Below, piece after piece: positions 1 to 38,318 of a DNA stretch of 38,318 nucleotides. The notes under the pieces are model-generated. The model had not been told where the DNA came from, did no database searches, and saw only the letters and a program-made list of their open reading frames with translations. The DNA lies in IMG/VR virus record IMGVR_UViG_3300043409_001807, positions 1 to 38,318 of that record; one strand, 5' to 3'. The stretch's first letter is position 1. Every line of letters starts with the position of its first letter. Origin of the DNA: a virus. A program made the position numbers and the translations under genes.

Positions 1-1406
1 ATGGGTTTGAGCTTCCTACGTTGAACATCGATATCCCAATGGATCAGGAGATCCTCAAGTTTGAAGGTAATACGATCAACAACATCTCGCCCTTCAGGTT
101 CTTCCCGGATATGTCGTTGCCGATTACTCGGTGGAGAGAAGGGCAGTTTGTGATTGATGAAGAGGAGTATCATGTGAACCAGTTGAAAAAGCTGGAGCGT
201 GCAGGAACTTTGGCTGGCATCAAATGGGTGAAGAAGATGGAGCTGAAGGCGTGGGAATCCCGTCAAAAATACAACACGCTGGAGGCACTTGGCAACGAAA
301 TGTCGATGGGTGCTGGGATGGGTGACCAGTCGAAGAAGGACTTTATTGTCACGCTGGCAGAGCACTATATTCGGTTGGTTCCGTCTGATTGGGAGCTTGG
401 TCCTGAGAAGTATGAGGTTATGTATTTGATTCGTGTCGCGAACGATCAAAGGATTGTTAGCGCAGAACGCTATGGGTATGTGCATGACGAGTTCCCGCAT
501 AACGTGGGACTGATGTCACCAGATACTTGCACAAGTTTGAGCGCATCGCTGTGTGACTCTATTGATGCCATTCAGGACGTTATCACGTATTTGATCAATT
601 CAAGGGTGATGGGGTTGAAGAAGAACCTCGGACGGAATCTGATTGTTGACCCGAGTGTGATCGATATGTCGTCGCTGGAGAACGAGATGGATATCATCAC
701 AACCGTGCAGGGTGCTCCGAAAAACGGGTTGGATCGGTATGCGATGCAGTTGAATTTTAAAGACAACACATCTTCGAACTTTAACGATGCTAATGAGTTG
801 CAACGCATCATGCACATGGTAACAGGTGTGAATGACAACGCTATGGGGATGGTGGCATCCGGCCGTCGCAGTGCAACTGAGAACCGTGCCGCTAATGGAG
901 GTGCAGCTGCTCGTATGAAGGTGACGGCGACGAATATCTGGACAGACATGCTGGCACCTCAAGGGGCTAAGATGCTCTGCAATTTACGGTATGGGCTTTC
1001 GTTCGAAGCATTTCAAAAGTATGTGGGCGATCGGCCAAATATTGCTGAACTGTATGATCAGTTCTCCCCACAAGACATCACCAAACTGGTAGGTGCTCGC
1101 GATGTGTTTATCTTTGACAACACGTCGGAGTCGGAAAAAGGCTTCCTTGCACAATCAATGCAGGAATTGTTAATCGCAATTGCAACCAACCCTCAGCTCG
1201 CAGGATTATATGATCTGGACAAACTTATGGAAGAGGTATTTTACCTCAGAGGAGTCAAATCCCGTCGTTTCAAATTCAAACCGGCCGCTGGAGGGCTTGG
1301 TCAGATTGGTGGACCTCCCGCCGGCAACCCTCCAATCCCTGGAGTACCTCCTCCGGCCGAACTACCCATTGGCCAACCTCTTCCAGTCGGAGGTCCAACG
1401 GCTTAA
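1..1406 (+). CDS. Phage portal protein, 3' part (5' end outside window)
   Basis: The reading frame is open from the first complete codon (position 3), so the gene begins upstream and the TTG at 21 is not a true start. About 468 residues are present. The portal forms the dodecameric ring at the capsid vertex through which DNA is packaged and ejected. Support: order (portal, scaffold, capsid), the helical stretch with ATENRAANGG and ARMKVTATNIW typical of portal stem/wing helices, and a long N-terminal region with membrane-free, mixed alpha/beta character. The C-terminal 45 residues are Gly/Pro-rich (GGPPAGNPPIPGVPPPAELP), probably a disordered tail. The 3' end overlaps another frame (see next gene). 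The identity is inferred from composition and synteny; no search was run. Confidence 0.82.
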   Translation, partial: GFELPTLNIDIPMDQEILKFEGNTINNISPFRFFPDMSLPITRWREGQFVIDEEEYHVNQLKKLERAGTLAGIKWVKKMELKAWESRQKYNTLEALGNEMSMGAGMGDQSKKDFIVTLAEHYIRLVPSDWELGPEKYEVMYLIRVANDQRIVSAERYGYVHDEFPHNVGLMSPDTCTSLSASLCDSIDAIQDVITYLINSRVMGLKKNLGRNLIVDPSVIDMSSLENEMDIITTVQGAPKNGLDRYAMQLNFKDNTSSNFNDANELQRIMHMVTGVNDNAMGMVASGRRSATENRAANGGAAARMKVTATNIWTDMLAPQGAKMLCNLRYGLSFEAFQKYVGDRPNIAELYDQFSPQDITKLVGARDVFIFDNTSESEKGFLAQSMQELLIAIATNPQLAGLYDLDKLMEEVFYLRGVKSRRFKFKPAAGGLGQIGGPPAGNPPIPGVPPPAELPIGQPLPVGGPTA

Positions 1407-1590
1407 AGTCACCGCGAACAATGTCATCAGAAGCTCGCCTAGAAATATCGGCGACTTCGTGACACGTGAGCAATCTATTGGTGCCGTCGAGCAAGTCGAA
1501 CACTTTGAAAAGTTTTTCGTTAGTCTGCATTTTGCAGTGCTGGCGGAAGTTAAGCGCAGAGAATCAACACACAAAACACCCTCAATATGA
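1180..1590 (+). CDS. Small hypothetical protein overlapping the portal 3' end
   Basis: Function unknown. The last ~95 residues look like a genuine helical protein (LQSLEYLLRPNYPLANLF, then EQVEHFEKFFVSLHFAVLAE), of the kind often found between portal and scaffold genes in short-tailed phages. The start is uncertain: ATG at 1180 gives 136 residues with 227 nt overprinting the portal tail. TTG at 1306 or GTG at 1309, downstream of GGAGG at 1290-1295, gives about 94 residues and is biologically more sensible. The Pro-rich portal tail and this protein are encoded by the same DNA in two frames. The stop at 1590 overlaps the scaffold ATG at 1587 by 4 nt, consistent with translational coupling. Confidence 0.6.
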   Translation: MQPTLSSQDYMIWTNLWKRYFTSEESNPVVSNSNRPLEGLVRLVDLPPATLQSLEYLLRPNYPLANLFQSEVQRLKVTANNVIRSSPRNIGDFVTREQSIGAVEQVEHFEKFFVSLHFAVLAEVKRRESTHKTPSI

Positions 1591-2438
1591 AATTCGGACT
1601 CTTTGATAAACTATTCGGACCAGCAGAAGAATGGTCGCCATCAGGTGGTAACACCCCAGTTGACCCAGTGGCAGACGTGGTCGAAGCTGATGACTATGAT
1701 CCAGCAATCCATGATGATCCGGAGAATCCGGAATACCGTGGGCCTGATTGGCAGCCTGGCCAAACGCCTGCAGCTGACCCAACTCCTGCTGTTAATTTCC
1801 GTCAGGCTGCCCCTGCTGGGTTCGATCCTGATGTGATGGGTGACGCAATTGCCCGTGGCCTGACAAAGGCTGGAGCAATCCCGGCTGCTCCTAGGCAGCA
1901 GATCACCGAAGAGGACTTCCGTAAAACCGCTGGTTGGAAGAGTGCTTCCCCAGAAGAAGTCACCGAACTGTTCAACCCGGATACGACTCCAGAACGTAAA
2001 CTGGAGCTCCTCAACGGGATGCTGACAGGCGCACAGACCTACGCAACCAATGTTGCTCGTGGCTTGCATCACGATGTCAGCTCACGGTTCGACCAATACA
2101 CAACGCAGCAGCAAGAACAGATGCGTGTGCAGGCTGTTCATTCTGAAGCCGCCGCTGTGTCCACGATGTATCCCGCATTGAAACAATACGGGCAGCATCT
2201 GCCAAAGATTTTCGAATCACTTCGCGCTACGGGGTACCGCCCCAAGTCAGTCGAAGAAGGCCGTCGAGTGTTTGCCTCCTACGCGATGCAGACCATCCGG
2301 CAGTTCGTACCAAATTTTTCCCTGCAGTCCCAAAAAGCTGCGTCAGTTCGTCCTATGGCTGGTTCCGTGAATAACGGCGGCAGTCATGGAACGAGCCGTC
2401 CGGGTAAGAAACCAGACTCGATCGCAATCTGGGATTAA
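1587..2438 (+). CDS. Putative capsid scaffolding protein
   Basis: 283 residues, acidic and Pro-rich at the N-terminus (DPVADVVEADDYDPA...), followed by a helical, Gln-rich middle (QYTTQQQEQMRVQAVHSEAA) and a short basic C-terminus (SRPGKKPDS). Scaffolding proteins line the inside of the procapsid, direct coat assembly and leave before packaging; they are typically of this length, acidic and helical, and precede the coat gene. That is what composition and position show here, without a diagnostic motif. The start ATG lacks a Shine-Dalgarno site (leader CACCCTCAAT). It overlaps the preceding small gene by 4 nt and is followed by a 32-nt A/C-rich leader to the capsid gene. Confidence 0.68.
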   Translation: MKFGLFDKLFGPAEEWSPSGGNTPVDPVADVVEADDYDPAIHDDPENPEYRGPDWQPGQTPAADPTPAVNFRQAAPAGFDPDVMGDAIARGLTKAGAIPAAPRQQITEEDFRKTAGWKSASPEEVTELFNPDTTPERKLELLNGMLTGAQTYATNVARGLHHDVSSRFDQYTTQQQEQMRVQAVHSEAAAVSTMYPALKQYGQHLPKIFESLRATGYRPKSVEEGRRVFASYAMQTIRQFVPNFSLQSQKAASVRPMAGSVNNGGSHGTSRPGKKPDSIAIWD

Positions 2439-2470
2439 GAGAAACCAAACCACCAAGCTAAAACAACACT

Positions 2471-3859
2471 ATGTTCGGAATCGCTTCCACAACCGCTCTT
2501 GCGGCTCAAAAAGATCTTAACGCACGGCGTCGTATCGCGTGGGAATATCCCACCGGTACCGCTCCACTCATGGCTTTGATGTCCATGATCAACAATGAGG
2601 AGGAAACTACTCAGGCTCAGTTTACTCACCACGAAGAACGCTTCAAAGCTGCCTATACTACGACCGCGATGGCCAATGCTGCCGGCCCGTTCATGAACTC
2701 GGATGGCACCGATGTCGCAGGCACGACTAGCATAACGCTTGCACGTGGTGCGATCTTCAAGATCAAGGTCGTTGATGCCTCTGACTTCCGTTGGAGGGAT
2801 GTCCTGTGGCTCCGTGGCCTCACGCTTGGTGCAGGTGGTGGCACGAAAGACCGCAAGGCTATCGTGACCGAAGTCGACCCAACCAACAACGTGCTCACGG
2901 TTCGTGCGCTCGAAGTTTGGACTGGCGTCTCTAATGCTGTCACCGTCAACACCGGCATCTACGTTACCGCAATCGGTACCGCCGCCGCAGAAGGTGATCG
3001 CTCTGGCACTGGTGGGATGAAGTTCCCGGTTCAGATGTATAACCAAACGCAAATCTTCCGCACCGACATCGGCCCGTGGACGCGTTCGGCCCTGAAGTTG
3101 AACCTCAAATGGGACGAAACCGGCGGTTACAAAAAGAACTGCCGCGACGCCCAAGTCCGTCATATGATCGCTATGGAACTCTCGTTCCTGTTCGGCGATT
3201 ACGGTGTCGACATGGTCACGACTCGCGACGGCTACCTGATGCCTGAAAACAAGATGGGTGGTCTGCTCTGGTCCATGAAACAGTATGAAAAGGGTAACGT
3301 CTCCAACGGCGGACTCTTCGAATACCGTCCAGGTGAATCGGACATCACTTCCTCCGACTGGCGCACCGAGGAGAAGAAGCGCATCATCAATCTCGAAGGT
3401 GGTAACATCACCCTCGAAGAGTGGGAGAACCTGATGGTTCGTGCCTTCATCTCCAACTCCAATCTGGGCTACGAAAAACTCGCGCTCTGCGACCGTTCGT
3501 TCCTCCACAAGTTCAACCGCGTCGCCAAGAACTGTTCCTTGGTCACCCGTCAGATGAACTCGAAAGAGGAGTCCTACGGCTTCAAGATCACGTCCTACGA
3601 GACTGAGTCTGGCATCATCAACTTTGCCACCTCCCCGCTCTTCAATGGCAACCCTGCCTTTGCAGACTCCTGTATGATCGTCGACGTGGGTCGTCTGACC
3701 TACCAAAAGTTCCAGGACACCGATACGACGCTTCTCAAGGACCGCGGTCCGAAAGACGCTGACTATCGCAAGGACGAGTGGATGACTGAGTGCGGCCTCA
3801 AATCTGAGTTCCCTGAGTCCCACCTCTTCATCGAAGGCCTTGGCAACATCATCGCATAA
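2471..3859 (+). CDS. Major capsid protein
   Basis: 462 residues. The protein builds the icosahedral head. Its place after portal and scaffold, its size, and the pattern of an N-terminal arm (residues 1-60), a beta-rich insertion (~95-190, with alternating V/T strands), and a conserved-looking end resemble HK97-fold coats of the DUF5309/SU10 type; the subfamily is tentative. Codons end mostly in C or G, in contrast to the T/G-ending codons of the tail genes downstream, as expected for the most highly expressed product. The start has no GGAG; the leader is A/C-rich and ends AACAACACT directly before ATG. A 462-codon antisense frame mirrors the gene and is a codon-bias artefact. Confidence 0.83.
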   Translation: MFGIASTTALAAQKDLNARRRIAWEYPTGTAPLMALMSMINNEEETTQAQFTHHEERFKAAYTTTAMANAAGPFMNSDGTDVAGTTSITLARGAIFKIKVVDASDFRWRDVLWLRGLTLGAGGGTKDRKAIVTEVDPTNNVLTVRALEVWTGVSNAVTVNTGIYVTAIGTAAAEGDRSGTGGMKFPVQMYNQTQIFRTDIGPWTRSALKLNLKWDETGGYKKNCRDAQVRHMIAMELSFLFGDYGVDMVTTRDGYLMPENKMGGLLWSMKQYEKGNVSNGGLFEYRPGESDITSSDWRTEEKKRIINLEGGNITLEEWENLMVRAFISNSNLGYEKLALCDRSFLHKFNRVAKNCSLVTRQMNSKEESYGFKITSYETESGIINFATSPLFNGNPAFADSCMIVDVGRLTYQKFQDTDTTLLKDRGPKDADYRKDEWMTECGLKSEFPESHLFIEGLGNIIA

Positions 3860-3865
3860 CCTACT

Positions 3866-4192
3866 ATGGCATCTGCACTCACACGAAGTTCTGTGACTAT
3901 CCTGACTGGGCGCATCCGTCCATCAGCTGGTCGCAACATTACCGAAAGGTCGTTTGACATTGATCTGGGAAGCTCCGGAGGATATGGCACAACGGTCGAC
4001 ACGATTCCTGCAAGCGCACTTGGATTTGTAAAAATCCTCGAGTGCTCTGTCGGAGTCCTTGGCACCAACGCTCATCTCGTTGTTGCTTCACCTTCTCTGG
4101 ACGGAAGTCTTCTCTTGCTCAAAGCAAGCGCAACCGACGCTCCAGCAGCCCTCGAAGGCATACTCCGCATCACTGTGGGTGGCCTTCTGTAA
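3866..4192 (+). CDS. Small capsid-associated (possible decoration) protein
   Basis: 108 residues, beta-rich and uncharged: TVDTIPASALGFVKILECS, then VVASPSLDGSLLLLKASAT and a final strand RITVGGLL. Small beta-rich proteins encoded directly after the coat gene are often head decoration or head-completion proteins, hence the tentative role; there is no diagnostic motif. It lies 6 nt after the capsid stop, so it is co-transcribed and probably coupled. The start is ATG in the CTACT|ATG context common in this genome, without a Shine-Dalgarno site. Confidence 0.62.
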   Translation: MASALTRSSVTILTGRIRPSAGRNITERSFDIDLGSSGGYGTTVDTIPASALGFVKILECSVGVLGTNAHLVVASPSLDGSLLLLKASATDAPAALEGILRITVGGLL

Positions 4193-4222
4193 CAGAACCA
4201 AACAACGAAAGGATTCAAAACA

Positions 4223-4405
4223 ATGGACGCTAAAAATGTTAAGTTTGATATGAATGGCACTACTAAGGGAGTGCGTGTGGAAGACACCAAGATGCTGGAG
4301 CCAGGTCGCGGACCTGAGTCTAGTTACCAAACGGGTAGCACTGGCTACCAGAAGGTGATGTCATCGAAGCCAAGTATGCCGAAGCTCGGTGCACGTGGCC
4401 AGTAA
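4223..4405 (+). CDS. Small hypothetical protein, 60 aa
   Basis: Hydrophilic 60-residue protein with no recognisable domain, rich in Gly, Lys and Ser and probably disordered (YQTGSTGYQKVMSSKPSMPK). The leader between the previous gene and the ATG is A/C-rich (ACCAAACAACGAAAGGATTC) and contains AAAGGA about 10 nt upstream. It sits between the capsid and connector genes, so a minor virion or assembly role is possible but not shown. Confidence 0.55.
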   Translation: MDAKNVKFDMNGTTKGVRVEDTKMLEPGRGPESSYQTGSTGYQKVMSSKPSMPKLGARGQ

Positions 4406-4433
4406 GTAACAACAAATTGGAGGCTGGACAACT

Positions 4434-5168
4434 ATGAACCTAGGTGATCTTAAAAAGAAGTTAGCAAAATTTACACAACGTGACGTCGCGGACTATGATG
4501 TGAGCGGTGGAGTTAACTTGATCACTGAAGCACTGGAAGAGGCGAGGTTAAGCGCTGAGAGGCTTTTTAACTGGCGGTCTAATCGGGTGCAGGCGAAGGT
4601 AGTTGTCCAGCCAACTGTTGGTGGGCTGTTGAGTGCTGCGGTGCTCAACGGCACGTCGACCGCGATTGATATTAAGAGTGTTGAAAGTGCTTGGCAAATG
4701 GTGGATGGGGAGAGAGTGCGGCCGCTTTATATCCAGACTGCTAAAGGGGCAGCTGTGAGAGAGAAGCGGTTGTTTCGGCAGTATCAGTATTCGCGGGCTC
4801 CAAGTGACCGGGATATTGTGGGGTTGAATTATGCGGCGTATTCAAACCAATTGGTGATCAATGGTGATCGGGTAACGCTGACGGAAGCAAACACTGAGGC
4901 AGTCGATGTGCTGATGGATGTCCAAGTGTGGATGACCAGTTATCGTGCTGCTGCGGATACGGCGACTGACTGGATGATGAAGTATGGACATGATTATATG
5001 TTCTACTATGCGTTGTCGAATTTGAACTGGTTTACCAAGGATTTCGTTAGTCGGCAAGAGGGTGGGATTGGACCACCTGATAGGATGGTGGCACAAAAAC
5101 TGGCTGAGCTTCGAGAGTGGGACGCGTTCTCGATCGAAGGTGGCCGTCAACCTGGACTTAGCTTCTAA
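4434..5168 (+). CDS. Putative head-tail connector (gp11-like adaptor)
   Basis: 244 residues. Adaptor proteins form a ring under the portal and start the short tail. The N-terminus is helical (NLGDLKKKLAKFTQ, then NLITEALEEARLSAERLFNW), the middle is beta-rich, and the C-terminal third has an aromatic helical block (WMMKYGHDYMFYYALSNLNW), the arrangement seen in T7 gp11-type tail tubular A proteins. Size and position after the coat genes support the call; the match is by eye. GGAGG lies 12 nt before the ATG, which is in the AACT|ATG context. The stop overlaps the next ATG by 1 nt. Confidence 0.55.
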   Translation: MNLGDLKKKLAKFTQRDVADYDVSGGVNLITEALEEARLSAERLFNWRSNRVQAKVVVQPTVGGLLSAAVLNGTSTAIDIKSVESAWQMVDGERVRPLYIQTAKGAAVREKRLFRQYQYSRAPSDRDIVGLNYAAYSNQLVINGDRVTLTEANTEAVDVLMDVQVWMTSYRAAADTATDWMMKYGHDYMFYYALSNLNWFTKDFVSRQEGGIGPPDRMVAQKLAELREWDAFSIEGGRQPGLSF

Positions 5169-6796
5169 TGCAAGACATTCCATCTAAAAGGACTCTTAAT
5201 AAAAAGAGTCAGGTTCTCGTGGTAGAGAAGAAGGCTTTTGATGAAAAGCTAGGTGGAATTGCGTCGACGACGTATGAGCAAGTGGTAGGGAATGGGGTGG
5301 CACCTACGACGAGTGCGTTTGGGATTGTGGATTCCAAACTTTATAATGAACGCAATACGAGTGAGTCGAGAGTGAGATGGGTCGCGTTTGATACGGGGCA
5401 CACTCCGATTATTACGAAGTATATTTTGGATGACTTTGGCAATCCTCTAGTGGAGGAAGTTAAAGTCGTTGGCGCTGGGACAGTGGTGCCGATCAACGAG
5501 TTTGCAAAACTGTCGGAGAAGGTTGAGAAGTTGGATTCGGCAAACGACTTGGTGAGGACGATTAAGAGTGTTGCCGGGACTTTCCCTAACAATAAAGTCG
5601 AGCATCGACAAGCAGTGGAGGAGTATGGTGGTTTGGATGTTAACATCACGACGCATCGAGAAGCTTTGGGAACACCCGGTGATGAGCATGTGAGCTATCC
5701 TGGGATTGTTGGAATCTCAACAGAGTTCGAAAATCAGCAGCGGATGCTAGTGAAAAGGGTTGTTGTAACGACACCAGACGCTTCGGCTGAATCGGTTACG
5801 ATGCGAGATCATCTACCGAATCTGCAGGCGGAACAAGTTTATAAAGAGGTGAGCGTTGTTGGGACTAATGATACCCCGACGAAGACTCACTTGGATATTA
5901 GCATTCAAGATAAGAAGGTGGTGAACGGGCAAAAGCTGCGGACACGGATTAAGGTGGCTGCTTGGGTGCCGTACACGGATACGGAGCAAGACGCTGACAC
6001 GGGTGGTACGATTTCGATTGTGAAAACGATCGAGGATGTGGATACATTCGTGCCGTCATTTGTGACTGGGGTTGATGAGTTCTCACGGCAGTTGGATACG
6101 GAAAAGGTGGAGGTGACTCGTAAAACGTTGGAGGCTTCCATGATTGGTCGACCTTTTTATTCGTCGAAGAATATTCAGTATAAGTTTCCGGGCTGGCTGA
6201 AACCTGGCGATGAGTATCGGTCGAATCAGATTTATTACTATTTGAACGGTGCGACTCAAATTCCAGTTATGGTGACAGCTGGGATGAAAGAGAAGAATGG
6301 TCAGACGTTGACTGTTCCCGCTCAGTTGATTACTACTTATCACAAGCTGCGCCCGATTGAGCCTGAGGTGTTTCAGTTTTATACCACGACATTCAGAGCA
6401 AACACAATGAATGATGGCTTGGGTGTAATTGGTGGTGCAACGTATCAGTTAGCTATACAGTTGTTTGGCCGTTCTTCAATCGAGATCAATGATATGATTA
6501 CTGATACGACAGCTTGCTTGTGGACAGCTAGCCAAACTGGAGGTATTTTCAAACTTCAATCTATTGGAAAGACCGCACCTACATGGTTACCATATTACCT
6601 TGCAACTGCTTACACGTTTGCACAAACCGAAGACATTCCTGCGAGCAAACCAACTGCGACTGAATACGTAGCGATGATGACCGCAGGGACGGTGTTTTTA
6701 GCTGGATGCGAGATCACCCCTTGGAAATACAATCTATGGAGACAAGTTCGAACCTATATCAAAATGCCCAATCTGATAACTCCTGGGATAGCGTAA
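5168..6796 (+). CDS. Putative tail structural protein
   Basis: 542 residues, dominated by short alternating beta segments and many Thr/Val residues, as in tail tube, nozzle or fibre proteins. It is encoded between the connector and the ejection-type proteins, the place of the tail nozzle in T7-like phages, but at 542 residues it is shorter than gp12 and no family motif was recognised. A short helical, possibly coiled stretch (NEFAKLSEKVEKLDSANDL) lies near residue 100. Codons end mainly in T or G. It starts 1 nt into the previous stop (TTCTAATGC) and its own 3' end is overlapped for 61 nt by the next gene. Confidence 0.5.
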   Translation: MQDIPSKRTLNKKSQVLVVEKKAFDEKLGGIASTTYEQVVGNGVAPTTSAFGIVDSKLYNERNTSESRVRWVAFDTGHTPIITKYILDDFGNPLVEEVKVVGAGTVVPINEFAKLSEKVEKLDSANDLVRTIKSVAGTFPNNKVEHRQAVEEYGGLDVNITTHREALGTPGDEHVSYPGIVGISTEFENQQRMLVKRVVVTTPDASAESVTMRDHLPNLQAEQVYKEVSVVGTNDTPTKTHLDISIQDKKVVNGQKLRTRIKVAAWVPYTDTEQDADTGGTISIVKTIEDVDTFVPSFVTGVDEFSRQLDTEKVEVTRKTLEASMIGRPFYSSKNIQYKFPGWLKPGDEYRSNQIYYYLNGATQIPVMVTAGMKEKNGQTLTVPAQLITTYHKLRPIEPEVFQFYTTTFRANTMNDGLGVIGGATYQLAIQLFGRSSIEINDMITDTTACLWTASQTGGIFKLQSIGKTAPTWLPYYLATAYTFAQTEDIPASKPTATEYVAMMTAGTVFLAGCEITPWKYNLWRQVRTYIKMPNLITPGIA

Positions 6797-6915
6797 AGCA
6801 ACTTGCAGATAAGCAAGAGGCTATCCGTCGTGAGATGACAGAGAAGGATAAGAAACAATACGAAGCCCCGAAGTTCCCTAACATCCGGTCGCTTAGCCCA
6901 TTTACTGAATTATGA
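6736..6915 (+). CDS. Small hypothetical protein, 59 aa
   Basis: Short hydrophilic helical protein (SWDSVKQLADKQEAIRREMTEKDKKQ) ending in an aromatic-rich tail. The start chosen is ATG at 6736 (METSSN..., context ATCT|ATG); an in-frame ATG at 6706 would overlap the tail gene further. The gene overlaps the 3' end of the preceding gene by 61 nt in another frame and overlaps the next gene by ATGA. Its position among the ejection-type proteins suggests a virion or assembly role; no function is recognised. Confidence 0.55.
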   Translation: METSSNLYQNAQSDNSWDSVKQLADKQEAIRREMTEKDKKQYEAPKFPNIRSLSPFTEL

Positions 6916-7616
6916 ATCCAGCACAACACTATCAACGAACACATGGGGGCAGCCCAGTCAATCCTTATGACTTGGCGTTTGCCCCTGTGAACGCTATGCA
7001 AGATCAGCAGGAGCGCCAGATGAAGGCGATCTCGAACATGATGCAGTTGCAGCAGCAAGCGAGTGCGCCGGATTTGGCTGCACAGGAAGTGGCGAGACAG
7101 GCGGAGCAGCAGCGATTTGCTAACCAAATGGCTCAGAACCAGTTTGGCCTATCACAAGCCGACAATGCTCGTGCTGATCAAAGCCAGCAGATTCAACAAG
7201 AGCAGTTTGGCTTGACGAGAGGCGATCATGCAGCGCAGGTTGCAGAGGCTAATCGTCAGTGGATGGAAGGTCAGAGAGCTTCACAGGAGGCTAACCAAGC
7301 CACTCAGGCTCATCGAAGCTGGGAGCAACAGCGTGCAGATCGGCTGGATGAGAACGCAATGGCACAAGATGTTTTACAAGGTCAGACTGGTCAGCATCGT
7401 GATGCAGCGTCATTGATGAACACTGTGGCTGGCATGGTGTCGGCCGGGTTACCTCAGGAGCACATCAACTGGTTGTTGCAGAACTGGAATGGTGGACAAG
7501 CCGCGCCAGTTCCGCCTTGGGTGGGTCAACCGTTGTATGGGGCACCGCAAGAAGCACCGCCTGATCCTGCATTACTGGAAAGATTTAAGAATATCAACCT
7601 TACTCCACAACAATAA
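6912..7616 (+). CDS. Gln-rich coiled-coil protein, putative internal virion (ejection) protein
   Basis: 234 residues. Residues ~30-150 are very rich in Gln, Ala and charged residues with heptad-like spacing (MMQLQQQASAPDLAAQEVAR and onward), so a long helix or coiled coil is expected. Imperfect repeats of Q.QFGL occur (NQFGLSQADNARAD and EQFGLTRGDHAAQV). The C-terminus is Pro-rich. Ejection proteins in short-tailed phages are frequently encoded as a small helical protein, a medium protein and a giant protein in this order, downstream of the tail genes, which is the basis for the call. It starts within the ATGA overlap and ends 2 nt before the next ATG. Confidence 0.5.
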   Translation: MNPAQHYQRTHGGSPVNPYDLAFAPVNAMQDQQERQMKAISNMMQLQQQASAPDLAAQEVARQAEQQRFANQMAQNQFGLSQADNARADQSQQIQQEQFGLTRGDHAAQVAEANRQWMEGQRASQEANQATQAHRSWEQQRADRLDENAMAQDVLQGQTGQHRDAASLMNTVAGMVSAGLPQEHINWLLQNWNGGQAAPVPPWVGQPLYGAPQEAPPDPALLERFKNINLTPQQ

Positions 7617-7618
7617 TT

Positions 7619-9136
7619 ATGGCCAAACCAACTACAGTTACAGAAGATCCAGCTGCCTTGGCGGCTAAGGCTGCAAAGGAAGCTGCGATGAAGGCAGCGG
7701 CAGATGCAGCAAAGAAGCCTGCGGTTGACCCTTTTGGTGGTCCTGTGGCAGAGAACACACTGGAGAATCCTTTTGCACAGCATCAGGCTAGGATGGCTGG
7801 GGCACCTGTGGCACCGGTAGTTCCGCCTGCGGGAGCGGTTCAACCGGATTTGAACCAAGCCAACGATCCATTTGGCGTTATCCCTAAAGGAGCCAATCAG
7901 GCTCCGAGTGGTGCATTGGCGGATGCGTTTAAGGTGCAGGGAGCGAACGCAGAACGGATGATGACGATCGCGAAAGATCGTAGGGTTAATCCGATGACAG
8001 GCACCACCTCTATTGGTCGTCGCAACATGGATGGGTCGTATGAAGATCCACTTGCACCAAAAGGGATGGACTGGATTAACGCGTTTGGCCCAGGGCGCCC
8101 AGAGGTCGCACAGCGTCAAGCCCGTCTGGATGGCCAGCTGGCAGACACACGACAGGCAGCCGGTGGTGCTGTTGCAGCGTTGAAAGCACAGCAGGAAGCG
8201 AGTGGTCAAAGGGGGCCGGCTGACAACGCGCCTAGTCGTCCAAGCTATCAAAGCCAGACTGTGCAAACTCCAGGCAGTAATGTGCGAGTTGCTTATGATG
8301 CACAGGGGATGCCTGTGGGGTTCTCAGGTGCAAGCGCATCAACCTGGATGCCAACATCGGGGGCAGGTAATGGTGGATATAGTCCGGCGGAGCATGCTGC
8401 ACTGCAGTCCACAGCAAGTCAGTTGGCAGCAGATCAATCGGTTAGCCCATGGGGTGGCTCGGCTATTCCAGCACAAGCTGCAGGGGCTCCTCCTAGCTCG
8501 GTTCCACCACCAGCTGCTGCGCCACCTCCTCCTCCGGCTGCTCAACCTCCGCTGCCACCACAAGCTGCTGATATGGCACAGAACGAGACGGATAGTTTTG
8601 CCCCGCCTCTCTCACCTCCAGTGAGTATGGAGGGCTTCAATAAAGATATCAGCCAATTCCGTCAAGGTGCGGGTCAGGCATTTACACCGCCTCCGCCCCC
8701 TAGGTCCGACCCATTTACTGGGCAGCCTCAGAATCCTGACATACTCAGTCCTGAGTTTGCTCAGATGCTTAATGTGCTTACAAACAGAGTCACAAAAGAA
8801 CGTGGTAATACTACGGTCGGACAGATGAACGAAGGAAGCACAAATCCACTTAAAGTTCTCACTCATTGGCCTTCTGTACCTAACGCGGGAGTAACTGAAG
8901 CGGCAAAGAACTTTCCTGCTTACGACTGGAGTATGAACTCCGGAGCACAGGCCAACTTCCAGCGGATCCAAAGCAATCTGAATGACTTGATTAGGCAGAA
9001 GAAGATCGAACTGGCGCCTAAGCCTAACCAAGCACAGTTCAATCAATTCACGCCTGGAAGCGACCGGTTTCGGTATCAGATCCGTCCTCAGACTACTAAC
9101 GAAGCTGCGGTTGAAGCAGTCTACGGTAAACGTTAA
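7619..9136 (+). CDS. Ala/Pro-rich low-complexity protein, putative internal virion protein
   Basis: 505 residues with no recognisable catalytic domain. The N-terminal 40 residues are an Ala/Lys helix (AAKAAKEAAMKAAADAAKKP). Residues ~280-325 are a polyproline/alanine tract (VPPPAAAPPPPPAAQPPLPP), and the C-terminal 130 residues are more structured. Such disordered proteins between tail and giant ejection genes are often packaged in the head or act at the tail base; this is inference from context only. It is separated by 2 nt from the gene before and by 15 nt from the giant gene after. Confidence 0.48.
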   Translation: MAKPTTVTEDPAALAAKAAKEAAMKAAADAAKKPAVDPFGGPVAENTLENPFAQHQARMAGAPVAPVVPPAGAVQPDLNQANDPFGVIPKGANQAPSGALADAFKVQGANAERMMTIAKDRRVNPMTGTTSIGRRNMDGSYEDPLAPKGMDWINAFGPGRPEVAQRQARLDGQLADTRQAAGGAVAALKAQQEASGQRGPADNAPSRPSYQSQTVQTPGSNVRVAYDAQGMPVGFSGASASTWMPTSGAGNGGYSPAEHAALQSTASQLAADQSVSPWGGSAIPAQAAGAPPSSVPPPAAAPPPPPAAQPPLPPQAADMAQNETDSFAPPLSPPVSMEGFNKDISQFRQGAGQAFTPPPPPRSDPFTGQPQNPDILSPEFAQMLNVLTNRVTKERGNTTVGQMNEGSTNPLKVLTHWPSVPNAGVTEAAKNFPAYDWSMNSGAQANFQRIQSNLNDLIRQKKIELAPKPNQAQFNQFTPGSDRFRYQIRPQTTNEAAVEAVYGKR

Positions 9137-9151
9137 TTAGCCCTCACTCCT

Positions 9152-12100
9152 ATGCCCCTCCCCTTTCGTCAAGTTTACGACATCTATAAGCAGAATGAAC
9201 CCCAGCTGGGTGACATGTCTTTGCAAGACTTTAGCAAGATTGCAAACTATGTCACCCAGTCTAAGGACTTCTCGTCAGGCGATGTTGGCCCAGTCGGAGG
9301 GGCATTGAAGAAGGCGAGTTACTATGTTGATAATGCGATCAACTGGACGGGGGCGCCTAAGGTCACCGGTGCGATGGGGGAAGGGATTTTTAGGGCGTTC
9401 GGGCAGAACCCTGAGACTGGTCGGCACATTGGTGAAGCTATTCCGCGTGGAGTGGTAGATTTTGCACCGATGATTGTTGCAGGTGCTATGAGCGCACCAG
9501 TGTCTTTACCGATTCTGGCTGGCACCGGAGCCCTCGGAGCTTTGAACGCTTACGGTAACGATGCATCGAAAGCTGGGATCGCCGCGAGTGCACTGGCACC
9601 TGCAGTCGGTTTAGGCGTAGGTGCAATGGCTCGTGGAGTGGCAGCACCCGCACTTGAAGCTGCTGCATCGCGGTTCCCAGCTTTGGCTAATGTTGGTATC
9701 AAAGGTGCTGCTACGACAGAGGGGTTGGCCACTGCAGCCGAAGCGGGAGCATCTCGTGGATTGGCCGTCGGCTCTCCGGTTACACGCACCGTGTTGAATG
9801 GGTTTGGCGATCGTGCTGCACTCTACGGAGCAGAAAACCTTGGCGCAATTGCTGGTATGGAAGGAACACAGGTGGCCTTCGGAGAGAAGAAGCTCTCAGA
9901 CGTTGTCACTCCTGAAAACCTTCTGGGCCAAGTTGTAGGGATCACCCCGTTTGCAATCCATGCCCTGCCGAAGCTCCTGCGCCCTCAGGTTCTTTCGGTT
10001 GTTCCTGTTGTGACGAGTGATCCAAAAGTCACCCCAATGGATGCAAGTCATGTCGACTATGCTAACAGAGTGCTGGAGTTCGACACAGCCCGCAAAGCCA
10101 CTAAAGCCATTGTCGATCCAACTGAGCGCAAACTAGCTCGCATCAAGCTCAACGAGGACTTTGCCGATCTTCTTTCAAGTAAAAAGTTCGCCGTCGTATC
10201 GGAGACTACCAAGCAGGAAGTGAAACAAACTGCGGCAACCGACGCGCCAAATCTGCAAAACCATATTCTTGATAGGCTCACACTCATCGAGAAAACTCTG
10301 GCTGACTTCAACGCAACCAACAAAGCTTTGCTAGACGAAGGCAAGCCAGCGGTGGCTCCTGAGGACATGGTGGATTCGAGTTTGGGTGAACTAAACGCGC
10401 TCACCACTAAACCCATCACGGTTGCAGAATCCTCTAAGCTGGTTGAAGACTTGGTCAACACCGGTTCAACCGAAGCTGAGGCTGCACATGCGGTGGTTCA
10501 AGCCGGAATCAACAACGTTCTCGACCATCCTGTAACCCCGGAAGTGCACCCAATCGACAAGGCGGTGGGCTTCGATAGCAGAACGCCAGAAGCTGGAGCG
10601 GATGGTGCTCCGGTTGAGCCAGTTGCGGCAAAGCCTGGTCCTTTGGCAAAAACACTTGAGGCTTTGAAGGCACAGCAGCATAATAAAGGCGGACGACCTA
10701 AGAAGGATTTTACTGAGGATAATATTAAGTTCAACGATTATCTGAACAAAGACCCTGAGGGACAGGCTGTTGCCAAAGTGATCAGTGAAATCTATCCGAA
10801 GATTGACCAGATTCGTGGTGGGATTCCTGATGAACACCAGACTGATGTGAGTCGGAAGTTGTTCAACTCGGTGGAGGGATGGAAAAGGAATCCGGAGCTA
10901 GCTGGTAAACCTTTAGAGGATCGACTGGCGGCTTTGAAACCGTTTCTTCACAATGCTATTCGACAGGCCCGGACAGGAACGCCTATGAAGGAGTTACATC
11001 CACTTGGGCCTGATGGGACTTTAATTAAATATGGCACGAATGCAAGCGCACGCACAGCAGCTGATGCACTTCAAGTTAAAGCAGATGCCGATCCGCAGAG
11101 TATTGTATTTTATAATGTAGTGCGCGTTGGCTCTAAGGAGAAACCTCGTTATGTGGTAAAAGCTTTTGAAGATCTGAGTAAGAAGAATGTCAGCATGGAT
11201 GCTTCAAAAGACGCAACTGATGCAGCAGCACAGCAGACTGCGGTTGATTTTGAATTGGAGAATACTCAGTTGATGAATGATGGTGCAGCTGAGGTGGTGG
11301 ATACTCCGGAGATTCTGCAAAAAGATTTGCAGGATGCTATTGGTGGAGTGACAACATTGAAGCAGTTTCTTGGTGCGCTGAAAGGTGCACCGGAAGGATT
11401 GCTTGATTTGAAAGCAGCCTTTCCTGCCGATAAAGCTATCGTGCCTGAGGAGGTTAAGCAATGGATGGTTGATAATGTGGTGGCGAAGTTACCACCAGCG
11501 GATGCACGTGTGTTCATCAATCAGGTTGCTGGGGAGGTGACAAAGGCGAAGATGACGGAAAGTGAGAAAGCTAAACCGTCTTTGATCTCGAAGGCGCAGC
11601 AGGCCACAGAGAAGTTGAAGGCTATTAGAGTGGCAGAAGCATTGGATACTGCGACCAAAAAGACAGGACAAGTTGATGCTGATCGGTCGGCTGAGATGGT
11701 GCAGGATCAGTATTTTAGTCTGTTGGATAATGTAGAAAACACGCTTGAATTAGTTGATCTGGTCAAACAAAGTAAGGCACTTTATACGAAGTTTCTTGAT
11801 GACTTTGATGGAGGTATTCCAGATTTGTATGACCTCACTGAATGGATGAAGGAGGGCTATGGGAACTCAAACCCTGGTTCGATGTTTAAAGCGATCGCAG
11901 GTAATGTGATTAAGAAGTATGCCCCTGAAACTTTACGCACCACCTTGGCCGGGACTGGTGCAGTTGATGCTCCATTGACCTTGTTGCAAAAGGCTTTGGG
12001 GATGGCAGGTGGCCGGAATACGCTGGTGGAGTTATCTTATCCACTGCGGTCAAAGATCTGGAAAGAAACCGGCTGGAATCCTTTGATGGATGGACAGTGG

Positions 12101-15100
12101 AGATTTGAAATCAACGATCTTCCGGCGAAGTTGTTGAAGGCTAGAACAGCCTTGCAGACAGAGTTTCTGGCTGACCCGAAGAAGGTGATTAAGTTGAGGG
12201 ATATCTTAGATCATCCGGAGCTTTATAGGCATTACCCAGAGCTGGCAAACTATCGGGTTATCTACGATCCTAAGGTACAGGATGGGTCATTAGGGTTTCA
12301 TGAAGGATTGACGAACTCGATTGGATTGACAGAACGTGGTCTGATGTTGCAGAAGAATGAATTGAAGTCTTTGTTCTTGCATGAAATCCAGCACGCGATT
12401 CAAAAGTTTGAAGGGTTCGCACCTGGTGGTGAGAAGCAAGATATCAAGGTGGATAATGCGACCTATCAACGGACGTTACAGCGTGAGTTGGAAGCTGGTC
12501 GGGCGCCAAGTGATGCTGAGAGCCGTGCACTTTTTGCAGGTTACAAAGCCATTCATGGTGAGATGGAGGCTGGGATTGTGGAACAGCGGGCGATGCAGTT
12601 GAAGACCCGTGTGGGGCCAGATGGGCAGCCGAGGTATGAGGGGAAAGATGTGCCACCCTATGAGAGTGCAGCGTTACACCCGTATGATAATCGCTCGGTG
12701 CCTTTGAAAGACTGGACGATTCTGCCTGGCGATGGGACGAGCTACTCGATGCAGCCTACGGTGGCTGAGCCGTTTCAGTTCGGAATGAAGGGGGTGACAG
12801 AGCAGGTGCTATCTCGAATTGGCTGGACCAAGAAGCAGATTAGTGATGTGGCCCACCCGTTTATTGCGAAGCTAGAGAAGGTGTTGAACTTTAACGGGAT
12901 CGAATTCGGCGTGATCGCGAAGGGAACTGAAGTTGGTGGGAGGGAATTGCTGGGCGCTGCGAGTGTAACTGGCCGCGTGCGTAAGTTGTTTTTAGCTGCG
13001 AGCACCAATAACAAAGGTCGTTCGTTGGAAGAGCAGACAGTTGGATTTGCACTGAATGCCGCACATGAGGTTGGGCATCATATTGAGCAAGCTGCTACGA
13101 GTGGACTGCTTTCACCCGAGGCCACGTTGGCACGTGATGGGTGGAGAAACTGGGCTACTCAGGCACAACCTGAGTGGAGTCGGGTGTTGAAGGAGTTTAG
13201 CGAGGTGCTACCGAAAGAATGGCAGAATTTGACTGAGCTCAAAGACATGATGAACCCTGCGAATGTGGCGGAGTTCGAGGCCAGCGCACACGCGATCTGG
13301 GCAATGAGCCATGTGGCGAAGTCGAGCGATCTGGTGTTGTCGAGTAGCTTGATGCCCCATCCAGTGAGGACTTGGTTCGCTACGCTCGGTAAGTGGGGAA
13401 GAGACTTGTTGGGTGCAGCTAAGTCGTTCTTGCATTTGGACCAGCACACGGGCACGAAGGAAAATCGGGCTGATGTGGACCGGTTGGTTAACTACTTTGA
13501 AAGCATTAAACACTCGGTGAACGACGCGAATTTGAAGATGGCAGAGTTTGCCAGTTTGGCTGGATTGGATAGTCACTCCATGTCGTTCTTGAATGGCGAG
13601 GGGCTGACTGAGATCGCACCAAGTGTGTTGGAAGCCAGAGATGGGGTGTTGAGAACTCAGTTGACTGGTGTAGTGCCGAAGACCTTACAAGATAAGGTGT
13701 TCGACAGCGCTAATCGTTCTTTGGTTTATCTTGACCAGCTGGCTGGGAAGTATCCAAAAATTGCTAACGCCGCCTATGCAGTGATGGGGGCAGGTTGGAA
13801 CAAAAAGATTGTGACCTACGAGGCCATGGCGCCTTTGTATGGAAAGCAGGATTTAGGCTCCGGTAAGTTAGTGATCGACGCAGCGAAGAAGCCTTTGTTA
13901 GAGTTGGTTGCTAACTATGGTCGTGCCAACAAAACCGCTAACGAGATTCATCTTTGGGAGAATTCAAACAAGATGGAGTTCCCTTTGGCCAGTCCGGGCA
14001 CAGCGTCTAACCGCTTGGCTGCACGAATCGGACAGCTGACACCGACTGAACGCCAAGCGGTTGAGATGTGGCACGAGAGTAAAAAGCTCAGCCATCAGAA
14101 GCTGAATGAACATATCTTGCAAGGGAAGCTGGACGAAACCAAGTTGATTATTGGAAACGTATTGGCGACTATGACAGGTCATGTGGCAGGGAAGCATGGC
14201 CAGCTGGAGCAAGCAGTCGATCTTGCGATGAGGAGTGTGACAGAGCAGTTGCCAGGCGTTAAGCAGAATATGATTGCTACTTGGTCACAGATGCTGGCGA
14301 CTGGTGACCCTTTGCTGGATAGTCAATTGCAACAAACTGTGTTTGAGCTGGCGACGACTGCTGCTGAGAGTGTGGCGAGGCTTCAAGCTTCACTCGCTAG
14401 TCGCCCGTGGTATACCCCAGAAATTCGTACTGGTTCTCACTTGCTGCGTGCCTTTGATAAGTCAGGTAAAGAAGTGTTCACCTTGGGGTATAACACGACT
14501 GTTGAGCTGGCTGAGTTGACCAGCATGGGGAAAGCTCAAGGGGCCGAGAAGTTTGAGTCTACTGTGAGAGAGCGCAATCTGGATGTGAAGTTTGATGATG
14601 TGTTTAAAGCCAATATTGATCACTTTGAAACCACGATGACACGAAAGCTTCGCGATGCACTCCCTGCGAATATGCAACATCAGGCGGAAGACCTGGTGGG
14701 GTATATGAATATCGAAAGCGAGTTCCAACGGTTGGCACAGGCGAACAAACTTAACCCCACAGTCAGCACACGGAGGCTGGCACCTGGGCGCGAGCAGTTA
14801 AACCTTGTTTCTGGTTGGCAGCAATACATCAACATGATGAGTAATGTGTTGTCGAACGGAAGAGCACAGGCTCGGATGAAGTTCGAATTCAACAACCCAG
14901 AATTGAACGATCCAGTGTATACTGGGAAGATTCAACAGATCAAGGATACGTTTAAGAACTATCAAACACCCGATTCTGAACTGTCTAAAAAGGTTTCACA
15001 GATCAACGCTGTGTATCATCTTGGATTTAATATTCCAACTCATCTGGCGGAGCTCTCCCAAAGCTTGTCGACAATGCTGCCGGAATTGGTGTTCCAAGCT

Positions 15101-16699
15101 GGTAGCACCACCAAAGGCGTTAAGATGCTAATGCAGACAGCAGGTGAGATGGCGAAGTTCTACTCCAAAAAGACTGTGGGTAAACTCATCGGGAAAGATG
15201 AGTGGCACAATTGGGGCAACAAGCAGGAAGAACTGGTGTTGGAAGAGATGGCCCGTAGAGGGCTGTTGGCTCAACATGCTTTCATGGAACACTTGGATGG
15301 GGATAACGTGGGGAACAACTTGAGCCTCATCTCCACAGCGCAACGCTCTCCGATTGATATGTTGAAGTCGGCTGCTGCCTCACCATTCAAAGCTTACTCC
15401 GATGTGTCGATGAATGTGTATGGGAGCTTTACTAAGTTCAACACGCGCATGGCCACTATTTTGGGCTACCGGCTGGCCAAGTCACAGGGCAAATCTCACG
15501 AAGCCGCACTGGAGGACACTGCGAGGTTCATCACCAAAACCACATTCACTTCAGGGCGTGCAGGTCGTCCGCCAGAGTTTTATAATAACTCTACGGTAGG
15601 CGCGGTGCTCTACTCACTCCAACGCTATTCACTCAGCTGGATGTCGATGTATGGCAAGCACTTGTCTGGAGCGTTTGGAGACCAGGCTAGGATGACTGAG
15701 TTAGGCCAAGGGCTCAAAGGCAATCACCGGAAAGCGTTGGCAACTATGACCGCAGTTCAATTCGGATTAGCTGGTGCATTGGGGCTGCCGTTTGCCGCAG
15801 CGCTTACCACGATTCTAGAACAGTCACTCGGGATTGATATTCGTGGCCAAGCCTATAACGCACTCAGTTCCATCATGCAGGAGGACGAGGACGAAGGTGG
15901 TGGTATGTTTGCTGACCTCGTGATGCGCGGTGGTGTGAACGCCTTGGCTGAACGTGCAGGTGCACCAGTGGACTTTGGCTCACGCTTCAACCTTTCAGGC
16001 CTCCCAGGTATGAATGAGTTCAATGGGTTTGATCCTGGCAGAGTATTCGGCCCAACAGTCAATGTGGCGAACGCGATGTTCCAAGGAGTTAAAGGACTGG
16101 CCACTGGAGAACTTCCAGCCTTGGCGAAAACCGTCATGCCGGTTGGTCTCCGTAAAGCTTCGGAGTATTTCATCAACGGGGATGCACTCACATCGAAGGG
16201 AACCAAGTTTGGACTCTCCTCTAACGAAGGCGCGTTGTACGCTGCTGGGTTTACTCCCAACAGGGTGCGTAAAACTCGTGATGCTGAAGCCATCCTTCGC
16301 ACGCAGAGTGAAGCTCGTCAACGTCGTGATCAACAAGCAGCAGATGCTGTGGCAGAACTGGTTCAATCCAATCCCGACGAAGCACGGAAAAAGTATGCGG
16401 AACACCTGCGGTCAACAGGCACAGAGCCACGAGATTTTGCGAAATCCGTAGCCGACGCACACCTCAAAGCGAACTATCCCAAAGATATTAGGACTACGAT
16501 CGCAGAGCCAGACGCAAAAATGGCATCGCAAACGCTCAAATCAATGAACGTCACGATGCCACAGTCTACACAAGGTGAACAGGCAAACGCCTATAACACC
16601 ATGTTACAGTTCTTCAACCAACGACCAATCATGTCGCGCCAACGGGAGGCACAACGGCGGGACTCACTGGCGGCGTGGGACCCGTACCAAGCTTTTTAG
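9152..16699 (+). CDS. Giant polyvalent/ejection-type protein with two zincin motifs
   Basis: 2515 residues. Residues ~95-280 are Gly/Ala-rich and hydrophobic, as in ejection proteins that enter membranes. Residues ~985-1090 have the features of a large polyvalent protein-associated domain of LPD23 type: IWKETGWNP, GQWRFEIND, DHPELYRHYPEL, and the metal-binding HEIQH at H1077. A second zincin motif, HEVGH, is at H1305. Residues ~2050-2270 contain long amphipathic and hydrophobic segments ending in conserved-looking phage C-terminal sequence. Polyvalent proteins are known from phages and conjugative elements as multi-enzyme proteins delivered with the DNA into the recipient cell. It probably is a virion protein injected with the genome, with peptidase activity directed at host wall or host proteins; that role is inferred. 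The 3' end converges on and overlaps the minus-strand helicase gene by 71 bp. Confidence 0.75.
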   Translation: MPLPFRQVYDIYKQNEPQLGDMSLQDFSKIANYVTQSKDFSSGDVGPVGGALKKASYYVDNAINWTGAPKVTGAMGEGIFRAFGQNPETGRHIGEAIPRGVVDFAPMIVAGAMSAPVSLPILAGTGALGALNAYGNDASKAGIAASALAPAVGLGVGAMARGVAAPALEAAASRFPALANVGIKGAATTEGLATAAEAGASRGLAVGSPVTRTVLNGFGDRAALYGAENLGAIAGMEGTQVAFGEKKLSDVVTPENLLGQVVGITPFAIHALPKLLRPQVLSVVPVVTSDPKVTPMDASHVDYANRVLEFDTARKATKAIVDPTERKLARIKLNEDFADLLSSKKFAVVSETTKQEVKQTAATDAPNLQNHILDRLTLIEKTLADFNATNKALLDEGKPAVAPEDMVDSSLGELNALTTKPITVAESSKLVEDLVNTGSTEAEAAHAVVQAGINNVLDHPVTPEVHPIDKAVGFDSRTPEAGADGAPVEPVAAKPGPLAKTLEALKAQQHNKGGRPKKDFTEDNIKFNDYLNKDPEGQAVAKVISEIYPKIDQIRGGIPDEHQTDVSRKLFNSVEGWKRNPELAGKPLEDRLAALKPFLHNAIRQARTGTPMKELHPLGPDGTLIKYGTNASARTAADALQVKADADPQSIVFYNVVRVGSKEKPRYVVKAFEDLSKKNVSMDASKDATDAAAQQTAVDFELENTQLMNDGAAEVVDTPEILQKDLQDAIGGVTTLKQFLGALKGAPEGLLDLKAAFPADKAIVPEEVKQWMVDNVVAKLPPADARVFINQVAGEVTKAKMTESEKAKPSLISKAQQATEKLKAIRVAEALDTATKKTGQVDADRSAEMVQDQYFSLLDNVENTLELVDLVKQSKALYTKFLDDFDGGIPDLYDLTEWMKEGYGNSNPGSMFKAIAGNVIKKYAPETLRTTLAGTGAVDAPLTLLQKALGMAGGRNTLVELSYPLRSKIWKETGWNPLMDGQWRFEINDLPAKLLKARTALQTEFLADPKKVIKLRDILDHPELYRHYPELANYRVIYDPKVQDGSLGFHEGLTNSIGLTERGLMLQKNELKSLFLHEIQHAIQKFEGFAPGGEKQDIKVDNATYQRTLQRELEAGRAPSDAESRALFAGYKAIHGEMEAGIVEQRAMQLKTRVGPDGQPRYEGKDVPPYESAALHPYDNRSVPLKDWTILPGDGTSYSMQPTVAEPFQFGMKGVTEQVLSRIGWTKKQISDVAHPFIAKLEKVLNFNGIEFGVIAKGTEVGGRELLGAASVTGRVRKLFLAASTNNKGRSLEEQTVGFALNAAHEVGHHIEQAATSGLLSPEATLARDGWRNWATQAQPEWSRVLKEFSEVLPKEWQNLTELKDMMNPANVAEFEASAHAIWAMSHVAKSSDLVLSSSLMPHPVRTWFATLGKWGRDLLGAAKSFLHLDQHTGTKENRADVDRLVNYFESIKHSVNDANLKMAEFASLAGLDSHSMSFLNGEGLTEIAPSVLEARDGVLRTQLTGVVPKTLQDKVFDSANRSLVYLDQLAGKYPKIANAAYAVMGAGWNKKIVTYEAMAPLYGKQDLGSGKLVIDAAKKPLLELVANYGRANKTANEIHLWENSNKMEFPLASPGTASNRLAARIGQLTPTERQAVEMWHESKKLSHQKLNEHILQGKLDETKLIIGNVLATMTGHVAGKHGQLEQAVDLAMRSVTEQLPGVKQNMIATWSQMLATGDPLLDSQLQQTVFELATTAAESVARLQASLASRPWYTPEIRTGSHLLRAFDKSGKEVFTLGYNTTVELAELTSMGKAQGAEKFESTVRERNLDVKFDDVFKANIDHFETTMTRKLRDALPANMQHQAEDLVGYMNIESEFQRLAQANKLNPTVSTRRLAPGREQLNLVSGWQQYINMMSNVLSNGRAQARMKFEFNNPELNDPVYTGKIQQIKDTFKNYQTPDSELSKKVSQINAVYHLGFNIPTHLAELSQSLSTMLPELVFQAGSTTKGVKMLMQTAGEMAKFYSKKTVGKLIGKDEWHNWGNKQEELVLEEMARRGLLAQHAFMEHLDGDNVGNNLSLISTAQRSPIDMLKSAAASPFKAYSDVSMNVYGSFTKFNTRMATILGYRLAKSQGKSHEAALEDTARFITKTTFTSGRAGRPPEFYNNSTVGAVLYSLQRYSLSWMSMYGKHLSGAFGDQARMTELGQGLKGNHRKALATMTAVQFGLAGALGLPFAAALTTILEQSLGIDIRGQAYNALSSIMQEDEDEGGGMFADLVMRGGVNALAERAGAPVDFGSRFNLSGLPGMNEFNGFDPGRVFGPTVNVANAMFQGVKGLATGELPALAKTVMPVGLRKASEYFINGDALTSKGTKFGLSSNEGALYAAGFTPNRVRKTRDAEAILRTQSEARQRRDQQAADAVAELVQSNPDEARKKYAEHLRSTGTEPRDFAKSVADAHLKANYPKDIRTTIAEPDAKMASQTLKSMNVTMPQSTQGEQANAYNTMLQFFNQRPIMSRQREAQRRDSLAAWDPYQAF

Positions 16700-17930
16700 C
16701 TTTGTCTGCTGCCGCCTTAGCCAGAAATGCATCATACAACATCACGTATTCATCTGGCTTTGAGCCGAAGCGCAGTCCGGTTTTGATCTTTTGGATCATT
16801 GTTAGTTCACCCATGATCTTGTCCAACTCGTCAAAGGTAACCTCACGCTGAAACGTTTCCCGGATATCCTTCAGTGTTGCGGTTTTACTTGGCTTCCCTG
16901 TTAGATACGCAATAATAGCCTGACCCACAGCAGCCAACTGGTTGCGTCCAGCGTTCTCAAACAACAGCTGTCCGCCCCTCTCAACCTCGGAGATCCATTT
17001 TATGGCTTTCTCGAGGTTTTCTGCTGTCAAGATCAGAGCATCAGTCCTCTCCGCCAGCCACAAAAGCATTGCAACCTTTAATACATACTCTGGTTTAGTC
17101 TGGTAAAACTCCCGCAAGATTGTAGAAGTTTCCGTATGCGTCAAAGGGAAATGCACATTGTCATACCAGTTGTCAAAATACGCCTCAGCCTCAGGAGCCC
17201 AGACGAAAGGTCCGCTCGTGTTCTGCAGCTTCACCGCGTATTTCAACAACCGTTGCAACGACTCCGACTGCTCCTCAGTCACCTGTGGGCGAGCCACCGG
17301 CTTCGACGCACGGTTGGCATGGATAAACAAACACCGCCTTGTCATCCCTGACGAAATCAGTTTTTGATTCATCATCGCACGAGCTGTGGCTCCAGTCATA
17401 CACCCCGTAATCGTAATAAACGGCCGATTGATTAAGTTATCCCCTTTGTTTTTCGTCGTATCACGATAAGTTTTATTCACCCTATCCCACACATCGGTAA
17501 AGAAATCAATCATCCCGATCGGATTCCCACCAGAGTTCAACAAATTCACCAACTCACTCGCATACACTGACAAGTGCGAAAAGTAAACCGGCTTATCATC
17601 CAGTTTGAACTGCATCTTACACGGTGAGTTCTCCCCCGCCATCATCACCATAATAGCCTCTTTCGTGATCGCAGTTGGAGCATACACAATATTCTTAAAA
17701 TGCTCAATCAGTTTGAAGCTCAGCCCCATCGCGGTCGACTTCTTACTCCCTGGATCACCAACAAAAATCAAGTACATATTCGCGTGGACTGGGAAAATCC
17801 CTTGGTCCACCCAGACACGACCAGACACAAAATTCGAGATAGCTGCCAAGGCTCCCCATCGGTGGAACAGAGTCGGGCACTCATTACCCGATGTCCATTG
17901 TAAATAATCATTGATGAAAGATTCAGCCAT
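16629..17930 (-). CDS. P-loop ATPase, putative replicative helicase (DUF3987-like)
   Basis: 433 residues from ATG at 17930 (MAESFINDYL); an 11-codon upstream extension reads through a conserved hairpin and is rejected. Walker A is GDPGSKKST at residues ~58-66, preceded by strand MYLIFV. A Walker B-like VYASEL follows near residue 130. The N-terminal motif (YLQWTSGNECPTLFHRWGAL) is typical of phage and plasmid primase/helicase-type proteins of the DUF3987 group. It probably unwinds or remodels DNA at the replication fork; neighbours are ligase and polymerase. The C-terminal ~20 residues are Pro-rich (PTPPVSPAVVPPVGAT) and are encoded opposite the end of the giant virion gene. Hairpin motif copy 'a' lies 5 nt before the ATG. 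Confidence 0.68.
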   Translation of the reverse strand: MAESFINDYLQWTSGNECPTLFHRWGALAAISNFVSGRVWVDQGIFPVHANMYLIFVGDPGSKKSTAMGLSFKLIEHFKNIVYAPTAITKEAIMVMMAGENSPCKMQFKLDDKPVYFSHLSVYASELVNLLNSGGNPIGMIDFFTDVWDRVNKTYRDTTKNKGDNLINRPFITITGCMTGATARAMMNQKLISSGMTRRCLFIHANRASKPVARPQVTEEQSESLQRLLKYAVKLQNTSGPFVWAPEAEAYFDNWYDNVHFPLTHTETSTILREFYQTKPEYVLKVAMLLWLAERTDALILTAENLEKAIKWISEVERGGQLLFENAGRNQLAAVGQAIIAYLTGKPSKTATLKDIRETFQREVTFDELDKIMGELTMIQKIKTGLRFGSKPDEYVMLYDAFLAKAAADKAKKLGTGPTPPVSPAVVPPVGAT

Positions 17931-17935
17931 AAGTT

Positions 17936-17961
17936 GTGGGGTTCGGCAGCAGAAAGCCACC
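17936..17961 (-). promoter_or_regulatory. Leader hairpin motif, copy a (upstream of helicase gene)
   Basis: On the minus strand: GTGGCTTTCTG, CTG, CCGAACCCCAC, ending 5 nt before the ATG at 17930. It folds as an imperfect stem (GTGG with CCAC; TTC with GAA). It is one of five related sites (see 26808, 30931, 33446, 36287). Position next to the start codon suggests translational control; this is inference. Confidence 0.6.
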
Positions 17962-17969
17962 AAAAGTTG

Positions 17970-18200
17970 TTAGGGGTTTTTAAGCTCGGTGAAGTGCAGG
18001 AAGGTTTGGATTGAGTCGTAGAGGTCAGGGTCGAAGCGACCCGAGGCGTTACGGCAGCGGGTTAGGAGGTGGAGAGCTTGACGAAGGTCGAGTTCGAGCT
18101 CCTCGGAGAAGGCGATGTTGCATTCGCGATGCGAACCGTAGCGGCCCAGCCAGTGAGCTTGGGTGCGTGGGGTTAGGGTTTTAGCGTTCGTAGAGGCCAT
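17970..18200 (-). CDS. Small hypothetical protein, 76 aa
   Basis: Starts at ATG 18200 (MASTNAKTLTPRTQ), 20 nt inside the ligase gene, and ends 39 nt before the helicase ATG. No domain is recognised. The protein is hydrophilic with a helical segment (FSEELELDLRQALHLLTRC) and two aromatic/His-rich stretches (HWLGRYGSHREC). The longer frame starting further upstream is a shadow of the ligase. Overlap and spacing place it in the replication operon, translationally coupled to ligase. Confidence 0.6.
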   Translation of the reverse strand: MASTNAKTLTPRTQAHWLGRYGSHRECNIAFSEELELDLRQALHLLTRCRNASGRFDPDLYDSIQTFLHFTELKNP

Positions 18201-19014
18201 TGTAGGTTGCTTTGAGGGGTGTGCCGTCGTCGGAGAGCATCTCGTATTTGATGGTGATGAACTGGTCGATGGGCGGATTGTTGAAGAAGATGGCGCGTTC
18301 TTGGTCAGAGAAGCCAGAGCCGACGGTGAAGTGTTGGTTGTTATCGAAGAGACAAACGAGGCCACCCAGGAGGGAGGTGTATTTGCCTTCGCCTTCTGTG
18401 ATGCCGATGACTCGGACTTCTCCATCGAGAAAATCCTTACGTTTGAGTAACTGGCGCCAACGATTTTCCTGGTTCGTGCAGAGTTTGAGATGGCCATAGG
18501 GGGAGTCAGGGATACGATACATCATGCCTTCGTAACCGAGTCGACGATAGGTGTCGAAGCAGGTTTCGGCGTGAGGGTGGTCGACGAGTTGGGTGTCAAC
18601 CAGTTTGATTGGCGTAGAACCAACCAGAGGTCCGATAATTCCTTGAAGAATTCGGTGGCGGTCGGAGAAGGTTTGGAGGGGTTGGCGGCGGTTAAAGCCA
18701 TCGTAGATGTGGTATTCGATTGATGGGGTGAGTGGTGTAACTTCGGAGGAGTTGATTGACATTGCACCGTTGATTTTCTGGAGGGAGACCCCATGGAGGT
18801 AGAGTTCACCATCGAATATCCAATCGGGATTGCAGGAGGAGAGGGCTTGGGTGATGTGACGGACTTTAGCAGGGTGCCAAACTTTTTCCCACCTGGATTG
18901 GCAGGTGCCGTTGTAATGGAGGCAGCGGACTCCGTTGAGTTTTGGTTGGACATAGACTAGAGGTGGTAAATGTTTGCCTTGATCTTGGAACCGGAAAGCA
19001 CACATTGGTTTCAT
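18181..19014 (-). CDS. ATP-dependent DNA ligase
   Basis: 277 residues. It seals nicks by the covalent ligase-AMP mechanism, joining Okazaki fragments. Nucleotidyltransferase motifs are visible in order: motif I KLNGVR with the AMP-accepting lysine K25, motif III DGELYLHG at 68-75, motif IV EGMMYR at 162-167, and motif V LLKRKDF at 189-195, followed by a short OB-fold region. Length is within the range of small phage ligases (T7 ligase 359), toward the compact end. The ATG at 19014 overlaps the preceding stop (ATGA); the more upstream ATG at 19044 is rejected. It lies between a small gene and polymerase, as in many phage replication cassettes. Confidence 0.9.
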   Translation of the reverse strand: MKPMCAFRFQDQGKHLPPLVYVQPKLNGVRCLHYNGTCQSRWEKVWHPAKVRHITQALSSCNPDWIFDGELYLHGVSLQKINGAMSINSSEVTPLTPSIEYHIYDGFNRRQPLQTFSDRHRILQGIIGPLVGSTPIKLVDTQLVDHPHAETCFDTYRRLGYEGMMYRIPDSPYGHLKLCTNQENRWRQLLKRKDFLDGEVRVIGITEGEGKYTSLLGGLVCLFDNNQHFTVGSGFSDQERAIFFNNPPIDQFITIKYEMLSDDGTPLKATYNGLYER

Positions 19015-19340
19015 AACGAGTCGTCGGGAGAAGGGGTTAGGCACTTGGTGAAGTCAGCACTGGTTTCTTCTTCTTCGGTGCAGAAGGAGAACTCATAGTA
19101 TTGACGAGGGATACCGGGGTAGGTGACGATCTCGTAGTGAATGTGCATGGCTTTGCAGTATTCACCGATGTAGATGTCGGAGAAACAATGTTCAAGTGCC
19201 CATGTGACGGGGACGGAAATTGGTTCGTCGGAGGATAGGAGGGCACGGGTTAGTTGTTCACGCGGGGTGAGGCCACGAGGTTGGTCAAGTTGAGCCGAGT
19301 CGAAGTGGCGCATTAAGAAGAGGTAGAGTTCGTCGTCCAT
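19011..19340 (-). CDS. Hypothetical protein, 109 aa
   Basis: Start at ATG 19340 (MDDELYLFLM), 4 nt after the polymerase stop in the sequence TAA-CACT-ATG. No domain recognised. The protein is acidic with His and aromatic residues (YIGEYCKAMHIHYEIVTYPG) and an acidic C-terminus (FCTEEEETSADF). It links polymerase to ligase through a 4-nt gap and an ATGA overlap, so it is presumably a replication accessory protein; that is inference from the operon only. Confidence 0.68.
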   Translation of the reverse strand: MDDELYLFLMRHFDSAQLDQPRGLTPREQLTRALLSSDEPISVPVTWALEHCFSDIYIGEYCKAMHIHYEIVTYPGIPRQYYEFSFCTEEEETSADFTKCLTPSPDDSL

Positions 19341-19344
19341 AGTG

Positions 19345-21783
19345 TTAGATATCGTTTGGCATTGTTCCCCAATCGGTGCCCCAATGACCTTCGAAAGGAA
19401 TTGTGATTGGAACTCCATCAATAATGATTTCATTTTGGAAGTAGGAGCTGAACTTTGCAAGAGCCCAGGTTCGTCTGTCAGAAGGCCACTGAGCAACGAT
19501 TGCATCATGGACTTGATGAAGAGGTTCGATGATAGGGAGTCCGTTGGGGGTCCAATTATCAGGGTCTGTCCAGAGTTTGTGGAGTGCGAGTTTGGTCGCA
19601 TAGGTGGTGTTGTGTTGGGGGATGTGTGAGTAGGCGGCACGTTGGGTGACAGCGTCTTTAGGGCGTCCGAAGAAGCGACGGACGTGGCCAGAGGCGGCAG
19701 TGAGACGACCTTCGGTTAGGAGAAGGTAGTCGATTCGTTGCTGGGAGAGCTGGATGCCGGGGTAACGTGCGAGGTAGAGTTTTTGGAGAATGTCACAGTC
19801 ACGGACAGGGACGAACACAGGTACGCCTGACTTTTTGTGCGATTGTTTGAGAAGGTTTTCCGACATGGTTGGAGGCTTCATCGCGTAGTTGGAGCCGTGT
19901 TGGACAGCTTTGCAGGCATCGTAGAGCCAGCCTTTGCGGTTGAAGCGGCTGCTTAGATCGGCGATCTCTGCTCGTGATAAGCTGTTGATAGTAGAACGGA
20001 AGGAAGCCGCAGCTTTTTGCGAGAGCCCTTTGGTCGAGGCGATGAACTCTTCATACATGAGTCCGATGATGATGGCGGGTTTAAGCCCGTATCGGTAATC
20101 TTCGAGCATGGTGGAATCTCCAGCGACATGACACTGGATTGCAACTGTCCAGCCATCAGCACCAGATAAGTCAACCTCGCCGAGATCGTAGCCCTCGTCT
20201 GCACGATAGAGTCGGCGAACTTTTTTCTGAATGGTTTGTAGATTAGCGCCAGATTTTGTTGGCGAACCAGAGCAAGACAGTCGTCCAGTGTCTGTTCCAA
20301 CAATGGTGTAAGAACAGCGCACTCGTTGATCAAGGTCTGTAGAGATTTCGAGCTGTTCGCCGAGAGATTCAAGTGTTCGATGACGCAGGGCATGAGCGAC
20401 GACAACAGGTTTGTCGTATTTCTGCATGAGCTTGAGGAGGGCGTTGACATCTGTGGTGACTTTCTGCTCGCCGGTTTTGTGGTCCTTGTTGTATTGAGTT
20501 TCATAGCGGTATTGCTTGTAGAACAAATCGGCGACCTGCTTTGGGGAGCGCATGTTGACCGATTTACCTGCGAGGGTTTGGATACGAGATTCTGTAACGT
20601 CGATCTCATGGTTGACTTTGGAAAGGTATTCGAAGGCATCGTTGGGGCGATAGGCAAATCCACGCAGTTCACTGTAGAGGATGGCTGGGAGAAGTTCCAT
20701 GTTGAGTTTGAAGTGAGCAAGCGCTGCTGGCTTCATGATTCGTTGATGGATTTCTTTCAGTTGGAATGTGTAAGCGGCGTCTTTGAGACAGTAGAGATAA
20801 TGGGTTAGTTTATCTTTAATGTGTTTCTCGTCTTTGTAGTATGGCCAGTTGGTGTAAATGGATACTTGGGTTTCGAGAGCTTTGGGAAGTTCGGGGTAGA
20901 TCTCCCAACCGGAGACTAGTGTATCCCAGGTGACGCCACGTAGCATGCAACTCCAAAGCCAAGAGAGTACGAAATTATCATAGAGAGAATTTTGTAGGAT
21001 TTTGTGGATGTTTGGGTTGTCAGCTACTGTGCCGAATGCACGCAGGATGTTACGAGTGTTGGCCTCGGAGAAATCCCACGGGTTGACAATGAAGGCAGAG
21101 GTAGGGGAAGTGGCGATGCCGATGCACTTCACCCCTTGCTCGTTAGGGTATTTTTTGTCCTCAGGATTGGGGATACCACCTTCGATGTCGACTGAGATTT
21201 CATCGCCGTCTTTGATAGCCATTAGACGGTCGACAACTTCGTTCGCAGGCAGGTCGTTTTGGAGATCAAGCGTGGGGAGTTTGATGTCAGGTGTGAGAGA
21301 CTGGCGTTTGAGCTTCTTGAAATCGAAAGCGGTGAGGGCTTGCTTTTCCGAGTTGGCAACAGTTTCTTTGGCAGTGTAAATCGCCATGCACTTGAAGTTA
21401 TAAAAAGGTGACCCAGCATCCCGACAGATAAACACGCTTCCACGGTATCTGTCGAGAGTGGTGTCAATGCCAGCCAGTCGTAAGCAGGTGCGTCCGACTA
21501 ACAAGATGATGTTAGGTTGGAAGTCGGATAGGTCGGCACGCAGTTCGATGATATTGCCAAGGATGCCTGGGTCGGACAGGGAGGGTTTGTCAAACCCCGT
21601 GTCATTAACGCAGGCAAGGTAACAAGAAGAGACTACGATGTCGTTTTTGCGGAGTTCGTTTAGCACCATGTCACCGAGAGGCCCGCTGAAAGGTCGCTTA
21701 TTGGCGACGTCATAGGCGGTGCGGAGGTCAGTGACAAGGGCGATGCGATTTTCCAGCTGCATGACTGGCTTGGCTTTTAGCAT
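19345..21783 (-). CDS. DNA polymerase, family A, with N-terminal uracil-DNA-glycosylase-like domain
   Basis: 812 residues; replicates the phage genome. Residues 1-150 resemble a family 4 UDG fold (PFSGPLGDMVLNEL, then NIILLVGRTCLRLAGI), as known for the SPO1 polymerase; the canonical catalytic residues are not apparent, so it is probably structural. Residues 195-345 form a 3'-5' exonuclease with DIE (D199, E201), the NSLYD motif and YCLKD. The polymerase domain has TGRLSCSGSP, motif A DLSGADG (D538), motif B KAVQHGSNY (625-633) and motif C QVHDA (H759, D760). There are two departures: motif A has Ser-Gly in place of the usual SQIEL, and motif C is HDA rather than HDE. Exonuclease and polymerase both look active. 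The ATG at 21783 overlaps the small upstream gene. Confidence 0.92.
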   Translation of the reverse strand: MLKAKPVMQLENRIALVTDLRTAYDVANKRPFSGPLGDMVLNELRKNDIVVSSCYLACVNDTGFDKPSLSDPGILGNIIELRADLSDFQPNIILLVGRTCLRLAGIDTTLDRYRGSVFICRDAGSPFYNFKCMAIYTAKETVANSEKQALTAFDFKKLKRQSLTPDIKLPTLDLQNDLPANEVVDRLMAIKDGDEISVDIEGGIPNPEDKKYPNEQGVKCIGIATSPTSAFIVNPWDFSEANTRNILRAFGTVADNPNIHKILQNSLYDNFVLSWLWSCMLRGVTWDTLVSGWEIYPELPKALETQVSIYTNWPYYKDEKHIKDKLTHYLYCLKDAAYTFQLKEIHQRIMKPAALAHFKLNMELLPAILYSELRGFAYRPNDAFEYLSKVNHEIDVTESRIQTLAGKSVNMRSPKQVADLFYKQYRYETQYNKDHKTGEQKVTTDVNALLKLMQKYDKPVVVAHALRHRTLESLGEQLEISTDLDQRVRCSYTIVGTDTGRLSCSGSPTKSGANLQTIQKKVRRLYRADEGYDLGEVDLSGADGWTVAIQCHVAGDSTMLEDYRYGLKPAIIIGLMYEEFIASTKGLSQKAAASFRSTINSLSRAEIADLSSRFNRKGWLYDACKAVQHGSNYAMKPPTMSENLLKQSHKKSGVPVFVPVRDCDILQKLYLARYPGIQLSQQRIDYLLLTEGRLTAASGHVRRFFGRPKDAVTQRAAYSHIPQHNTTYATKLALHKLWTDPDNWTPNGLPIIEPLHQVHDAIVAQWPSDRRTWALAKFSSYFQNEIIIDGVPITIPFEGHWGTDWGTMPNDI

Positions 21784-21953
21784 AGGAGGAGTTCTTGGCG
21801 GAGTTGTTTGATTCGAGTTGGCGCACAGGTAGACCAGATCACGTAAGGGACGGTAGGTGGTTGGAGTTTAATCCAATCCAGCGTGTCCTCATAAAGGCGG
21901 ATCTTTTCTTTGATGAGTGCAGAGTTCAGTTGGGTTTTGGTAGGTTGGCTCAT
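21777..21953 (-). CDS. Small hypothetical protein, 58 aa
   Basis: A short gene between methyltransferase and polymerase. ATG at 21953 overlaps the methyltransferase stop as ATGA, and its TAA lies 5 nt inside the polymerase gene. The product is hydrophilic and helical: MSQPTKTQLNSALIKEKI, then YEDTLDWIKLQPP and a C-terminal RIKQLRQELLLC. The tight overlaps on both sides, with no other way to fill 166 nt, make it a real coupled gene. No function is recognised. Confidence 0.72.
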   Translation of the reverse strand: MSQPTKTQLNSALIKEKIRLYEDTLDWIKLQPPTVPYVIWSTCAPTRIKQLRQELLLC

Positions 21954-23563
21954 GTGAATTCGATGCTGTCTCCGGCGATTTCCTTACATTGATTGCGGAT
22001 GCTTTCGACGAGGAGTGGGTATTGCTCAGGGTTTTTCTCAATACCAACGACGTCGATACCAAGATTGATTGCTGCACGCACGAGGGAACCACCACCTGCG
22101 AAACAGTCTAGCATCGTCATGCCAGGGGTGATCGATGAGTTGATCAGTGTGCGGGAGATGGAGAATGGTTTGAGGAACGGGTTGGTTTGCATGTGGCGCT
22201 CACCGGTCACATCAGCAACGAACCAGTTGACTGGCATTGGGGTGCGTAGGACGGTTTGACCTTTGTGCAGATACATGACGTATTCGATGGCCTTGGTGGG
22301 GTTTTTGTAGGCCGCATCGTTTTTAGCTTTGCCAGGTGGTTTGCACCAGATGACAGGCCAGTTGGTTACTGTGAACCCAGCCTCTTCACCCCACTTGGTC
22401 ATCTTCTCCCAATGGACAATGTCGCACCAGAGGATGAGATGTGACTTGTCTTTCAGGATACGATAGGCAGGTTTGAAGAAGCGCGAGAGAAGGTCGAGGT
22501 TCTCGTCTACGTCGTGGGCGTCTTTGACCAGACCGATCGAGCCAAGTTCTTCCAGATTTTTCATCTCGATTCCGAATGGAGGGTCAGAATAGATGAGGTC
22601 AAAGGAAGCAGCGGATTGCTGTTCCATCCACTCGATACAGTCAGCAAGGACGATCATCTTGGACAGAGGGATCTTACGGCGTTCGAGCAGTTGGGTATCA
22701 AGAGGAGCGATTTCCGGCAGGCCCAGGTCGAGATCGAGGATATCGACTGCACCGGGCGTAGTGTTAGCAGACGCTTTAGGTGCATTCGGGAGAGTGGCCT
22801 GTCCGAGCAGAGTTGTTTTGGCGGCAGGTGCGATCGGGGTAAATCCAGGATTAGTTGGAGCAAGTCCGGAGCGGTTCTGTTGTCGTGCATGAGCTTCCTT
22901 GATCGCCTCGGCTTCAAACCTGGACATGATCAGTTTGTAGGCTGCCGTGTAGGTGTCACAAGCTGCCACGTCTTTGTCTCCCGCTTCGAGTGCTTTACCG
23001 ACGAGCAACATGTAGGAGACTGTGCAGACCTTGACACCAAGCACGTGACCGGTTGCTTCCATAGTCCAGTTTTGGAATTTGGAACTTTCTCGACGAACGT
23101 TCTCCTGATGAACGAACAGGATACCACGGACTTTGTCTTTCCAATCCATCTCCTGACGACGGAAGTTTTCCTCCAGCTCTTTGGTGGTGGATTCTGCACG
23201 GGAGAGTTCAAAGGTGAAATCGTTGTAGGGGATTTCACGTTGGTCTTCCGGCATCATCCGCCAGGCTTGAAGGCGTGACCACCCAGCAATGAGTTCGTAA
23301 CGATCAAGGGCTTTGTTGTAGAAGAGTGTGATAGGTTGGATGAGGCCGTGCTGGGCAATGGAAGGGAAGAGTTCCTCTTGGATGTATGCGAGAACTTTTG
23401 GAGTGGGTGTGCGCCAGCGTGGACCGATGTGGACTTTGTCGATGTGGATGAGGCCTTGACCACGAGCGTGGTTGGTGGTGAAAACAATAGGAGCGTGGCG
23501 AGCTTCGGTGGTGGCGATAGCTTCGGGCTCGACAGCGGAGGAAGTGGTGGTTGCGTCGGACAT
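21950..23563 (-). CDS. ParB-like domain fused to DNA methyltransferase
   Basis: 537 residues from ATG at 23563 (MSDATTTSSA); an upstream 30-codon extension is rejected. Residues ~35-150 are ParB/Srx-like: IHIDKVHIGP, HGLIQPITLF, YELIAGWSRLQAW and KELEENFRRQEMDWKDK. Residues ~230-290 are a linker. The C-terminal half is an amino-methyltransferase with motif IV DPPF (327-330) before motif I LDCFAGGGS (~490-500) and GIEKNPEQYP, the order of beta-class N6-adenine or N4-cytosine enzymes. It probably methylates phage DNA to escape host restriction, with ParB supplying DNA binding. There is no partner restriction gene. The start lies in TAACACT|ATG. Confidence 0.88.
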   Translation of the reverse strand: MSDATTTSSAVEPEAIATTEARHAPIVFTTNHARGQGLIHIDKVHIGPRWRTPTPKVLAYIQEELFPSIAQHGLIQPITLFYNKALDRYELIAGWSRLQAWRMMPEDQREIPYNDFTFELSRAESTTKELEENFRRQEMDWKDKVRGILFVHQENVRRESSKFQNWTMEATGHVLGVKVCTVSYMLLVGKALEAGDKDVAACDTYTAAYKLIMSRFEAEAIKEAHARQQNRSGLAPTNPGFTPIAPAAKTTLLGQATLPNAPKASANTTPGAVDILDLDLGLPEIAPLDTQLLERRKIPLSKMIVLADCIEWMEQQSAASFDLIYSDPPFGIEMKNLEELGSIGLVKDAHDVDENLDLLSRFFKPAYRILKDKSHLILWCDIVHWEKMTKWGEEAGFTVTNWPVIWCKPPGKAKNDAAYKNPTKAIEYVMYLHKGQTVLRTPMPVNWFVADVTGERHMQTNPFLKPFSISRTLINSSITPGMTMLDCFAGGGSLVRAAINLGIDVVGIEKNPEQYPLLVESIRNQCKEIAGDSIEFT

Positions 23564-23567
23564 AGTG

Positions 23568-23903
23568 TTAGAGTGCAAGAGATTCAAGGATACGTTGGAT
23601 TTTATAAAGGTGATCACTGAGATGGTTGTTGTTACGGCAGAGATCAGCACCAAGAAGGGAGCGACTCTCGTTTGAAGAAGAATTGATAGGCTCTGGGTCT
23701 TTTAGATCGAGCACACGTTGCAATCGTTTGGTAAGCTCATCAAGCGCAAAGTCGAGCGAACCTAGTAGGTCATCTTGGCGTGATAGTTGAAATGAGATTT
23801 CTTCCGCAAGGGGTTGTTGACCAATGGGAGGATTGACTGGCCTTGCGTTGTCAGAAAGTGGAGTAAACCGTTTAGTCGTATAAGGAGATTCGCAATGATT
23901 CAT
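23568..23903 (-). CDS. Hypothetical protein, 111 aa
   Basis: Starts at ATG 23903 (MNHCESPYTTKRF) and ends 4 nt before the ParB-methyltransferase gene at TAA-CACT-ATG. Hydrophilic, predicted mainly helical (LDFALDELTKRLQRVLDLKD; LYKIQRILESLAL), without a recognisable domain. It follows a terminator (23922-23956), so it is the first gene of the polymerase cassette and must have its own promoter, which I could not identify. Confidence 0.62.
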   Translation of the reverse strand: MNHCESPYTTKRFTPLSDNARPVNPPIGQQPLAEEISFQLSRQDDLLGSLDFALDELTKRLQRVLDLKDPEPINSSSNESRSLLGADLCRNNNHLSDHLYKIQRILESLAL

Positions 23904-23921
23904 AGTGGTAAGGAAATTTGA

Positions 23922-23956
23922 TGACAAAAAAGTGGGCAGTTTCAACTCATGCCCAG
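23922..23956 (-). terminator. Intrinsic terminator after the 194-aa gene
   Basis: Minus strand: stem TGGGCA, loop, TGCCCA, then CTTTTTTGTC. It lies 13 nt after the stop at 23969 and separates two minus-strand cassettes. Confidence 0.72.
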
Positions 23957-23968
23957 GAGTTTTTCAGC

Positions 23969-24553
23969 TTATGCCTGTGGGAACTTCATCGACTTGATGA
24001 TGTTCTTCGGACCAAACGTGGTGCCTTCCTGCGGAGCCTCGACTTCGATCTTCGCTTCGACGATTGCGTCCTTCATGTCCTCGAGGAGAGCACGATTGAA
24101 CTTAGGTCGGTTGTCTTTGTCGGTGCCATAGATGGCGTCGATAACGACGGCGAGATCCGTCAACCAGCGGTCAGCATTGTAGTCGGGATCACCGGCTTTC
24201 TTTGCGTTCGGCTGGAGCGGGCAGTATTTGATGATGAGCCCAGTGCCAGGAGGGAGCATGACGCCCTCAGTGGACACAGCTGCTTCTGCATTGGTGAAGT
24301 AGAACACGGCGTTGAAACCGGTGGCGTCTTTGTTCGGTTTGCGGTCAGCTTTTTTGAGCTTCAGCTTGATGCTGCTGTTCTTTTCCAGAAGCGGCACAGA
24401 AGTGTCGACTCCGGTCACGTCGATTTCGAAATCGTCATCGTTGTCACCAGAGTGCATTGGCTCGTCGTGCCCTTCGGACGAGAAACCACCAGCGTCTGGA
24501 ACTTCACCAGCTGCATTGAGGAGGAATGGGAATAGGAGTGGATTGAGTTTCAT
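23969..24553 (-). CDS. Acidic protein, possible ssDNA-binding or replication accessory protein
   Basis: 194 residues from ATG 24553 (MKLNPLLFPFLLN). The N-terminal part is acidic (SGDNDDDFEIDV), residues ~60-115 are beta-rich with basic residues (IKLKLKKADRKPNKDATGFN), and the end has SMKFPQA. It is preceded by a strikingly A/C-rich, G-free leader (AACCAAACAAACAAAACAAA) shared with the gene at 30139, a sign of strong expression, and followed by a terminator, so it is a single-gene unit. Abundant, single-gene and placed in the replication region fits a ssDNA-binding protein, but there is no diagnostic OB motif visible. The frame stays open upstream to 24730; those codons are the leader. Confidence 0.6.
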   Translation of the reverse strand: MKLNPLLFPFLLNAAGEVPDAGGFSSEGHDEPMHSGDNDDDFEIDVTGVDTSVPLLEKNSSIKLKLKKADRKPNKDATGFNAVFYFTNAEAAVSTEGVMLPPGTGLIIKYCPLQPNAKKAGDPDYNADRWLTDLAVVIDAIYGTDKDNRPKFNRALLEDMKDAIVEAKIEVEAPQEGTTFGPKNIIKSMKFPQA

Positions 24554-24787
24554 AGGTATCTTTGTTTTGTTTGTTTGGTTTGGGTTTGACCACACTGGCG
24601 TTGTCGCACGGGTGGAAATTGGTTTGTTGCCCGTCGTTACAGTGACGGAGCCGAGGCTGGCAAGTGCTTTAACGACATTGCTCTGGTCGTCTTGTCCTAC
24701 TATGTCCACGGACGCCGACAAGCAACGCATCCGATTTGGCAGTCCCTTTATACGGTGGGATCAGCAAATCTCCGTTTGAGCCGGGAC
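24554..24787. other. Intergenic leader region of the 194-aa gene
   Basis: 234 nt without a supported gene. On the minus strand it holds the A/C-rich leader directly before the ATG at 24553. An in-frame extension (24554-24730) and a 25-codon plus-strand ORF (24702-24779) are present but not supported. No clear promoter was seen. Confidence 0.45.
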
Positions 24788-24994
24788 TCAAATTGTTGCG
24801 GGCTGATCAAACTGTGGCAGCGCCTTGGTGAACGCGAGTGGGTTCTCCGATTCTGCGTTCTCTCCTGCTCGCTGCCAAGCTGCCACTGAAATCACTTCGA
24901 CACCGTCGATCTCCAATGACTCCTGAATTTGTTCTCTCATCCCTTCGAGTGAATCATCACCCGTTTGCACTCGGACTAGGTAGGTCGCTTCCAT
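24788..24994 (-). CDS. Small hypothetical protein, 68 aa
   Basis: Start ATG 24994 (MEATYLVRVQTGDDS), 38 nt inside the preceding DnaQ-like gene. The N-terminal 45 residues suggest a beta-alpha-beta fold (ATYLVRVQT, then MREQIQESLEIDG, then VEVISVAAW). No function is recognised. It is the last gene of the recombination cassette before the leader of the 194-aa gene. Confidence 0.62.
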   Translation of the reverse strand: MEATYLVRVQTGDDSLEGMREQIQESLEIDGVEVISVAAWQRAGENAESENPLAFTKALPQFDQPATI

Positions 24995-25547
24995 ATAGGT
25001 GTTTGAAATAGATTTGATACGTTGCTTCGAGATCGAACAAGACATCAGGTCGTGTCCGAAGAGGTGCTCTAAAGAAGTGCGAGTAGGCCTCATCCAACCT
25101 TGGCCACTTTGGTTTGTTGAAACGTCCAGGTAATGCGACGGTGTCAGTCACCATCTTCATCACACTTTGGGTTAACAACCGACGGAAGTTTGGTTCTTTG
25201 CCATACATCCACCAGAACTCAGCCTTCAGAGGCAGCATCGCATACGTGTAGTTGAATGCGATTAACCGCTCGGAGGACTGGCACAATTTACGAAACGTGT
25301 CTAAAGCCTCGGATAAAGACACGCCAGAATTGCAGTCAAGCTGGCTTACGTGAGAAAACAGTTCCATCTTATTGGTGATTTCGATCTCCTGTTGGATGTA
25401 AAGTTTCTCTGCTTGAACCACCTCGCCTTTGATGTCAGTTTGAATCAAGGCCAACGCCAATAGACGAGGTGCGTTTTCACTTTTGTAGTCCAACTCGGTG
25501 CCGACTTCTGGACGATGGGTCATCGCCGTGTTGAAAAACAGATTCAT
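24957..25547 (-). CDS. DnaQ-fold exonuclease homologue, catalytic residues degenerate
   Basis: 196 residues with the overall pattern of DEDDh exonucleases: LFFNTAMT, then APRLLALALIQTD, EKLYIQQE, LIAFNYTYAMLPL, VALPGRFNKPKWPRLDEAY and DVLFDLEATYQIYF. The catalytic positions are largely changed: motif I DxE is N6-T-A8, motif II aspartate is A103, motif III histidine is P167; only D172 remains. The strongly conserved LPGR..KWP.L.E.Y segment shows that it is a true homologue. It is therefore probably an inactive, structural or DNA-binding relative rather than a nuclease. ATG 25547 overlaps the upstream stop (ATGA). Confidence 0.75.
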   Translation of the reverse strand: MNLFFNTAMTHRPEVGTELDYKSENAPRLLALALIQTDIKGEVVQAEKLYIQQEIEITNKMELFSHVSQLDCNSGVSLSEALDTFRKLCQSSERLIAFNYTYAMLPLKAEFWWMYGKEPNFRRLLTQSVMKMVTDTVALPGRFNKPKWPRLDEAYSHFFRAPLRTRPDVLFDLEATYQIYFKHLYGSDLPSPSANG

Positions 25548-25810
25548 ATATCATCCTCACCTGCAAGAACCAGCTGTTCAATGCAGAGTGAATACCCCAC
25601 AGTGTCCACTTGGTTGTCCAGCTTGTTAGAGGTTTTGGCCCGACTCGTTTTGAGGAGAATCATCAGGTTGCCGACGTCCTTCGGGGTTACATGGATACCA
25701 AGATAGGCAGTCCACAATCCCGCGATACGTCCAAACGATTCAACCACATCGCCATAGTCTTTCTTACGATCACCTTCGACGGCAGTTTTTGCTTGGTCTA
25801 AACAACTCAT
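25544..25810 (-). CDS. DUF6378-like protein, 88 aa
   Basis: Contains the pattern GDRKKDYGDVVESFGRIAGL-W..YLG..VTPKDVGNLMILLKTSRA...DN.VD..GY, which I recognise as the small phage DUF6378 family (helical, often encoded near nucleotide-metabolism genes). The biochemical function is unknown. ATG at 25810 has a good AAAGGAG 8 nt upstream, and it overlaps both neighbours by 4 nt, so it is translationally coupled to the Sak4-like ATPase and the DnaQ-like gene. Confidence 0.75.
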   Translation of the reverse strand: MSCLDQAKTAVEGDRKKDYGDVVESFGRIAGLWTAYLGIHVTPKDVGNLMILLKTSRAKTSNKLDNQVDTVGYSLCIEQLVLAGEDDI

Positions 25811-26772
25811 TTGAAAATCTCCTTTACTTTTTTGAGGTCAACTTCGATACGACTGCCCAACTGGAGGGCACTTTTCAGCCCAAGCTTCTGCAGCTTGTTG
25901 CCGCCCACCGTCTGGATGTAACACTTATCCACCAGCTGTCCCGGTGGCCCGCTCGACTCACGCGTGAACTTCCAAGCTTCGGTGAACATGCCCGACACCG
26001 CCTCTTTGAAACTGCCCGGGCAAGCGATGAAGGTTTTCATGCTCTTGTCATCCCGCTCAATGTCCTGCGTGTGGGCGGAGACATAGAGATGCATATCATA
26101 CGCACTGAGAGCGATGAAGAACTGGCTTAAGAGTGATGCCAACCGGCCAAAGTCTGGCAGCGTGAACTGCTCGTCTTGGGTTTTGTCCGACATCACATCA
26201 CCAATAGTTTTTCCTTCCTGCCTTCTCACTTCATCCATCGCTGCAGTCGCCAGCGCGGTCAAGCTATCAAGGAACAAAGTCTTTCTCGGCTTCATCCTCC
26301 CAGCTTTGATTTCGTTAAACACAAAGGTCAAGGTGCGAGTCAATGCCCTCCACCGATTAACACGAGGTTGCAAATCCCCATTCTCATCAAGGAAAGGATT
26401 GACAATAATCGTGTCGTCCATCTGCTCCTGTGTCAACAACCCATGCTTTTGCAGGAAGTTGATCGGCCCCACAATATTGTTGTCCATGTCAAAGATCAAA
26501 GGCGATGGCATCATGAGGCCGAACACCGTCTTACCTGTGCCTGGCTCACCAATCGCCAACACCCTGCTCCTGGGCTTCAACTTGATCTGCCCCATGGTAA
26601 AGATTTTTGGAAGACTGATCGGAGCCGGTTGAGCCACACCTGCTTTTTGTGGGATCGGGCGGGCGACTGGCTTTGCTGCGAGTGGAGCCGTCTTAGCAAC
26701 AGTTGGGATTGTTGCCGGATTAACTTTTGTCTGTGTCGGTTCATCGACTGCTGGAGGTAGTATGTCACTCAT
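25807..26772 (-). CDS. Sak4-like/AAA_24 P-loop ATPase (recombination)
   Basis: 321 residues. RecA-like ATPase of the phage nucleotide-binding group: Walker A GEPGTGKT (75-82), Walker B KTLFLDS (164-170), sensor-like HLYVSAHTQ near residue 228. The N-terminal 55 residues are a disordered Pro/Ala tail. In phages these act as single-strand annealing or recombination mediators with an ssDNA-binding protein. It shares an operon with a Cas4-like nuclease, which fits a recombination module. Hairpin motif copy 'b' lies 35 nt before its ATG inside the upstream small gene. ATG 26772 overlaps the upstream stop. Confidence 0.78.
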   Translation of the reverse strand: MSDILPPAVDEPTQTKVNPATIPTVAKTAPLAAKPVARPIPQKAGVAQPAPISLPKIFTMGQIKLKPRSRVLAIGEPGTGKTVFGLMMPSPLIFDMDNNIVGPINFLQKHGLLTQEQMDDTIIVNPFLDENGDLQPRVNRWRALTRTLTFVFNEIKAGRMKPRKTLFLDSLTALATAAMDEVRRQEGKTIGDVMSDKTQDEQFTLPDFGRLASLLSQFFIALSAYDMHLYVSAHTQDIERDDKSMKTFIACPGSFKEAVSGMFTEAWKFTRESSGPPGQLVDKCYIQTVGGNKLQKLGLKSALQLGSRIEVDLKKVKEIFK

Positions 26773-27023
26773 GAGTTTGAGGGGCTGGGGGTTTCATTAA
26801 CGATTGAGGTGGGTTTCGGTGGCAGAACGCCACAAGGTTTGACGGGGGTGGGGGAGGCAACATGGAGGATGATTTGGTGGTGGTCTGCCATGTAGACTAG
26901 AGTGGCAGGGAGGTGGAGGGAGTTGATTGCGGCTTCGACGCGTCGGAGGATGGCGGTTTTGCCGATGCCGGTTCGACCTGTGGCGGTGATGGTGAGCTTG
27001 ATGGGGTAGGGTAAGGTGGACAT
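26769..27023 (-). CDS. Mini P-loop protein, 84 aa
   Basis: An unusually short NTP-binding protein: strand LTITATG, Walker A GRTGIGKT (16-23), helix AILRRVEAAINSL, strand TLVYMADHH, then a Pro/Ser-rich tail. It lacks Walker B and the rest of a P-loop fold, so it cannot be a complete ATPase alone; it may bind a partner or a nucleotide only. Coupling on both sides (TGATG with the nuclease, ATGA with the ATPase) suggests a complex with the 321-aa ATPase. The tail-coding DNA carries hairpin motif copy 'b'. Confidence 0.7.
   Translation of the reverse strand: MSTLPYPIKLTITATGRTGIGKTAILRRVEAAINSLHLPATLVYMADHHQIILHVASPTPVKPCGVLPPKPTSIVNETPSPSNS
26808..26833 (-). promoter_or_regulatory. Leader hairpin motif, copy b (upstream of Sak4-like gene)
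   Basis: Minus strand: GTGGCGTTCTG, CCA, CCGAAACCCACC, 35 nt before the ATG at 26772, inside the 84-aa gene where it encodes GVLPPKPTS. A second copy, in another frame elsewhere, encodes LLSATEAHQ, so conservation is at the nucleic-acid level. Confidence 0.55.
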
Positions 27024-28114
27024 CAGCGGTCGAGTGGGTTCCAGACGTTGTAGACGAAGGAGTCGGACATGAGGTGGGAGAGACGGGCGGAAGTGGTGGG
27101 GTCAGCTTGGCAGACCTCGAAGTATCTGCACAACCCGTATTTGCCATTGCAGGCTGTGGAGTTTTCTGCAAAGACACCGGTGGTGAAGTCGTGGATTAGT
27201 TTTTCGATCTGGGAGAAGACTGTGCGACGCCAGTTCTCAAGCTTCCAGAGTGGGTATTCGTAGTGCTGACGTTCGAGGGAGAGCGGGTTGCCTTTGGCTT
27301 TGATGGTGGGTTTGCGGCCGATGAGGAAGTTTCCCATGACACCTCGAGGGGCTTCACCGGTTAGGTGGCGGAAGGCTTCAGCGTAGCCGAGGAATTGACC
27401 AGCGTTGGAGAAAGCTTTGAAGTAGGCTGGGCCAGCGATGGATGCGGTTTTGTGATCGACAAGCCAGAGGTCACCTTGGAGGGAGATGAGTCCGAGGTCG
27501 ATGACACCAGTCCAGTTGATGATGAGACGCTTGATGTAAAGGGTTTGGTCGGAGGACTCGGGCCAGTCGAAGACGACGAGGGATTTGTCGTAGGGAACAG
27601 TGGTGTCGAGGTCTAGAGCACAGAGGGTGAATGAGAATGGCTGTTCGACGAACGGTTGCTCCGGTGTGCCGATGACTTGATACGGCTCGTTACAATATTT
27701 CTCGATGTATTGGATGTAGGTTTCGATCGCACGTTCCGGTGTGCGCCATTCGTTGAGCGGAGGAGGTTGGCGGGAGAACTCGGCTTCGACTTCTTCGATG
27801 ACGGTGGCCATACAAGGAGGGAGGCCACGAGCTTTTTGACGGTAGTGGTGTTCGAGGGCTTTGTGAACTGCTGACCCATAGACAAGAGCAGCAGACCCAC
27901 CATCGTTACGAGAGAAAATGAAGTTGTATTCTCCTTTTTTGGAGCAGTCGAGATAGTTAGATAGGGTAGTCCAGTCGAGGGCGAGGATGTATTCATCGGG
28001 GGTGTCAGTCGGGGTGAGGAGTTTGCGGATTGGGCCAGGTGGCTGGATTTTGTGTGGGGTTTCGACGGAGGTGAGGTCGATGTCGAAGTCTTGATCGGGC
28101 GAGAAGGAGGACAT
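27023..28114 (-). CDS. PD-(D/E)XK nuclease, Cas4/AddB-type with iron-sulfur cysteines
   Basis: 363 residues. RecB-like motifs in order: GSAVHKALEHHY (H84), E157 in PFVEQPF, GVIDLG (D206), DHK (D220, K222), and QFLGYAEA (Q240, Y244). Four cysteines (C57 and C322, C329, C335) have the one-plus-three arrangement of the iron-sulfur staple seen in Cas4 and AddB. This predicts a single-strand DNA exonuclease used in recombination, perhaps generating ends for the Sak4-like ATPase. Residues 1-45 are an acidic tail. It is translationally coupled (TGATG) to the mini P-loop gene. No cas1, cas2 or CRISPR array is present. Confidence 0.85.
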   Translation of the reverse strand: MSSFSPDQDFDIDLTSVETPHKIQPPGPIRKLLTPTDTPDEYILALDWTTLSNYLDCSKKGEYNFIFSRNDGGSAALVYGSAVHKALEHHYRQKARGLPPCMATVIEEVEAEFSRQPPPLNEWRTPERAIETYIQYIEKYCNEPYQVIGTPEQPFVEQPFSFTLCALDLDTTVPYDKSLVVFDWPESSDQTLYIKRLIINWTGVIDLGLISLQGDLWLVDHKTASIAGPAYFKAFSNAGQFLGYAEAFRHLTGEAPRGVMGNFLIGRKPTIKAKGNPLSLERQHYEYPLWKLENWRRTVFSQIEKLIHDFTTGVFAENSTACNGKYGLCRYFEVCQADPTTSARLSHLMSDSFVYNVWNPLDR

Positions 28115-28146
28115 GGGGAGGAGGGTGGAAGGGTGGGTAGGTGGGT

Positions 28147-28392
28147 TTAATCGAGGCCAGCACCAACATCGATGTGGGTGCCAAGGACTTTTTTACTTGA
28201 AGTCACTCGCTCTTTCTTCGCGGCATGCGGCGATACTCTGTTCGCACCGAACCTCTTGATAAGTTGGTTGAGCTGCTCGTCCGACATGCTCTTGAGGGGG
28301 ACTGTCGCCATTAGGTCGGGTAAAGACAATTCCTGTAACGATGGCACGAACGCGGGTTTCTGTATCGAGGTGGTGGGTTCTGGTGAGCTCAT
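28147..28392 (-). CDS. Small hypothetical protein, 81 aa
   Basis: Starts at ATG 28392; product MSSPEPTTSIQKPAFVP, then LSLPDLMATVPLKSMSDEQL, LNQLIKRFGANRV and a basic tail. No domain recognised. It overlaps the 126-codon frame (28193-28573) for 200 nt in another frame; either one gene is truncated in reality, or the two overlap. This frame has the more protein-like composition downstream of 28392. Confidence 0.5.
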   Translation of the reverse strand: MSSPEPTTSIQKPAFVPSLQELSLPDLMATVPLKSMSDEQLNQLIKRFGANRVSPHAAKKERVTSSKKVLGTHIDVGAGLD

Positions 28393-28573
28393 TTTGATCT
28401 AGTGTTGTTGTTAGTTTGGAGAAGAAGTAGGCGAGGTAATCTGCGGCGTCTCCATGGGAGAGGCAGGTTGCACGAAGTTGGCGATAGAGTTCTTTGTCAA
28501 TAAAGACCGCGATAGTGACACGGTCCTCGTCGTCGAGTAGGGCGTAGGGTGATAGGCGTTGGCTCTTGGTCAT
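28193..28573 (-). CDS. Hypothetical protein, up to 126 aa, overlapping the 81-aa gene
   Basis: Starts at ATG 28573 within an ATGA overlap with the preceding gene. The N-terminal 60 residues look genuine (DEDRVTIAVFIDKELYRQL, then ATCLSHGDAADYLAYFFSKL), resembling a small ribbon-helix-helix or dimerising DNA-binding domain, although this is only a guess. The C-terminal half (after ~residue 62) has little protein character and lies over the 81-aa gene. Possible explanations: overlapping genes, a frameshift between the two, or a sequence error. Confidence 0.5.
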   Translation of the reverse strand: MTKSQRLSPYALLDDEDRVTIAVFIDKELYRQLRATCLSHGDAADYLAYFFSKLTTTLDQNELTRTHHLDTETRVRAIVTGIVFTRPNGDSPPQEHVGRAAQPTYQEVRCEQSIAACREERASDFK

Positions 28574-29130
28574 AGTAGGATGAAAGAGTTTGGAAGATCA
28601 CCGTCCAGCCAAATGGAGTCTGGAAAGTGGGAGGTTAGTAGGTCACGGTGTGGTTCGTCGATGTTGATGAAGGTGATCTGATCGGTGAGGAAGTTCTTGG
28701 ATTTGCAACAGGCGACTGCGTGGGCGAGGTCGTGATCGGTGGCGTCGACAACTAGGGCGTCTGATATGACCGAGGAAGGTGTGCGTAGTCCTTCGAGTAG
28801 ATCGGCGTTCGCGGATGACGCGGTGGATTTAATGCATACTTGGGTGGTTCCGTGGGGAACGATGAAGCACTGCTCCCAGATGGAACGGAGGTTGTCGCGA
28901 GAGACGGCAGAGGGCCAAGTGTTGTCAGGGTGACAGTAGGCACGGACGGCATCGCGGAGTCGGGCGATCGCAGTAGACTGAGCAATTTTACCAGGATTGA
29001 GGATGCAGTCACGTGGAAAGGTAGTGGTAAGGTGGAGGATTGCTGGCTCGAAGCGGCGAAAGTTTTCCACGCCGAAACGATCTTTGATGTTGGGGAGTGA
29101 CGAGCCGGGAGCGTCTGTGAGTCGTGGCAT
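28570..29130 (-). CDS. Hypothetical protein, 186 aa
   Basis: Product begins MPRLTDAPGSSLPNIKDRFG and continues as a mixed alpha/beta protein with patches such as AIARLRDAVRAYCH, IWEQCFIVPHG and TDQITFINIDEPHRDLL. No family is recognised. The TGA overlaps the next ATG, so it is coupled to the 126-aa frame. It begins 10 nt inside the region just downstream of the terminator at 29143-29180. Confidence 0.62.
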   Translation of the reverse strand: MPRLTDAPGSSLPNIKDRFGVENFRRFEPAILHLTTTFPRDCILNPGKIAQSTAIARLRDAVRAYCHPDNTWPSAVSRDNLRSIWEQCFIVPHGTTQVCIKSTASSANADLLEGLRTPSSVISDALVVDATDHDLAHAVACCKSKNFLTDQITFINIDEPHRDLLTSHFPDSIWLDGDLPNSFILL

Positions 29131-29142
29131 GGTGGAAAGAGG

Positions 29143-29180
29143 ACAAAAAAACTCCGAGAGAGTGATTAGCTCTCTCGGAG
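29143..29180 (-). terminator. Intrinsic terminator after the 78-aa gene
   Basis: Perfect 11-bp stem CTCCGAGAGAG / CTCTCTCGGAG with a 7-nt loop, followed on the minus strand by TTTTTTTGTCC. It lies 9 nt after the stop at 29190. Confidence 0.9.
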
Positions 29181-29189
29181 AATGGTGGG

Positions 29190-29426
29190 TTAGTCAGCGG
29201 GCGTCGGCGTCACAGGCTCAGTGGTGACATCGAACTTGAGTTCCTCGTTGGTGGAGGTCTCGGTTTCTTCGGCGAAGACTTCTGCGATGGAGAGGTCGGG
29301 GCCGGTGGTGGAGAGTTCGAACACGTGGTTGTAGGAGCCTTCAGACATCGCCTGCTTGTTCTCGGGTGAGAGGGAAGGGACGACGCTGACGTTGGACATT
29401 TCGTCGACGATCAGAAAGAGTTTCAT
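29190..29426 (-). CDS. Small acidic protein, 78 aa
   Basis: Start ATG 29426 (MKLFLIVDEMSNV), context CTCT|ATG; an upstream ATG at 29462 lies in the terminator of the previous gene and is rejected. The first strand KLFLIVDEM suggests a beta-alpha fold, and the C-terminal half is acidic and Thr-rich (EVFAEETETSTNEELKFDV). Function unknown. It is flanked by terminators on both sides, so it is transcribed alone or at the end of a read-through unit. Confidence 0.6.
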   Translation of the reverse strand: MKLFLIVDEMSNVSVVPSLSPENKQAMSEGSYNHVFELSTTGPDLSIAEVFAEETETSTNEELKFDVTTEPVTPTPAD

Positions 29427-29449
29427 AGAGTGGAGGAGGAGAGGGTGTG

Positions 29450-29490
29450 GAAAGGAAAGCACCCTGAGAGTTGTAAGTTCTCAGGGTGCA
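29450..29490 (-). terminator. Hairpin terminator after the 212-aa gene
   Basis: 11-bp stem GCACCCTGAGA / TCTCAGGGTGC with a 9-nt loop, 11 nt after the stop at 29501, then TTTCCTTTCC. The T-tract is interrupted, so termination may be leaky. Confidence 0.65.
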
Positions 29491-29500
29491 AGGGTGCCGA

Positions 29501-30139
29501 TTAGAGGGAAGCGTTGGCGGCCTTGGCGGCAGCTTCGGCCTCGCGCTTGACACGGAGGGCGTTGAGGTGGTAGGCAGTGATGAACGTGTTGACATCGGAG
29601 GTGTCGCCCAGTTCTTCGAACCGCTTACCGCTGGTGTTGATCGCATTCCACTTGGCTGCGAAGTCCGCGAGGCCAACCTTGCCAGAGGCGATCTCATTGA
29701 ACTTGGCGGTGCCGCGCTCGGTGACGTCAGCCGAACGCTTGCCTTCACCACGCTTGGATTCACGTGGGGAGAGGTCACCGAGTTCTTCATTGACGGCAGC
29801 AGCGATTTCGGCGATGCGCTCAGGGGTGATGACAGGTTCACCGGCATCGTTAGTCTGAGTCTGCACCCAGGCGAGGTATTTCTCCTCCGAAATCGTTTTC
29901 TTGCTGTCACCGATGGTTGGGACTTCCAGCTTGGTTTCTTCCACGATGGCGTCGCAGAGAGCGGCGCGGAATTCGTGGTTGCGTTGATGGAAGATGACGT
30001 GAGTCACGGCCATACGCAATGCGGTGCCTTCACCAAAGATGGCATCAAAGGTGGCGAGGTCGGAAGGGACCCGGACTGGGAGGTCGAAACCAAGGGTGGA
30101 GACGGTGCGGATGACGGAGTTGGATGTATCGAGTTTCAT
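29501..30139 (-). CDS. Hypothetical protein, 212 aa (paralogue of the 155-aa gene at 37543)
   Basis: Domain unknown. The C-terminal half carries SPRESKRGEGKRS, ERGTAKFNE, FAAKWNAINTSG and VNTFITAYHLNALRVKREAE, a pattern repeated in the 155-aa gene at 37543-38010 (RERGTARKD, FEERWNMES, VETYIAAYWAEKDRLVKESA). The N-terminus has short strands (TLGFDLPVRVPSDL). The ATG at 30139 follows a 155-nt leader with an A/C-rich end (AACCAAACAAACAAAAC) and a palindrome, so it is probably strongly expressed and regulated. Confidence 0.68.
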   Translation of the reverse strand: MKLDTSNSVIRTVSTLGFDLPVRVPSDLATFDAIFGEGTALRMAVTHVIFHQRNHEFRAALCDAIVEETKLEVPTIGDSKKTISEEKYLAWVQTQTNDAGEPVITPERIAEIAAAVNEELGDLSPRESKRGEGKRSADVTERGTAKFNEIASGKVGLADFAAKWNAINTSGKRFEELGDTSDVNTFITAYHLNALRVKREAEAAAKAANASL

Positions 30140-30294
30140 TATCAGTTTTGGGGGTTTTGTTTGTTTGGTTTGATGGAACGTCCATCGGCGTTTGGGTAAT
30201 GGTTACCCGAAAGTGTCCGACCGCGTGGCAGAGCGCAGGGAGTTAGGCTGGTGGGCCTGATGTGGGGGAGGTTTCTACCAGCGGTCGGAGAAGT
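30140..30294. promoter_or_regulatory. Leader/promoter region of the 212-aa gene
   Basis: 155 nt without a gene. On the minus strand it ends in the A/C-rich tract AACCAAACAAACAAAAC before ATG 30139. A palindrome GGGTAATGGTTACCC lies around 30195-30209, and GACCGC/GCGGTC arms lie ~60 nt apart at 30219-30289. No convincing -35/-10 pair was identified. Confidence 0.45.
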
Positions 30295-30621
30295 TTAGTC
30301 GAGGAGTGCGAAGGAGTCTGAAAGCAGCTTGGCTTCGAGGAGTTTGTTACCGGTGGGGAGTTTGATCAGACGAGGTGTGCGAGGGGAGGAAGTCTTTGGC
30401 GCGAAGTCCTCTTTGTTATTTGGGAGGAGGTTGTCGTGGTGGACTAACATCTGCATACCGTCGTGGATTCGAGTGACACCACATAGAACGCCATTGGTGC
30501 GGTCAGGCAACACGTCGCCCAGAACGCCAACACACTCTAAAGGGATGCGCGGTTGGTAATCGCGCCAGATACCGTGACGGTAACAGGAGAAGTTGGTGGA
30601 GGGGTACGACGTGTTGCTCAT
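30295..30621 (-). CDS. Hypothetical protein, 108 aa
   Basis: Product MSNTSYPSTNFSCYRHGIW followed by a beta-rich segment (IPLECVGVLGDVLPDRTNGV, then CGVTRIHDGMQMLVHHDNL) and a C-terminal helix. No family is recognised. Promoter TTGACC-N16-TACTGT lies directly upstream and the predicted transcription start is about 1 nt from the ATG, so the mRNA is probably leaderless. Its position behind a promoter makes it the first gene of its unit. Confidence 0.62.
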   Translation of the reverse strand: MSNTSYPSTNFSCYRHGIWRDYQPRIPLECVGVLGDVLPDRTNGVLCGVTRIHDGMQMLVHHDNLLPNNKEDFAPKTSSPRTPRLIKLPTGNKLLEAKLLSDSFALLD

Positions 30622-30626
30622 GGCCG

Positions 30627-30656
30627 ATACAGTAGCGAGGGACGGGCGGGGGTCAA
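30627..30656 (-). promoter_or_regulatory. Promoter of the 108-aa gene (TTGACC type)
   Basis: Minus strand: TTGACC (30656-30651), 16 nt, TACTGT (30634-30629), or CTGTAT with 18 nt spacing. It is preceded by AAATAACCATT, which is shared with the promoter at 34766-34794. Confidence 0.6.
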
Positions 30657-30683
30657 ATGGTTATTTGAGAAATGTAAAAGAAC

Positions 30684-30920
30684 CTATCGAGGATGATAGA
30701 GACTTTCAGCATCGTTGTATTGGGTGGATGCCTCGGTTGCGTCACGGGTGAAGAACTTCGGCGCCTGATTGACAATCAGTTCGAAGCGTTCAGAGTGTGC
30801 GTAGTACACTAGCTCTTTGCGGAAGTTCATGTAAGTGTGACTGACTAAAAGAACGGGATGCTCACGCAGATTGTCACGCAGCATTTGCAGCATGAGTGGT
30901 GTGACGTTTTGAGAGATCAT
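30684..30920 (-). CDS. Hypothetical protein, 78 aa
   Basis: Start ATG 30920 (MISQNVTPLMLQMLRDNL), within an ATGA overlap with the preceding gene. The product is amphipathic and mixed, with aromatic residues (SHTYMNFRKELVYYAHSERF). A larger open frame through this region is a shadow. Hairpin motif copy 'c' ends 10 nt before its ATG. Function unknown. Confidence 0.62.
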   Translation of the reverse strand: MISQNVTPLMLQMLRDNLREHPVLLVSHTYMNFRKELVYYAHSERFELIVNQAPKFFTRDATEASTQYNDAESLYHPR

Positions 30921-31288
30921 AGGAATAACTGGTGGGCTTCGGTTGCAGAAAGCAACAAGAGGGAGGAGGGGGTGAGATGGGTGATGGGGAGTTGGTGGGC
31001 GGCGGCGAAGTTGAGCTCGTGGGCAATGCCGGCGGAGGATTGCCAACCATCGAGTTGGAGGAGGATTAGAGAGGAGCAGCGGGTGAGGAGGGATTCGTTG
31101 AAGGATTGCCAGAAGTGGTGGGAGGTTGGGAGTGAGTGGGTGATAGCAGCTTGGTGCCAGAGGATGATGGGTGAGATGACATGGATGTTGAGACGGGCGA
31201 GGGTGGAGACAGCGAGGAGGGTGTCGTCGTAGCGGGAGAGGACGACTTCGGGGTCGGAGTGGGTGTAAGGGGAGGCGAGATAGTGCAT
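30917..31288 (-). CDS. DUF1937-like protein (nucleoside 2-deoxyribosyltransferase fold)
   Basis: 123 residues. Pattern: MHYLASPYTHSD, then LLAVSTLARLNIHVISPIIL, WHQAAI, HHFWQSFNESLLTRCSSLIL, LQLDGWQSSAGIAHELNFA, which matches the small DUF1937 family of Rossmann-like proteins related to nucleoside 2-deoxyribosyltransferases. The DGW..S.G...E motif is near the expected catalytic glutamate (GIAHELNFA). It may salvage or modify deoxynucleosides. Encoded with ATGA coupling before the 78-aa gene. Confidence 0.75.
   Translation of the reverse strand: MHYLASPYTHSDPEVVLSRYDDTLLAVSTLARLNIHVISPIILWHQAAITHSLPTSHHFWQSFNESLLTRCSSLILLQLDGWQSSAGIAHELNFAAAHQLPITHLTPSSLLLLSATEAHQLFL
30931..30957 (-). promoter_or_regulatory. 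Leader hairpin motif, copy c (upstream of the 78-aa gene)
   Basis: Minus strand: TTGCTTTCTG, CAA, CCGAAGCCCACC, ending 10 nt before ATG 30920, within the DUF1937 frame where it encodes LLSATEAHQ. Related to copies a, b, d and e. Confidence 0.55.
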
Positions 31289-31294
31289 GGGGAG

Positions 31295-31765
31295 TTAGAG
31301 GCGGAATTGGATTTGTTTGGCGGGGACGAGTGAGAGGTCGGTGGAATGGGAGAGCGTGAAGGACTGTTCGATCACGTCGGCAATTTGCGGGAGGGTGAGT
31401 CGGGCAAAGTTGTTGAGACCAGAGATGGTGAGGAAGTCGGTTGGGCCGACGGTGCATTTGGTGCCGATTGGGAGGTAGCCGAGTTGGCCCAGGATAGGGT
31501 AGAGGGGGTTGTGTCGGGAGAGCATGGAGGAGGTGTCGCCGTCACGGTAGAGGGGGCCGTCACGACGGAGGCGGGATTGGACGAGGGAGAGGATACCGAG
31601 GGCGGAGAGGTGGAAGTTGGAGTCGATGTCGTCGGCGAGGGTGGTGTAGTGTTGGCGATAGGAGGTTTGTCGGAGGGCAGAAACCCATTGATGACCGAAT
31701 GGGAGGATGGGGCGGTCGGTGGAGTGGGAGCGGGTGAGAGTGAAGGGGGAAGGGGTGGTGTTCAT
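31295..31765 (-). CDS. Hypothetical protein, 156 aa
   Basis: Product MNTTPSPFTLTRSHSTDRPI, then a mixed alpha/beta region with LHSALGIL-like segments, YPILGQLGYLPIGTKC and a helix QIADVIEQSFTL. No family is recognised. ATG 31765 overlaps the preceding stop; a 6-nt gap separates it from the DUF1937-like gene, so both are in one operon. The coding strand here is pyrimidine-rich. Confidence 0.58.
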   Translation of the reverse strand: MNTTPSPFTLTRSHSTDRPILPFGHQWVSALRQTSYRQHYTTLADDIDSNFHLSALGILSLVQSRLRRDGPLYRDGDTSSMLSRHNPLYPILGQLGYLPIGTKCTVGPTDFLTISGLNNFARLTLPQIADVIEQSFTLSHSTDLSLVPAKQIQFRL

Positions 31766-32076
31766 AGACGGTTGGTGAGGAAGAGGTGGAGAGTAGCAGA
31801 GGCGGAACGTTGGAGGGCGGCGAGTTGGGTTTTTAGGGATTGGATTTCGATAGCTTGTTCCATCAGTGTCTTTTGGCGGTCAATGAGCCGGTCGTTGAGG
31901 TCTGCGATGTCGCGCTCCAGTTGGCGGGCGAAGTCGATACGCACAAGAGTCATTGTGCCGACTTTGTGACCTATTTGGTCGTCTGTTCGTGGTGTTGGTG
32001 TCATCCCGCAAGGTTGTCCTAGTGGGTGGGGCTGATTGCAGAGTGAGCATTTAGAGAAAGGTGTTGGTGTATTCAT
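31762..32076 (-). CDS. Cys-motif/coiled-coil protein, 104 aa
   Basis: Start ATG 32076 (MNTPTPFSKC) with a strong Shine-Dalgarno AAGGAGG 7 nt upstream; a start at 32106 is rejected. Residues 10-23 have C10, C13 and C23, a potential zinc-binding knuckle. Residues ~45-95 are a coiled coil (LERDIADLNDRLIDRQKTLM). The TGA overlaps the next gene's ATG. Function unknown; a DNA-binding or assembly role is possible. Confidence 0.62.
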   Translation of the reverse strand: MNTPTPFSKCSLCNQPHPLGQPCGMTPTPRTDDQIGHKVGTMTLVRIDFARQLERDIADLNDRLIDRQKTLMEQAIEIQSLKTQLAALQRSASATLHLFLTNRL

Positions 32077-32147
32077 TTCGTTGCCTCCTTGGTGCAGGGT
32101 TTCCATTCCGCTGCGCCGATGTCGGCTAGTTCTTTGATGGTTTTCAT
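32073..32147 (-). CDS. Very short ORF (24 aa), possible leader peptide
   Basis: MKTIKELADIGAAEWKP, then CTKEATK and stop, ATGA-coupled to the 104-aa gene. Sits directly behind an AT-rich double repeat (TATAAACTATAAACG). It could be a leader peptide or a chance frame; retained because of the coupling and the lysine-rich, in-frame start. Confidence 0.35.
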   Translation of the reverse strand: MKTIKELADIGAAEWKPCTKEATK

Positions 32148-32158
32148 GCGTTTATAGT

Positions 32159-32383
32159 TTATAGTTTACGTTTGCAACAAGGGCAGCTATCTGTATCAGT
32201 TGTGATGCGTCGCACGCCAGCGCCGAGGTTATAGATTTTGTAAGGTAGGTTTAATCTAGTAAGTTTTTCAACGAGCCAAGCGGCTGCGTAATTGTGTCGT
32301 GTGTGGGCATCAATCGGCAACGCGGAATCAATACGAGATTGAATTTCACGCGCCCACTGACAGTTAGTATCTAAGGTTGGCAT
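32159..32383 (-). CDS. Small hypothetical protein, 74 aa, C-terminal CPCC
   Basis: Start ATG 32383 (MPTLDTNCQWAREI); an upstream ATG at 32476 is rejected. Helical (HNYAAAWLVEKLTRLNL), then beta (YKIYNLGAGVRRI), ending DSCPCCKRKL, where a CxCC-type cluster could bind metal. Overlaps the 46-aa gene by 13 nt. Function unknown. Confidence 0.58.
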   Translation of the reverse strand: MPTLDTNCQWAREIQSRIDSALPIDAHTRHNYAAAWLVEKLTRLNLPYKIYNLGAGVRRITTDTDSCPCCKRKL

Positions 32384-32511
32384 GGTGCTGTGAGTTTCCC
32401 TCCGGTTAGTGCAAAGATGATTGCCTGCATGAGGTCGGGTTCGCCGACGAAGAGGATGATTAGGAGTGTAACGCACAGCAAGGCTACTGTGTCGGAGTTA
32501 AAGGGGTTCAT
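32371..32511 (-). CDS. Small single-span membrane protein, 46 aa
   Basis: MNPFNSDTVALLCVTLLIIL, then FVGEPDLMQAIIFALTGGKL. A ~15-residue hydrophobic segment (residues ~9-23) forms one transmembrane helix, with a second weak hydrophobic segment. ATGA-coupled to the 113-aa gene. Its size and topology resemble small phage holin/antiholin or host-membrane proteins; without lysis genes nearby the role is open. Confidence 0.62.
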   Translation of the reverse strand: MNPFNSDTVALLCVTLLIILFVGEPDLMQAIIFALTGGKLTAPCQP

Positions 32512-32849
32512 ACAAATGATCTTACGATGTTGAGGATTTGGTTACAGAGTTTGTCGTGATCGGCGGCGTCTGGTGCGCCATCGGCGGAGCCTTCGACGAG
32601 GAAGTAGACTTCCTGCAAGGCGTGGTGCATCTCCATGTTGGAGTTGACCTTGATGGGTGGCTGGAGGTCGTCCTTTGGAACGATGTAGGTGTAGTATGGG
32701 CATTCGCCATAGTAGTGCGTATTGCCTCCGAACCCGTCTACCATCCAGCAACGACAAGGCGTGTGGTTGAGAGGCAGGTCGGTAGTTTCTAGGAATCTCC
32801 AGCCTTCAGGGATGGCGGACTCGGGGATGTTTTCTGGATTGAGAATCAT
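32508..32849 (-). CDS. Hypothetical protein, 113 aa
   Basis: Start ATG 32849 (MILNPENIPESAIPEGWRFL); an upstream start at 32924 is rejected. Contains several Cys and aromatic residues (HTPCRCWMVDGFGGNTHYYG, ECPYYTYIVPKDDLQ) and a C-terminal helix. No family recognised. The ATG overlaps the previous stop and its stop overlaps the membrane-protein gene, so it is coupled on both sides. Confidence 0.6.
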   Translation of the reverse strand: MILNPENIPESAIPEGWRFLETTDLPLNHTPCRCWMVDGFGGNTHYYGECPYYTYIVPKDDLQPPIKVNSNMEMHHALQEVYFLVEGSADGAPDAADHDKLCNQILNIVRSFV

Positions 32850-33142
32850 TTTGTTAGGCGTTTGATTTCGTGGTTGAGGAAGTCGATGCGGGTTTGGCGG
32901 GCACCGAAGTTGTAAAACAAGCAAGAACCTTTTTCTGCATGGATTACCTCTTGAAGCCCCTTGTCCGTAGGACTGAAAGCCAGTGCGAGTTTTTGGAGTT
33001 GTAACCTATGATGGGTATTCCAGACTTTGACAAAAGTTTGGCTACCGAAGCAAAGGTGGCCAGCACTCGAGGCGAGATACTCTTTAAGAATCCGCTTAAT
33101 CACTTGTAGGTTCCAAAGTTGGTTAAAAGTTTTTGGTTTCAT
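32846..33142 (-). CDS. Hypothetical protein, 98 aa (paralogue of the 101-aa gene at 34436)
   Basis: Start ATG 33142 (MKPKTFNQLWNLQ). It shares order and residues with the gene at 34436-34741: ILKEYLASS / ILDAYLMDS, KVWNTHHRLQLQKLALAFSP / KLIWDTHREELRALAFVFNP, RQTRIDFLNHEIKRL / RQARIDFLDHEILRL. The C-terminal RIDFL.HEI.RL is the best conserved. Function unknown. The gene follows a terminator (33163-33197), so a promoter must lie just upstream of the ATG or the terminator is leaky. Confidence 0.66.
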   Translation of the reverse strand: MKPKTFNQLWNLQVIKRILKEYLASSAGHLCFGSQTFVKVWNTHHRLQLQKLALAFSPTDKGLQEVIHAEKGSCLFYNFGARQTRIDFLNHEIKRLTK

Positions 33143-33162
33143 AAAGCTGGGAAAATTTAGCA

Positions 33163-33197
33163 CAAAAAATTCCCCGCCAGGATTTCTCCCAGCGGGG
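33163..33197 (-). terminator. Intrinsic terminator after the 73-aa gene
   Basis: Minus strand: CCCCGC stem, GCGGGG return arm with a GG/CC inner pair, then AATTTTTTGTG. It lies 14 nt after the stop at 33212. Confidence 0.75.
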
Positions 33198-33211
33198 TGT
33201 TGCTGTTGTTG

Positions 33212-33433
33212 TTAACCAATCGTTGAAAGCACCGGGACAAACCGGAACTCATCATCTGTTCGAGGCGACCCCGCATCAGGGAGCTTCTCCCATGTTGAAG
33301 CCAGTGTAAAACCTTCGAACACTTCCAACCCATCAGGGTTAGCTGTAAACCCTACCAGTCCTTTCGAAACTGGAGTGTTTTTATTCTTCAGCACCATCGG
33401 GATGCCGGAGTTAGTATAACCACGTTTGCACAT
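33212..33433 (-). CDS. Small hypothetical protein, 73 aa
   Basis: Product MCKRGYTNSGIPMVLKNKNT, then a beta-like central part (GLEVFEGFTLASTWEKLPDA) and FRFVPVLSTIG. No domain recognised. Start context ATTCT|ATG, with hairpin motif copy 'd' ending 12 nt upstream. It ends at a clear terminator, so it is the last gene of its unit. Confidence 0.58.
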   Translation of the reverse strand: MCKRGYTNSGIPMVLKNKNTPVSKGLVGFTANPDGLEVFEGFTLASTWEKLPDAGSPRTDDEFRFVPVLSTIG

Positions 33434-33445
33434 AGAATGAAATCA

Positions 33446-33471
33446 GGTGGGTTTCGGTTACAGAAGCCCAC
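33446..33471 (-). promoter_or_regulatory. Leader hairpin motif, copy d (upstream of the 73-aa gene)
   Basis: Minus strand: TGGGCTTCTG, TAA, CCGAAACCCACC, ending 12 nt before ATG 33433. It contains the TAA stop of the preceding 82-aa gene in its loop, so it is conserved as nucleic acid rather than as protein. Confidence 0.55.
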
Positions 33472-33706
33472 TCGGGATTCCAGAGGTGGTGTTGGAGCCT
33501 CGCTTGTCACGGACGAGGGAGAGTTTGGCCTCGTAGGCAGTTAGGCACGCGCGCTCGTGGGAGAGCTGGCGTGCGGTGGCTGCGTGGGAGGAAACAAACT
33601 CATGGTAGCGTGCGAGGATTTTGTCCTTGCGCTCGGTGGAGCCACCTTTGAGGAAGATGGAGATCCGTTGCCAGAGGGTGAGGTTGGTAGGGTTGGTGGG
33701 TTTCAT
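33458..33706 (-). CDS. Small basic helical protein, 82 aa
   Basis: MKPTNPTNLTLWQRISIFL, then GGSTERKDKILARYHEFVSS, HAATARQLSHERACLTAYEA, ending SGIPSGLL. Mostly helical with an amphipathic middle. ATG 33706 overlaps the preceding stop and its own stop falls inside hairpin motif copy 'd'. Function unknown. Confidence 0.6.
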   Translation of the reverse strand: MKPTNPTNLTLWQRISIFLKGGSTERKDKILARYHEFVSSHAATARQLSHERACLTAYEAKLSLVRDKRGSNTTSGIPSGLL

Positions 33707-33933
33707 TGGCGGGAGGATGGAGTTTGAGCGGTGTAGCCGTAGGGGGTGGATTTGTCAGGAGGGAGGGTGGATTTGGCTTTGGCAGCAGATTCAAGCTGGC
33801 GAAGACGGAAGGCTTCATTCATCTGACGGGCTTTTTCGGCCAGCTTTGACGGGGTGAGACCTTTGGCACGTTTTGCGTTGCGGCGAGCGATGAGTGCAAG
33901 GCGGGCGGGTGTTTTTTTGATGGGGTGGGACAT
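33703..33933 (-). CDS. Small basic protein, 76 aa, possible nucleic-acid binding
   Basis: MSHPIKKTPARLALIARRNA, then KRAKGLTPSKLAEKARQMNE and AAKAKSTLPPDKS: strongly Lys/Arg-rich N-terminal half, helical centre, disordered C-terminus. The charge pattern suits a DNA- or RNA-binding protein, but no motif is recognised. Coupled to the 82-aa gene. Confidence 0.58.
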   Translation of the reverse strand: MSHPIKKTPARLALIARRNAKRAKGLTPSKLAEKARQMNEAFRLRQLESAAKAKSTLPPDKSTPYGYTAQTPSSRQ

Positions 33934-33946
33934 AGGAGGAGGGAGG

Positions 33947-34204
33947 TTAGAACTCAGGTTGGGTGGAGGTTTCTGGTGTGGAGGTTTCTGGATCAGGGGT
34001 GGGCTGTGGGCGGTCGAGGACTTTGTAGTCGACGTAGGTTGCTTGGAGTTTCAGGTCTGACTTGTAAGACTCCTGTGCGTCGTCGCGCCACGTGCGCTCG
34101 ATGAGTTGGCCCGCTAGTAAACCTTTCATCAAGGCTTCGGAACCGTGGACTGATATTAGTAACTTCGTCCCGTAGGGGATTTCGATCTCGATGTAGTTTG
34201 CCAT
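33947..34204 (-). CDS. Small hypothetical protein, 85 aa
   Basis: MANYIEIEIPYGTKLLISVH, then a helix (SEALMKGLLAGQLIERTW), an alternating strand (DLKLQATYVDYKVLD) and a Pro/Thr-rich tail. Small beta-rich fold, function unknown. The leader between it and the upstream membrane-protein gene contains covarying element copy 3 (34259-34297), so its translation may be controlled there. Confidence 0.58.
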   Translation of the reverse strand: MANYIEIEIPYGTKLLISVHGSEALMKGLLAGQLIERTWRDDAQESYKSDLKLQATYVDYKVLDRPQPTPDPETSTPETSTQPEF

Positions 34205-34258
34205 ATAGTTTTAACAACTAACTTTTGGTTTGGTGGTGGATTGCGTGGTGCAAAACCA

Positions 34259-34297
34259 TCCCTGCAACCCAGTTGGTTAGACTGGGCTGAGTGGGAG
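34259..34297 (-). promoter_or_regulatory. Covarying stem-loop element, copy 3
   Basis: Minus strand: TCCCACTCAG, stem CCCAGT, loop CTAACCA, stem ACTGGG, then TTGCAGGGA. The closing C-G, A-T and G-T wobble (CAG...TTG) equal copies 1 and 2 while the inner stem is different. It lies between the membrane-protein gene and the 85-aa gene. Confidence 0.72.
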
Positions 34298-34301
34298 GGT
34301 T

Positions 34302-34439
34302 CTAGTCCATACAGACTGCGATCAAAAGCCATGCAGTAAGCATGGAGAAGAACGCGAGGACGAGGAAGGTGAACAGCGGGGACTCTGGTGGCTGCTCATC
34401 GGGTAACTGTAATCGGGGGGCGAGTTGGGTGGGTTTCAT
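34302..34439 (-). CDS. Small single-span membrane protein, 45 aa
   Basis: MKPTQLAPRLQLPDEQPP, then ESPLFTFLVLAFFSMLTAW, LLIAVCMD. Residues ~20-42 form one transmembrane helix; the N-terminal part is soluble and Pro-rich. The ATG at 34439 overlaps the preceding stop (ATGA). Topology resembles small phage membrane proteins (holin, superinfection-exclusion), but no partner is visible. Confidence 0.62.
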   Translation of the reverse strand: MKPTQLAPRLQLPDEQPPESPLFTFLVLAFFSMLTAWLLIAVCMD

Positions 34440-34741
34440 GGTTGGGAAAGTCGGAGGATTTCGTGATCGAGAAAGTCGATTCGAGCTTGACGATGTGAAC
34501 CTCTGATAGGCACATACAACAGGCCATTAGTGCGGGATTCGCTGCAGCACAACTTCTCATCAGGGTTAAACACAAAAGCCAAAGCACGTAGCTCTTCTCT
34601 GTGGGTGTCCCAGATCAGTTTAAACACCTCCGAGGCTTCGCAAAGGAAGTCGGTGGTGGAGTCCATAAGATACGCGTCAAGTATCGAGGAGATGGTGGTT
34701 GGAGTCCAAACGGACTCGAACGTAGTGGGTGGGTTCATCAT
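34436..34741 (-). CDS. Hypothetical protein, 101 aa (paralogue of the 98-aa gene at 32846)
   Basis: Product MMNPPTTFESVWTPTTISSI, LDAYLMDSTTDFLCEASEVF, KLIWDTHREELRALAFVFNP, and RQARIDFLDHEILRL. Shares its pattern with the 98-aa gene at 32846-33142. It is directly behind the promoter at 34766-34794, with a predicted 5' untranslated region of about 18 nt and start context CACACT|ATG; tandem ATGs at 34741 and 34738. Function unknown. Confidence 0.66.
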   Translation of the reverse strand: MMNPPTTFESVWTPTTISSILDAYLMDSTTDFLCEASEVFKLIWDTHREELRALAFVFNPDEKLCCSESRTNGLLYVPIRGSHRQARIDFLDHEILRLSQP

Positions 34742-35189
34742 AGTGTGGGTTTCCTCTAAGCGGGGACATTACAACAGGTCGGGGCGCGGGTCAAATAGTT
34801 ATTTAAGGGATTTTCAGGTTCTTTCATCTTCTCTCCATTGCATCGCGAATGCGACCGCCCTCCTTGCCTAGTTCTCCCTGTGGAGGGTGGAGGAGGCGAA
34901 GGGGAGGGTGCGGACTAGGAGGGTGCTTCGCAATGCGATGTAACGCCAAAAGGCCCGGAGACCAGAGAGAGGAAAGGTGGGGAGAGGAGGAAGGGTGGCG
35001 TTCTGCGACAGAAAGGGACTGGGAGAGGGTGGTGGTGGCGGACTGCGTTTAAGACGTTTTCGGGTGGTGGTGGCGGACTAGGAGGGAGAGGGGTTTGGGT
35101 GGTGGTGGCGAAGCACTAGGTGAAGTTTTCTGATGGGTGGTGGCTTCGCAATGCAGTGAAGGACAGATGGGCGGTGAGGGCCAAAGGGT
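34742..35189. repeat. Intergenic region with G-rich iteron-like repeats and a promoter
   Basis: 448 nt without a gene. On the plus strand, units GGGTGGTGGTGGCGGACT recur at 35028 and 35062, with variants at 35098 and 35135 (spacing 34-37 nt), and related GGGAGGGTGCGGACTAGGA near 34902. Three GGGTGGTGGTGG runs could form G-quadruplexes. The left end holds the minus-strand promoter and the right end meets the 96-aa gene. A degenerate copy of the leader hairpin motif is at 34995-35019. Origin or regulatory function is inferred. Confidence 0.5.
34766..34794 (-). promoter_or_regulatory. Promoter of the 101-aa gene (TTGACC type)
   Basis: Minus strand: TTGACC (34794-34789), 17 nt spacer, TAATGT (34771-34766), preceded by AAATAACTATT, which matches the promoter at 30627-30656. 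The predicted start is ~34759, giving an 18-nt leader. Confidence 0.66.
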
Positions 35190-35480
35190 TTACCAGTTAG
35201 GGGTTTGGGTGTCGTAATCCCATTCTCCAAGCATCATTGCTTCGAGACGTTGTTCGGCTTGCCACTCGGGGTCGCCGTTAGTGCGGACTTGCCAAGAGGT
35301 TTGCTCCCGAAGTTGAAACAGTGCGTTGAAGTCGCGTTCGTTGCAGGTTTGCATCTTCCGATCAACCTCACGATTCAATTCGCGAAGTTGCTGGGCTAGG
35401 AGTTCCTCAGCGTAGCCGGAGGCATTGGCCAAGGCGGATGTGAGGCTGTGGATTCTGTCTTTCAGTTCGTCAATTTGCAT
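35190..35480 (-). CDS. Coiled-coil protein, 96 aa
   Basis: MQIDELKDRIHSLTSALANA, then SGYAEELLAQQLRELNREVD, RKMQTCNERDFNALFQLREQ and an acidic, aromatic C-terminus (GEWDYDTQTPNW). Residues 1-45 form a heptad-like helix. The ATG at 35480 follows a GCACCG-TC-CGGTGC hairpin by 4 nt. No function is recognised; small coiled-coil phage proteins often bind host factors. Confidence 0.6.
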   Translation of the reverse strand: MQIDELKDRIHSLTSALANASGYAEELLAQQLRELNREVDRKMQTCNERDFNALFQLREQTSWQVRTNGDPEWQAEQRLEAMMLGEWDYDTQTPNW

Positions 35481-35576
35481 ATGGTTGCACCGGACGGTGC
35501 TATTTGTGATTTCCTAGTGATCTGTCTCGTCAGGCGAAGGTGATCAATCCTTCACGACACCCGAAGGTGTTTCGAC
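35481..35576 (-). promoter_or_regulatory. Three tandem hairpins between the 79-aa and 96-aa genes
   Basis: Minus strand: ACACC-TTCG-GGTGT (stable UUCG tetraloop, 35561-35574), GAAGG...CCTTC and GCACCG-TC-CGGTGC (35485-35500) next to the ATG. They may control transcription or translation of the 96-aa gene; there is no T-tract. Confidence 0.45.
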
Positions 35577-35816
35577 TTATGGCACTAGGCCGGAGTTTTT
35601 CTGTGCATCAGACAGCAGGCTATAAAGCAGGCTATCGAGTTCAGTGTTCTCTGGATTGCCGGAGGCTAGTAAGAACAAAATGGCTCCCACTTGGTCGTTA
35701 GTCGGGCGAAGGCTGACGCGCTCGCAGTCCACAACACCTTCGATCTCCCAGTTACCGTCTTTGCGGTTGAACTCCGCATCCACGAGGCCGTCGTCCAGTG
35801 TAACTTTAATCTGCAT
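35577..35816 (-). CDS. Hypothetical protein, 79 aa
   Basis: MQIKVTLDDGLVDAEFNRKD, GNWEIEGVVDCERVSLRPTN, DQVGAILFLLASGNPENTEL, then a helix (LDSLLYSLLSDAQ). Beta-rich N-terminus and helical C-terminus. ATG 35816 has AAAGGAG 8 nt upstream, one of the few strong Shine-Dalgarno sites, and sits downstream of the long intergenic region. Function unknown. Confidence 0.62.
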   Translation of the reverse strand: MQIKVTLDDGLVDAEFNRKDGNWEIEGVVDCERVSLRPTNDQVGAILFLLASGNPENTELDSLLYSLLSDAQKNSGLVP

Positions 35817-36281
35817 AGTATTTGTCTCCTTTGGTTTGTTTGCTGATTTGAACCAACGCGTTAGTGGTTAGCTCACTCCAACAGACTTGGTGGCGCGGGG
35901 CCGTGGTGGGAGATGGGGGCCGTGCGTGCGTGCGTGCGTGCGTGGCCGCCTCCCTCCCTTCCACGAACGTGCCGCGAACGGGCTTTGGGATGGGTGGGTG
36001 GCGTGGCGTCCGTGGACTTCGCACCCTCCGTGGACTCTTTCCGTCCTCTGTGTGGGTTCCCCTGTGGTTTAAAAAAATTTTTTGACTAGACAACGAATCC
36101 CCCCACCCTACTGATGAACCCTCGTCACTCCCTGCGTTCCGCACCCTTACACGGGGCGTCCCCCACTTAGCAACGGGGGCGTTCGTCATGCGTTCGTCGG
36201 GCCGAGGGGATGACCCACGGACGGACGCACGCACGAACGAACCCTCACGTGGAACACGGAAAAATCGGGTGGGCCTCGGAC
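35817..36281. other. Intergenic region with inverted repeats and an A/T palindrome
   Basis: About 465 nt without a supported gene. It contains (CGTG)6 at 35921-35944, an A7T6 tract within TTTAAAAAAATTTTTTG at 36068-36084, and on the right arm GACGCACGCACGAACGA at 36225-36241 facing the left CGTG array. Repeated TCCGTGGACT occurs at 36009-36039. The layout suggests a replication or regulatory region. A 168-codon minus-strand frame here is not protein-like. Confidence 0.5.
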
Positions 36282-36318
36282 AAAAAGGTGGCTTTCTGTG
36301 ACCGAAGCCCACCGTGGG
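36282..36318 (-). terminator. Hairpin terminator, copy e of the hairpin motif
   Basis: Minus strand: GGTGGGCTTC, GGTCA, CAGAAAGCCACC, then TTTTTGTCC, directly after the stop at 36324. It is the same motif as leader copies a-d but in the opposite orientation. Confidence 0.66.
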
Positions 36319-36323
36319 ATGGG

Positions 36324-36608
36324 TTAGTCGAGGAGCGCCCAGAGTGTGGGGTCGATCGGGCCGGAGTCCGATCGGGTGGAGGTGGATGAGGTTTTCAGCA
36401 GTGACTTCGCTTTGGTGGCGATCGCACTAACTGGCGCGTTGCTGCCAAGGGAGGCTTTGGCTGCGAGGGTGGCACCGAAAACGGTGGCGACTTCGCGACT
36501 GGCACGGAGCCGGATGGCTTCTAACTTCCGACAGGATTGGTCCGCCCGTGGGTCGTAACTCCAATTACGGAGGCGGTCGGGAATGATTTGTGCAGTGGTT
36601 TGTTTCAT
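36324..36608 (-). CDS. Hypothetical protein, 94 aa
   Basis: MKQTTAQIIPDRLRNWSYD, PRADQSCRKLEAIRLRASRE, then an Ala-rich helix (VATVFGATLAAKASLGSNAP) and an acidic, Ser/Thr-rich end. Basic N-terminal helices could bind nucleic acid; not shown. Preceded by covarying element copy 1 and a short leader (ACTCCATCAAACC|ATG), followed by terminator copy e. Confidence 0.6.
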   Translation of the reverse strand: MKQTTAQIIPDRLRNWSYDPRADQSCRKLEAIRLRASREVATVFGATLAAKASLGSNAPVSAIATKAKSLLKTSSTSTRSDSGPIDPTLWALLD

Positions 36609-36616
36609 GGTTTGAT

Positions 36617-36667
36617 GGAGTTAAACTCCCTGCAAGGGTGGGTTGCTAGTCCACCCCTGAGTGGGAA
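36617..36667 (-). promoter_or_regulatory. Covarying stem-loop element, copy 1
   Basis: Minus strand: TTCCCACTCAG, stem GGGTGG, loop ACTAGCAAC, stem CCACCC, TTGCAGGGA, then palindrome GGAGTTTAACTCC, 8 nt before ATG 36608. The stem differs from copies 2 and 3; flanks are equal. Confidence 0.75.
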
Positions 36668-36668
36668 T

Positions 36669-36953
36669 TTACTTAAACTCGTACCAAGCGTCGGAGGTGT
36701 AGTGCTCATTGAGCCACACCGCGATCTTATGATGTTGACGCGCCCAATCGGCGTCAACCTTTGCAAACTCCTCGATGATTTCGGTGAAACTACGCCCAAT
36801 CGCGAGTCGTAGCCCGATGGAGTCGTACCAACCTGCGAAATAACTTTTTGGGTCAGGAGTGACTCCAAACATTTCACAGATCCTATCGTCAATAGAGACA
36901 AAGGTTGAAGGTTGTTTTTCACCTTTAACTCTCAGCTGGAAGCATGATGGCAT
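36669..36953 (-). CDS. Hypothetical protein, 94 aa
   Basis: MPSCFQLRVKGEKQPSTFVS, IDDRICEMFGVTPDPKSYFA, GWYDSIGLRLAIGRSFTEII, then a long amphipathic helix and EHYTSDAWYEFK. Aromatic, mixed fold; no family recognised. Covarying element copy 2 lies upstream, with its downstream palindrome 32 nt before the ATG. Confidence 0.58.
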   Translation of the reverse strand: MPSCFQLRVKGEKQPSTFVSIDDRICEMFGVTPDPKSYFAGWYDSIGLRLAIGRSFTEIIEEFAKVDADWARQHHKIAVWLNEHYTSDAWYEFK

Positions 36954-36984
36954 ATTTTGTAGTGGTTTTGATGTTTGCTAACTT

Positions 36985-37035
36985 GGAGTTAAACTCCCTG
37001 CGAGGCGGTGTGGCATTCACCGCCCCGTGTGGGAA
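36985..37035 (-). promoter_or_regulatory. Covarying stem-loop element, copy 2
   Basis: Minus strand: TTCCCACAC, stem GGGGCGGTG, loop AATGCCA, stem CACCGCC, TCGCAGGGA, then palindrome GGAGTTTAACTCC. The element lies between the 60-aa gene and the 94-aa gene. Confidence 0.75.
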
Positions 37036-37036
37036 C

Positions 37037-37219
37037 TTACGGTAGGTAGTCAAAGTCCGAGCTACGGAGTATCACTTTCCAATCATCTCTTTTGTAGTGC
37101 TCTCCCATGTAAGCAATGGCACATTCTTTTTTGATGTGGCTCAATGCTTCCAGTGGCGTATCGACGGCAGAGTCATACTGCCAACCTTCTGTTGTGTTGA
37201 ATAGTATGAGGTATTTCAT
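37037..37219 (-). CDS. Small hypothetical protein, 60 aa
   Basis: MKYLILFNTTEGWQYDSAVD, TPLEALSHIKKECAIAYMGE, HYKRDDWKVILRSSDFDYLP: a compact beta-alpha-alpha-beta-type fold with a clear first strand and a central helix. Start context AACT|ATG, coupled by ATGA to the preceding gene. No function is recognised. Confidence 0.6.
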   Translation of the reverse strand: MKYLILFNTTEGWQYDSAVDTPLEALSHIKKECAIAYMGEHYKRDDWKVILRSSDFDYLP

Positions 37220-37482
37220 AGTTTGATGGAGATTCTAACCTCCGTGGGTCCAGTCCATGTCACGTAGTGACCTCGCGTTTTGACAAAACCCTTCGCTTCG
37301 AGTAGGTTAAGCAGCCTAAGCCACTGGTCTAAGCTCAGCACGTCCATCACATCCACATACAGATGCCCGCTAGGAGCACCGCCTGTCGTCAATAGTGTGC
37401 GGACTGTCTTGTCAATAGCTGCTTTCACAGCTTCCTCTTTAATAGGTGTAGTATTTGTTTCCATAGCGTATTCCCGATTCAT
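37216..37482 (-). CDS. Winged-helix-like protein, 88 aa
   Basis: MNREYAMETNTTPIKEEAVK, a helix (AAIDKTVRTLLTTGGAP), then LSLDQWLRLLNLLEAKGFVK, TRGHYVTWTGPTEVRISIKL, where the helix-turn-helix followed by strands (LLEAKGFVK..GHYVTWTG) suggests a winged-helix-type DNA-binding fold; this is by eye only. ATG at 37482 or 37464 (the latter in CGCT|ATG). Ends in ATGA. Confidence 0.56.
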   Translation of the reverse strand: MNREYAMETNTTPIKEEAVKAAIDKTVRTLLTTGGAPSGHLYVDVMDVLSLDQWLRLLNLLEAKGFVKTRGHYVTWTGPTEVRISIKL

Positions 37483-37542
37483 ATCAGGCTTGAATGGCTA
37501 GGGAGGTTTCCCTCCCCGCCACTCCATGCCTAGCATGTTCTC

Positions 37543-38010
37543 CTAGTCCAACATCGCTGCAGCCTTGGCTGCGGACTCTTTCACGAGACGGTCTTTCTCC
37601 GCCCAATATGCAGCGATATAGGTCTCCACATCGCCACCAGCCGACTCCATATTCCAGCGTTCCTCAAACACGGCGAATTTATCCGCAGTGAATGTGTCGA
37701 ACTTCTCCCTGAACGCCGTCACAAAAGCGTCGTCCTTCCGTGCAGTTCCACGCTCCCGTGGAATGAACAGCTCCCCATCCAGTTCTTCTCCGTGCCTCAC
37801 CATCCTCAGCAATGTCTTTTGTTCATCCGAAGGTTTCTCCGCCGCGAACGCAGCTTTGATTTTCGACTGAACCCAATGCGCGGTGCCGAAGCCTGTAAAC
37901 AGACTCAACAGTCTCGCCTCAGTGATCCCGTATTCCTTGACCGTCTCTGGCCAGGCCACGCTCACGCTGATTTCATTTCCGCCGATAGTGAATGTAGGTG
38001 TAGTTTTCAT
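37543..38010 (-). CDS. Hypothetical protein, 155 aa (paralogue of the 212-aa gene at 29501)
   Basis: MKTTPTFTIGGNEISVSVAW, PETVKEYGITEARLLSLFTG, FGTAHWVQSKIKAAFAAEKP, IPRERGTARKDD, KFAVFEERWNMESAGGDVET, YIAAYWAEKDRLVKESAAKA. The last ~60 residues align by eye with those of the gene at 29501-30139. Function unknown. Start context AATACT|ATG with an A-rich leader (CACTAAAAACAAATACT). It follows a long inverted repeat (38038-38099), so it may be regulated there. Confidence 0.66.
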   Translation of the reverse strand: MKTTPTFTIGGNEISVSVAWPETVKEYGITEARLLSLFTGFGTAHWVQSKIKAAFAAEKPSDEQKTLLRMVRHGEELDGELFIPRERGTARKDDAFVTAFREKFDTFTADKFAVFEERWNMESAGGDVETYIAAYWAEKDRLVKESAAKAAAMLD

Positions 38011-38318
38011 AGTATTTGTTTTTAGTGTTTCCTGAATTGAACACCTAGGCCAGGCCAGCTTCCTGTGAACAGTGCTCTGGCAGCTTTCCTAGGTGTTCAA
38101 ATCAAGAGACAGGCGAATCACTCCGACTATCCCTCAATCCAAAATACTACTACATTCTTTTGTCGTGTTTGGAATACACCCACCACCGATTGACGGCATG
38201 CGCTAGTTTCGGCGTACTACGGGCTTTCAAGTTCCGGTTCCCCTTTCGGTGTCATGTCAGATGGAGTCCTTCCATCCCAGCACTTCACTCCGCGCTATGT
38301 ATGAAGGCCGCACGCCTC
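38011..38318. other. Right-end region with a long stem-loop; partial ORF possible
   Basis: About 308 nt. It holds a 12-bp perfect inverted repeat (TGAACACCTAGG at 38038-38049 and CCTAGGTGTTCA at 38088-38099) with nested GCCAG/CTGGC and CTGT/ACAG arms, upstream of the gene at 37543-38010. On the minus strand the frame ending at 38257 is open to the window edge (~20 codons, GVRPSYIARSEVLGWKDS), and could be the 3' end of an upstream gene. No tRNA was identified. Confidence 0.35.

Follow-up and report, generated by a model that had tools for sequence, protein, structure and literature searches.

The window analysed here, that is, the whole stretch of 38,318 bases, is an IMG/VR-type phage record that encodes an SU10-type major capsid protein, a family A DNA polymerase and a 2515-aa protein (9152-16699) whose sole Pfam domain match is LPD23. 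The last of these is kept in two related phages, G001 and G002. The minus strand carries a long stretch of small ORFs without database matches, a region that we infer to be expressed early. Three stem-loop elements occupy gaps that separate small minus-strand ORFs of this putative early region (Table 1), and the ATG of the ORF upstream of copy 3 overlaps the stop codon of the preceding ORF.

Table 1. Stem-loop elements, alternative hairpins and flanking ORFs in the window (z, fold z-score on the minus strand against dinucleotide shuffles)
Feature	Position	Strand	Remarks
ORF, 60 aa	37037..37219	-	5' of copy 2; stop codon within copy 2
Copy 2, full stem-loop	36990..37039	-	z -4.49; outer helix 37039-37031 / 36998-36990; internal loop ACA / CA; inner helix CGGGGCGGTG / CACCGCCTCG
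Copy 2 stop codon TAA	37039-37037	-	inside outer helix
Hairpin 2 after copy 2	36985..36997	-	GGAGT-TTA-ACTCC; competes with outer helix
ORF, 94 aa	36669..36953	-	between copies 2 and 1; stop codon within copy 1
Copy 1, full stem-loop	36622..36671	-	z -4.15; outer helix 36671-36663 / 36630-36622; internal loop ACT / CA; inner helix CAGGGGTGG / CCACCCTTG
Copy 1 stop codon TAA	36671-36669	-	inside outer helix
Hairpin 2 after copy 1	36617..36629	-	GGAGT-TTA-ACTCC; competes with outer helix
ORF, 94 aa	36324..36608	-	3' of copy 1
ORF, 45 aa	34302..34439	-	5' of copy 3; hydrophobic stretch
Copy 3, full stem-loop	34253..34302	-	z -3.36; outer helix GAACCCTCCC / GGGATGGTTT, one C.T mismatch; internal loop ACT / CA; inner helix CAGCCCAGT / ACTGGGTTG
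Copy 3 stop codon TAG	34304-34302	-	last base is the start of copy 3
Alternative hairpin after copy 3	34235..34261	-	weaker, mismatched
ORF, 85 aa	33947..34204	-	3' of copy 3
Probable copy 4, other outer helix	37485..37532	-	z -5.51; 3x2 internal loop again

The region also holds repeats and a hairpin of other kinds. Two minus-strand ORFs (34436-34741 and 32846-33163) are paralogues with 38% identity over 100 aa, and locus L057 holds a relative of both; searches for relatives of a 94-aa early protein, and in bacterial genomes for relatives of a PDDEXK protein, returned none. ORFs 36608 and 37219 have TCCATCAAACYATGAAA in common at their starts (36597-36620 and 37208-37230), a repeated start-region sequence. 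From 35900 to 36310 runs a G+C-rich non-coding stretch with CGTGCGTGCG / CGTCCGTCCG / ACGAACGC repeats, perhaps serving as an origin or in some other regulatory role; a block resembling it, with CGTTCGTTCG and ACGAACGCACG, is found in the early region of G001 (L031:5620-5906). Imperfect GTGGTGGTGGCGGACTAGGAGGG repeats occupy a second non-coding stretch (34840-35160), and ORF 36608-36324 is followed by a long hairpin (36263-36313; 11 + 8 bp, 3x1 loop, -30 kcal/mol) that is of another kind than the three copies.

The original prediction placed three copies of one element on the minus strand, and the pattern TCCCACN{15,45}GCAGGGA indeed matches exactly three times in the window, each time on the minus strand and where predicted, against 0.03 matches expected from shuffles. 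The minus-strand cores (36627-36666, 36995-37034 and 34259-34296 for copies 1, 2 and 3) put the TCCC 2, 2 and 5 nt past the stop codon of a small ORF, after which the next ORF follows. Between the constant ends stand inner stems of 9, 9 and 10 bp that are unrelated in sequence yet complementary, each with one G-U pair, and the G-U at the third pair that had been pointed out is found in all three. An outer helix between TCCC and GGGA had likewise been proposed; the pairing exists, but the helix is longer, amounting to 9 bp in copies 1 and 2, where UAARUUCCC pairs with GGGAGUUUA and the stop codon is included. These two copies fold as UAARUUCCC-[ACW]-inner stem-[CA]-GGGAGUUUA, and copy 3 has an outer helix of about 10 bp with one C.U mismatch. 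The inner helix measures 9 or 10 bp, for a total of 18-19 pairs in the window copies, and the recurring feature is a central 3x2 internal loop between the outer and inner helices. A pseudoknot of the copy-3 loop (AACCA) with a downstream UGGUU was set aside; by eye it is absent from copies 1 and 2. A fourth copy with a different outer helix is probable in the gap before ORF 37482-37216, where TAGGC-[ATG]-GAGTGGCGGGGAGG-GAAA-CCTCCCT(A)GCCATTC-[AA]-GCCTG folds as UAGGC-[AUG]-14 bp with one bulge-[AA]-GCCUG; the covariance model matches 37491-37526 weakly (E 0.22), in a register differing from this fold.

On the minus strand, which is that of the mRNA, the z-scores of the four leaders range from -3.4 to -5.5, and the plus strand of copy 1 has a z-score of -0.76. 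The non-Watson-Crick pairs of the elements are G-U on the mRNA strand, as in RNA. Because folding is strand-specific (copy 1 tested) and the G-U pairs stand on the mRNA strand, RNA is favoured over cruciform DNA. Of the selected structure with compensatory change originally envisaged, as RNA or as cruciform DNA, the selected structure is supported, but the cruciform is disfavoured by the opposite-strand z of -0.8 in copy 1. Chance seems a poor source of such elements: among 50 distinct chance sequences with the constant ends, taken from public viral and genome contigs, none had an inner stem of at least 7 pairs with at most two G-U. Apart from this record, none in the viral and genome contig collections scanned contains the exact-ends form; matches there were chance ones alone. 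An exact scan of viral contigs for TGCAGGGAGTTTAACTCC gave three matches that all belong to one related coding sequence. That no known riboswitch or phage RNA had been recognised in the element agrees with Rfam, which gave no match at gathering score and none at E up to 5 on 34200-37100. The three ORFs downstream of copies 1-3 are mutually unrelated, so the leaders were not copied together with a gene, and joint duplication of genes and leaders was rejected since the downstream genes are not paralogues. It is very probable that these leaders contain an RNA structure under selection, whatever its function.

Compensated copies in related phages, on which the original prediction had been staked, do exist: among relatives gathered by portal, capsid and polymerase searches, G001 and L055 carry the same layout in other sequences. 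G001 (loci L029-L031) is collinear with the window, with a polymerase 61% identical, and has three elements with the 3x2 loop whose sequences differ from those of the window (L031:4662, L029:100 and L031:4338). One lies directly past a stop codon (CAGAC-[ACA]-CGGGGCAGGCA...UGCCUGCCUCG-[UA]-GUCUG), one at another stop codon (AGAA-[ACU]-CUGGAGAGCGU...-[CC]-UUCU) and one 5' of the gene at L031:4440 (GGAC-[AUU]-CCGCACAAGGUAG...-[CA]-GUCC). In a fourth G001 leader, whose loop is smaller, CGGCAGGCA/UGCCUGUCG replaces the first leader's CGGGGCAGGCA/UGCCUGCCUCG, a 2-bp difference that can be read as compensated. G001 leader L031:5220, with a 2x2 or 1x1 loop, was left out of the 3x2 set. L055 has one hairpin (10-bp + 3x2 + 13-bp) close to a stop codon. 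G006, a more distant relative, carries five hairpins close to stop codons in about 1.8 kb, with loop geometries other than 3x2, one of them with the stop codon inside its outer helix, and G004 has two hairpins with similar ends and variable inner stems immediately 5' of an ATG. The remaining related records offer few or ambiguous cases; two 3x2 loops at stop codons in G013 were set aside as ambiguous, one with terminator-like A/U tracts (L134:10594) and one with a 4-bp outer helix and TTTT after it (L134:7109). G001 also repeats AAGTAGCTTTAGCCAAC, a small hairpin, after stop codons (L029:421-440, L029:4514-4535 and L031:5576-5596); this is a second type of intercistronic hairpin. The sequences themselves show the structure of the elements, its conservation while the sequence changes, the strand it belongs to and its location in intercistronic gaps, at stop codons.

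Seven 3x2 members, trimmed to equal length, form a gap-free alignment in which 91 of 91 cells are paired (shuffles, 60%; slid controls, 39-48%) and 12 of 13 pairs show double-sided change, counts that are partly circular because four of the seven members were selected by geometry. The three window copies escape this circularity, having been found by their constant ends alone. Loop letters vary less than the helices: the 5' strand of the internal loop begins with A in every member, its 3' strand ends with A in six of the seven, and the pair next to the loop is C-G in six.

The palindrome GGAGTTTAACTCC that had been noticed after two copies is present (hairpin 2 in Table 1), but it does not form an independent element further downstream. 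The 3' arm of the outer helix contains the palindrome's left arm, and the outer helix and hairpin 2 therefore compete. Precisely this choice separates the minimum-energy from the centroid structure of copy 2. Across the window and G001 leaders the outer 3' arm re-pairs downstream, mostly from the fourth nucleotide of the putative fragment, with a combined p of 4e-4 (0.003 when every leader tested is included); no window copy reaches significance by itself (p 0.10-0.23), and significant re-pairing is absent from four of the five G006 leaders. The sequence of hairpin 2 is not conserved in relatives, where the stem letters differ, and hairpin 2 leaves the start codon uncovered in every window copy. 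The alternative hairpin is moderately supported. A full leader would be expected to form the outer helix, and an RNA beginning at CAGGGAGUUUAAC to form hairpin 2.

Tentatively, and by analogy with the early R sites of T7, the elements may be endonuclease (RNase III-type) processing signals between early genes. They would then act as mRNA-sense, stop-codon-anchored intercistronic stem-loops of the early region, each a hairpin of about 20 bp with a central asymmetric internal loop whose 3' strand would be where the cut falls. The inner stem would stay on the mRNA of the upstream gene as an exonuclease-resistant 3' end, while the downstream mRNA would begin with the 3' arm of the outer helix; once released, this arm could refold to a small hairpin near the new 5' end. 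With a cut at the position equivalent to that in T7, the downstream RNA would begin (CA)GGGAGUUUAACUCC, its 5' end folding as GGAGU-UUA-ACUCC. Cutting, the enzyme responsible and the effect on stability are what we infer here. A more elaborate version, in which a single internal-loop cut yields both an upstream 3' hairpin and a downstream 5'-terminal hairpin (cleave-and-refold) and is used repeatedly, with the stop codon built in, to turn the early transcript into individually protected messages, is speculative and rather doubtful.

The early RNase III sites of T7 (R0.3, R0.5, R1, R1.1 and R1.3) are alike in being intergenic and present in several copies between small early genes. Upon refolding of the T7 record they are irregular hairpins with two helices around an internal loop, in which letters near the loop are constant and other stem parts variable. 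The cut of R1.1, published at nt 5887 (PMC8708148), hits the internal loop of this refold on its 3' strand. T7 has ten RNase III sites (PMC9135205), and such sites require structure rather than a strong consensus (PMC8708148), so the free stem sequence of the elements fits an RNase III reading. The two sets differ in that they have no sequence relation, the covariance model finding no match at E up to 5 in T7 400-8400, and in that the outer helix of the phage elements includes the preceding stop codon, their 3' arm is able to form a second hairpin and their cutting is putative. Against RNase III, the constant TCCCAC/GCAGGGA of the window exceeds the sequence conservation that this enzyme needs and would suit a specific binding protein. 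By likeness of plan, the phage RNase III processing site is the closest known kind, with membership putative; stop-codon anchoring and a refolding 3' arm would make the elements a variant of that plan.

Such a binding protein is the basis of another reading, conceivable if rather unlikely, in which the 3x2 loop and adjoining pairs are the recognition site for a protein of phage or host origin and the element is an RNA operator controlling translation or stability of the downstream gene. The constant window ends, the restrained loop letters and the recurrent C-G pair beside the loop would all be at home here. Yet the protein is purely hypothetical, G006 has other loop geometries, and the element sits right at the stop codon, which in copies 2 and 3 puts it 44-57 nt 5' of the start codon, far for direct occlusion of initiation. 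Translational coupling is quite unlikely: a ribosome at the stop codon would open the outer helix and let hairpin 2 form, or the reverse, setting initiation of the next gene with no cutting. The stop codon within the outer helix of copies 1 and 2 and of a G006 leader, the mutual exclusion of the two structures and the divided predictions for copy 2 speak for such a switch; the exposed start codons speak against it, as does re-pairing that is individually non-significant and mostly absent from G006.

Strong hairpins right behind stop codons also recall transcription terminators or attenuators, intrinsic or Rho-related, between early genes. The elements share with intrinsic (Rho-independent) terminators a stable hairpin just past the stop codon, but have a conserved internal loop, whose constant surrounding letters termination does not need, and no U-tract, the sequence reading GGGAGUUUAACUCC and GGGAUGGUUUUG. 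A terminator scan omits the elements on the minus strand and lists true U-tract terminators at 29180-29152 and 33197-33172, and this explanation appears very unlikely. A DNA-level element, be it a cruciform, an N4-type hairpin promoter or a REP-like mobile repeat, is scarcely credible. The early promoter hairpins of phage N4 have a 5-bp stem and a 3-nt loop, dimensions matched by hairpin 2 of copies 1 and 2, and multiple copies in intergenic gaps would also be in keeping; yet the opposite strand of copy 1 folds no better than shuffles and the stem letters of hairpin 2 are not kept between relatives. An N4-type promoter was rejected because the 2515-aa protein has no match to an N4-type RNA polymerase (Pfam, LPD23 alone; PDB, none). 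REP/BIME repeats are likewise intergenic imperfect hairpins with internal mismatches, whereas the present elements number just 3-4 copies with unrelated stems. True copies are absent from the viral and bacterial contigs scanned; many near-identical copies of the REP/BIME kind were sought in 84,980 genomes, which gave chance end matches alone.

If the RNase III-type processing reading is true, an unrelated group of uncultured phages would divide its early transcript by structured sites in the style of T7, with the stop codon built in. The elements would then also provide a sequence-independent signature for locating such sites in other phage genomes.
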